A stretch of 64,000 nt of DNA from Mimachlamys varia (taxonomy: Eukaryota > Mollusca > Bivalvia > Pectinida > Pectinidae): assembly GCA_947623455.1 (NCBI GenBank), contig OX392528.1, positions 1,502,001 to 1,566,000 on the forward strand, given 5' to 3'. A program made the translations under genes and the position numbers. Shown piece after piece: positions 1-64,000 of the stretch. Each line of letters starts with the position of its first letter. Positions within the stretch are counted from its first letter, which is position 1. A model generated the notes under the pieces. It was not told where the DNA came from. It saw only the letters and a program-made list of their open reading frames with translations, and did not search any database.

Positions 1-3000
1 CTGTTGTTTCAGGTAACTGTCAGTACTGACACCATACACAGTCTCCACTCCCTGTTGTTTCAGGTAACTGTCAGTACTGACACCATACACAGTCTCCACT
101 CCCTGTTGTTTCAGGTAACTATCTGTACTGACAACATACACAGTCTCCACTCCCTGTTGTTTCAGGTAACTATCAGTACAGACACCAAACACAGTCTCCA
201 CTCCCTATTGTTTCAGGTAACTGTCAGTACTGACACCATACACAGTCTCCACTCCCTGTTGTTTCAGGTAACTGTCAGTACTGACACCATACACAGTCTC
301 CACTCCCTGTTGTTTCAGGTAACTATCTGTACTGACACCATACACAGTCTCCACTCCCTGTTGTTTCAGGTAACTGTCAGTACTGACACCATACACAGTC
401 TCCACTCCCTGTTATTTCAGGTGACTATCTGTACTGACACCATACACAGTCCCAAAACTCCCTGTTGTTTCTGGTAACTATCAGTACTGACACCATACAC
501 AGTCTCCACTCCCTGTTGTTTCAGGTAACTATCAGTACTGACACCATACACAGTCCCAAAACTCCCTGTTGTTTCTGGTAACTATCAGTACTGACACCAT
601 ACACAGTCTCAAGTCCCTGTTGTTTCAGGTAACTATTTGTACAGATACCATACACAGTCTCCACTCCCTGTTGTTTCAGGTAACTATCAGTACTGACACC
701 ATACACAGTCTCCACTCCCTGTTATTTCAGATAACTATCAGTACTGACACCATACACAGTCTCCACTCCCTGTTGTTTCAGGTAACTATCAGTACTGACA
801 CCAAACACAGTCTCCACTCCCTGTTGTTTCAGATAACTATCAGTACTGACACCATACACAGTCTCCACTCCCTGTTGTTTCAGGTAACTATTAGTACTGA
901 CACCATACAGTCTCAAGTCCCTGTTGTTTCAGGTAACTATCAGTACTGACACCATACACAGTCCCAAAACTCCCTGTTGTTTCTGGTAACTATCAGTACT
1001 GACACCATACACAGTCTCCACTCCCTGTTGTTTCAGGTAACTTTCTGTACTGACACCAAACACAGTCTCCACTCCCCGTTGTTTCAGGTAACTATCAGTA
1101 CTGACACCATACACAGTCCCAAAACTCCCTGTTGTTTCAGATAACTATCAGTACTGACAACATACACAGTCTCAAGTCCCTGTTGTTTCAGGTAACTATC
1201 AGTACTGACACCATACACCGTCTTCACTCCCTGTTGTTTCAGGTAACTATCTGTACTGACACCAAACACAGTCTCCACTCCCTGTTGTTTCAGGTAACTA
1301 TCAGTACTGACACCAAACACAGTCTCAAGTCCCTGTTGTTTCAGGTAACTATCAGTACTGACACCATACACAGTCTTCACTCCCTGTTGTTTCAGGTAAC
1401 TATCAGTACAGACACCATACACAGTCTCAAGTCCCTGTTGTTTCAGGTAACTATCAGTACAGACACCATACACAGTCTCAAGTCCCTGTTGTTTCAGGTA
1501 ACTATCAGTACAGACACCATACACAGTCCCAAAACTCCATGTTGTTTCAGGTAACTATCAGTACTGACACCATACACAGTCTCCACTCCCTGTTGTTTCT
1601 GGTAACTGTCAGTACTGACACCATACACAGTCTCCACTCCCTGTTGTTTCAGGTAACTGTCAGTACTGACAACATACACAGTCCCAAAACTCCCTGTTGT
1701 TTCAGGTAACTATCAGTACTGACACCATACACAGTCTCAAGTCCCTGTTGTTTCAGGTAACTATTTGTACAGATACCATACACAGTCTCCACTCCCTGTT
1801 GTTTCAGGTAACTATCAGTACAGACACCATACACAGTCTCCACTTCCTGTTGTTTCAGGTAACTATCAGTACTGACACCAAACAGTCTCCACTCCCTGTT
1901 GTTTCAGATAACTATCAGTACTGACACCATACACAGTCTCCACTCCCTGTTGTTTCAGATAACTATCAGTACTGACACCATACAGTCTCAACTCCCTGTT
2001 GTTTCAGGTAACTATCAGTACAGACACCATACACAGTCTCCACTCCCTGTTGTTTCAGGTAACTATCAGTACAGACACCAAACACAGTCTCCACTCCCTG
2101 TTGTTTCAGGTAACTATCAGTACTGACACCATACAGTCTCAACTCCCTGTTGTTTCAGGTAACTATCAGTACTGACACTATACACAGTCTCAACTCCCTG
2201 TTGTTTCAGGTAGCTATCTGGACTGACACCAAACACAGTCCCCACTCCCTGTTGTTTCAGGTAACTATCAGTACTGACACCAAACACAGTCTCAACTCCC
2301 TGTTGTTTCAGGTAACTATCAGTACTGACACCAAACACAGTCTCAACTCCCTGTTGTTTCAGGTAACTATCAGTACTGACACCAAACACAGTCTCCACTT
2401 CCTGTTGTTTCAGGTAACTATCAGTACTGACAACATACACAGTCTCCACTCCCTGTTGTTTCAGGTAACTATCAGTACTGACACCAAACACAGTCTCCAC
2501 TCCCTGTTGTTTCAGGTAACTGTCAGTACTGACACCATACACAGTCTCCACTTCCTGTTGTTTCAGGTAACTATTAGTACTGACACCAAACAGTCTCCAC
2601 TCCCTGTTGTTTCAGGTAACTATCAGTACAGACACCATACACAGTCTCCACTCCCTGTTATTTCAGATAACTATCAGTACTGACACCATACACAGTCTCC
2701 ACTCCCTGTTGTTTCAGGTAACTATCAGTACTGACACCAAACACAGTCTCCACTCCCTGTTGTTTCAGATAACTATCAGTACTGACACCATACACAGTCT
2801 CCACTCCCTATTGTTTCAGGTAACTATCAGTACAGACACCATACACAGTCTCCACTCCCTGTTGTTTCAGGTAACTATCAGTACAGACACCATACACAGT
2901 CTCCACTCCCTGTTGTTTCAGGTAACTATCAGTACTGACACCATACAGTCTCAACTCCCTGTTGTTTCAGGTAACTATCAGTACTGACACCATACACAGT

Positions 3001-5026
3001 CCCAAAACTCCCTGTTGTTTCAGGTAACTATCAGTACTGACACCATACACAGTCTCAAGTCCCTGTTGTTTCAGGTAACTATCAGTACTGACACCATACA
3101 CAGTCTCAACTCCCTGTTGTTTCAGGTAACTATCAGTACTGACACCATACAGTCTCAAGTCCCTGTTGTTTTAGGTAACTATTAGTACTGACACCAAACA
3201 CAGTCTCCACTCCCTGTTGTTTCAGGTAACTATTAGTACTGACACCATACACAGTCTCAAGTCCCTGTTGTTTCAGGTAACTATCAGTACTGACACCATA
3301 CAGTCTCAAGTCCCTGTTGTTTCAGGTAACTATTAGTACTGACACCAAACACAGTCTCCACTCCCTGTTGTTTCAGGTAACTATCAGTACTGACACCATA
3401 CAGTCTCAAGTCCCTGTTGTTTCAGGTAACTATTAGTACTGACACCAAACACAGTCTCCACTCCCTGTTGTTTCAGGTAACTATTAGTACTGACACCATA
3501 CACAGTCTCCACTTCCTGTTGTTTCAGGTAACTATCAGTACTGACACCAAACACAGTCTCCACTTCCTGTTGTTTCAGGTAACTATCAGTACTGACACTA
3601 TACACAGTCTCAACTCCCTGTTGTTTCAGGTAACTATCAGTACTGACACCATACACAGTCTCCACTCCCTGTTGTTTCAGGTAACTATCAGTACTGACAC
3701 CATACACAGTCTCCACTCCCTGTTGTTTCAGGTAACTATCAGTACTGACACCAAACACAGTCTCCACTTCCTGTTGTTTCAGGTAACTATCAGTACTGAC
3801 ACCAAACACAGTCTCCAGTTCCTGTTGTTTCAGGTAACTATCAGTACTGACACTATACACAGTCTCAACTCCCTGTTGTTTCAGGTAACTATCAGTACTG
3901 ACACCATACACAGTCTCCACTCCCTGTTGTTTCAGGTAACTATCAGTACTGACACCATACACAGTCTCCACTTCCTGTTGTTTCAGGTAACTATTAGTAC
4001 TGACACCAAACAGTCTCCACTCCCTGTTGTTTCAGGTAACTATCAGTACAGACACCATACACAGTCTCCACTCCCTGTTGTTTCAGGTAACTATCAGTAC
4101 TGACACCATACAGTCTCAACTCCCTGTTGTTTCAGGTAACTATCAGTACTGACACCATACACAGTCTCAACTCCCTGTTGTTTCAGGTAACTATCAGTTC
4201 TGACACCAAACACAGTCTCCACTTCCTGTTGTTTCAGGTAACTATCAGTACTGACACCAAACACAGTCTCCACTTCCTGTTGTTTCAGGTAACTATCAGT
4301 ACTGACACCAAACACAGTCTCCACTTCCTGTTGTTTCAGGTAACTATCAGTACTGACACCAAACACAGTCTCCACTTCCTGTTGTTTCAGGTAACTATCA
4401 GTACTGACACCAAACACAGTCTCCACTTCCTGTTGTTTCAGATAACTATCAGTACTGACACCAAACACAGTCTCCATTAATTCCTGTTGTTTCAGGTAAC
4501 TATCAGTACTGACACCAAACACAGACCCAAAACTCCCTGTTGTTTCAGGTAACTATCTGTACAGACACCATACACAGTCTCCACTCCCTGTTCTTTCAGG
4601 TAACTAACAGTACTGACACCATACACAGTCTCTTCTCCCTGTTGTTTCAGGTAACTATCAGTACTGACACCAAACACAGTCTCCACTCCCTGTTCTTTCA
4701 GGTAACTAACAGTACTGACACCATACACAGTCCCAAAACTCCCTGTTGTTTCCGGTAACTATTAGTACTGACACCAAACACAGTCTCCACTCCCTGTTGT
4801 TTCAGGTAACTATCAGTACTGACATCATACACAGTCCCAAAACTCCCTGTTGTTTCAGGTAACTATTAGTACTGACACCAAACACAGTCTCCACTCCCTG
4901 TTGTTTCAGGTAACTGTCAGTACAGACACCATACACAGTCTCAAGTCCCTGTTGTTTCAGGTAACTATCAGTACTGACAACATACACAGTCCCAAAACTC
5001 CCTGTTGTTTCAGGTAACTATCAGTA

Positions 5027-7899
5027 CTGACACCATACACAGTCTCAAAACTCCCTGTGGTTTCAGGTAGCTATATGGACTGACACCATACACAGTCTCA
5101 AGTCCCTGTTGTTTCAGGTAACTATCAGTACTGACAACATACACAGTCCCAAAACTCCCTGTTGTTTCAGGTAACTATCAGTACTGACAACATACACAGT
5201 CTCAAAACTCCCTGTGGTTTCAGGTAGCTATCTGGACTGACACCATACACAGTCCCAAAACTCCCTGTTGTTTCAGGTAACTATCAGTACTGACACCATA
5301 CACAGTCTCCACTCCCTGTTGTTTCAGGTAACTGTCAGTACAGACACCATACACAGTCTCAAGTCCCTGTGGTTTCAGGTAACTATCTGTATTGACACCA
5401 TACACAGTCTCCACTCCCTGTTGTTTCAGGTAACTATCAGTACTGACACCATACACAGTCTCCACTCCCTGTTGTTTCAGGTAACTATCAGTACTGACAA
5501 CATACACAGTCCCAAAACTCCCTATTGTTTCAGGTAACTGTCAGTACTGACAACATACACAGTCTCCACTCCCTGTTGTTTCAGGTAACTATCAGTACTG
5601 ACACCATACACAGTCTCCACTCCCTGTTGTTTCAGGTAACTGTCAGTACTGACACCATACACAGTCTCCACTCCCTGTTGTTTCAGGTAACTGTCAGTAC
5701 TGACACCATACACAGTCTCCACTCCCTGTTGTTTCAGGTAACTATCTGTACTGACAACATACACAGTCTCCACTCCCTGTTGTTTCAGGTAACTATCAGT
5801 ACTGACACCATACACAGTCTCCACTCCCTGTTGTTTCAGGTAACTGTCAGTACTGACACCATACACAGTCTCCACTCCCTGTTGTTTCAGGTAACTGTCA
5901 GTACTGACACCATACACAGTCTCCACTCCCTGTTGTTTCAGGTAACTATCTGTACTGACAACATACACAGTCTCCACTCCCTGTTGTTTCAGGTAACTAT
6001 CAGAACAGACACCAAACACAGTCTCCACTCCCTATTGTTTCAGGTAACTGTCAGTACTGACACCATACACAGTCTCCACTCCCTGTTGTTTCAGGTAACT
6101 GTCAGTACTGACACCATACACAGTCTCCACTCCCTGTTGTTTCAGGTAACTATCTGTACTGACACCATACACAGTCTCCACTCCCTGTTATTTCAGGTGA
6201 CTATCTGTACTGACACCATACACAGTCTCCACTCCCTGTTGTTTCTGGTAACTATCAGTACTGACACCATACACAGTCCCAAAACTCCCTGTTGTTTCTG
6301 GTAACTATCAGTACTGACACCATACACAGTCTCCACTCCCTGTTGTTTCAGGTAACTTTCTGTACTGACACCAAACACAGTCTCCACTCCCTGTTGTTTC
6401 AGGTAACTATCAGTACTGACACCATACACAGTCCCAAAACTCCCTGTTGTTTCAGGTAACTATCAGTACAGACACCATACACAGTCTCCACTCCCTGTTG
6501 TTTCAGGTAACTATCAGTACTGACACCATACACAGTCTCAAAACTCCCTGTGGTTTCAGGTAGCTATATGGACTGACACCATACACAGTCTCAAGTCCCT
6601 GTTGTTTCAGGTAACTATCAGTACTGACAACATACACAGTCCCAAAACTCCCTGTTGTTTCAGGTAACTATCAGTACTGACAACATACACAGTCTCAAAA
6701 CTCCCTGTGGTTTCAGGTAGCTATCTGGACTGACACCATACACAGTCCCAAAACTCCCTGTTGTTTCAGGTAACTATCAGTACTGACACCATACACAGTC
6801 TCCACTCCCTGTTGTTTCAGGTAACTGTCAGTACAGACACCATACACAGTCTCAAGTCCCTGTGGTTTCAGGTAACTATCTGTATTGACACCATACACAG
6901 TCTCCACTCCCTGTTGTTTCAGGTAACTATCAGTACTGACACCATACACAGTCTCCACTCCCTGTTGTTTCAGGTAACTATCAGTACTGACAACATACAC
7001 AGTCCCAAAACTCCCTATTGTTTCAGGTAACTGTCAGTACTGACAACATACACAGTCTCCACTCCCTGTTGTTTCAGGTAACTATCAGTACTGACACCAT
7101 ACACAGTCTCCACTCCCTGTTGTTTCAGGTAACTGTCAGTACTGACACCATACACAGTCTCCACTCCCTGTTGTTTCAGGTAATTGTCAGTACTGACACC
7201 ATACACAGTCTCCACTCCCTGTTGTTTCAGGTAACTATCTGTACTGACAACATACACAGTCTCCACTCCCTGTTGTTTCAGGTAACTATCAGTACTGACA
7301 CCATACACAGTCTCCACTCCCTGTTGTTTCAGGTAACTGTCAGTACTGACACCATACACAGTCTCCACTCCCTGTTGTTTCAGGTAACTGTCAGTACTGA
7401 CACCATACACAGTCTCCACTCCCTGTTGTTTCAGGTAACTATCTGTACTGACAACATACACAGTCTCCACTCCCTGTTGTTTCAGGTAACTATCAGAACA
7501 GACACCAAACACAGTCTCCACTCCCTATTGTTTCAGGTAACTGTCAGTACTGACACCATACACAGTCTCCACTCCCTGTTGTTTCAGGTAACTGTCAGTA
7601 CTGACACCATACACAGTCTCCACTCCCTGTTGTTTCAGGTAACTGTCAGTACTGACACCATACACAGTCTCCACTCCCTGTTATTTCAGGTGACTATCTG
7701 TACTGACACCATACACAGTCTCCACTCCCTGTTGTTTCTGGTAACTATCAGTACTGACACCATACACAGTCTCCACTCCCTGTTGTTTCTGGTAACTATC
7801 AGTACTGACACCATACACAGTCTCCACTCCCTGTTGTTTCAGGTAACTATCAGTACTGACACCATACACAGTCCCAAAACTCCCTGTTGTTTCTGGTAA
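5027..7899. repeat. Higher-order duplication in A1, period about 1493 bp
   Basis: Rare unit variants recur in the same order 1493 bp apart. Examples are the GGTAGCTATATGG and GGTAGCTATCTGG units near 5070 and 5225, which reappear near 6562 and 6718. The following 1 kb is nearly identical, with a few substitutions such as GTAACTGTC at 5690 against GTAATTGTC at 7183. This marks a recent duplication of about 29 units. Confidence 0.85.
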
Positions 7900-8097
7900 C
7901 TATCAGTACTGACACCATACACAGTCTCCACTCCCTGTTGTTTCAGGTAACTTTCTGTACTGACACCAAACACAGTCTCCACTCCCTGTTGTTTCAGGTA
8001 ACTATCAGTACTGACACCATACACAGTCCCAAAACTCCCTGTTGTTTCAGGTAACTATCAGTACAGACACCATACACAGTCTCCACTCCCTGTTGTT

Positions 8098-11000
8098 TCA
8101 GGTAACTATCAGTACTGACACCATACACAGTCCCAAAACTCCCTGTTGTTTCAGGTAACTATCAGTACTGACAACATACACAGTCTCAAGTCCCTGTTGT
8201 TTCAGGTAACTATCAGTACTGACACCATACACCGTCTTCACTCCCTGTTGTTTCAGGTAACTATCTGTACTGACACCAAACACAGTCTCCACTCCCTGTT
8301 GTTTCAGGTAACTATCAGTACTGACACCAAACACAGTCTCAAGTCCCTGTTGTTTCAGGTAACTATCAGTACTGACACCATACACAGTCTTCACTCCCTG
8401 TTGTTTCAGGTAACTATCAGTACAGACACCATACACAGTCTCAAGTCCCTGTTGTTTCAGGTAACTATCAGTACAGACACCATACACAGTCTCAAGTCCC
8501 TGTTGTTTCAGGTAACTATCAGTACAGACACCATACACAGTCCCAAAACTCCATGTTGTTTCAGGTAACTATCAGTACTGACACCATACACAGTCTCCAC
8601 TCCCTGTTGTTTCTGGTAACTGTCAGTACTGACACCATACACAGTCTCCACTCCCTGTTGTTTCAGGTAACTGTCAGTACTGACAACATACACAGTCCCA
8701 AAACTCCCTGTTGTTTCAGGTAACTATCAGTACTGACACCATACACAGTCTCAAGTCCCTGTTGTTTCAGGTAACTATTTGTACAGATACCATACACAGT
8801 CTCCACTCCCTGTTGTTTCAGGTAACTATCAGTACTGACACCATACACAGTCTCCACTCCCTGTTGTTTCAGGTAACTATCAGTACTGACACCATACACA
8901 GTCTCCACTTCCTGTTGTTTCAGGTAACTATTAGTACTGACACCAAACAGTCTCCACTCCCTGTTGTTTCAGATAACTATCAGTACTGACACCATACACA
9001 GTCTCCACTCCCTGTTGTTTCAGATAACTATCAGTACTGACACCATACAGTCTCAACTCCCTGTTGTTTCAGGTAACTATCAGTACAGACACCATACACA
9101 GTCTCCACTCCCTGTTGTTTCAGGTAACTATCAGTACAGACACCAAACACAGTCTCCACTCCCTGTTGTTTCAGGTAACTATCAGTACTGACACCATACA
9201 GTCTCAACTCCCTGTTGTTTCAGGTAACTATCAGTACTGACACCATACACAGTCTCCACTCCCTGTTGTTTCAGGTAACTATCAGTACTGACACCATACA
9301 CAGTCCCAAAACTCCCTGTTGTTTCAGGTAACTATCAGTACTGACACCATACACAGTCTCCACTCCCTGTTGTTTCAGGTAACTTTCTGTACTGACACCA
9401 AACACAGTCTCCACTCCCTGTTGTTTCAGGTAACTATCAGTACTGACACCATACACAGTCCCAAAACTCCCTGTTGTTTCAGGTAACTATCAGTACAGAC
9501 ACCATACACAGTCTCCACTCCCTGTTGTTTCAGGTAACTATCAGTACTGACACCATACACAGTCCCAAAACTCCCTGTTGTTTCAGGTAACTATCAGTAC
9601 TGACAACATACACAGTCTCAAGTCCCTGTTGTTTCAGGTAACTATCAGTACTGACACCATACACCGTCTTCACTCCCTGTTGTTTCAGGTAACTATCTGT
9701 ACTGACACCAAACACAGTCTCCACTCCCTGTTGTTTCAGGTAACTATCAGTACTGACACCAAACACAGTCTCAAGTCCCTGTTGTTTCAGGTAACTATCA
9801 GTACTGACACCATACACAGTCTTCACTCCCTGTTGTTTCAGGTAACTATCAGTACAGACACCATACACAGTCTCAAGTCCCTGTTGTTTCAGGTAACTAT
9901 CAGTACAGACACCATACACAGTCTCAAGTCCCTGTTGTTTCAGGTAACTATCAGTACAGACACCATACACAGTCCCAAAACTCCATGTTGTTTCAGGTAA
10001 CTATCAGTACTGACACCATACACAGTCTCCACTCCCTGTTGTTTCTGGTAACTGTCAGTACTGACACCATACACAGTCTCCACTCCCTGTTGTTTCAGGT
10101 AACTGTCAGTACTGACAACATACACAGTCCCAAAACTCCCTGTTGTTTCAGGTAACTATCAGTACTGACACCATACACAGTCTCAAGTCCCTGTTGTTTC
10201 AGGTAACTATTTGTACAGATACCATACACAGTCTCCACTCCCTGTTGTTTCAGGTAACTATCAGTACTGACACCATACACAGTCTCCACTCCCTGTTGTT
10301 TCAGGTAACTATCAGTACTGACACCATACACAGTCTCCACTTCCTGTTGTTTCAGGTAACTATTAGTACTGACACCAAACAGTCTCCACTCCCTGTTGTT
10401 TCAGATAACTATCAGTACTGACACCATACACAGTCTCCACTCCCTGTTGTTTCAGATAACTATCAGTACTGACACCATACAGTCTCAACTCCCTGTTGTT
10501 TCAGGTAACTATCAGTACAGACACCATACACAGTCTCCACTCCCTGTTGTTTCAGGTAACTATCAGTACAGACACCAAACACAGTCTCCACTCCCTGTTG
10601 TTTCAGGTAACTATCAGTACTGACACCATACAGTCTCAACTCCCTGTTGTTTCAGGTAACTATCAGTACTGACACTATACACAGTCTCAACTCCCTGTTG
10701 TTTCAGGTAGCTATCTGGACTGACACCAAACACAGTCCCCACTCCCTGTTGTTTCAGGTAACTATCAGTACTGACACCAAACACAGTCTCAACTCCCTGT
10801 TGTTTCAGGTAACTATCAGTACTGACACCAAACACAGTCTCCACTTCCTGTTGTTTCAGGTAACTATCAGTACTGACAACATACACAGTCTCCACTCCCT
10901 GTTGTTTCAGGTAACTATCAGTACTGACACCAAACACAGTCTCCACTCCCTGTTGTTTCAGGTATCTATCAGTACTGACACCATACACAGTCTCCACTTC

Positions 11001-11129
11001 CTGTTGTTTCAGGTAACTATTAGTACTGACACCAAACAGTCTCCACTCCCTGTTGTTTCAGGTAACTATCAGTACAGACACCATACACAGTCTCCACTCC
11101 CTGTTGTTTCAGATAACTATCAGTACTGA
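8098..11129. repeat. Higher-order duplication in A1, period about 1432 bp
   Basis: The unit order at 8098-9191 recurs at 9530-10623. Both resemble 1084-2126, which lies 7014 bp upstream and lacks one unit. The marker CACCGTCTTCACTCC near 1217 recurs near 8231 and 9663. The 3' part of A1 (9.2-13.6 kb) follows the unit order of 1.9-4.5 kb, so the array grew by duplicating multi-unit blocks. Confidence 0.8.
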
Positions 11130-14100
11130 CACCATACACAGTCTCCACTCCCTGTTGTTTCAGGTAACTATCAGTACTGACACCAAACACAGTCTCCACT
11201 CCCTCTTGTTTCAGATAACTATCAGTACTGACACCATACACAGTCTCCACTCCCTATTGTTTCAGGTAACTATCAGTACAGACACCATACACAGTCTCCA
11301 CTCCCTGTTGTTTCAGGTAACTATCAGTACAGACACCATACACAGTCTCCACTCCCTGTTGTTTCAGGTAACTATCAGTACTGACACCATACAGTCTCAA
11401 CTCCCTGTTGTTTCAGGTAACTATCAGTACTGACACCATACACAGTCCCAAAACTCCCTGTTGTTTCAGGTAACTATCAGTACTGACACCATACACAGTC
11501 TCAACTCCCTGTTGTTTCAGGTAACTATCAGTACTGACACCAAACACAGTCTCCACTTCCTGTTGTTTCAGGTAACTATCAGTACTGACAACATACACAG
11601 TCTCAACTCCCTGTTGTTTCAGGTAACTATCAGTACTGACACCATACAGTCTCAAGTCCCTGTTGTTTTAGGTAACTATTAGTACTGACACCAAACACAG
11701 TCTCCACTCCCTGTTGTTTCAGGTAACTATTAGTACTGACACCATACACAGTCTCAAGTCCCTGTTGTTTCAGGTAACTATCAGTACTGACACCATACAG
11801 TCTCAAGTCCCTGTTGTTTCAGGTAACTATTAGTACTGACACCAAACACAGTCTCCACTCCCTGTTGTTTCAGGTAACTATCAGTACTGACACCATACAG
11901 TCTCAAGTCCCTGTTGTTTCAGGTAACTATTAGTACTGACACCATACAGTCTCAAGTCCCTGTTGTTTCAGGTAACTATTAGTACTGACACCATACACAG
12001 TCTCCACTTCCTGTTGTTTCAGGTAACTATCAGTACTGACACCAAACACAGTCTCCACTTCCTGTTGTTTCAGGTAACTATCAGTACTGACACTATACAC
12101 AGTCTCAACTCCCTGTTGTTTCAGGTAACTATCAGTACTGACACCATACACAGTCTCCACTCCCTGTTGTTTCAGGTAACTATCAGTACTGACACCAAAC
12201 ACAGTCTCCACTTCCTGTTGTTTCAGGTAACTATCAGTACTGACACCAAACACAGTCTCCACTTCCTGTTGTTTCAGGTAACTATCAGTACTGACACTAT
12301 ACACAGTCTCAACTCCCTGTTGTTTCAGGTAACTATCAGTACTGACACCATACACAGTCTCCACTCCCTGTTGTTTCAGGTAACTGTCAGTACTGACAAC
12401 ATACACAGTCCCAAAACTCCCTGTTGTTTCAGGTAACTATCAGTACTGACAACATACACAGTCTCCACTTCCTGTTGTTTCAGGTAACTGTCAGTACTGA
12501 CACCAAACACAGTCTCCACTCCCTGTTGTTTCAGGTAACTGTCAGTACTGACACCATACACAGTCTCCACTCCCTGTTGTTTCAGGTAACTGTCAGTACT
12601 GACACCAAACACAGTCTCCACTTCCTGTTGTTTCAGGTAACTGTCAGTACTGACACCATACACAGTCTCCACTCCCTGTTGTTTCAGGTAACTGTCAGTA
12701 CTGACAACATACACAGTCCCAAAACTCCCTGTTGTTTCAGGTAACTATCAGTACTGACAACATACACAGTCTCCACTCCCTTTTGTTTCAGGTAACTATC
12801 AGTACTGACACCATACACAGTCTCCACTTCCTGTTGTTTCAGGTAACTATTAGTACTGACACCAAACAGTCTCCACTCCCTGTTGTTTCAGGTAACTATC
12901 AGTACAGACACCATACACAGTCTCCACTCCCTGTTGTTTCAGGTAACTATCAGTACTGACACCATACACAGTCTCAAGTCCCTGTTGTTTCAGGTAACTG
13001 TCAGTACTGACACCAAACACAGTCTCCACTCCCTGTTGTTTCAGGTAACTATCAGTACTGACACCATACACAGTCTCCACTTCCTGTTGTTTCAGGTAAC
13101 TATTAGTACTGACACCAAACAGTCTCCACTCCCTGTTGTTTCAGGTAACTATCAGTACAGACACCATACACAGTCTCCACTCCCTGTTGTTTCAGGTAAC
13201 TATCAGTACTGACACCATACAGTCTCAACTCCCTGTTGTTTCAGGTAACTATCAGTACTGACACCATACACAGTCTCAACTCCCTGTTGTTTCAGGTAAC
13301 TATCAGTTCTGACACCAAACACAGTCTCCACTTCCTGTTGTTTCAGGTAACTATCAGTACTGACACCAAACACAGTCTCCACTTCCTGTTGTTTCAGGTA
13401 ACTATCAGTACTGACACCAAACACAGTCTCCACTTCCTGTTGTTTCAGGTAACTATCAGTACTGACACCAAACACAGTCTCCACTTCCTGTTGTTTCAGG
13501 TAACTATCAGTACTGACACCAAACACAGTCTCCACTTCCTGTTGTTTCAGATAACTATCAGTACTGACACCAAACACAGTCTCCACTCCCTGTTGTTTCA
13601 GATAACTATCAGTACTGACACCATACACAGTCTCCACTCCCTGTTGTTTCAGGTAACTATCAGTACTGACACCAAACACAGTCTCCACTTCCTGTTGTTT
13701 CAGATAACTATCAGTACTGACACCATACACAGTCTCCACTCCCTGTTGTTTCAGGTAACTATCAGTACAGACACCATACACAGTCTCCACTCCCTGTTGT
13801 TTCAGGTAACTATCAGTACTGACACCATACACAGTCCCAAAACTCCCTGTTGTTTCAGGTAACTATCAGTACTGACACCATACACAGTCTCCACTTCCTG
13901 TTGTTTCAGGTAACTATCAGTACAGACACCAAACACAGTCTCCACTCCCTGTTGTTTCAGGTAACTATCAGTACTGACACCATACACAGTCTCAACTCCC
14001 TGTTGTTTCAGGTAACTATTAGTACTGACACCATACACAGTCTCAACTCCCTGTTGTTTCAGGTAACTATCAGTACAGACACCAAACACAGTCTCCACTC

Positions 14101-14340
14101 CCTGTTGTTTCTGGTAGCTATCTGGACTGACACCATAAACAGTCTCAAGTCCCTGTTGTTTCAGGTAACTATCTGGACTGACACCATACACAGTCTCAAC
14201 TCTGTTGTGTCAGGTACAATGTAACTATCAATACAGACACCATACACAGCCTTGGCTCTTTGTTGTTTCAGGGAACTATCAGTGATGACGGGGAGACACA
14301 GATTGCCAAATTCCCTTTTATTTCAGGTTACTTTCAGCAC

Positions 14341-14708
14341 CAGCATCACTGCCCGATTCTATTTGCAAACTCTCCCTATTAGAAGGGTTCTTAGCAATTT
14401 TGAACCTTAAAACTTTTTGTCAAATGGTGAATTTGCCATTAACTATTTCATATATATATATATTTTAAGATCTGATGGCTGAAGAGAATGTATAAACTCA
14501 TTTCACATCAATATATTTTGATTTTAAGGTTAGCATGTATGAATGATCATATAACTATCAGCCCTTAACGCCAGTCCACATCACTTTACTCACTGAATTA
14601 AGTGTCTGTTGCTATTATTTCAGGGCAGCTGAGAGCTGTTAAGATCTCAAAATAATCAAGCGCTTACACTGTCGTTTACTTATTATCTACTTGATTTTTT
14701 TTCTTTAG
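14341..14708. other. Unique intronic sequence with short AT tract
   Basis: AT-rich single-copy sequence between the decayed edge of A1 and the first visible XRCC3 exon, with a TA dinucleotide run at 14450-14463. It ends in the acceptor polypyrimidine tract of the exon. No coding potential was seen. Confidence 0.6.
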
Positions 14709-14798
14709 CATTAGATATACTACACAGAGACTGTCCAGGGACCCTTGTGGTATCCAAACTGACCACAGGGTGTGATGTCATCGACAAAGCACTGAGAG
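14709..14798 (+). CDS. XRCC3: XRCC3 coding exon (before Walker A)
   Basis: Internal exon preceded by a T-rich tract ending TTCTTTAG and followed by the donor GAG|GTTGGT. The first two bases complete a codon begun in an upstream exon. It then reads LDILHRDCPG and later LTTGCDVIDKALRG. The LTTGC.V.D..LRGG segment lies just before the ATP-binding loop in XRCC3 and other RAD51-family proteins. The last base G is the first of a Gly codon completed by the next exon (G|GT GGG), which fixes both splice sites. The preceding exon is not in the window. Confidence 0.85.
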
Positions 14799-14883
14799 GT
14801 TGGTGTTGATTGACTTATAATGTTAATACATTGTAGTAGGACCAGACTTATTGACTCATTTACATACAGTCTATGATGGGTAG

Positions 14884-15927
14884 GTAATCAATCCCCGAGA
14901 AAGCAGCACCTCACCCTAACCCAGGCTGGAAAATGTGTCAGCAACCATGAACAGGCAAATAGAGCAGCACCTAACACTGACTGGAAAATGTGTCAGCAAC
15001 CATGAACAGGTAAATAGAGCAGCACCTCACCCTAACACTGACTGGAAAATGTGTCGGCAACCATGAACAGGTAAATAGAGCAGCACCTCACCCTAACAAT
15101 GACTGGAAAATGTGTCAGCAACCATGAACAGGTAAATAGAGCAGCACCTAACACTGAATGGAAAATGTGTCAGCAACAATGAACAAGTAAATAGAGCAGC
15201 ACCTCACCCTAACACTGACTGGAAAATGTGTCAGCAACCATGAACAGGCAAATAGAGCAGCACCTCACCCTAACACTGACTGGAAAATGTGTCAGCAACC
15301 ATGAATAGGAAAATAGAGCAGCACCTCACCCTAACACTGACTGGAAAATGTGTCAGAAACCATGAACAAGTAAATAGAGCAGCACCTCACCCTAACACTG
15401 ACTGGAAAATGTGTCAGCAACCATGAACAGGTACATAGAGCAGCACCTCACCCTAACACTGACTGGAAAATGTGTCAGCAACCATGAACAGGCAAATAGA
15501 GCAGCACCTCACCCTAACACTGACTGGAAAATGTGTCAGCAACCATGAACAGGTACATAGAGCAGCACCTCACCCTAACACTGACTGGAAAATGTGTCAG
15601 TAACCATGAACAGGTACATAGAGCAGCACCTCACCCTAACACTGACTGGAAAATGTGTCAGCAACCATGAACAGGCAAATAGAGCAGCACCCCACCCTAA
15701 CACTGACTGGAAAATGTGTCAGCAACCATGAAAAGGTACATAGAGCAGCACCTCACCCTAACACTGACTGGAAAATGTGTCAGCAACCATAACAGGTACA
15801 TAGAGCAGCACCTCACCCTAACACTCACTGGAAAATGTGTCAGTAACCATGAACAGGTACATAGAGCAGCACCTAGCCCTAACACTGACTGGAAAATGTG
15901 TCAGTAACCATGAACAAGTAAATAGAG
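14884..15927 (+). repeat. Array A2: 61-bp minisatellite, about 17 copies
   Basis: Lies in the XRCC3 intron between the 14709 and 16135 exons. Units contain AAATAGAGCAGCACCTCACC, then CTAACACTGACTGGAAAATG and TGTCAGCAACCATGAACAG. Some copies lack CACCCT or vary as GTAAAT/GTACAT/GCAAAT. Where GT follows AACAG each unit shows a donor-like CAG|GTAAAT or CAG|GTACAT. The first unit is diverged. The sequence does not match the neighbouring exon. Confidence 0.93.
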
Positions 15928-16134
15928 TTAGGCTTAAATGTTTAATAATTGTCATGTACATGATGAGGAGATTTGGTACAGAAGAGTATAATCATTACTG
16001 AATGTGTGTAGTAATCAGCTCCTTTATCCTGAAATTTATGATGTGAAAAACAATCTGGAAAGTTACAGTACTTATCATTATGTAGTTACAACTCAGTTTC
16101 TCAGTAACAAGGTGTGTTCTATTTCTAAATCCAG

Positions 16135-16257
16135 GTGGGATTCTTTCCCAGGGGATTACAGAAATAGCAGGGGAAAGTGCCAGTGGCAAAACCCAGCTTT
16201 GTCTCCAGATTTGTCTGACGGTACAGCTACCACGGAAACTCGGGGGACTGAATGGGG
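16135..16257 (+). CDS. XRCC3: XRCC3 coding exon with Walker A motif
   Basis: Acceptor AAATCCAG and donor GGG|GTAAGT bound 123 nt: two bases, 40 codons and one base. The peptide reads GILSQGITEIAGESASGKTQ and then LCLQICLTVQLPRKLGGLNG. GESASGKT is the Walker A (P-loop) motif that binds ATP, and GIT.IAGE..SGKTQLC is typical of RAD51 paralogues. The closest match from memory is XRCC3, whose loop is GRSSAGKT. The 40-bp array A3 starts about 80 nt downstream. Splice phases match exons on both sides. Confidence 0.92.
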
Positions 16258-16336
16258 GTAAGTCTTCTCCATGGTTATGTTCTAAATTCCAGTGCAGCAA
16301 AATAAGCATGTTTACAGTATATTCTGCCTGTAGAAA

Positions 16337-17200
16337 TTTGTATTTTCAAGTGTACAGATTTCACCATCTTGTTTAATTTGTATTTTCAAGTGTACAGATT
16401 TCACCATCTTGTTTAATTTGTATGTTCAAGTGTACAGATTTCACCATCTTGTTTAATTTATATTTTCAAGTGTACAGATTTCACCATCTTGTTTAATTTG
16501 TATTTTCAAGTGTACAGATTTCACCATCTTGTTTAATTTGTATTTTCAAGTGTACAGATTTCACCATCTTGTTTAATTTGTATGTTCAAGTGTACAGCTT
16601 TCACCATCTTGTTTAATGTTTAATTTGTATTTTCAAGTGTACAGATTTCACCATCTTGTTTAATTTGTATTTTCAAGTGTACAGATTTCACCATCTTGTT
16701 TAATGTTTAATTTGTATTTTCAAGTGTACAGATTTCACCATCTTGTTTAATTTGTATGTTCAAGTGTACAGATTTCACCATCTTGTTTAATTTGTATGTT
16801 CAAGTGTACAGATTTCACCATCTTGTTTAATTTGTATGTTCAAGTGTACAGATTTCACCATCTTGTTTAATTTGTATGTTCAAGTGTACAGATTTCACCA
16901 TCTTGTTTAATTTGTATTTTCAAGTGTACAGATTTCACCATCTTGTTTAATTTGTATGTTCAAGTGTACAGATTTCACCATCTTGTTTAATTTGTATTTT
17001 CAAGTGTACAGATTTCACCATCTTGTTTAATTTGTATTTTCAAGTGTACAGATTTCACCATCTTGTTTAATTTGTATTTTCAAGTGTACAGATTTCACCA
17101 TCTTGTTTAATTTGTATTTTCAAGTGTTCAGATTTCACTAACTTGTTTAATGTTTAATTTGTATTTTCAAGTGTACAGATTTCACGAACTTGTTTAATGT
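16337..17200 (+). repeat. Array A3: 40-bp minisatellite, about 21 copies
   Basis: Lies in the XRCC3 intron between the Walker A exon and the GAAYICTED exon. Units read TTTGTATTTTCAAGTGTACA then GATTTCACCATCTTGTTTAA. A 47-bp form carries an additional TGTTTAA, and TATGTTCAAG/TATTTTCAAG subtypes occur in blocks. The final copies have ACTAACTTG and ACGAACTTG. The last copy runs directly into the acceptor TTTTTCACAG of the next exon. Confidence 0.94.
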
Positions 17201-17209
17201 TTTTCACAG

Positions 17210-17355
17210 GAGCTGCTTACATTTGTACAGAGGATGTCTTCCCCAATAAAAGACTGCATCAGATGATTCAGCACTTCACCAGAAAAACATCAGCTAAGCT
17301 GCCTCATCCAATCCAATTTGGTGACCGAATATTTATAGAACATGTATCTGACATG
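17210..17355 (+). CDS. XRCC3: XRCC3 coding exon (GAAYICTED block)
   Basis: Acceptor TTTTTCACAG and donor ATG|GTGAGT bound 146 nt: two bases plus 48 codons. The peptide includes GAAYICTEDVFPNKRLHQ and, near the end, FGDRIFIEHVSDM. XRCC3 has the same order of AVYICTED.FP.KRL and IFIEHV.D (family knowledge), in the RecA-fold ATPase core. The acceptor lies at the very edge of array A3: the last repeat copy runs into the polypyrimidine tract and the exon starts ten bases beyond it. Confidence 0.93.
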
Positions 17356-17678
17356 GTGAGTTTAGGGGGCAGTAAAAGTGCATAATAAATGGAAAACAAA
17401 TACAAAGTACAGTTACACTATATTAGAACTAAACTGAAACCATATGATATCTGATATTGCATAGATTTTTTATATACCATTCTTATTGCACTGTTAACTA
17501 AACTCCATATATTTCAAAATAAATGAAAAACATGCAATGTAGGGGGAGATTGGTTGAATGGTTGTAACACTGCGGCCTTCCATGCAGGCAGCTGGGGTTC
17601 ACCTATCACCCATTCAGATTGTGTAATTCACCCACTACTCAGTATAATTTCTGATGTTGTGGAGTTTCTGATGTTTAG
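17356..17678. other. XRCC3 intron without an array
   Basis: A short (323 nt) AT-rich intron between the GAAYICTED and Walker B exons. It has a normal donor (GTGAGT) and acceptor (GATGTTTAG). No repeat or coding signal was seen. It is the only complete XRCC3 intron in the window free of minisatellite. Confidence 0.7.
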
Positions 17679-17891
17679 GAAGACCTGACCCAGTGTATCA
17701 AGAGAAAGCTACCCCTGCTGTTAAGTAAGGGAGTCATCAAGCTTGTTGTGGTTGACTCGGTGGCTGCCCTGTTTCGCTGCGAGTATGAGGCTTGGGAGAT
17801 GGTGAAGCGGTCTAAACATCTCGCTTCCTTTGCTGCCACACTTCACCAGCTTAGTCATCAATATGGCATCCCGATTGTCTGCGTCAACCAG
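17679..17891 (+). CDS. XRCC3: XRCC3 coding exon with Walker B motif
   Basis: Acceptor GATGTTTAG and donor CAG|GTGAGC bound exactly 71 codons in phase 0. The peptide starts EDLTQCIKRKLPLLLSKG, continues KLVVVDSVAALFRCEYEAW and ends HQYGIPIVCVNQ. LVVVDSVAA is Walker B, with the Asp that coordinates magnesium. PIVCVNQ corresponds to the RecA-fold strand ending in the Asn-Gln pair, which in human XRCC3 reads PVLCINQ. The open frame runs about 85 bases past the donor into the intron; that extension is not coding. Array A4 begins 57 nt after the donor. Confidence 0.94.
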
Positions 17892-17948
17892 GTGAGCTTA
17901 TCCAAGTTCAAATATGTGAGAAAGCAGAACAAGTGGACATTTGATGCA

Positions 17949-20900
17949 CATTTTACAGGTTGTTGTGTCCGTATTTAATGTACATTTTACAGGTTGTTGT
18001 GTCCGTATTTATGTACATTTTACAGGTTGTTGTGTCCGTATTTATGTACATTTTACAGGTTGTTGTGTCCGTATTTAATGTACATTGTACAGGTTGTTGT
18101 GTCCGTATTTAATGTACATTTTACAGGTTGTTGTGTCCGTATTTAATGTACATTTTACAGGTTGTTGTGTCCGTATTTAATGTACATTGTACAGGTTGTT
18201 GTGTCCGTATTTAATGTACATTTTACAGGTTGTTGTGTCCGTATTTAATGTACATTTTACAGGTTGTTGTGTCCGTATTTAATGTACATTTTACAGGTTG
18301 TTGTGTCCGTATTTAATGTACATTTTATAGGTTGTTGTGTCCGTATTTAGTGTACATTGTACAGGTTGTTGTGTCCGTATTTAATGTACATTTTACAAGT
18401 TGTTGTGTCCGTATTTAATGTACATTTTACAGGTTGTTGTGTCCGTATTTAATGTACATTTTACAGGTTGTTGTGTCCGTATTTAATGTACATTTTACAG
18501 GTTGTTGTGTCCGTATTTATGTACATTTTACAGGTTGTTGTGTCCGTATTTAGTGTACATTGTACAGGTTGTTGTGTCCGTATTTAATGTACATTTTACA
18601 GGTTGTTGTGTCCGTTGTACAGGTTGTTGTGTCCGTATTTAATGTACATTGTACAGGTTGTTGTGTCCGTTGTACAGGTTGTTGTGTCCGTATTTAATGT
18701 ACATTTTACAAGTTGTTGTGTCCGTATTTAGTGTACATTGTACAGGTTGTTGTGTCCGTATTTAGTGTACATTGTACAGGTTGTTGTGTCCGTATTTAGT
18801 GTACATTGTACAGGTTGTTGTGTCCGTATTTAGTGTACATTGTACAGGTTGTTGTGCCCGTATTTAATGTACATTTTACAGGTTGTTGTGCCCGTATTTA
18901 ATGTACATTTTACAGGTTGTTGTGTCCGTATTTAATGTACATTTTACAGGTTGTTGTGTCCGTATTTAATGTACATTTTACAGGTTGTTGTGTCCGTATT
19001 TAATGTACATTGTACAGGTTGTTGTGTCCGTATTTAATGTACATTTTACAGGTTGTTGTGTCCGTATTTAATGTACATTTTACAGGTTGTTGTGTCCGTA
19101 TTTAATGTACATTTTACAGGTTGTTGTGTCCGTATTTAATGTACATTTTATAGGTTGTTGTGTCCGTATTTAGTGTACATTGTACAGGTTGTTGTGTCCG
19201 TATTTAATGTACATTTTACAAGTTGTTGTGTCCGTATTTAATGTACATTTTACAGGTTGTTGTGTCCGTATTTAATGTACATTTTACAGGTTGTTGTGTC
19301 CGTATTTAATGTACATTTTACAGGTTGTTGTGCCCGTATTTAATGTACATTTTACAGGTTGTTGTGCCCGTATTTAATGTACATTTTACAGGTTGTTGTG
19401 TCCGTATTTAATGTACATTTTACAGGTTGTTGTGCCCGTATTTAATGTACATTTTACAGGTTGTTGTGCCCGTATTTAATGTACATTTTACAGGTTGTTG
19501 TGCCCGTATTTAATGTACATTTTACAGGTTGTTGTGTCCGTATTTAATGTACATTTTACAGGTTGTTGTGTCCGTATTTAATGTACATTGTACAGGTTGT
19601 TGTGTCCGTATTTAATGTACATTTTACAGGTTGTTGTGTCCGTATTTAATGTACATTTTGCAGGTTGTTGTGTCCGTATTTAATGTACATTGTACAGGTT
19701 GTTGTGTCCGTATTTAATGTACATTGTACAGGTTGTTGTGTCCGTATTTAATGTACATTTTACAGGTTGTTGTGTCCGTATTTAATGTACATTTTACAGG
19801 TTGTTGTGTCCTTATTTAATGTACATTTTGCAGGTTGTTGTGTCCGTATTTAATGTACATTTTACAGGTTGTTGTGCCCGTATTTAATGTACATTTTGCA
19901 GGTTGTTGTGTCCGTATTTAATGTACATTTTACAGGTTGTTGTGTCCGTATTTAATGTACATCTTACAGGTTGTTGTGTCCGTATTTAATGTACATCTTA
20001 CAGGTTGTTGTGTCCGTATTTAATGTACATTGTACAGCTTGTTGTGCCCGTATTTAATGTACATTTTACAGGTTGTTGTGCCCGTATTTAATGTACATTT
20101 TATAGGTTGTTGTGCCCGTATTTAATGTACATTTTGCAGGTTGTTGTGTCCGTATTTATGTACATTTTACAGGTTGTTGTGTCCGTATTTATGTACATTT
20201 TACAGGTTGTAGAGTCCGTATTTAATGTACATTTTACAGGTTGTTGTGTCCGTATTTAATGTACATTTTACAGGTTGTTGTGTCCGTATTTAATGTACAT
20301 TTTACAGGTTGTTGTGTCCGTATTTAATGTACATTGTACAGGTTGTTGTGTCCGTATTTAATGTACATTTTACAGGTTGTTGTGTCCGTATTTATGTACA
20401 TTTTACAGGTTGTTGTGTCCGTATTTATGTACATTTTACAGGTTGTTGTGTCCGTATTTAATGTACATTGTACAGGTTGTTGTGTCCGTATTTAATGTAC
20501 ATTTTACAGGTTGTTGTGTCCGTATTTAATGTACATTTTACAGGTTGTTGTGTCCGTATTTAATGTACATTGTACAGGTTGTTGTGTCCGTATTTAATGT
20601 ACATTTTACAGGTTGTTGTGTCCGTATTTAATGTACATTTTACAAGTTGTTGTGTCCGTATTTAATGTACATTTTACAGGTTGTTGTGTCCGTATTTAAT
20701 GTACATTGTACAGGTTGTTGTGTCCGTATTTAATGTACATTTTACAAGTTGTTGTGTCCGTATTTAATGTACATTTTACAGGTTGTTGTGTCCGTATTTA
20801 ATGTACATTTTACAGGTTGTTGTGTCCGTATTTAATGTACATTTTACAGGTTGTTGTGTCCGTATTTATGTACATTTTACAGGTTGTTGTGTCCGTATTT

Positions 20901-23900
20901 AGTGTACATTGTACAGGTTGTTGTGTCCGTATTTAATGTACATTTTACAGGTTGTTGTGTCCGTTGTACAGGTTGTTGTGTCCGTATTTAATGTACATTG
21001 TACAGGTTGTTGTGTCCGTTGTACAGGTTGTTGTGTCCGTATTTAATGTACATTTTACAAGTTGTTGTGTCCGTATTTAGTGTACATTGTACAGGTTGTT
21101 GTGTCCGTATTTAGTGTACATTGTACAGGTTGTTGTGTCCGTATTTAGTGTACATTGTACAGGTTGTTGTGCCCGTATTTAATGTACATTTTACAGGTTG
21201 TTGTGCCCGTATTTAATGTACATTTTACAGGTTGTTGTGTCCGTATTTAATGTACATTTTACAGGTTGTTGTGCCCGTATTTAATGTACATTTTACAGGT
21301 TGTTGTGTCCGTATTTAATGTACATTTTACAGGTTGTTGTGCCCGTATTTAATGTACATTTTACAGGTTGTTGTGCCCGTATTTAATGTACATTTTACAG
21401 GTTGTTGTGTCCGTATTTAATGTACATTTTACAGGTTGTTTTGCCCGTATTTAATGTACATTTTACAGGTTGTTGTGCCCGTATTTAATGTACATTTTAC
21501 AGGTTGTTGTGTCCGTATTTAATGTACATTTTACAGGTTGTTGTGCCCGTATTTAATGTACATTTTACAGGTTGTTGTGCCCGTATTTAATGTACATTTT
21601 ACAGGTTGTTGTGTCCGTATTTAATGTACATTTTACAGGTTGTTGTGCCCGTATTTAATGTACATTTTACAGGTTGTTGTGCCCGTATTTAATGTACATT
21701 TTACAGGTTGTTGTGTCCGTATTTAATGTACATTTTACAGGTTGTTGTGCCCGTATTTAATGTACATTTTACAGGTTGTTGTGCCCGTATTTAATGTACA
21801 TTTTACAGGTTGTTGTGTCCGTATTTAATGTACATTGTACAGGTTGTTGTGTCCGTATTTAATGTACATTGTACAGGTTGTTGTGTCCGTATTTAATGTA
21901 CATTGTACAGGTTGTTGTGTCCGTATTTAATGTACATTTTACAGGTTGTTGTGTCCGTATTTAGTGTACATTTTACAGGTTGTTGTGCCCGTATTTAATG
22001 TACATTTTACAGGTTGTTGTGTCCGTATTTAATGTACATTTTACAGGTTGTTGTGTCCGTATTTAATGTACATTGTACAGGTTGTTGTGTCCGTATTTAA
22101 TGTACATTTTACAGGTTGTTGTGTCCGTATTTAATGTACATTTTGCAGGTTGTTGTGTCCGTATTTAATGTACATTGTACAGGTTGTTGTGTCCGTATTT
22201 AATGTACATTTTACAGGTTGTTGTGTTCGTATTTAATGTACATTTTACAGGTTGTGATGTCCGTATTTAATGTACATTTTACAGGTTGTTGTGTCCGTAT
22301 TTAATGTACATTTTACAGGTTGTTGTGTCCTTATTTAATGTACATTTTGCAGGTTGTTGTGCCCGTATTTAATGTACATTTTACAGGTTGTTGTGCCCGT
22401 ATTTAATGTACATTTTACAGGTTGTTGTGTCCGTATTTAATGTACATTTTACAGGTTGTTGTGTCCGTATTTAATGTACATTGTACAGGTTGTTGTGTCC
22501 GTATTTAATGTACATTTTACAGGTTGTTGTGTCCGTATTTAATGTACATTTTGCAGGTTGTTGTGTCCGTATTTAATGTACATTGTACAGGTTGTTGTGT
22601 CCGTATTTAATGTACATTGTACAGGTTGTTGTGTTCGTATTTAATGTACATTTTACAGGTTGTGATGTCCGTATTTAATGTACATTTTACAGGTTGTTGT
22701 GTCCGTATTTAATGTACATTTTACAGGTTGTTGTGTCCTTATTTAATGTACATTTTGCAGGTTGTTGTGTCCGTATTTAATGTACATTTTACAGGTTGTT
22801 GTGCCCGTATTTAATGTACATTTTGCAGGTTGTTGTGTCCGTATTTAATGTACATTTTACAGGTTGTTGTGTCCGTATTTAATGTACATCTTACAGGTTG
22901 TTGTGTCCGTATTTAATGTACATTGTACAGCTTGTTGTGCCCGTATTTAATGTACATTTTACAGGTTGTTGTGCCCGTATTTAATGTACATTTTATAGGT
23001 TGTTGTGCCCGTATTTAATGTACATTTTGCAGGTTGTTGTGTCCGTATTTATGTACATTTTACAGGTTGTTGTGTCCGTATTTATGTACATTTTACAGGT
23101 TGTAGAGTCCGTATTTAATGTACATTTTACAGGTTGTTGTGTCCGTATTTATGTACATTTTACAGGTTGTTGTGTCCGTATTTATGTACATTTTACAGGT
23201 TGTAGAGTCCGTATTTAATGTACATTTTACAGGTTGTTGTGTCCGTATTTAATGTACATTTTACAGGTTGTTGTGTCCGTATTTAATGTACATTTTACAA
23301 GTTGTTGTGTCCATATCTAATGTACATTTTACAGGTTGTTGTGTCCGTATTTAATGTACATTTTACAGGTTGTTGTGTCCATATTTAATGTACATTTTAC
23401 AGGTTGTTGTGTCCGTATTTAATGTACATTTTACAGGTTGTTGTGTCCGTATTTAATGTACATTTTACAAGTTGTTGTGTCCGTATTTAATGTACATTTT
23501 ACAGGTTGTTGTGCCCGTATTTAATGTACATTTTACAGGTTGTTGTGTCCGTATTTAATGTACATTTTACAGGTTGTTGTGTCCGTATTTAATGTACATT
23601 TTACAGGTTGTTGTGTCCGTATTTAATGTACATTTTACAGGTTGTTGTGTCCGTATTTAATGTACATTTTACAAGTTGTTGTGTCCATATTTAATGTACA
23701 TTTTACAGGTTGTTGTGTCCGTATTTAATGTACATTTTACAGGTTGTTGTGTCCATATTTAATGTACATTTTACAGGTTGTTGTGTCCGTATTTAATGTA
23801 CATTTTACAGGTTGTTGTGTCCGTATTTAATGTACATTTTACAAGTTGTTGTGTCCGTATTTAATGTACATTGTACAGGTTGTTGTGTCCGTATTTAATG

Positions 23901-26234
23901 TACATTTTACAGGTTGTTGTGTCCGTATTTATGTACATTGTACAGGTTGTTGTGTCCGTATTTAATGTACATTGTACAGGTTGTTGTGTTCGTATTTAAT
24001 GTACATTGTACAGGTTGTTGTGTCCGTATTTAATGTACATTGTACAGGTTGTTGTGTCCGTATTTAGTGTACATTTTACAGGTTGTTGTGTCCGTATTTA
24101 GTGTACATTTTACAGGTTGTTGTGTCCGTATTTATGTACATTGTACAGGTTGTTGTGTCCGTATTTAATGTACATTGTACAGGTTGTTGTGTCCGTATTT
24201 AATGTACATTTTACAGGTTGTTGTGTCCGTATTTAGTGTACATTTTACAGGTTGTTGTGTCCGTATTTAGTGTACATTTTGCAGGTTGTTGTGTCCGTAT
24301 TTAATGTACATTTTACAGGTTGTTGTGTCCGTATTTAATGTACATCTTACAGGTTGTTGTGTCCGTATTTAATGTACATCTTACAGGTTGTTGTGTCCGT
24401 ATTTAATGTACATTGTACAGCTTGTTGTGCCCGTATTTAATGTACATTTTACAGGTTGTTGTGCCCGTATTTAATGTACATTTTATAGGTTGTTGTGCCC
24501 GTATTTAATGTACATTTTGCAGGTTGTTGTGTCCGTATTTATGTACATTTTACAGGTTGTTGTGTCCGTATTTATGTACATTTTACAGGTTGTAGAGTCC
24601 GTATTTAATGTACATTTTACAGGTTGTTGTGTCCGTATTTATGTACATTTTACAGGTTGTTGTGTCCGTATTTAATGTACATTTTACAGGTTGTTGTGCC
24701 CGTATTTAATGTACATTTTGCAGGTTGTTGTGTCCGTATTTATGTACATTTTACAGGTTGTAGAGTCCGTATTTAATGTACATTTTACAGGTTGTTGTGT
24801 CCGTATTTAATGTACATTTTACAGGTTGTTGTGTCCGTATTTAATGTACATTTTACAAGTTGTTGTGTCCATATCTAATGTACATTTTACAGGTTGTTGT
24901 GTCCGTATTTAATGTACATTTTACAGGTTGTTGTGTCCATATTTAATGTACATTTTACAGGTTGTTGTGTCCGTATTTAATGTACATTTTACAGGTTGTT
25001 GTGTCCGTATTTAATGTACATTTTACAAGTTGTTGTGTCCGTATTTAATGTACATTTTACAGGTTGTTGTGCCCGTATTTAATGTACATTTTACAGGTTG
25101 TTGTGTCCGTATTTAATGTACATTTTACAGGTTGTTGTGTCCGTATTTAATGTACATTTTACAGGTTGTTGTGTCCGTATTTAATGTACATTTTACAGGT
25201 TGTTGTGTCCGTATTTAATGTACATTTTACAAGTTGTTGTGTCCATATTTAATGTACATTTTACAGGTTGTTGTGTCCGTATTTAATGTACATTTTACAG
25301 GTTGTTGTGTCCATATTTAATGTACATTTTACAGGTTGTTGTGTCCGTATTTAATGTACATTTTACAGGTTGTTGTGTCCGTATTTAATGTACATTTTAC
25401 AAGTTGTTGTGTCCGTATTTAATGTACATTGTACAGGTTGTTGTGTCCGTATTTAATGTACATTTTACAGGTTGTTGTGTCCGTATTTATGTACATTGTA
25501 CAGGTTGTTGTGTCCGTATTTAATGTACATTTTACAGGTTGTTGTGTCCGTATTTATGTACATTGTACAGGTTGTTGTGTCCGTATTTAATGTACATTTT
25601 ACAGGTTGTTGTGTCCGTATTTATGTACATTGTACAGGTTGTTGTGTTCGTATTTAATGTACATTGTACAGGTTGTTGTGTCCGTATTTAATGTACATTG
25701 TACAGGTTGTTGTGTCCGTATTTAGTGTACATTTTACAGGTTGTTGTGTCCGTATTTAGTGTACATTTTACAGGTTGTTGTGTCCGTATTTATGTACATT
25801 GTACAGGTTGTTGTGTCCGTATTTAATGTACATTGTACAGGTTGTTGTGTCCGTATTTAATGTACATTTTACAGGTTGTTGTGTCCGTATTTAGTGTACA
25901 TTGTACAGGTTGTTGTGTCCGTATTTAATGTACATTTTACAGGTTGTTGTGTCCGTATTTAATGTACATTGTACAGGTTGTTGTGTCCGTATTTAATGTA
26001 CATTTTACAGGTTGTTGTGCCCGTATTTAATGTACATTTTACAGGTTGTTGTGTCCGTATTTAGTGTACATTTTACAGGTTGTTGTGTCCGTATTTAGTG
26101 TACATTGTACAGGTTGTTGTGTCTGTATTTAATGTACATTGTACAGGTTGTTGTGTCCGTATTTAGTGTACATTGTACAGGTTGTTGTGTCTGTATTTAA
26201 TGTACATTTTACAGGTTGTTGTGTCCGTATTTAG
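17949..26234 (+). repeat. Array A4: 34-bp minisatellite, about 243 copies
   Basis: Fills most of the 8.6-kb XRCC3 intron before the last exon. Units read CATTTTACAGGTTGTTGTGT then CCGTATTTAATGTA. Subtypes include ATTGTACAG, ATTTTGCAG, TGCCCG for TGTCCG, TTATGTA (33 bp) and TTAGTGTA. Short units lacking ATTTAATGTACATT occur near 18611 and 20960. Each copy carries an acceptor-like ATTTTACAG|G. The array starts 57 nt after the donor and ends about 226 nt before the acceptor of the last exon. Confidence 0.95.
23000..25460. repeat. Higher-order duplication in A4, period about 1490 bp
   Basis: A distinctive run (TTTTATAGG, TTTTGCAGG, two TTATGTA units, then GTAGAGTCC) near 22990-23110 recurs about 1490 bp later near 24480-24600. 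The rest of the unit order follows, including CCATATCTAATG near 23311 and 24870. A second pair near 18611 and 20960 marks a 2.35-kb block duplication. Confidence 0.8.
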
Positions 26235-26460
26235 ACTTTTGATATGGACAGATATGAATTTGGTACTTTATTGCAACTGATGTAAATAAAATGTTTTTTA
26301 TCATTATATTCTATAAATGGCCTTGGGCATTAAAGCCTGATAATTAAAACATTTAATGTATAGAAAATATCATGCCCTGCACTAGTTGCATTCTAATTTA
26401 ACAGCAATTTTATAAAGTACGTAAATTATAAACTTCAGAACTTTTTCTTTTCTCTTGTAG
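26235..26460. other. Unique intron end before XRCC3 terminal exon
   Basis: AT-rich single-copy sequence of 226 nt ending in the strong polypyrimidine acceptor TTTTTCTTTTCTCTTGTAG. The AATAAA at about 26286 is intronic and could in principle cause premature polyadenylation, but nothing else supports this. Confidence 0.6.
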
Positions 26461-26721
26461 GTTACAGACTCGATGAAGACGGAGGAAACAAGAAAACAAG
26501 TCCCGGCTCTTGGCTTGACTTGGGCAAATCAAGTGACTTGTCGTATCATGTTATCGAGAACTAACCATCAAATCTCCGTGCCGAAGCAGGTTGTTAATGC
26601 TGCTGTAATTGGTGGTTTTCAGACTTGTCTCAGACATTTTGAAGTGATTTTCGCTCCACATTTACCGATGTTGAAGGTGCCATTTATTGTTGACCAGGAA
26701 GGTATTAAAGCATTAACTTAA
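26461..26721 (+). CDS. XRCC3: XRCC3 terminal coding exon
   Basis: Acceptor TTTTCTCTTGTAG, then 86 codons and TAA. The peptide begins VTDSMKTEETRKQVPALGLT, continues WANQVTCRIMLSR and ends in APHLPMLKVPFIVDQEGIKA plus LT. ALG.TWANQ...R and APHLP followed by a short EG-containing tail match the C-terminus of XRCC3. The loop between VNQVTDSM and PALG is about ten residues shorter than I recall in human XRCC3. A 14-residue stretch (VVNAAVIGGFQTCL) before RHFEV is probably coding, because an intron of about 42 nt would be too short. Confidence 0.9.
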   Translation, partial: VTDSMKTEETRKQVPALGLTWANQVTCRIMLSRTNHQISVPKQVVNAAVIGGFQTCLRHFEVIFAPHLPMLKVPFIVDQEGIKALT

Positions 26722-26927
26722 CGCTGCGTTGGATTATTATTATTATTGTAGGAAGGTGTCCTCCTTGGTTGAGAACCCACTGTTCATCCTGTATCGGGGA
26801 CTGATTAGTGGAACAGGAACGGTCACAAAGGTAGACCAAGTCGTACTAGATCAATGGTAAACAGATTCAAACAAAATTCTGGAATTAGAAAATACAGTTT
26901 ATTTATGTCAGTTATGGAAAAAGGTTC

Positions 26928-26933
26928 AATAAA
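26928..26933 (+). terminator. XRCC3: Probable XRCC3 poly(A) signal
   Basis: Canonical AATAAA about 207 nt after the XRCC3 stop codon, inside an A/T-rich stretch with T-rich sequence downstream. It lies in the first of two diverged copies of a roughly 53-bp sequence; the second copy (about 26945-26997) has lost the hexamer. Transcript ends would decide. Confidence 0.55.
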
Positions 26934-27667
26934 CACATAATAGTATAGTTTATTCATTTCAATTTTGGAAATTGGTTCCAAAAACACACTGTAGTTAAAA
27001 CATTTTCAAAACAAAATTTAATATATAAAAAAAATGCAAAAATAATAATAAAAAAAATTCATAATTCACTTTTCACATATTCATGTATTGATTATTAAAG
27101 CACCAACCATTACAAATATCTCGGGTGAAAGACCACTTTTACCCACTCCCCATCACAATGATGATCATCTTCATGAAGCCTTTACTTAGAAAGCACCTGC
27201 TAAAATGAACTACTGGCAGGATTTTCTGTCATACATTGGAGGTGGTCTCTGTACATGTTATAAAAAACTTTATATCAGAATGTTATTACACATACCCCAT
27301 CTTTAGACCTACTACAATATATCTATTTATCCCATACAACCTGCCCAGTGAGTAAAATATCAGAATACATCAACATTTTCCAACAGCTGACTTGGCTCAC
27401 TGTGGCTCAGCAAGTTGTTTTCAGCATTTCAGAATCAAGTCCCAGTTTATTTGTATTCTATATGTATGACAAAGAAATGGCTGTTCTCAAAAGATAGCAA
27501 CATTGGTTTTATACTATTATACTTAAGTGTACGTGTAGTCCAGCTAATGGCTATGACTTTCATTTAGTATTTAAACCTGTGGTCTACATTAGTCATACCA
27601 ATTGCCACTATAATATTAATTTGGAATTGTGATAGACATCAAATTTTAGTCAAATCAAATCAAACAA

Positions 27668-27673
27668 TTTATT
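27668..27673 (-). terminator. SRBD1: Possible SRBD1 poly(A) signal
   Basis: AATAAA on the - strand (TTTATT on +), about 440 nt after the SRBD1 stop codon, in AT-rich sequence. It is the first canonical hexamer found downstream of the stop. Others exist further on within the XRCC3 3' region, so assignment is tentative. Confidence 0.4.
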
Positions 27674-27948
27674 TTGTAAGAAATAACAAATATTTACATT
27701 TTTTCTAAATAAACAGCGAACAAGTGAGACAACAAACATATTGAAAAATATGACGCATGTTATTGTTTTACAGCAGAACAATATTTAGAAAAAAAAATAA
27801 AAATTCAAAGAAAGTTCAAATATTTTGAAAGATACAATAACATGACGATTTCATTTCAATTTCTCTCACTCTTCTACGAATTCATTACAATCTCATATAT
27901 TCTCATTTAAACAATTACCAACCTGATTGTATTAATTTGTACATTATT

Positions 27949-28061
27949 CATTGCCTCGCCCATAAGTCCTTGGTCCCTCTGACTGTACATGTAAAACTTT
28001 ACAATACCATTGCCACGCCCATCAGTCCTCAGTACCTCTGACTGTACATGTAAAACTTACA
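27949..28061. repeat. Two-copy 59-bp tandem duplication
   Basis: CATTGCCTCGCCCATAAGTC at 27949 recurs as CATTGCCACGCCCATCAGTC at 28008. Both are followed by CCTCTGACTGTACATGTAAA. It lies in the presumed SRBD1 3' UTR and may be a starting state for the arrays seen elsewhere. Confidence 0.85.
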
Positions 28062-28110
28062 TTAGTCATGGTTTCAATAAAAAACACTTAGCATAGACCT
28101 CAAAACGAGG

Positions 28111-28367
28111 CTAACCAAACTTGACGAATTCTAGTCCGAATCGTTTGCGCGCCTTGTCCAGTGAGAGGACTTTCACCTCCAGTCGGTTGCCTAGCTGTAT
28201 CTTCTGTCCTTTCATACCACTGTTGTGGAGAAGTCCTGACTCCCCCACCCCCACATCAACAAAAGCCCCAAAGTGAGTCACATTCTCCACTTTTCCTGTG
28301 AGAGTTTCCCCAACTTTGAGTTCATCAAATCCACGTGTTCCTGACCGAAACAAAGGCTTTTCGAATC
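28111..28367 (-). CDS. SRBD1: SRBD1 terminal coding exon with S1 domain
   Basis: Acceptor TTTGTTCTTCAG, then two bases completing Gly, 84 codons and a stop. It opens GFEKPLFRSGTRGFDELKVG, followed by ETLTGKVENVTHFGAFVDVG and VGESGLLHNSGM. The pattern V(x)LTG.V.N.T.FG.FVD.GVG.SGL is an S1 (OB-fold) RNA-binding domain; Phe and His positions of the RNA-binding face are present (THFGAF). The C-terminus is KRFGLEFVKFG. Length and position match the C-terminal S1 domain of SRBD1/Tex. The Met at 28353 is internal, not a start. Confidence 0.94.
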
Positions 28368-28647
28368 CTGAAGAACAAAAGAAATATATTTTCCGTCAAT
28401 AACAATTTTCTCTTATGTATTGTATAAATATAAAATAAATAGAGAAAGAAAACTATCATGGCAGGTCTCATGATTGTATTTTTTCAATACAATGTTGACC
28501 AACATTTTCACAAAATAACTCTTAGCTATGGGAAGAAAAAACTTGACCTATTATTCAAATTTCTTAAAATGATTTTAACATGAAATTTGTCTGTTACTAC
28601 AATAATTAACCGTAATTAAGCTATTTTGTTATTTGATGTTTTCTCAC

Positions 28648-28746
28648 CTTCCCTGAAGTCGTAGTTAAGGGGCTGTTGTAAGGCTCCGACAATGAGATCC
28701 ATGGTGGGCTCGCCTACAGAGAACTCCTCCGCCAGCTTGGTTACAC
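28648..28746 (-). CDS. SRBD1: SRBD1 coding exon 7 of window
   Basis: Acceptor GTTGTTATAG and donor GGGAAG|GTGAGA bound two bases, 32 codons and one base. It reads VTKLAEEFSVGEPTMDLIVG and then ALQQPLNYDFRE. This corresponds to the segment between the HPESY helix region and the S1 domain in SRBD1 (pattern L..I...L.QP..FD.R). Both junction phases fit. Confidence 0.88.
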
Positions 28747-29892
28747 CTATAACAACACCAAGCAATGAACATCTACAGGAAGTGGACATTTTAGACGAAA
28801 CAGAATACTTAAATGACTATTTCTAATTGAACTGGGTTTGCAGAATCTCTTTCATTCACTTACAGTAAACCTTCAGTCAATTCAAATAAAAACAATAACT
28901 TTCTGTCCAGTGGTAGTGCAAACCCTCCTTGCACATACATTGGATTGTTCAGACACACAGGAGAATAGAGAAATTACGCAAACATTTATCAAGTTGGCTA
29001 TCAAGTGAAGCAACCCTCGCCTCACCAAACTCCCCGACTTATCTATTATAACATTGAAAGCCTTGAGTTATGGAATAACGGGTAGTATTCTTGAAGTGAT
29101 GATGTATGTTGTCATCATTGTAAAATATCCTAAAAGTACATAATAATAATATAATGATAATATACAACATTTATATAGCGCTCTATATAAATTGTAAAAT
29201 TATTCTAAAGCGCTTCACAACATGTAGATAATAATTTGATACTTACACTGCATAAATAAAGAAGTTATTACAATCTAAGCTAATGTGATAATATAAAAAA
29301 TTGCATATAAATACGAACTACATCTACTGTAGATAAACAAATGTCAGTATATACATGACGTCTAAGTTGTCCCTAATATAATACATGGAGGGCGGAATGT
29401 TACCTTCCTATTACTCACAGAACTGAGAAGTGTTATAACACTTTGATATGTAATTGTGATCCAGCCAGCAATCCCTGATTTCAATAGACAATTTTTATAA
29501 CTTCCACATATAATAGACCAGGGCTGGTATTCATGAAGCCAATCTCATGCTCCAACATCTGCTGCTTTTTGCCTCTGGTTTGCAAATGAACTTGACAATA
29601 GTTTGTAAATATTAACTGAAGCTAAGTATGATAATTTTGAAAATACATAAAAACAAAAATATTAATTGGTTATGTAAAATAATCTTTACATAAATCATAT
29701 TTTCCAACCTGAAGAAAATGTTAACAAATATAACATAAAGGGTTTTGGTTTTATATCAGCGACTTGATGGCTATCGATGTTGACTCCGATGGTTCTAACT
29801 ACTCTTTTTTTAGCTGCCATTGTTTTGTGTAATTAGATCATGATTTATTCAATTTCGTTTGATCTATCAGGAGTTAATTTGTTACAGAATAC
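28747..29892. other. Unique part of SRBD1 intron 6, with a possible dispersed repeat
   Basis: AT-rich intron sequence between exon 7 and array A5. At about 29155-29225 the pattern ACATTTATATAGCGCTCTAT followed later by AAAGCGCTTCACA resembles a dispersed repeat motif seen in many marine invertebrate genomes (from memory; tentative). No coding potential was seen. Confidence 0.45.
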
Positions 29893-32089
29893 ATGGAGCT
29901 AGAGCTATTAACATGGAACTTACTTGTCTTCCTCATGATAGATCTAGAGCTATTAACATGGAACTTACTTGTCTTCCTCATGATAGAGCTATTAACATGG
30001 AACTTACTTGTCTTCCTCATGATAGATCTATTGACATGGAACTTACTTGTCTTCCTCATGATAGAGCTAGAGCTATTAACATGGAACTTACTTGTCTTCC
30101 TCATGATAGAGCTATTAACATGGAACTTACTTGTCTTCCTCATGATAGAGCTATTAACATGGAACTTACTTGTCTTCCTCATGATAGAGCTATTAACATG
30201 GAACTTACTTGTCTTCCTCATGATAGAGCTATTAACATGGAACTTACTTGTCTTCCTCATGATAGATCTATTAACATGGAACTTACTTGTCTTCCTCATG
30301 ATAGAGCTAGAGCTATTAACATGGAACTTACTTGTCTTCCTCATGATAGAGCTAGAGCTATTAACATGGAACTTACTTGTCTTCCTCATGATAGAGCTAG
30401 AGCTATTAACATGGAACTTACTTGTCTTCCTCATGATAGATCTATTAACATTGAACTTACTTGTCTTCCTCATGATAGAGCTAGAGCTATTAACATGGAA
30501 CTTACTTGTCTTCCTCATGATAGAGCTAGAGCTATTAACATGGAACTTACTTGTCTTCCTCATGATAGAGCTATTAACATGGAACTTACTTGTCTTCCTC
30601 ATGATAGAGCTATGAACATGGAACTTACTTGTCTTCCTCATGATAGAGCTAGAGCTATTAACATGGAACTTACTTGACTTCCTCATGATAGAGCTATTAA
30701 CATGGAACTTACTTGTCTTCCTCATGATAGAGCTAGAGCTATTAACATGGAACTTACTTGTCTTCCTCATGATAGAGCTATTAACATGGAACTTACTTGA
30801 CTTCCTCATGATAGAGCTATTAACATGGAACTTACTTGTCTTCCTCATGATAGAGCTATTAACATTGAACTTACTTGACTTCCTCATGATAGAGCTATTA
30901 ACATGGAACTTACTTGTCTTCCTCATGATAGAGCTAGAGCTATTAACATGGAACTTACTTGTCTTCCTCATGATAGAGCTATTAACATGGAACTTACTTG
31001 TCTTCCTCATGATAGAGCTAGAGCTATTAACATGGAACTTACTTGTCTTCCTCATGATAGAGCTATTAACATGGAACTTACTTGTCTTCCTCATGATAGA
31101 GCTATTAACATTGAACTTACTTGTCTTCCTCATGATAGAGCTATTAACATGGAACTTACTTGTCTTCCTCATGATAGAGCTATTAACATGGAACTTACTT
31201 GTCTTCCTCATGATAGAGCTATTAACATGGAACTTACTTGTCTTCCTCATGATAGAGCTATTAACATGGAACTTACTTGTCTTCCTCATGATAGATCTAT
31301 TGACATGGAACTTACTTGTCTTCCTCATGATAGAGCTATTAACATGGAACTTACTTGTCTTCCTCATGATAGAGCTATTAACATTGAACTTACTTGTCTT
31401 CCTCATGATAGAGCTATTAACATGGAACTTACTTGTCTTCCTCATGATAGAGCTATTAACATGGAACTTACTTGTCTTCCTCATGATAGAGCTATTAACA
31501 TGGAACTTACTTGTCTTCCTCATGATAGAGCTATTAACATTGAACTTACTTGTCTTCCTCATGATAGAGCTATTAACATGGAACTTACTTGTCTTCCTCA
31601 TGATAGATCTGTTAACATGGAACTTACTTGTCTTCCTCATGATAGATCTGTTAACATGGAACTTACTTGTCTTCCTCATGATAGAGCTATTAACATTGAA
31701 CTTACTTGTCTTCCTCATGATAGATCTATTAACATGGAACTTACTTGTCTTCCTCGTGATAGATCTATTAACATGGAACTTACTTGTCTTCCTCATGATA
31801 GAGCTATTGACATGGAACTTACTTGTCTTCCTCATGATAGAGCTAGAGCTATTGACATGGAACTTACTTGTCTTCCTCATGATAGAGCTAGAGCTATTAA
31901 CATGGAACTTACTTGTCTTCCTCATGATAGATCTATTAACATGGAACTTACTTGTCTTCCTCATGATAGAGCTAGAGCTATTGACATGGAACTTACTTGT
32001 CTTCCTCATGATAGAGCTATTAACATGGAACTTACTTGTCTTCCTCATGATAGAGCTATTAACATGGAACTTACTTGTCTTCCTCATGA
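29893..32089 (-). repeat. Array A5: 39/45-bp exon-end/splice-donor minisatellite, about 54 copies
   Basis: Read on the - strand, each unit is TCATGAGGAAGACAA|GTAAG then TTCCATGTTAATAGCTCTA. The first 15 nt match the last 15 nt of SRBD1 exon 6 and the rest matches the start of its intron, so every unit repeats the 5' splice site. The longer 45-bp form has a 6-bp AGAGCT insertion on the + strand. All lengths are multiples of 3 and the SRBD1 frame is open throughout (repeat MRKTSKFHVNSSI, with variants T/S, H/N, S/R), ending at a stop at 29874. No - strand stop occurs in this frame, while both open + strand frames are broken by substitutions. Confidence 0.95.
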
Positions 32090-32160
32090 AGTCCTGAACT
32101 TGTCGAATGAAGTTGGCATGTCCTACTTTTGAGGAATCAACCCCAATTCTCTCCAGTAGT
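32075..32160 (-). CDS. SRBD1: SRBD1 coding exon 6 of window, founder of array A5
   Basis: Acceptor TGTCATTTAG and donor AGACAA|GTAAGT bound 86 nt reading LLERIGVDSSKVGHANFIRQ and then VQDFMRKT. The last base A joins GT of exon 7 to give Ser (A|GT GTA ACC). The last 15 nt (TCATGAGGAAGACAA) are repeated in every unit of array A5, each followed by the same GTAAGT. The SRBD1 frame stays open through the whole array to a stop at 29874, so this exon could extend in frame if a downstream donor copy were used. Confidence 0.88.
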
Positions 32161-32406
32161 CTAAATGACACAGAAATAACCAATGAATAGATAATTTAAA
32201 TGTTTGTAAATCTAACAATAATCAGGAAGAATACAAATTCTTGCTTCACTAGTCAGTGCTACATAGGAGCATTTCTTAAAACCCACTCCAGACATCAACA
32301 TGTATACGCTTAAACTTCAGTCAGAAACAGAATAAAGTTTTAATAGAGCAGATATGGAGGACCTTGTTTTATATGTAAAGGTTGATTTGGAGTTTATATA
32401 ACTCAC
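32161..32406. other. SRBD1 intron 5 (no array)
   Basis: Unique AT-rich intron of 246 nt between exons 5 and 6, with standard donor GTGAGT and acceptor CATTTAG on the - strand. No other feature was seen. Confidence 0.7.
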
Positions 32407-32562
32407 TGTTGAGCTTGTGGGTAACTTTCTGGGTGGATGGAGGTCATATCCAGTGGGTTAGGTTGGTCAGACATCTTGGCTTTCTTGGCTTTAGTGACCT
32501 TTGTTGTTGCTTTCCTTTTCCGACCTCCTGATGTTGACGCCTCAGGTTCTTCTTCTTTTACT
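32407..32562 (-). CDS. SRBD1: SRBD1 coding exon 5 of window (charged linker, HPESY)
   Basis: Acceptor TATACTTGTAG and donor CAACA|GTGAGT bound 156 nt whose phases fit exons 4 and 6. The first half is a low-complexity charged linker (EVKEEEPEAS, then GGRKRKATTK and KAKKAKM). The second half, NPLDMTSIHPESYPQAQQ, matches the NPLD.T.IHPESY block of SRBD1. The Lys/Arg-rich linker could serve as a nuclear localisation signal (inference). Neither flanking intron holds an array. Confidence 0.88.
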
Positions 32563-32786
32563 CTACAAGTATATTACCCTAAATCACTTCTACTCTCTAC
32601 AATATTGAACCAGTCAAACCCTGTTACTTGCAAATTTAAATTCTGACTTTTCAAAACCTATCCTGTATTAAAGTTGATATTCCTGAACATTATGTGCCTT
32701 GTTTTTCGGGAAGTTTGATATCATGTAATGAGACTATTAGTATTGACAACAGGTAACAAGATACTGGCAGGATTGTAGTTACTTAC

Positions 32787-32966
32787 TCAGTAGTTGAGCT
32801 GGCTGCACTGGCGTTGTGGACTCTGATAAAGCCAGCACACTGTTCATAAGACTTGGCCCCAACACCCTTTACGTGCCTGATCTGGTCCCTGTTGATGAAC
32901 GCACCGTTCTTTTCTCTCCACTCCACAATGTTCTTGGCACGAGTGGCGGTCAGTCCAGCCGTCCTC
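32787..32966 (-). CDS. SRBD1: SRBD1 coding exon 4 of window (helix-hairpin-helix)
   Basis: Acceptor TTTACTAG and donor ACTGA|GTAAGT bound 180 nt: one base, 59 codons and two bases. The peptide reads [20 protein letters not shown], then [20 protein letters not shown] and [22 protein letters not shown]...RAKNI.EWREKNG.F..R.Q...VKG.G.KS..QCAGF is the helix-hairpin-helix nucleic-acid-binding region of Tex/SRBD1. The open frame also continues upstream into intron sequence; the acceptor phase and family alignment place the start here. Confidence 0.94.
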
Positions 32967-33738
32967 CTAGTAAACAGATCAGTAGTAAACGGATCAGATA
33001 AGAGATCCCAAAGGGATTGTGGCGCCCACCATCGCAGTTTTATCTTTTCCATTCTTGTATTGAATCTGAGCTAAAATGAAATTTGTGAATTTCTCTTGAA
33101 AATTGATTTTAGTTGAAAGATGGTCAACTGTCAACAATTCAAAAAGTACAACTTTAAAGGACCAGGAAGACATATGCATTTTAAGAAAGATCCATCTGGT
33201 TGTTTGCAAACTAGAAATGTCTGCGAGATATAAATGCCCCCTTCCCCATGTGAAATTAGTTCTTCATGCGTATGCCAAGTCTGATAACAATCAGATCAGT
33301 AGTTATTTACATATTAAGCTGGTTACATTACCATGGGACAGGACGGACATGGCATGGGTAACACTATATGCCCCCCCCCCCCCATTTAATGGCAGGGGCA
33401 TAAAAATAACTATAATACACTTTTATAGTCAAAATACAAGATGAATACATCTCTGCATTATTTTATTTCTTCACGGATCAGTCCAGAAATGGGATCATGC
33501 ACAACATGAAATATCCTATGAGAATGTTTTATCATGTACTAGATAGTAAAAAAAAAACTGTCACAAACTGTTACTGTCAAAATTCAAAAGGACATCTGTC
33601 GGCCATAATATTTATCATATCCGTGCGAAAATGTACCATGCGCAACTAAGTACTAAGGAAGGACAGGCCATGAATGAACGCAGGGTAATTTGAATAGCCC
33701 ACAATCTGACGATGGTGGGCTAAAAACACACACAAATG
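32967..33738. other. Unique 3' part of SRBD1 intron 3, with poly-C tract
   Basis: Single-copy intron sequence between array A6 and the exon 4 acceptor. It contains a homopolymer of 13 C at 33371-33383. Open frames here are short and unsupported. No transposon or RNA gene was recognised. Confidence 0.55.
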
Positions 33739-36700
33739 TTCAGTAGCCATTTTGACCTCTACTCTGTAACTAACAGAAGAAGTTCAATGGCCTTGTTGAT
33801 GTCTACTCTGTAACTTACCGTAGGAGATGTTCACTGGCCGTGTTGACGTATACTGTGTTACTTACCGTAGGAGGTGTTCACTGGCCATGTTGACGTCTGT
33901 GTTACTTACTGAAGCTAGGAGATGTTCACTGGCCGTGTTGACGTCTGTGTTACTTACTGTAGGAGATGTTCACTGGCCGTGTTGACGTCTGTGTTACTTA
34001 CTGTAGGAGGTGTTCACTGGCCGTGTTGACGTCTGTGTTACTTACTGTAGGAGGTGTTCACTGGCCGTGTTGACGTCTGTGTTACTTACTGTAGGAGGTT
34101 TTCACTGGCCATGTTGCCGTCTGTGTTACTTACTGAAGGAGATTTTCACTGGCCGTGTTGACGTCTGTGTTACTTACTGTAGGAGGTGTTCACTGGCCGT
34201 GTTGACGTCTGTGTTACTTACTGTAGGAGGTGTTCACTGGCCGTGTTGACGTCTGTGTTACTTACCGTAGGAGGTGTTCACTGGCCATGTTGACGTCTGT
34301 GTTACTTACTGAAGCTAGGAGATGTTCACTGGCCGTGTTGACGTCTGTGTTACTTACTGTAGGAGATGTTCACTGGCCGTGTTGACGTCTGTGTTACTTA
34401 CTGTAGGAGGTGTTCACTGGCCGTGTTGACGTCTGTGTTACTTACTGTAGGAGGTGTTCACTGGCCGTGTTGACGTCTGTGTTACTTACTGTAGGAGGTT
34501 TTCACTGGCCATGTTGCCGTCTGTGTTACTTACTGAAGGAGATTTTCACTGGCCGTGTTGACGTCTGTGTTACTTACTGTAGGAGGTGTTCACTGGCCGT
34601 GTTGACGTCTGTGTTACTTACTGTAGGAGGTGTTCACTGGCCGTGTTGACGTCTGTGTTACTTACTGTAGGAGGTGTTCACTGGCCATGTTGCCGTCTGT
34701 GTTACTTACTGAAGGAGATGTTCACTGGCCGTGTTGACGTCTGTGTTACTTACCGTAGGAGATGTTCACTGGCCGTGTTGACTTGTACTGTGTTACTTAC
34801 TGAGGAGATGTTCACTGGCTGTGTTGACGTATACTGTGTTACTTACCGTAGGAGATGTTCACTGGCCGTGTTGACGTATAATGTGTTACTTACCGTAGGA
34901 GATGTTCACTGGCCGTGTTGACGTATACTGTGTTACTTACTGTAGGAGGTGTTCACTGGCCATGTTGCCGTCTGTGTTACTTACTGAAGGAGATGTTCAC
35001 TGGCCGTGTTGACGTCTGTGTTACTTACTGTAGGAGATGTTCACTGGCCGTGTTGACGTCTGTGTTACTTACTGTAGGAGGTGTTCACTGGCCGTGTTGA
35101 CGTCTGTGTTACTTACTGTAGGAGGTGTTCACTGGCCGTGTTGACGTCTGTGTTACTTACTGTAGGAGGTTTTCACTGGCCATGTTGCCGTCTGTGTTAC
35201 TTACTGAAGGAGATTTTCACTGGCCGTGTTGACGTCTGTGTTACTTACTGTAGGAGGTGTTCACTGGCCGTGTTGACGTCTGTGTTACTTACTGTAGGAG
35301 GTGTTCACTGGCCGTGTTGACGTCTGTGTTACTTACTGTAGGAGGTGTTCACTGGCCATGTTGCCGTCTGTGTTACTTACTGAAGGAGATGTTCACTGGC
35401 CGTGTTGACGTCTGTGTTACTTACCGTAGGAGATGTTCACTGGCCGTGTTGACTTGTACTGTGTTACTTACTGAGGAGATGTTCACTGGCTGTGTTGACG
35501 TATACTGTGTTACTTACCGTAGGAGATGTTCACTGGCCGTGTTGACGTATAATGTGTTACTTACCGTAGGAGATGTTCACTGGCCGTGTTGACGTATACT
35601 GTGTTACTTACTGTAGGAGGTGTTCACTGGCCATGTTGCCGTCTGTGTCACTTACTGAAGGAGATGTTCACTGGCCGTGTTGATGTCTGTGTTACTTACC
35701 GTAGGAGATGTTCACTGGCCGTGTTGACTTGTACTGTGTTACTTACTGAGGAGATGTTCACTGGCTGTGTTGACGTATACTGTGTTACTTACCGTAGGAG
35801 ATGTTCACTGGCCGTGTTGACGTATACTGTGTTACTTACCGTAGGAGATGTTCACTGGCCGTGTTGACGTATACTGTGTCACTTACTGAGGAGATGTTCA
35901 CTGGCCGTGTTGACGTATACTGTGTTACTTACCGTAGGAGATGTTCACTGGCCGTGTTGACGTCTGTGTTACTTACTGAGGAGATGTTCACTGGCCGTGT
36001 TGACGTATACTGTGTTACTTACTGTAGGAGATGTTCACTGGACGTGTTGACCTATACTGTGTTTCTTACTGTAGGAGATGTTCACTGGACGTGTTGACGT
36101 CTGTGTTACTTACTGAGGAGATGTTCACTGGCCGTGTTGACGTATACTGTGTTACTTACTGAAGGAGATGTTCACTGGCCGTGTTGACGTATACTGTGTT
36201 ACTTACTGAAGGAGATGTTCACTGGCCGTGTTGATGTCTGTGTTACTTACCGTAGGAGATGTTCACTGGCCGTGTTGACGTCTGTGTTACTTACCGTAGG
36301 AGATGTTCACTGGCCGTGTTGACGTCTGTGTTACTTACCGTAGGAGATGTTCACTGGCCGTGTTGACGTCTGTGTTACTTACTGAGGAGATGTTCACTGG
36401 CCGTGTTGACGTATACTGTGTTACTTACTGTAGGAGATGTTCACTGGACGTGTTGACGTATACTGTGTTTCTTACTGTAGGAGATGTTCACTGGACGTGT
36501 TGACGTCTGTGTTACTTACTGAGGAGATGTTCACTGGCCGTGTTGACGTATACTGTGTTACTTACTGAAGGAGATGTTCACTGGCCGTGTTGACGTATAC
36601 TGTGTTACTTACTGAAGGAGATGTTCACTGGCCGTGTTGATGTCTGTGTTACTTACCGTAGGAGATGTTCACTGGCCGTGTTGACGTATACTGTGTTACT

Positions 36701-39700
36701 TACCGTAGGAGGTGTTCACTGGCCGTGTTGACGTCTGTATTACTTACCGTAGGAGATGTTCACTGGCCGTGTTGACGTCTGTGTTACTTACCGTAGGAGA
36801 TGTTCACTGGCCGTGTTGAAGTCTGTGTTACTTACTGTAGGAGATGTTCACTGGCCATATTGACGTATACTGTGTTACTTACCGTAGGAGAAGTTCACTG
36901 GCCGTGTTGACGTCTGTGTTACTTACCGTAGGAGATGTTCAGCGGTCGTGTTGACGTCTGTGTTACTTACCGTAGGAGATGTTCACTGGCCATGTTGACG
37001 TCTGTGTTACTTACCGTAGGAGATGTTCACTGGCCATGTTGTCGTCTGTGTTACTTACCGTAGGAGATGTTCACTGGCCATGTTGTCGTCTGTGTTACTT
37101 ACCGTAGGAGATGTTCACTGGCCATGTTGTCGTCTGTGTTACTTACCGTAGGAGATGTTCACTGGCCATGTTGACGTATACTGTGTTACTTACCGTAGGA
37201 GAAGTTCACTGGCCGTGTTGACGTCTGTGTTACTTACCGTAGGAGATGTTCAGCGGTCGTGTTGACGTCTGTGTTACTTACCGTAGGAGATGTTCACTGG
37301 CCATGTTGTCGTCTGTGTTACTTACCGTAGGAGATGTTCACTGGCCATGTTGATGTCTGTGTTACTTACCGTAGGAGATGTTCACTGGCCGTGTTGACGT
37401 CTGTGTTACTTACCGTAGGAGATGTTCACTGGCCGTGTTGACGTCTGTGTTACTTACCGTAGATGTTCACTGGCCATGTTGACGTCTGTGTTACTTACCG
37501 TAGGAGATGTTCACTGGCTGTGTTGACGTATACTGTGTTACTTACCGTAGGAGATGTTCACTGGCCGTGTTGACGTCTGTGTTACTTACTGTAGGAGGTG
37601 TTCACTGGCCGTGTTGACGTATACTGTGTTACTTACCGTAGGAGATGTTCACTGGCCATGTTGCCGTCTGTGTTACTTACCGTAGGAGGTGTTCACTGGC
37701 CGTGTTGACGTCTGTGTTACTTACCGTAGGAGATGTTCACTGGCCGTGTTGTCGTCTGTGTTACTTACCGTAGGAGATGTTCACTGGCCGTGTTGACGTA
37801 TACTGTGTTACTTACCGTAGGAGATGTTCACTGGCCGTGTTGTCGTCTGTGTTACTTACCGTAGGAGATGTTCAGTGGTCGTGTTGACGTCTGTGTTACT
37901 TACCGTAGGAGATGTTCACTGGCCGTGTTGACGTATACTGTGTTACTTACTGTAGGAGATGTTCACTGGCCGTGTTGACGTCTGTGTTACTTACCGTAGG
38001 AGATGTTCACTGGCCGTGTTGACGTCTGTGTTACTTACCGTAGGAGATGTTCACTGGCCGTGTTGTCGTCTGTGTTACTTACCGTAGGAGATGTTCAGTG
38101 GTCGTGTTGACGTCTGTGTTACTTACCATAGGAGATGTTCACATGCCATGTTGACGTATACTGTGTTACTTACCGTAGGAGATGTTCACTGGCCGTGTTG
38201 ACGTCTGTGTTACTTACCGTAGGAGATGTTCACTGGCCATGTTGACGTCTGTGTTACTTACCGTAGGAGATGTTCACTGGCCATGTTGACGTTTGTGTTA
38301 CTTACCGTAGGAGATGTTCACTGGTCGTGTTGATGTCTGTGTTACTTACCGTAGGAGATGTTCACTGGCCATGTTGACGTTTGTGTTACTTACCGTAGGA
38401 GATGTTCACTGGCCGTGTTGATGTCTGTGTTACTTACCGTAGGAGATGTTCACTGGCCGTGTTGACGTCTGTGTTACTTACCGTAGGAGATGTTCACTGG
38501 CCGTGTTGACGTCTGTGTTACTTACCGTAGGAGATGTTCACTGGCCATGTTGCCGTCTGTGTTACTTACCGTAGGAGATGTTCACTGGCCATGTTGACGT
38601 CTGTGTTACTTACCGTAGGAGATGTTCACTGGCTGTGTTGACGTCTGTGTTACTTACCCTAGGAGATGTTCACTGGCCGTGTTGACGTCTGTGTTACTTA
38701 CCGTAGGAGATGTTCACTGGCCATGTTGACGTATACTGTGTTACTTACCGTAGGAGATGTTCACTGGCCGTGTTGACTTCTGTGTTACTTACCGTAGGAG
38801 ATGTTCACTGGCCATGTTGACGTATACTGAGTTACTTACCGTAGGAGATGTTCACTGGCCGTGTTGACTTCTGTGTTACTTACCGTAGGAGATGTTCACT
38901 GGCCATGTTGACGTATACTGTGTTACTTACCGTAGGAGATGTTCACTGGCCGTGTTGACTTCTGTGTTACTTACCGTAGGAGATGTTCACTGGCCATGTT
39001 GACGAATACTGTGTTACTTACCGTAGGAGATGTTCACTGGCCGTGTTGACGTCTGTGTTACTTACCGTAGGAGATGTTCACTGGCCGTGTTGACGTCTGT
39101 GTTACTTACCGTAGATGTTCACTGGCCATGTTGACGTCTGTGTTACTTACCGTAGGAGATGTTCACTGGCCGTGTTGACGTATACTGTGTTACTTACCGT
39201 AAAAGATGTTCACTGGCCGTGTTGCCGTCTGTGTTACTTACCGTAGGAGATGTTCACTGGCCGTGTTGACGTCTGTGTTACTTACCGTAGGAGATGTTCA
39301 CTGGCCGTGTTGACGTCTGTGTTACTTACCGTAGGAGATGTTCACTGGCCATGTTGCCGTCTGTGTTACTTACCGTAGGAGATGTTCACTGGCCGTGTTG
39401 ACGTCTGTGTTACTTACCGTAGGAGGTGTTCACTGGCCGTGTTGACGTCTGTGTTACTTACCGTAGGAGATGTTCACTGGCCGTGTTGACGTCTGTGTTA
39501 CTTACCGTAGGAGGTGTTCACTGGCCGTGTTGACGTATACTGTGTTACTTACCGTAGGAGATGTTCACTGGCCATGTTGACGTCTGTGTTACTTACCGTA
39601 GGAGATGTTCACTGGCCGTGTTGACGTCTATGTTACTTACCGTAGGAGATGTTCACTGGCCGTGTTGACGTATACTGTGTTACTTACCGTAGGAGATGTT

Positions 39701-42700
39701 CACTGGCCGTGTTGACGTCTGTGTTACTTACTGTAGGAGGTGTTCACTGGCCGTGTTGACGTATACTGTGTTACTTACTGAAGGAGATGTTCACTGGCCG
39801 TGTTGATGTCTGTGTTACTTACCGTAGGAGATGTTCACTGGCCGTGTTGACGTCTGTGTTACTTACCGTAGGAGATGTTCACTGGCCGTGTTGACGTCTG
39901 TGTTACTTACCGTAGGAGATGTTCACTGGCCGTGTTGACGTCTGTGTTACTTACTGAGGAGATGTTCACTGGCCGTGTTGACGTATACTGTGTTACTTAC
40001 TGTAGGAGATGTTCACTGGACGTGTTGACGTATACTGTGTTTCTTACTGTAGGAGATGTTCACTGGACGTGTTGACGTCTGTGTTACTTACTGAGGAGAT
40101 GTTCACTGGCCGTGTTGACGTATACTGTGTTACTTACTGAAGGAGATGTTCACTGGCCGTGTTGACGTATACTGTGTTACTTACTGAAGGAGATGTTCAC
40201 TGGCCGTGTTGATGTCTGTGTTACTTACCGTAGGAGATGTTCACTGGCCGTGTTGACGTATACTGTGTTACTTACCGTAGGAGGTGTTCACTGGCCGTGT
40301 TGACGTCTGTGTTACTTACCGTAGGAGATGTTCACTGGCCGTGTTGACGTCTGTGTTACTTACCGTAGGAGATGTTCACTGGCCGTGTTGAAGTCTGTGT
40401 TACTTACTGTAGGAGATGTTCACTGGCCATATTGACGTATACTGTGTTACTTACCGTAGGAGAAGTTCACTGGCCGTGTTGACGTCTGTGTTACTTACCG
40501 TAGGAGATGTTCAGCGGTCGTGTTGACGTCTGTGTTACTTACCGTAGGAGATGTTCACTGGCCATGTTGACGTCTGTGTTACTTACCGTAGGAGATGTTC
40601 ACTGGCCATGTTGTCGTCTGTGTTACTTACCGTAGGAGATGTTCACTGGCCATGTTGTCGTCTGTGTTACTTACCGTAGGAGATGTTCACTGGCCATGTT
40701 GTCGTCTGTGTTACTTACCGTAGGAGATGTTCACTGGCCATGTTGACGTATACTGTGTTACTTACCGTAGGAGAAGTTCACTGGCCGTGTTGACGTCTGT
40801 GTTACTTACCGTAGGAGATGTTCAGCGGTCGTGTTGACGTCTGTGTTACTTACCGTAGGAGATGTTCACTGGCCATGTTGTCGTCTGTGTTACTTACCGT
40901 AGGAGATGTTCACTGGCCATGTTGATGTCTGTGTTACTTACCGTAGGAGATGTTCACTGGCCGTGTTGACGTCTGTGTTACTTACCGTAGGAGATGTTCA
41001 CTGGCCGTGTTGACGTCTGTGTTACTTACCGTAGATGTTCACTGGCCATGTTGACGTCTGTGTTACTTACCGTAGGAGATGTTCACTGGCTGTGTTGACG
41101 TATACTGTGTTACTTACCGTAGGAGATGTTCACTGGCCGTGTTGACGTCTGTGTTACTTACTGTAGGAGGTGTTCACTGGCCGTGTTGACGTATACTGTG
41201 TTACTTACCGTAGGAGATGTTCACTGGCCATGTTGCCGTCTGTGTTACTTACCGTAGGAGGTGTTCACTGGCCGTGTTGACGTCTGTGTTACTTACCGTA
41301 GGAGATGTTCACTGGCCGTGTTGTCGTCTGTGTTACTTACCGTAGGAGATGTTCACTGGCCGTGTTGACGTATACTGTGTTACTTACCGTAGGAGATGTT
41401 CACTGGCCGTGTTGTCGTCTGTGTTACTTACCGTAGGAGATGTTCAGTGGTCGTGTTGACGTCTGTGTTACTTACCGTAGGAGATGTTCACTGGCCGTGT
41501 TGACGTATACTGTGTTACTTACTGTAGGAGATGTTCACTGGCCGTGTTGACGTCTGTGTTACTTACCGTAGGAGATGTTCACTGGCCGTGTTGACGTCTG
41601 TGTTACTTACCGTAGGAGATGTTCACTGGCCGTGTTGTCGTCTGTGTTACTTACCGTAGGAGATGTTCAGTGGTCGTGTTGACGTCTGTGTTACTTACCA
41701 TAGGAGATGTTCACTGGCCATGTTGACGTATACTGTGTTACTTACCGTAGGAGATGTTCACTGGCCGTGTTGACGTCTGTGTTACTTACCGTAGGAGATG
41801 TTCACTGGCCATGTTGACGTTTGTGTTACTTACCGTAGGAGATGTTCACTGGTCGTGTTGATGTCTGTGTTACTTACCGTAGGAGATGTTCACTGGCCAT
41901 GTTGACGTTTGTGTTACTTACCGTAGGAGATGTTCACTGGCCGTGTTGATGTCTGTGTTACTTACCGTAGGAGATGTTCACTGGCCGTGTTGACGTCTGT
42001 GTTACTTACCGTAGGAGATGTTCACTGGCCGTGTTGACGTCTGTGTTACTTACCGTAGGAGATGTTCACTGGCCATGTTGCCGTCTGTGTTACTTACCGT
42101 AGGAGATGTTCACTGGCCATGTTGACGTCTGTGTTACTTACCGTAGGAGATGTTCACTGGCCGTGTTGACGTCTGTGTTACTTACCCTAGGAGATGTTCA
42201 CTGGCCGTATTGACGTCTGTGTTACTTACCGTAGGAGATGTTCACTGGCCGTGTTGACTTCTGTGTTACTTACCGTAGGAGATGTTCACTGGCCGTGTTG
42301 ACGTCTGTGTTACTTACCGTAGGAGATGTTCACTGGCCATGTTGACGTATACTGTGTTACTTACCGTAGGAGATGTTCACTGGCCGTGTTGACTTCTGTG
42401 TTACTTACCGTAGGAGATGTTCACTGGCCATGTTGACGTATACTGTGTTACTTACCGTAGGAGATGTTCACTGGCCGTGTTGACTTCTGTGTTACTTACC
42501 GTAGGAGATGTTCACTGGCCATGTTGACGTATACTGTGTTACTTACCGTAGGAGATGTTCACTGGCCGTGTTGACTTCTGTGTTACTTACCGTAGGAGAT
42601 GTTCACTGGCCATGTTGACGTATACTGTGTTACTTACCGTAGGAGATGTTCACTGGCCGTGTTGACGTCTGTGCTACTTACCGTAGGAGATGTTCACTGG

Positions 42701-45700
42701 CCGTGTTGACGTCTGTGTTACTTACCGTAGATGTTCACTGGCCATGTTGACGTCTGTGTTACTTACCGTAGGAGATGTTCACTGGCCGTGTTGACGTCTG
42801 TGTTACTTACCTTAGGAGATGTTCACTGGCCGTGTTGTCGTCTGTGTTACTTACCGTAGGAGATGTTCACTGGCCGTGTTGTCGTCTGTGTTACTTACCG
42901 TAGGAGATGTTCACTGGCCGTGTTGTCGTCTGTGTTACTTACCGTAGGAGATGTTCACTGGCCATGTTGTCGTCTGTGTTACTTACCGTAGGAGATGTTC
43001 ACTGGCCGTGTTGATGTCTGTGTTACTTATCGTAGGAGATGTTCACTGGCCGTGTTGACGTCTGTGTTACTTACCGTAGGAGATGTTCACTGGCCGTGTT
43101 GACGTCTGTGTTACTTACCGTAGGAGATGTTCACTGGCCGTGTTGCCGTCTGTGTTACTTACCGTAGGAGATGTTCACTGGCCGTGTTGACGTCTGTGTT
43201 ACTTACCGTAGGAGATGTTCACTGGCCGTGTTGACGTCTGTGTTACTTACCGTAGATGTTCACTGGCCATGTTGACGTCTGTGTTACTTACCGTAGGAGA
43301 TGTTCACTGGCCGTGTTGACGTATACTGTGTTACTTACCGTAGGAGATGTTCACTGGCCGTGTTGACGTATACTGTGTTACTTACTGAAGGAGATGTTCA
43401 CTGGCCGTGTTGATGTCTGTGTTACTTACCGTAGGAGATGTTCACTGGCCGTGTTGACGTCTGTGTTACTTACCGTAGGAGATGTTCACTGGCCGTGTTG
43501 ACGTCTGTGTTACTTACCGTAGGAGATGTTCACTGGCCGTGTTGACGTATACTGTGTTACTTACCGTAGGAGATGTTCACTGGCCATGTTGACGAATACT
43601 GTGTTACTTACCGTAGGAGATGTTCACTGGCCGTGTTGACGTCTGTGTTACTTACCGTAGGAGATGTTCACTGGCCGTGTTGACGTCTGTGTTACTTACC
43701 GTAGATGTTCACTGGCCATGTTGACGTCTGTGTTACTTACCGTAGGAGATGTTCACTGGCCGTGTTGACGTATACTGTGTTACTTACCGTAGGAGATGTT
43801 CACTGGCCGTGTTGACGTATACTGTGTTACTTACTGAAGGAGATGTTCACTGGCCGTGTTGATGTCTGTGTTACTTACCGTAGGAGATGTTCACTGGCCG
43901 TGTTGACGTCTGTGTTACTTACCGTAGGAGATGTTCACTGGCCGTGTTGACGTCTGTGTTACTTACCGTAGGAGATGTTCACTGGCCGTGTTGACGTCTG
44001 TGTTACTTACTGAGGAGATGTTCACTGGCCGTGTTGACGTATACTGTGTTACTTACTGTAGGAGATGTTCACTGGACGTGTTGACGTATACTGTGTTTCT
44101 TACTGTAGGAGATGTTCACTGGACGTGTTGACGTCTGTGTTACTTACTGAGGAGATGTTCACTGGCCGTGTTGACGTATACTGTGTTACTTACTGAAGGA
44201 GATGTTCACTGGCCGTGTTGACGTATACTGTGTTACTTACTGAAGGAGATGTTCACTGGCCGTGTTGATGTCTGTGTTACTTACCGTAGGAGATGTTCAC
44301 TGGCCGTGTTGACGTATACTGTGTTACTTACCGTAGGAGGTGTTCACTGGCCGTGTTGACGTCTGTGTTACTTACCGTAGGAGATGTTCACTGGCCGTGT
44401 TGACGTCTGTGTTACTTACCGTAGGAGATGTTCACTGGCCGTGTTGAAGTCTGTGTTACTTACTGTAGGAGATGTTCACTGGCCATATTGACGTATACTG
44501 TGTTACTTACCGTAGGAGAAGTTCACTGGCCGTGTTGACGTCTGTGTTACTTACCGTAGGAGATGTTCAGCGGTCGTGTTGACGTCTGTGTTACTTACCG
44601 TAGGAGATGTTCACTGGCCATGTTGACGTCTGTGTTACTTACCGTAGGAGATGTTCACTGGCCATGTTGTCGTCTGTGTTACTTACCGTAGGAGATGTTC
44701 ACTGGCCATGTTGTCGTCTGTGTTACTTACCGTAGGAGATGTTCACTGGCCATGTTGTCGTCTGTGTTACTTACCGTAGGAGATGTTCACTGGCCATGTT
44801 GACGTATACTGTGTTACTTACCGTAGGAGAAGTTCACTGGCCGTGTTGACGTCTGTGTTACTTACCGTAGGAGATGTTCAGCGGTCGTGTTGACGTCTGT
44901 GTTACTTACCGTAGGAGATGTTCACTGGCCATGTTGTCGTCTGTGTTACTTACCGTAGGAGATGTTCACTGGCCATGTTGATGTCTGTGTTACTTACCGT
45001 AGGAGATGTTCACTGGCCGTGTTGACGTCTGTGTTACTTACCGTAGGAGATGTTCACTGGCCGTGTTGACGTCTGTGTTACTTACCGTAGATGTTCACTG
45101 GCCATGTTGACGTCTGTGTTACTTACCGTAGGAGATGTTCACTGGCTGTGTTGACGTATACTGTGTTACTTACCGTAGGAGATGTTCACTGGCCGTGTTG
45201 ACGTCTGTGTTACTTACTGTAGGAGGTGTTCACTGGCCGTGTTGACGTATACTGTGTTACTTACCGTAGGAGATGTTCACTGGCCATGTTGCCGTCTGTG
45301 TTACTTACCGTAGGAGGTGTTCACTGGCCGTGTTGACGTCTGTGTTACTTACCGTAGGAGATGTTCACTGGCCGTGTTGTCGTCTGTGTTACTTACCGTA
45401 GGAGATGTTCACTGGCCGTGTTGACGTATACTGTGTTACTTACCGTAGGAGATGTTCACTGGCCGTGTTGTCGTCTGTGTTACTTACCGTAGGAGATGTT
45501 CAGTGGTCGTGTTGACGTCTGTGTTACTTACCGTAGGAGATGTTCACTGGCCGTGTTGACGTATACTGTGTTACTTACTGTAGGAGATGTTCACTGGCCG
45601 TGTTGACGTCTGTGTTACTTACCGTAGGAGATGTTCACTGGCCGTGTTGACGTCTGTGTTACTTACCGTAGGAGATGTTCACTGGCCGTGTTGTCGTCTG

Positions 45701-48051
45701 TGTTACTTACCGTAGGAGATGTTCAGTGGTCGTGTTGACGTCTGTGTTACTTACCATAGGAGATGTTCACTGGCCATGTTGACGTATACTGTGTTACTTA
45801 CCGTAGGAGATGTTCACTGGCCGTGTTGACGTCTGTGTTACTTACCGTAGGAGATGTTCACTGGCCATGTTGACGTTTGTGTTACTTACCGTAGGAGATG
45901 TTCACTGGTCGTGTTGATGTCTGTGTTACTTACCGTAGGAGATGTTCACTGGCCATGTTGACGTTTGTGTTACTTACCGTAGGAGATGTTCACTGGCCGT
46001 GTTGATGTCTGTGTTACTTACCGTAGGAGATGTTCACTGGCCGTGTTGACGTCTGTGTTACTTACCGTAGGAGATGTTCACTGGCCGTGTTGACGTCTGT
46101 GTTACTTACCGTAGGAGATGTTCACTGGCCATGTTGCCGTCTGTGTTACTTACCGTAGGAGATGTTCACTGGCCATGTTGACGTCTGTGTTACTTACCGT
46201 AGGAGATGTTCACTGGCCGTGTTGACGTCTGTGTTACTTACCCTAGGAGATGTTCACTGGCCGTGTTGACGTCTGTGTTACTTACCGTAGGAGATGTTCA
46301 CTGGCCGTGTTGACTTCTGTGTTACTTACCGTAGGAGATGTTCACTGGCCGTGTTGACGTCTGTGTTACTTACCGTAGGAGATGTTCACTGGCCATGTTG
46401 ACGTATACTGTGTTACTTACCGTAGGAGATGTTCACTGGCCGTGTTGACTTCTGTGTTACTTACCGTAGGAGATGTTCACTGGCCATGTTGACGTATACT
46501 GTGTTACTTACCGTAGGAGATGTTCACTGGCCGTGTTGACTTCTGTGTTACTTACCGTAGGAGATGTTCACTGGCCATGTTGACGTATACTGTGTTACTT
46601 ACCGTAGGAGATGTTCACTGGCCGTGTTGACTTCTGTGTTACTTACCGTAGGAGATGTTCACTGGCCATGTTGACGTATACTGTGTTACTTACCGTAGGA
46701 GATGTTCACTGGCCGTGTTGACGTCTGTGCTACTTACCGTAGGAGATGTTCACTGGCCGTGTTGACGTCTGTGTTACTTACCGTAGATGTTCACTGGCCA
46801 TGTTGACGTCTGTGTTACTTACCGTAGGAGATGTTCACTGGCCGTGTTGACGTCTGTGTTACTTACCTTAGGAGATGTTCACTGGCCGTGTTGTCGTCTG
46901 TGTTACTTACCGTAGGAGATGTTCACTGGCCGTGTTGTCGTCTGTGTTACTTACCGTAGGAGATGTTCACTGGCCGTGTTGTCGTCTGTGTTACTTACCG
47001 TAGGAGATGTTCACTGGCCATGTTGTCGTCTGTGTTACTTACCGTAGGAGATGTTCACTGGCCGTGTTGATGTCTGTGTTACTTATCGTAGGAGATGTTC
47101 ACTGGCCGTGTTGACGTCTGTGTTACTTACCGTAGGAGATGTTCACTGGCCGTGTTGACGTCTGTGTTACTTACCGTAGGAGATGTTCACTGGCCGTGTT
47201 GCCGTCTGTGTTACTTACCGTAGGAGATGTTCACTGGCCGTGTTGACGTCTGTGTTACTTACCGTAGGAGATGTTCACTGGCCGTGTTGACGTCTGTGTT
47301 ACTTACCGTAGGAGATGTTCACTGGCCATGTTGCCGTCTGTGTTACTTACCGTAGGAGATGTTCACTGGCCGTGTTGACGTCTGTGTTACTTACCGTAGG
47401 AGGTGTTCACTGGCCGTGTTGACGTCTGTGTTACTTACCGTAGGAGATGTTCACTGGCCGTGTTGACGTCTGTGTTACTTACCGTAGGAGGTGTTCACTG
47501 GCCGTGTTGACGTATACTGTGTTACTTACCGTAGGAGATGTTCACTGGCCATGTTGACGTCTGTGTTACTTACCGTAGGAGATGTTCACTGGCCGTGTTG
47601 ACGTCTATGTTACTTACCGTAGGAGATGTTCACTGGCCGTGTTGACGTATACTGTGTTACTTACCGTAGGAGATGTTCACTGGCCGTGTTGACGTCTGTG
47701 TTACTTACCGTAGGAGATGTTCACTGGCCGTGTTGACGTCTATGTTACTTACCGTAGGAGATGTTCACTGGCCGTGTTGACGTATACTGTGTTACTTACC
47801 GTAGGAGATGTTCACTGGCCGTGTTGACGTCTGTGTTACTTACCGTAGGAGATGTTCACTTGCCATGTTGACACCTGTGTTACTTACCGTAGGAGATGTT
47901 CACTGGCCGTGTTGACGTCTGTGTTACTTACCGTAGGAGATGTTCACTGGCCATGTTGACGTCTGTGTTACTTACCGTAGGAGGTGTTCACTGGCCGTGT
48001 TGACGTCCGTGTTACTTACCGTAGGAGATGTTCACTGGCCGTGTTGACGTC
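33739..48051 (-). repeat. Array A6: 44/47-bp exon-end/splice-donor minisatellite, about 320 copies
   Basis: On the - strand each unit is GACGTCAACACGGCCAGTGA then ACATCTCCTACG, then GTAAGTAACACA. The first 32 nt equal the last 32 nt of SRBD1 exon 3 (48020-48051) and the last 12 nt equal the start of its intron, including GTAAGT. A 47-bp form has ACAGTATAC in place of ACAGAC. The array starts at the exon itself and runs 14.3 kb. Units become diverged at the far (33.74 kb) end. About 95% of the 15-kb intron is this array. Confidence 0.96.
36300..47850. repeat. Higher-order duplications in A6, periods about 3572 and 4056 bp
   Basis: Rare variants recur in register. CCATATTGACG occurs near 36856, 40427 and 44484; GTGCTACTTACC near 42672 and 46728; ACTTATCGTAGG near 43027 and 47083. 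The 39.8-43.8 kb block is nearly identical to 43.8-47.8 kb, with differences such as CCGTATTGACG near 42209 against CCGTGTTGACG in the other copy. Smaller duplications of 400 and 671 bp lie at 34010-35600. Confidence 0.88.
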
Positions 48052-48126
48052 CACCCCTACAAAGCTCACACACTCCTCCACCACAGAGTCCAGGGAAGTT
48101 TGCATCTGCTTCTCAGGCATGTCGTG
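48020..48126 (-). CDS. SRBD1: SRBD1 coding exon 3 of window ([12 protein letters not shown])
   Basis: Acceptor ATTTTAG and donor CTACG|GTAAGT bound 35 codons plus two bases. It reads [20 protein letters not shown] and then [15 protein letters not shown], with the Arg codon completed by the next exon (CG|G). D.VVE.CV..VGVD.NTAS..LL is conserved from bacterial Tex to human SRBD1. The last 32 nt (48020-48051, coding [11 protein letters not shown]) plus the first 12 nt of the intron make the 44-bp unit of array A6. Reading through the donor meets TAA at once (CGG TAA), so a longer exon would truncate the protein. Confidence 0.93.
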
Positions 48127-48982
48127 CTAAAATGTTAATGACCAGGCATTTCTCTTTAGTATTTTCTTAATGCTCGTCTTAATTTCTGTCAATTTCTATT
48201 CATAATAACATTGACCTCATTTTTAACTGCAGAAAGTTGAAATGCAAACTCGTACAAGAGGTGATGTTTATGATTTCTGTGAAGTTTTGTGACTTAATTG
48301 TTCATTAGTGTTGAATTGCAGCCTGTAGTGGTGAAGTTCAAATTTCTGTTGATTCCTATTTAAAGCTATGTGACCTGGTTTTCGATAGCATAAGGTTGAA
48401 ACGCGAGCTTGTACAAAGGATGATGTTTGTGAACAATTGTTTGAACTTCAGTGATATTCAGCCGAGAAATGGAGCCTATAGAGCAGTGATTTCTGACAAT
48501 TTCTATTCATAGTAACGATGACTTAGTCATGAATGCAGAAGGTGGAAACATGAAGGGATGATGTTTGTGAATATTTGGTTGGGTGAAGTACAGTTGAGAA
48601 ATGTAGCCTGTAGCATGGTGCGACCTCATACAAGAGATGATGTTTGTGAACACTTGTGTGAAGTTTCATGCCAATCCATTGAGATACGTACGAACGTACA
48701 TACTGTGGGTACCCCTAAAAAATATATATGTTTTTGTATTCATTTCTACTGGATATTGGTTGGGATGTAACTTTCAAAGTTGACAAATTAGTAACATCCC
48801 CAAAAATTAGATATTCTCATATCTTCAGTTCGCAATATTTTAATCCATGTAAATTTATTTAAAAACTAATTTTGAAAATCTAAACACCCCAAAAAAATCT
48901 GGCTATGCAGTATCTACTTTATTTTTGGGTAGGGTTCATTTGACTATAAATAGCTCTATCATACAACAATATACAACAACAA
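48127..48982. repeat. Degenerate interspersed repeat in SRBD1 intron 2
   Basis: About 48170-48690 holds three to four diverged copies of a segment. Each contains TTCTG.CAATTTCTATTCATA, then GCAGAA.GTTGAAA or similar, and later GATGATGTTTGTGAA, spaced 80-165 bp. It ends with TTCATGCCAATCCATTGAGA. Such degenerate tandem segments are, from memory, common in mollusc genomes. No open frame supports a protein. The rest is AT-rich intron next to A7. Confidence 0.5.
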
Positions 48983-51900
48983 GATTCGGATAATTACCTA
49001 GTACTGTCCTACCCCAATGTGTTTAGGATCACTAGGATAAATTACCCGGTACTGTCCTACTCCGATGTGTTTAAGATCACTAGGATAATTACCTGGTAAT
49101 GTCCTACTGATGTGTTTAGGATCACTAGGATAATTACCCGGTACTGCCCTACTCTGTTGTGTTTAGAATCACTAGGATAATTACCTGGTATTGTCCTACT
49201 CCAATGTGTTAGGATCTCTAGGATAATTACCTGGTACTGTCCTACTCCGATGTGTTAGGATCTCTAGGATAATTACCTGGTACTGTCCTACTCCGATGTG
49301 TTTAGGATCACCAGGATAATTACCTGGTACTGTCCTACTGATGTGTTTAGGATCACTAGGATAATTACCCGGTACTGCCCTACTCTGTTGTGTTTAGAAT
49401 CACTAGGATAATTACCTGGTACTGTCCTACTGCGATGTGTTAGGATCACTAGGATAATTACCCGGTACTGTCCTACTCCGATGTGTTTAGGATCACTGGG
49501 ATAATTACCTGGTACTGTCCTACTCCGATGTGTTAGGATCACTAGGATAATTACCTGGTACTGTCCTACTCCGATGTGTTTAGGATCACTGGGATAATTA
49601 CCCGGTACTGTCCTACTCCGATGTGTTAGGATCACTAGGATAATTACCCGGTACTGTCCTACTCCGATGTGTTAGGATCACTAGGATAATTACCCGGTAC
49701 TGTCCTACTCCGATGTGTTTAGGATCACTGGGATAATTACCCGGTACTGTCCTACTGCGATGTGTTTAGGATCACTAGGATAATTACCCGGTACTGCCCT
49801 ACTCCGATGTGTTTAGGATCACTGGGATAATTACCTGGTACTGTCCTACTCCGATGTGTTAGGATCACTAGGATAATTACCTGGTACTGTCCTACTCCGA
49901 TGTGTTTAGGATCACTAGGATGATTACCTGGTACTGTCCTACTCCGATGTGTTTAGGATCACTAGGATCATTACCCGGTACTGTCCTACTCCGATGTGTT
50001 TAGGATCACTAGGATGATTACCTGGTACTGTCCTACTCCAATGTGTTTAGGATCACTAGGATAATTACCTGGTACTGTCCTACTCCGATGTGTTTAGGAT
50101 CTCTAGGATAATTACCTGGTACTGTCGTACTCTGATGTGTTTAGGATCACTAGGATAATTACCTGGTACTGTCCTACTCCGATATGTTTAGGATCACTAG
50201 GATAATTACCTGGTACTGTCCTACTCCGATGTGTTTAGGATCACTAGGATCATTACCCGGTACTGTCCTACTCCGATGTGTTTAGGATCACTAGGATGAT
50301 TACCTGGTACTGTCCTACTCCGATGTGTTTAGGATCACTGGGATAATTACCTGGTACTGTCCTACTCCGATGTGTTAGGATCTCTAGGATAATTACCTGG
50401 TACTGTCCTACTCCGATGTGTTTAGGATCACTAGGATAATTACCTGGTACTGTCCTACTCCGATGTGTTAAGGATCACTAGGATAATTACCTGGTACTGT
50501 CCTACTCCGATGTGTTTAGGATCACTGGGATAATTACCCGGTACTGTCCTACTCCAATGTGTTTAGGATCACTAGGATAATTACCTGGTACTGTCCTACT
50601 CCGATATGTTTAGGATCACTAGGATATTTACCTGGTACTGTCCTACTCCGATGTGTTAAGGATCACTAGGATAATTACCTGGTACTGTCCTACTCCGATG
50701 TGTTTAGGATCACTGGGATAATTACCTGGTACTGTCCTACTCCGATGTGTTTAGGATCTCTAGGATAATTACCTGGTACTGTCCTACTCCGATGTGTTTA
50801 GGATCACTGGGATAATTACCTGGTACTGTCCTACTCCGATGTGTTAGGATCTCTAGGATAATTACCTGGTACTGTCCTACTCCGATGTGTTTAGGATCAC
50901 TGGGATAATTACCTGGTACTGTCCTACTCCGATGTGTTTAGGATCACTAGGATAATTACCTGGTACTGTCCTACTCCGATGTGTTAGGATCTCTAGGATA
51001 ATTACCTGGTACTGTCCTACTCCGATGTGTTTAGGATCACTAGGATAATTACCTGGTACTGTCCTACTCCGATGTGTTTAGGATCACTGGGATAATTACC
51101 GGTACTGTCCTACTCCGATGTGTTTAGGATCACTAGGATAATTACCTGGTACTGTCCTACTCCGATGTGTTTAGGATCACTGGGATAATTACCTGGTACT
51201 GTCCTACTCCGATGTGTTAAGGATCACTAGGATAATTACCTGGTACTGTCCTACTCCGATGTGTTTCGGATCACTAGGATAATTACCTGGTACTGTCCTA
51301 CTCCGATGTGTTTAGGATCACTAGGATCATTACCTGGTACTGTCCTACTCCGATGTGTTTAGGATCACTGGGATAATTACCTGGTACTGTCCTACTCCGA
51401 TGTGTTTAAGATAACTAGGATAATTACCCGGTACTGTCCTACTCCGATGTGTTTAGGATCACTAGGATCATTACCTGGTACTGTCCTACTCCGATGTGTT
51501 TAGGATCACTAGGATAATTACCTGGTACTGTCCTACTCCGATGTGTTAGGATCACTAGGATATTTACCTGGTATTGTCCTACTCCAATGTGTTAGGATCT
51601 CTAGGATAATTACCTGGTACTGTCCTACTCCGATGTGTTAGGATCTCTAGGATAATTACCTGGTACTGTCCTACTCTGATGTGTTTAGGATCACTGGGAT
51701 AATTACCCGGTACTGTCCTACTCCAATGTGTTAGGATCTCTAGGATAATTACCTGGTACTGTCCTACTCCGATGTGTTTAGGATCACTAGGATAATTACC
51801 TGGTATTGTCCTACTCCAATGTGTTTAGGATCACTAGGATAATTACCCGGTACTGTCCTACTCCAATGTGTTTAGGATCACTAGGATAATTACCCGGTAC

Positions 51901-53332
51901 TGTCCTACTCCGATGTGTTAGGATCTCTAGGATAATTACCTGGTACTGTCCTACTCCGATGTGTTTAGGATCACTAGGATAATTACCTGGTATTGTCCTA
52001 CTCCAATGTGTTTAGGATCACTAGGATAATTACCTGGTACTGTCCTACTCCGATGTGTTTAGGATCTCTAGGATAATTACCCGGTACTGTCCTACTCCGA
52101 TGTGTTTAGGATCACTAGGATCATTACCTGGTACTGTCCTACTCCGATGTATTTAGGATCACTAGGATAATTACCTGGTACTGTCCTACTCCGATGTGTT
52201 TAGGATCACTAGGATAATTACCCGGTACTGTCGTACTCCGATGTGTTTAAGATCACTAGGATAATTACCTGGTACTGTCCTACTCCGATGTGTTCAGGAT
52301 CACTAGGATAATTACCTGGTACTGTCCTACTCCGATATGTTTAGGATCACTAGGATAATTACCTGGTACTGTCCTACTCCAATGTGTTTAGGATAACTAG
52401 GATAATTACCTGGTACTGTCCTACTCCGATGTGTTCAGGATCTCTAGGATAATTACCTGGTACTGTCCTACTCCGATGTGTTAGGATCTCTAGGATAATT
52501 ACCTGGTACTGTCCTACTCCGATGTGTTTAGGATCACTAGGATAATTACCTGGTACTGTCCTACTCCAATGTGTTTAGGATAACTAGGATAATTACCTGG
52601 TACTGTCCTACTCCGATGTGTTTAAGATCACTAGGATAATTACCTGGTACTGTCCTACTCCGATGTGTTCAGGATCACTGGGATAATTACCTGGTACTGT
52701 CCTACTCCGATGTGTTTAGGATCACTAGGATAATTACCTGGTACTGTCCTACTCCGATGTGTTTAAGATCACTAGGATAATTACCTGGTACTGTCCTACT
52801 CCGATGTGTTTAGGATCACTAGGATAATAACCGGTACTGTCCTACTCCAATGTGTTAAGGATCACTAGGATAATTACCTGGTACTGTCCTACTCCGATGT
52901 GTTTAAGATCACTAGGATAATTACCTGGTACTGTCCTACTCCGATGTGTTTAGGATCACTGGGATAATTACCTGGTACTGTCCTACTCCAATGTGTTAAG
53001 GATCACTAGGATAATTACCTGGTACTGTCCTACTCCAATGTGTTTAGGATCACTGGGATAATTACCTGGTACTGTCCTACTCCGATGTGTTAGGATCACT
53101 AGGATAATTACCTGGTACTGTCCTACTCCGATGTGTTTAGGATCACTAGGATAATTACCTGGTACTGTCCTACTCCGATGTGTTTAAGATCACTAGGATA
53201 ATTACCTGGTACTGTCCTACTCCGATGTGTTTAAGATCACTAGGATAATTACCCGGTACTGTCCTACTCCGATGTGTTTAAGATCACTAGGATAATTACC
53301 TGGTACTGTCCTACTCCGATGTGTTTAGGATC
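48983..53332 (-). repeat. Array A7: 46/47-bp exon-end/splice-donor minisatellite, about 93 copies
   Basis: On the - strand each unit is GATCCTAAACACATCGGAGT then AGGACAGTACCAG, then GTAATTATCCTAGT. The first 33 nt are the end of SRBD1 exon 2 ([11 protein letters not shown]) and the last 14 nt are its intron start, so each unit copies the donor. Many units have CGG instead of CAG before the donor, or lack one T in TAAAC (46 bp). The array touches the exon and occupies about 4.3 kb of the 5.2-kb intron. Confidence 0.95.
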
Positions 53333-53382
53333 AACCTTTACAAACTCAGCGAGAGGATCCAGCAAACGTCTGGCAATGGAAA
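53300..53382 (-). CDS. SRBD1: SRBD1 coding exon 2 of window ([11 protein letters not shown])
   Basis: Acceptor CTATTTCAG and donor CAG|GTAATT bound two bases plus 27 codons. It reads [16 protein letters not shown] and then [11 protein letters not shown], one of the most conserved blocks of the Tex/SRBD1 family. The last 33 nt (53300-53332), encoding [11 protein letters not shown], are the founding sequence of array A7: with the first 14 nt of the intron they form its 47-bp unit. The real exon copy differs from the intronic copies just upstream of the shared sequence (GTTGATCC here, AGTGATCC in the array), which separates exon from array. Confidence 0.93.
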
Positions 53383-54062
53383 CTGAAATAGTTTATTTGA
53401 AAACGTCTGGTCATTATTCATACAAAGATGTAAATTCAAATAGGGACAGAATCCTGGCATTCCTATAGAAAAAAGGGATTTTAAAGAATTTTTTTAATTC
53501 TCCTATTGGGCCCTGCCCTTCCCACTGAGGAAACCCACTTTTTATACAAAACTTACTGATTGGCCCTGCATCCAAGGCTACTTTGAATCAGACCAAATTC
53601 AGACAGAATCCTGGCATATTCTTTAAAAGAAAAAATATTGAAAGAAGTTGCTTTATTTCCTCCTTTTTGGCCCTACCCTTCAGACCCCAGGGGGCCAACA
53701 CCCACCATTTATACAAAATTGATTCCACTTTCCAAAACCATACTACAGACTTCTTGCTAGTTTTTCACTTTTGTGTGGGCCCCAGGGGGTCAGACCCACT
53801 GTTTATATAATATTGAGTCCCCTACCCCCAAGGATGCTTCAGATCGAATTTGGTCAAAATCTGCCCTGACAATTGCTCATGACTAGTAGCGAATTTTATG
53901 AAAAAGTTGACGTATGGATAATTGACTGATGACGGACACTGCGCTATGGATTAATTTAGCTCCCTTGCCCTTCCAGGAAGTAGTTAATGCCATCTTCTGG
54001 TCGGGCAAGGGAGCTAAAAATGGGAAACCTATGATTGAGAAAAAATAGTTTTATTTACATAC
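53383..54062. repeat. SRBD1 intron 1 with degenerate repeat, possibly of mobile origin
   Basis: This 680-nt intron has no minisatellite. It contains about three diverged segments with GACAGAATCCTGGCAT (near 53445 and 53603), GGCCCTGCCCTTC/GGCCCTACCCTTC, CCCAGGGGG and CCACTTTTTATACAAAA or similar. This resembles a repeat family common in bivalve genomes (memory; not verified). A short inverted pair, TAGCTCCCTTGCCC near 53957 and GGGCAAGGGAGCTA near 54003, could form a hairpin. Confidence 0.5.
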
Positions 54063-54154
54063 CAGCACTTCTTAAAGATGGATCTAAGCTTGGCAGTTCC
54101 TGCTTAGCAACATCTGTTACACTGTATATGGAAGCTCCACTCTCCCGCACTATA
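54063..54154 (-). CDS. SRBD1: SRBD1 coding exon 1 of window
   Basis: On the - strand the exon runs from the acceptor ATATTACAG to the donor GCTG|GTATGT. It holds one base completing a codon, 30 codons and one base. It reads [20 protein letters not shown] and ends [16 protein letters not shown] and LDP.LRSAVSIARR are hallmark Tex/SRBD1 sequence, and the Val before SIARR is formed across the junction (G|TT). The preceding exon lies right of the window beyond array A8. Confidence 0.9.
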
Positions 54155-54338
54155 CTGTAATATATTAACTTCACATGTTATAATATTTCATGCTTGAATT
54201 TCTCTCCATTAACGGGAGTTAACTGCACTGTATAACCATTTCCTATAATTTCTACTGATTTTTTTTTTAAACAATCAAGTTATTGACAATATTGAAAGCT
54301 GAGCTGCTATTTTATATTGACTCATCAAAAGACTCTAA

Positions 54339-57300
54339 TAGGCATGATGGATTTAGTGATTTATAAGTAGGCATGTTGGATTTAGTGATTTATAGGTAGG
54401 CATTATGGATTTAGTGATTTATAAGTAGGCATGTTGGATTTAGTGATTTATAAGTAGGCATGTTGATTAGTGATTTATAAGTAGGCATGTTGGATTTAGT
54501 GATTTATAAGTAGGCATGTTGTTAGTGATTTATAAGAAGGCATGTTGGATTTAGTGATTTATAAGTAGGCATGTTGGATTTAGTGATTTATAAGTAGGCA
54601 TGTTGGATTTAGTGATTTATAAGTAGGCATGTTGATTAGTGATTTATAAGTAGGCATGTTGGATTTAGTGATTTATAAGTAGGCATGTTGGATTTAGTGA
54701 TTTATAAGTAGGCATGTTGATTAGTGATTTATAAGTAGGCATGTTGGATTTAGTGATTTATAAGTAGGCATGTTGGATTTAGTGATTTATAAGTAGGCAT
54801 GTTGATTAGTGATTTATAAGTAGGCATGTTGGATTTAGTGATTTATAAGTAGGCATGTTGATTAGTGATTTATAAGCAGGCATGTTGGATTTAGTGATTT
54901 ATAAGTAGGCATGTTGATTAGTGATTTATAAGTAGGCATGTTGGATTTAGTGATTTATAAGTAGGCATGTTGATTAGTGATTTATAAGTAGGCATGTTGG
55001 ATTTAGTGATTTATAAGTAGGCATGTTGGATTTAGTGATTTATAAGTAGGCATGTTGTATTTAGTGATTTATAAGTAGGCATGTTGATTAGTGATTTATA
55101 AGTAGGCATGTTGATTAGTGATTTATAAGTAGGCATGTTGATTAGTGATTTATAAGTAGGCATGTTGGATTTAGTGATTTATAAGTAGGCATGTTGGATT
55201 TAGTGATTTATAAGTAGGCATGTTGGATTTAGTGATTTATAAGTAGGCATGTTGATTAGTGATTTATAAGTAGGCATGTTGATTAGTGATTTATAAGTAG
55301 GCATGTTGATTAGTGATTTATAAGTAGGCATGTTGGATTTAGTGATTTATAAGTAGGCATGTTGATTAGTGATTTATAAGTATGCATGTTGATTAGTGAT
55401 TTATAAGTAGGCATGTTGGATTAAGTGATTTATAAGTAGGCATGTTGGATTTAGTGATTTATAAGTAGGCATGTTGGATTTAGTGATTTATAGGTAGGCA
55501 TGTTGGATTTAGTGATTTATAAGTAGGTATGTTGGATTTAGTGATTTATAAGTAGGTATGTTAGATTTAGTGATTTATAAGTAGGCATGTTGATAAGTGA
55601 TTTATAAGTAGGCATGTTGGATTTAGTGATTTATAAGCAGGCATGTTAGATTTAGTGATTTATAAGTAGGCATGTTGATAAGTGATTTATAAGTAGGTAT
55701 GTTGGATTTAGTGATTTATAGGTAGGTATGTTAGATTTAGTGATTTATAAGTAGGCATGTTGATTAGTGATTTATAAGTAGGCATGTTGGATTTAGTGAT
55801 TTATAAGTAGGCATGTTGGATTTAGTGATTTATAAGTAGGCATGTTGATTAGTGATTTATTAGTAGGCATGTTGGATTTAGTGATTTATAAGTAGGCATG
55901 TTGATTAGTGATTTATAAGTAGGCTTGTTGGATTTAGTGATTTATAAGTAGGCATGTTGGATTTAGTGATTTATACGTAGGCATGTTGGATTTAGTGATT
56001 TATAAGTAGGCATGTTGATTAGTGATTTATAAGTAGGCATGTTGATTAGTGATTTATAAGTAGGCATGTTGATTAGTGATTTATAAGTAGGCATGTTGGA
56101 TTTAGTGATTTATAAGTAGGCATGTTGATTAGTGATTTATAAGTAGGCATGTTGGATTTAGTGATTTATAAGTAGGCATGTTGAATTTAGTGATTTATAA
56201 GTAGGCATGTTAGATTTAGTGGTTTATAAGTAGGCATGTTGGATTTAGTGATTTATAAGTAGGCATGTTGGATTTAGTGATTTATAAGTAGGCATGTTAG
56301 ATTTAGTGATTTATAAGTAGGCATGTTGGATTTAGTGATTTATAAGTAGGCATGTTGGATTTAGTGATTTATAAGTAGGCATGTTGGATTTAGTGATTTA
56401 TAAGTAGGCATGTTGGATTTAGTGATTTATAAGTAGGCATGTTGATTAGTGATTTATAAGTAGGCATGTTGATTAGTGATTTATAAGTAGGCATGTTGAT
56501 TAGTGATTTATAAGTAAGCATGTTAGATTTAGTGATTTATAAGTAGGCATGTTGATTAGTGATTTATAAGTAGGCATGTTGGATTTAGTGATTTATAAGT
56601 AGGCATGTTGGATTTAGTGATTTATAAGTAGGCATGTTGATTAGTGATTTATAAGTAGGCATGTTGGATTTAGTGATTTATAAGTAGGCATGTTGGATTT
56701 AGTGATTTATAAGTAGGCATGTTGGATTTAGTGATTTATAAGTAGGCATGTTGGATTTAGTGATTTATAAGTAGGCATGTTGATTAGTGATTTATAAGTA
56801 GGCATGTTGATTAGTGATTTATAAGTAGGCATGTTGATTAGTGATTTATAAGTAGGCATGTTGGATTTAGTGATTTATAAGTAGGCATGTTGATTAGTGA
56901 TTTATAAGTAGGCATGTTGGATTTAGTGATTTATAAGTAGGCATGTTAGATTTAGTGATTTATAAGTAGGCATGTTGGATTTAGTGATTTATAAGTAGGC
57001 ATGTTGGATTTAGTGATTTATAGGTAGGCATGTTGGATTAAGTGATTTATAAGTAGGCATGTTGGATTTAGTGATTTATAAGTAGGCATGTTGGATTTAG
57101 TGATTTATAGGTAGGCATGTTGGATTAAGTGATTTATAAGTAGGTATGTTGGATTTAGTGATTTATAAGTAGGTATGTTAGATTTAGTGATTTATAAGTA
57201 GGCATGTTGATAAGTGATTTATAAGTAGGCATGTTGGATTTAGTGATTTATAAGCAGGCATGTTAGATTTAGTGATTTATAAGTAGGCATGTTGATAAGT

Positions 57301-60300
57301 GATTTATAAGTAGGTATGTTGGATTTAGTGATTTATAAGCAGGCATGTTAGATTTAGTGATTTATAAGTAGGCATGTTGATAAGTGATTTATAAGTAGGC
57401 ATGTTGGATTTAGTGATTTATAAGTAGGCATGTTGGATTTAGTGATTTATAGGTAGGCATTTGGATTTAGTGATTTATAAGTAGGTATGTTGGATTTAGT
57501 GATTTATAGGTAGGCATGTTGGATTTAGTGATTTATAAGTAGGTATGTTGGATTTAGTGATTTATAAGTAGGCATGTTGAATTTAGTGATTTATAAGTAG
57601 GCATGTTGGATTTAGTGATTTATAAGTAGGCATGTTGGATTTAGTGATTTATAAGTAGGCATGTTGGATTTAGTGATTTATAAGTAGGCATGTTAGATTT
57701 AGTGATTTATAAGTAGGCATGTTGGATTTAGTGATTTATAAGTAGGCATGTTGGATTTAGTGATTTATAAGTAGGCATGTTGGATTTAGTGATTTATAAG
57801 TAGGCATGTTGGATTTAGTGATTTATACGTAGGCATGTTGGATTTAGTGATTTATAAGTAGGCATGTTGATTAGTGATTTATAAGTAGGCATGTTGATTA
57901 GTGATTTATAAGTAGGCATGTTAGATTTAGTGATTTATAAGCAGGCATGTTGATTAGTGATTTATTAGTAGGCATGTTGGATTTAGCGATTTATATGTAG
58001 GCATGATGGATTTAGTGATTTATAAGTAGGTATGTTGGATTTAGTTATTTATAAGTAGGCATGTTGGATTTAGTGATTTATAAGTAGGCATGTTGGATTT
58101 AGTTATTTATAAGTAGGCATGTTGATTAGTGATTTATAAGTAGGCATGTTGATTAGTGATTTATAAGTAGGCATGTTGGATTTAGTGATTTATAAGTAGG
58201 CATGTTGGATTTAGTGATTTATAAGTAGGTATGTTGGACTTAGTGATTTATAAGTAGGCACGTTGGATTTAGTGATTTATAAGTAGGCATGTTGGATTTA
58301 GTGATTTATAAGTAGGCATGTTGGATTTAGTGATTTATACGTAGGCATGTTGGATTTAGTGATTTATAAGTAGGCATGTTGATTAGTGATTTATAAGTAG
58401 GCATGTTGATTAGTGATTTATAAGTAGGCATGTTAGATTTAGTGATTTATAAGCAGGCATGTTGATTAGTGATTTATTAGTAGGCATGTTGGATTTAGCG
58501 ATTTATAAGTAGGCGTGTTGGATTTAGTGATTTATAAGTAGGTATGCTGATTAGTGATTTATAAGTAGGCATGTTGGATTTGGTGATTTATAAGTAGGCA
58601 TGTTGGATTTAGTGATTTATAAGTAGGCATGTTAGATTTAGTGATTTATAAGCAGGCATGTTGATTAGTGATTTATAAGTAGGCATGTTGGATTTAGCGA
58701 TTTATATGTAGGCATGATGGATTTAGTGATTTATAAGTAGGTATGTTGGATTTAGTGATTTATAAGTAGGCATGTTGATTAGTGATTTATAAGTAGGTAT
58801 GTTGATTAGTGATTTATAAGTAGGCATGTTCGATTTAGTGATTTATAAGTAGGCATGTTGGATTTAGTTATTTATAAGTAGGCATGTTGATTAGTGATTT
58901 ATAAGTAGGCATGTTGATTAGTGATTTATAAGTAGGCATGTTGATTAGTGATTTATAAGTAGGCATGTTGATTAGTGATTTATAAGTAGGTATGTTAGAT
59001 TCAGTGATTTATAAGTAGGCATGTTGGATTTAGTGATTTATAAGTAGGCATGTTGGATTTAGTGATTTATAAGTAGGCACGTTGATTAGTGATTTATAAG
59101 TAGGCATGTTGGATTTTGTGATTTATAAGCAGGAATGTTGGATTTAGTGATTTATAAGTAGGCATGTTGGATTTAGTGATTTATAAGTAGGCATGTTGAT
59201 TAGTGATTTATAAGTAGGCATGTTGATTAGTGATTTATAAGTAGGTATGTTGATTAGTAATTTATAAGTAGGTATGTTAGATTTAGTGATTTATAAGTAG
59301 GCATGTTGATTAGTGATTTATAAGTAGGTATGTTAGATTTAGTGATTTATAAGTAGGCATGTTGATTAGTGATTTATAAGTAGGCATGTTGATTAGTGAT
59401 TTATAAGTAGGCATGTTGATTAGTGATTTATAAGTAGGCATGTTGATTAGTGATTTATAAGTAGGCATGTTGATTAGTGATTTATAAGTAGGTATGTTAG
59501 ATTTAGTGATTTATAAGTAGGCATGTTGGATTTAGTGATTTATAAGTAGGCATGTTGGATTTAGTGATTTATAAGTAGGCATGTTGATTAGTGATTTATA
59601 AGTAGGTATGTTGGATTTAGTGATTTATAAGTAGGCATGTTGATTAGTGATTTATAAGTAGGCATGTTGGATTTAGCGATTTATATGTAGGCATGATGGA
59701 TTTAGTGATTTATAAGTAGGTAAGTTGGATTTAGTGATTTATAAGTAGGCATGTTGATTAGTGATTTATAAGTAGGTATGTTGATTAGTGATTTATAAGT
59801 AGGCATGTTCGATTTAGTGATTTATAAGTAGGCATGTTGGATTTAGTTATTTATAAGTAGGCATGTTGATTAGTGATTTATAAGTAGGCATGTTGATTAG
59901 TGATTTATAAGTAGGCATGTTGATTAGTGATTTATAAGTAGGCATGTTGATTAGTGATTTATAAGTAGGTATGTTAGATTCAGTGATTTATAAGTAGGCA
60001 TGTTGGATTTAGTGATTTATAAGTAGGCATGTTGGATTTAGTGATTTATAGGTAGGCATGTTGGATTAAGTGATTTATAAGTAGGTATGTTGGATTTAGT
60101 GATTTATAAGTAGGTATGTTAGATTTAGTGATTTATAAGTAGGCATGTTGATAAGTGATTTATAAGTAGGCATGTTGGATTTAGTGATTTATAAGCAGGC
60201 ATGTTAGATTTAGTGATTTATAAGTAGGCATGTTGATAAGTGATTTATAAGTAGGTATGTTGGATTTAGTGATTTATAAGCAGGCATGTTAGATTTAGTG

Positions 60301-63300
60301 ATTTATAAGTAGGCATGTTGATAAGTGATTTATAAGTAGGCATGTTGGATTTAGTGATTTATAAGTAGGCATGTTGGATTTAGTGATTTATAGGTAGGCA
60401 TTTGGATTTAGTGATTTATAAGTAGGTATGTTGGATTTAGTGATTTATAGGTAGGCATGTTGGATTTAGTGATTTATAAGTAGGTATGTTGGATTTAGTG
60501 ATTTATAAGTAGGCATGTTGAATTTAGTGATTTATAAGTAGGCATGTTGGATTTAGTGATTTATAAGTAGGCATGTTGGATTTAGTGATTTATAAGTAGG
60601 CATGTTGGATTTAGTGATTTATAAGTAGGCATGTTAGATTTAGTGATTTATAAGTAGGCATGTTGGATTTAGTGATTTATAAGTAGGCATGTTGGATTTA
60701 GTGATTTATAAGTAGGCATGTTGGATTTAGTGATTTATACGTAGGCATGTTGGATTTAGTGATTTATAAGTAGGCATGTTGATTAGTGATTTATAAGTAG
60801 GCATGTTGATTAGTGATTTATAAGTAGGCATGTTAGATTTAGTGATTTATAAGCAGGCATGTTGATTAGTGATTTATTAGTAGGCATGTTGGATTTAGCG
60901 ATTTATATGTAGGCATGATGGATTTAGTGATTTATAAGTAGGTATGTTGGATTTAGTTATTTATAAGTAGGCATGTTGGATTTAGTGATTTATAAGTAGG
61001 CATGTTGGATTTAGTTATTTATAAGTAGGCATGTTGATTAGTGATTTATAAGTAGGCATGTTGATTAGTGATTTATAAGTAGGCATGTTGGATTTAGTGA
61101 TTTATAAGTAGGCATGTTGGATTTAGTGATTTATAAGTAGGTATGTTGGACTTAGTGATTTATAAGTAGGCACGTTGGATTTAGTGATTTATAAGTAGGC
61201 ATGTTGGATTTAGTGATTTATAAGTAGGCATGTTGGATTTAGTGATTTATACGTAGGCATGTTGGATTTAGTGATTTATAAGTAGGCATGTTGATTAGTG
61301 ATTTATAAGTAGGCATGTTGATTAGTGATTTATAAGTAGGCATGTTGGATTTAGTGATTTATAAGCAGGCATGTTGATTAGTGATTTATTAGTAGGCATG
61401 TTGGATTTAGCGATTTATAAGTAGGCGTGTTGGATTTAGTGATTTATAAGTAGGTATGCTGATTAGTGATTTATAAGTAGGCATGTTGGATTTGGTGATT
61501 TATAAGTAGGCATGTTGGATTTAGTGATTTATAAGTAGGCATGTTAGATTTAGTGATTTATAAGCAGGCATGTTGATTAGTGATTTATAAGTAGGCATGT
61601 TGGATTTAGCGATTTATATGTAGGCATGATGGATTTAGTGATTTATAAGTAGGTATGTTGGATTTAGTGATTTATAAGTAGGCATGTTGATTAGTGATTT
61701 ATAAGTAGGTATGTTGATTAGTGATTTATAAGTAGGCATGTTCGATTTAGTGATTTATAAGTAGGCATGTTGGATTTAGTTATTTATAAGTAGGCATGTT
61801 GATTAGTGATTTATAAGTAGGCATGTTGATTAGTGATTTATAAGTAGGCATGTTGATTAGTGATTTATAAGTAGGCATGTTGATTAGTGATTTATAAGTA
61901 GGCATGTTGATTAGTGATTTATAAGTAGGTATGTTAGATTCAGTGATTTATAAGTAGGCATGTTGGATTTAGTGATTTATAAGTAGGCATGTTGGATTTA
62001 GTGATTTATAAGTAGGCACGTTGATTAGTGATTTATAAGTAGGCATGTTGGATTTTGTGATTTATAAGCAGGAATGTTGGATTTAGTGATTTATAAGTAG
62101 GCATGTTGGATTTAGTGATTTATAAGTAGGCATGTTGATTAGTGATTTATAAGTAGGCATGTTGATTAGTGATTTATAAGTAGGTATGTTGATTAGTAAT
62201 TTATAAGTAGGTATGTTAGATTTAGTGATTTATAAGTAGGCATGTTGATTAGTGATTTATAAGTAGGTATGTTAGATTTAGTGATTTATAAGTAGGTATG
62301 TTGGATTTAGTGATTTATAAGTAGGCATGTTGGATTTAATGATTTATAAGTAGGCATGTTGGATTTAGTGATTTATAAGTAGGCATGTTGGATTTAGTGA
62401 TTTATAAGTAGGTATGTTGATTAGTGATTTATAAGTAGGCATGTTGATTAGTGATTTATAAGTAGGCATGTTGGATTTAGTGATTTATAAGTAGGTATGT
62501 TGATTAGTGATTTATAAGTAGGCATGTTGATTAGTGATTTATAAGTAGGTATGTTAGATTTAGTGATTTATAAGTAGGCATGTTGGATTAAGTGATTTAT
62601 AAGTAGGCATGTTGATTAGTGATTTATAAGTAGGTATGTTGATTAGTAATTTATAAGTAGGCATGTCGGATTTAATGATTTATAAGTAGGCATGTTAGAT
62701 TTAGTGATTTATAAGTAGGCATGTTGGATTTAGTGATTTATAAGTAGGTATGTTGGATTTAGTGATTTATAAGTAGGCATGTTGGATTTAATGATTTATA
62801 AGTAGGCATGTTGGATTTAGTGATTTATAAGTAGGCATGTTGGATTTAGTGATTTATAAGTAGGTATGTTGATTAGTGATTTATAAGTAGGCATGTTGAT
62901 TAGTGATTTATAAGTAGGCATGTTGGATTTAGTGATTTATAAGTAGGTATGTTGATTAGTGATTTATAAGTAGGCATGTTGATTAGTGATTTATAAGTAG
63001 GTATGTTAGATTTAGTGATTTATAAGTAGGCATGTTGGATTAAGTGATTTATAAGTAGGCATGTTGGATTAAGTGATTTATAAGTAGGCATGTTGGATTT
63101 AGTGATTTATAAGTAGGCATGTTGGATTTAGTGATTTATAAGTAGGCATGTTGATTAGTGATTTATAAGTAGGCATGTTGGATTTAGTGATTTATAAGTA
63201 GGTATGTTGATTAGTGATTTATAAGTAGGCATGTTGATTAGTGATTTATAAGTAGGTATGTTGGATTTAGTGATTTATAAGTAGGCATGTTGATTTGTGA

Positions 63301-64000
63301 TTTATAAGTAGGCATGTTGATTAGTGATTTATAAGTAGGCATGTTGGATTTAGTGATTTATAAGTAGGCATGTTGGATTTAATGATTTATAAGTAGGCAT
63401 GTTGGATTTAGTGATTTATAAGTAGGCATGTTGATTAGTGATTTATAAGTAGGCATGTTGGATTTAGTGATTTATAAGTAGGCATGTTAGATTTAGTGAT
63501 TTATAAGTAGGCATGTTGGATTTAGTGATTTATAAGTAGGCATGTTGGATTTAGTGATTTATAGGTAGGCATGTTGGATTAAGTGATTTATAAGTAGGCA
63601 TGTTGGATTTAGTGATTTATAAGTAGGCATGTTGGATTTAGTGATTTATAGGTAGGCATGTTGGATTAAGTGATTTATAAGTAGGTATGTTGGATTTAGT
63701 GATTTATAAGTAGGTATGTTAGATTTAGTGATTTATAAGTAGGCATGTTGATAAGTGATTTATAAGTAGGCATGTTGGATTTAGTGATTTATAAGCAGGC
63801 ATGTTAGATTTAGTGATTTATAAGTAGGCATGTTGATAAGTGATTTATAAGTAGGTATGTTGGATTTAGTGATTTATAAGCAGGCATGTTAGATTTAGTG
63901 ATTTATAAGTAGGCATGTTGATAAGTGATTTATAAGTAGGCATGTTGGATTTAGTGATTTATAAGTAGGCATGTTGGATTTAGTGATTTATAGGTAGGCA
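54339..64000. repeat. Array A8: 27/29-bp minisatellite, about 345 copies
   Basis: The + strand unit is TAGGCATGTTGGATTTAGTG then ATTTATAAG (29 bp); the 27-bp form reads GTTGATTAGTG. Subtypes include GGTATG, AGCAGG, ATACGTAGG, ATTAGTAGG and GTTAGATT. It runs off the right edge. It starts about 185 nt upstream of the SRBD1 exon 1 acceptor, so it lies in the preceding SRBD1 intron. The unit does not match any visible exon end. The consensus unit on the SRBD1 sense strand has no GT and no AG dinucleotide. Confidence 0.95.
57100..63000. repeat. Higher-order duplication in A8, period about 2.94 kb
   Basis: Rare variants recur in order. GGCATTTGGATT occurs at about 57456 and 60397 (offset 2941); TTGGACTTAGTG near 58233 and 61146; GGCGTGTTGG near 58512 and 61424; GGTATGCTGATT near 58542 and 61454. 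A related series begins again near 63640. The array therefore grew partly by block duplication. Confidence 0.82.

Follow-up and report, generated by a model that had tools for sequence, protein, structure and literature searches.

Minisatellites that begin at exon ends and include the 5′ splice site in genes of the variegated scallop

Several genes of the variegated scallop, Mimachlamys varia, carry minisatellites that start inside an exon, or directly at its end, and run on into the following intron, with that exon's 5′ splice site included in the unit. We studied a window of 64,000 nucleotides on chromosome 2, a locus picked for its arrays, in which eight main arrays (A to H, Table 1) cover about 86% of the sequence (summed TRF rows). 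The original prediction concerned array F only. This array is real, but it does not stand alone: A, E and G share its construction, at least eleven such arrays lie in three neighbouring genes, and one is found on another chromosome. It is probable, in our view, that these are exon–donor boundary minisatellites, that is, short duplications that were kept and grew on the intron side, the first donor being used and the later copies being decoys.

Anatomy of the exon–donor arrays

The consensus unit of array F, read in the sense of SRBD1, is GACGTCAACACGGCCAGTGAACATCTCCTACG/GTAAGTAACACA, the last 32 nt of an exon followed by the first 12 nt of its intron, and both TRF and the consensus confirm the earlier reading of this composition and of an array that has begun inside the exon. 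With 319.6 copies in an intron of 15,053 nt, the first estimate of about 320 copies and 15 kb was accurate; the 319 full copies that were parsed fall into 59 variants. The exon, which had been proposed from the sequence, is a real SRBD1 exon because both of its junctions align to homologues, the donor junction EHLLR/RTAGL without gaps to 5/5 and the acceptor junction GQYQ/HDMPE to the 3/5 that reach it (two Mytilus sequences start there). Its designation as exon 3 has to be dropped, as more SRBD1 exons lie beyond the right edge of the window. With the first copy as the junction, a conserved SRBD1 protein is restored relative to 5/5 homologues at E and F, and to the 3/3 that cover it at G. As foreseen, hundreds of sites with equal predicted U1 pairing follow the true donor of array F (among the 315 donor copies found by script, 236 are equal, 5 better and 74 worse), and splicing from a downstream copy would bring in TAA at once, a stop codon following in 315/315. 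The median donor copy is predicted to pair with U1 like the true donor in 10/12 arrays.

For array A, the unit and the XRCC3 protein of Mizuhopecten together predicted a start inside an XRCC3 exon lying outside the window. The flanking sequence bore this out, with an array of 37 kb and about 725 copies, and this passed prediction speaks for the explanation favoured here. Against it stand the acceptor-side array of SRBD1 (Table 1) and the presence in these introns of other long arrays that lie away from donors (B, C, D and H). In gene sense the consensus unit of array H lacks both AG and GT; H is not a boundary array. An Rfam search of the window at the gathering threshold returned zero matches. 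Arrays of such length are difficult to assemble, and the copy numbers, which are those of one haplotype (an alternate haplotype, GCA_947622925.1, exists), may be off. That the arrays themselves are an assembly artefact is nevertheless hardly credible: they are numerous and diverse, are spread over several genes, contain variant copies and have sharply defined exon edges, and the matching published assembly was built with 44-fold HiFi reads.

Table 1. Arrays and associated exons (window positions; a slash marks the exon–intron boundary)
Feature	Position	Strand	Description
Array A	1..14283 (window part); whole array -22994 to 14283	+	51 bp × 725.6; unit = XRCC3 exon end (LPVVS/) + donor CAG/GTAACT
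XRCC3 exon after array A	14709..14798	+	splice partner of the pre-array exon across 37.7 kb
Array B	14902..15927	+	61 bp × 17, XRCC3 intron; begins 103 nt past donor; no exon derivation as far as seen
Array C	16335..17198	+	40 bp × 21, XRCC3 intron; ends 11 nt short of acceptor, without exon
Array D	17939..26233	+	34 bp × 244, XRCC3 intron; begins 47 nt past donor; unit with ACAG/GTTGTT, no exon sequence recognised
Array E	29900..32089	-	39 bp × 54; unit = SRBD1 exon last 15 nt + intron 24 nt (CAA/GTAAGT)
SRBD1 exon seeding array E by its end	32075..32160	-	LLERIGVDSS...FMRKT
Array F	33778..48051	-	44 bp × 319.6, 92% matches (TRF); intron-edge motif ACG/GTAAGT
SRBD1 exon seeding array F by its end	48020..48126	-	HDMPEKQ...EHLLR; true donor intron +1 at 48019
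Array G	48988..53333	-	47 bp × 92.9; unit = SRBD1 exon last 34 nt + intron 13 nt (CAG/GTAATT)
SRBD1 exon seeding array G by its end	53300..53382	-	intron +1 at 53299
Array H	54339..64000 (window part); whole array on to 87542	-	29 bp
Acceptor-side array	115458-117644		5′ half of SRBD1

Recurrence and placement

The neighbour gene RAB3GAP2 holds seven further exon–donor arrays. In the three neighbouring genes taken together, 11/25 donors have an array whose start lies between -42 and 0 relative to intron +1 (RAB3GAP2 7/13, XRCC3 1/5, window part of SRBD1 3/7). These eleven abut the exon with no unique intron between, their units include the adjacent exon's 5′ splice site, and by TRF they repeat 9-42 nt of exon sequence in 10/11 cases, the array of RAB3GAP2 d beginning at the GT. 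Exon-boundary arrays were found at none of the 22 located acceptors of the same three genes. Of the 17 arrays in 24 introns, 10 have their start at the donor or ahead of it, whereas uniform placement would give 3.05 (P = 7e-5); the same is true of 9 of the 13 arrays with at least 10 copies (P = 4e-5), and 0/17 overlap the acceptor exon (P = 0.027). Array position in these neighbouring genes is therefore not independent of the splice sites, as it would be for ordinary intronic minisatellites. Of the 60 TRF units in 364 kb, 15 contain a strong donor (dG of -8 or better), where shuffling gives a mean of 5.0 and a maximum of 11. On chromosome 9, ASH1L has one donor-including array, and joining at the first copy gives a conserved protein there and at RAB3GAP2 b, d, e, g and h; the RAB3GAP2 junctions j and n are less firm, j showing a 4-residue gap because the next exon's start was left out and n having its end beyond the human alignment. 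A sample from chromosome 5 (50 kb, 8 TRF rows, with the edge inspected in one row only) held no recognised case. It is conceivable, if on balance doubtful, that scallops have a genome-wide class of boundary-born minisatellites, mostly at 5′ splice sites and at a large share of genes, driven by donor-linked mutation or U1-site selection, in which strict first-donor-wins splicing is unbroken by hundreds of equal downstream donors.

Simple tolerance alone does not explain the donor excess, because uniform neutral placement is rejected. One alternative is that exon–intron boundaries are mutational hot spots, at which a donor-tied factor in transcribed DNA (e.g. R-loops or the step in composition between exon and intron) greatly raises the rate of short duplications, survival playing a minor part. 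The excess of arrays at donors, the lack of overlap with acceptors and the enrichment of strong donors beyond the shuffles would all be consistent with this. However, the difference between donors and acceptors is also compatible with survival alone, since duplicating an acceptor would add copies of the exon to the message. Moreover, one acceptor-side array does exist, in the 5′ half of SRBD1, and the nascent array at RAB3GAP2 exon h, which represents an early stage (29 bp × 3.2 copies, 98% alike), involves a plain 4-base microhomology, both ends of the duplication lying at TTCT. Hot spots appear to be a somewhat unlikely main cause. The arrays are also unlikely to be acceptor relics in general, as the acceptor-side array in SRBD1 was the only one seen.

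Growth, splicing and conservation of the copies

Boundary minisatellites of the kind favoured here would have arisen when a short tandem duplication (26-58 bp) by chance spanned the 3′ end of an exon and its 5′ splice site, and the duplication would have been kept because its first copy preserves exon and donor. The number of copies could then have risen from 3 to hundreds on the side of the intron, through slippage or unequal exchange. The exon-proximal donor would be the one spliced and the later copies would be decoys, any use of which would nearly always lead to a stop and to loss of the RNA by nonsense-mediated decay, and the arrays would be mostly passive. The age gradients in nine arrays do not establish that growth is confined to the exon end. 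In array F the value for the exonic part of the unit falls from 0.948 in the quarter nearest the exon to 0.847 in the farthest (rho -0.29, p 2e-7) and array A shows a weak fall away from the exon (rho -0.09, p 0.02); the trend in array G, from 0.952 to 0.862, is not significant (p 0.07), and the six other arrays tested show none.

Decoys should carry some cost, yet the donors in the copies show no degradation, which is another point against this explanation. The arrays might instead be kept for a function, if U1 loading strengthened recognition of the upstream exon or blocked premature polyadenylation, so that introns can grow. The donor copies are indeed largely intact, GT being retained in 317 and +1..+6 in 313 of the 319 full F copies, and GT in 92/92 copies of G, 54/54 of E and 261/278 of A within the window, and strong sites lie mainly on the gene sense strand in A, D, E, F and G. 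Conservation of the donor columns does not, however, clearly exceed that of the other columns. As a test for selection on donor columns, the donor window was ranked against every circular window at the level of copies, haplotypes and alleles. The haplotype rank of +1..+6 was 1/44 in F, 10/39 in E, 14/51 in A and 24/47 in G, and 3/34 in D, which is not exon-derived; F looks conserved, the same does not hold for A, E and G, and D, although non-exonic, looks as conserved as F. In addition, antisense strong sites are commoner in B and C, array H (33 kb as a whole) has zero sense-strand sites at dG -5 or better in its window part, and just 4 donor-like copies, all weak, were found in RAB3GAP2 d. 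Retention for U1 binding is unlikely on these grounds.

That a later copy in array E keeps the frame is a further difficulty for the decoy explanation, and raises the question of whether copies serve as alternative donors, those of E adding in-frame 13-residue repeats (RKTSKFHVNSSIM) to SRBD1 and the others tuning expression via decay. Array E is open in the SRBD1 frame, with 761 codons open counted from the exon start; its 54 full units measure 39 nt (40 units) or 45 nt (14 units), and 53/53 later donors keep the frame. Low-level unit-retaining splicing is also known from human ABCA7 (PMC5954066). Nevertheless, such repeats are present at the E junction in 0/5 homologues, the variants of E are mostly amino-acid changing on a by-hand reading, and in 12 arrays a stop follows 1217 of the 1271 later donor copies found, all of which makes use of the copies as alternative donors quite improbable.

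The splicing machinery would have to choose the first among many near-identical donors in array-swollen introns. How one 5′ splice site is chosen among equals is an old question, and tests have mostly used a few engineered copies. The scallop arrays form a natural graded series, with 3 to about 725 near-identical donors each, in intact-frame genes and in both frame-breaking and frame-keeping versions; knowing which copy is used would distinguish directly between the first-come (transcription order), exon-definition and intron-proximity models. The donor bias may also point to a link between splice sites and the birth of tandem repeats, which could help to explain the swelling of scallop introns by such repeats.

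Relation to known systems

The original prediction had held that no minisatellite class defined by an exon–donor boundary was described, but the human ABCA7 VNTR includes its exon's donor. This VNTR directly adjoins exon 18, its 25-bp unit being present in about 12 to 427 copies over as much as about 10.7 kb, and splicing from the second copy shifts the frame and leads to a stop (PMC5954066). It resembles the scallop arrays as an exon-edge minisatellite (in intron 18) with its own donor in the unit and hundreds of copies. Unlike them, it is a single locus, and it starts with GT, so that no exon sequence is repeated; RAB3GAP2 d starts at GT as well. Retention of one unit is given there as about 2%, unchanged with array length, a precedent in favour of first-donor use. 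Skipping of exon 19, by contrast, rises with length (PMC5954066); the ABCA7 array is thus not harmless, which counts against mostly passive arrays. Tandem repeats at exon–intron boundaries have also been surveyed in human segmental duplications (PMC2812944). They share units of about 30 bp at boundaries and altered splicing, but they average about four copies, belong to a gene-family setting and are discussed as new introns, not as the donor array of one intron. Splice-site sequence copied by tandem duplication, as in the scallop arrays, likewise appears in work on intron gain (for example PMC4974935). Among open-licence papers, we found no exon-donor arrays in molluscs: in the parts available, a study of C. 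elegans minisatellites (PMC4039745) concerns other intronic motifs and scallop genome papers (PMC10225492, PMC5700196) give high tandem-repeat content only. What is new relative to known systems is the scale, the recurrence, the repeated exon sequence and the donor bias.

In the intron-gain model, a duplicated exon segment gives the new intron both of its splice sites. The scallop introns, in contrast, keep their own unrelated 3′ part and acceptor; non-array sequence amounts to 811 nt in the F intron, ending in its own acceptor CTGTTTACTAG/GAGG, to 861 nt in the G intron and to 1153 nt in the E intron, and in none of the three do both splice sites come from a duplicated exon segment. Recursive splicing proceeds through ratchet points, or zero-length exons, and in an array of such sites each GT would be immediately preceded by a polypyrimidine tract and AG. 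It cannot be the general mechanism, because F (ACG/GT), E (CAA/GT) and RAB3GAP2 g are without AG before GT. The array A unit does resemble a ratchet point, its branch-like TACTGAC, pyrimidine run and TTTCAG/GTAACT giving it the look of a zero-length exon.

Arrays at exon–donor boundaries

The window is occupied by two convergent genes, XRCC3 (+) and SRBD1 (−), and about 86% of it consists of eight main tandem arrays (TRF), designated A to D in XRCC3 and E to H in SRBD1. In several arrays here and in neighbouring RAB3GAP2 the unit joins the end of the preceding exon to its 5′ splice site (donor). At 11 of 25 donors in SRBD1 (window part), XRCC3 and RAB3GAP2 an array begins between −42 and 0, counted from intron +1; RAB3GAP2 donor m, not placed, was left out of the donor counts, and donor a, with a U1 pairing of −0.9, is doubtful. 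The original prediction described such a boundary array, starting at the exon, for array F only. Its structure is borne out: the 44-bp unit comprises 32 nt of exon and 12 nt of intron (ACG|GTAAGT, the bar marking the junction) in 319.6 copies, the first of which begins within the SRBD1 exon, and among 319 full copies GT is kept in 317 and positions +1 to +6 in 313. It is not a single case, however: the units of arrays E (39 bp) and G (47 bp) are the ends of two further SRBD1 exons with their donors, array A is built likewise, and RAB3GAP2, a gene absent from that prediction, has seven more (7 of 13 donors, periods 26 to 53 bp).

The 51-bp unit of array A holds CTCCCTGTTGTTTCAG|GTAACT and reads in frame as LPVVS, the residues before the window's first XRCC3 exon in the M. 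yessoensis protein. Array A was predicted from this unit to start in an XRCC3 exon beyond the window, and flank sequence confirmed the prediction: the array starts within the predicted exon (...VAQAVPKLPVVS), whose last base is at −22978. The unit (window part 1–14283, +) also contains TACTGAC, similar to a branch site, together with a stretch of pyrimidines and TTTCAG|GTAACT, repeated across the whole array, and resembles a ratchet point of recursive splicing. Array C (16335–17198) fills most of its XRCC3 intron and ends 11 nt short of the acceptor, leaving the exon untouched.

For RAB3GAP2, whose arrays are lettered after their donors, junctions b, d, e, g and h (5 of 7) are continuous in the human protein; junction j lacks four residues relative to it because the next exon's start was omitted from the compared sequence, and at n the exon end lies outside the human alignment. 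Array h consists of no more than 3.2 copies (98% identity). The segment duplicated there begins at an exonic TTCT, and the intron resumes after the last copy with TTCT, the pattern that replication slippage would leave.

Genes and arrays of the locus (window numbering; flanks negative or above 64000)
Feature	Position	Strand	Description
RAB3GAP2	adjoins XRCC3 on left, outside window		PF14655; PDB 8vyb_B, E = 8.5e-178
XRCC3	window	+	95% identical to Mizuhopecten yessoensis, over window-contained part only
SRBD1	window	−	convergent with XRCC3; 5′ half to the right of the window
Array A	left flank to 14283	+	51 bp, 725.6 copies, 37.3 kb (TRF)
SRBD1 5′ half array	105589–114230		TRF start 4 nt past donor; unit ACAG|GTAAAC, cf. 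true donor ACAG|GTAAGG
SRBD1 acceptor-side array	115458–117644		41 bp x 52 (TRF); unit contains TTTCAG|GTCTGAGTTGTTGAAGG
SRBD1 array	117721–143748		starts 7 nt past donor; 26 kb, 42 bp, 618.6 copies

Placement within introns

Placement was compared with a uniform null over the non-array part of each intron, arrays sharing an intron being counted as independent. We used 24 introns with both ends defined and, in them, 17 arrays with 2.5 copies or more; for five acceptor ends no motif was located and the position was estimated from open reading frames. Array n, whose acceptor was not located, was excluded. Ten of the 17 arrays start at or before the donor versus 3.05 expected (P = 6.6e-5), and no array extends into the acceptor exon (P = 0.027), figures that inform on position within introns and not on array abundance, because the locus was chosen for its arrays. 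In 364 kb, TRF gave 60 units with a period of 120 or less, some of them rows of one array; 15 of these units carry a donor whose pairing with U1 is at least as strong as −8 kcal/mol (mean 5.0, maximum 11 in 60 shuffled sets).

Provided that splicing takes the first donor, a duplication spanning a donor would not alter the coding end of the exon. A duplication spanning an acceptor would add copied exon sequence to the message, except where the last acceptor is the one used. Selective survival of this kind accounts for the contrast between donors and acceptors, but only for part of the surplus at donors relative to the interior of introns; donors may therefore be a mutational hot spot, or extra donors may be beneficial. 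Donor-column conservation does not settle the matter. In the acceptor-side array of SRBD1 the unit includes the 3′ splice site and the opening nucleotides of the exon beginning at 115475, together a 23-mer present in 20 exact copies, and splicing must there pick the last acceptor.

Probable choice of the first donor

The true donor is the first, exon-proximal copy. In 10 of the 12 arrays analysed its U1 pairing is exactly that of the median donor copy, and the true site is therefore not distinguished by strength; the median copy's pairing is stronger in RAB3GAP2 b and weaker in d, where only four donor-like copies were found. It is distinguished by position, in that conserved exons are joined only by the first copy. 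For array F this yields ...SEHLLR|RTAGL..., continuous in all five homologues. Use of a later copy leads to a stop for 1217 of 1271 copies found in 12 arrays, those found being close to the true donor and fewer than the TRF copy numbers; the stop foreseen for array F holds for all 315 later donor copies found. One of two later donors in RAB3GAP2 h lacks a stop, and all 53 in array E stay open in frame. Array E with its exon keeps the SRBD1 frame open for 761 codons counted from the exon start (29876–32160, −), each of its 54 full units being 39 or 45 nt, and any donor copy found, if used, would insert RKTSKFHVNSSIM-type repeats in frame.

The likely reading is that splicing picks the first of the copies and that messages mis-spliced at later ones decay. 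According to PMC8865678, the upstream copy of an engineered duplicated donor pair, C. elegans unc-73(az100), is used more, a two-copy case that agrees in direction. For the ABCA7 VNTR, one-unit retention is about 2%, independent of array length, and skipping of the next exon increases with longer arrays; boundary arrays thus need not be harmless. ABCA7, one human gene, already has a donor-including minisatellite, and the original statement that no such class was known has to be withdrawn. Judged against the literature searched, what is new relative to ABCA7 is that 9–42 nt of exon are repeated in 10 of the 11 scallop cases. Also new is that such arrays recur, at 11 of 25 donors in three adjacent genes and again in ASH1L, that they reach 37 kb, and that they favour the donor side.

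Assembly and samples beyond the three genes

The window lies at 1502001–1566000 of its contig, in an assembly of 975.3 Mb in 71 contigs. The published assembly of Mimachlamys varia (variegated scallop) was built from HiFi reads at 44-fold coverage and totals 975.4 Mb in 82 scaffolds, with chromosomes 2, 5 and 9 of 64.71, 58.42 and 50.75 Mb (PMC11252643). In one SRBD1 intron, the 29-bp unit of array H, without AG or GT in its gene-sense consensus, forms two very long arrays (54339–64000 running to 87542, and again 98720–104142).

A 50-kb sample of chromosome 5 (eight TRF rows) gave no recognised case; inspection covered the edge of a single row, other than the truncated row with CAG|GTATAC at the beginning of the sample. 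In a 50-kb sample of chromosome 9 (seven TRF rows), three inspected rows gave no boundary case, and two others (36467–36768 and 36777–37210) form one 58-bp boundary array, its unit being the end of an ASH1L exon (...KTLDPIHTG|, assigned via PDB 3ope_A) with CAG|GTAGGT.
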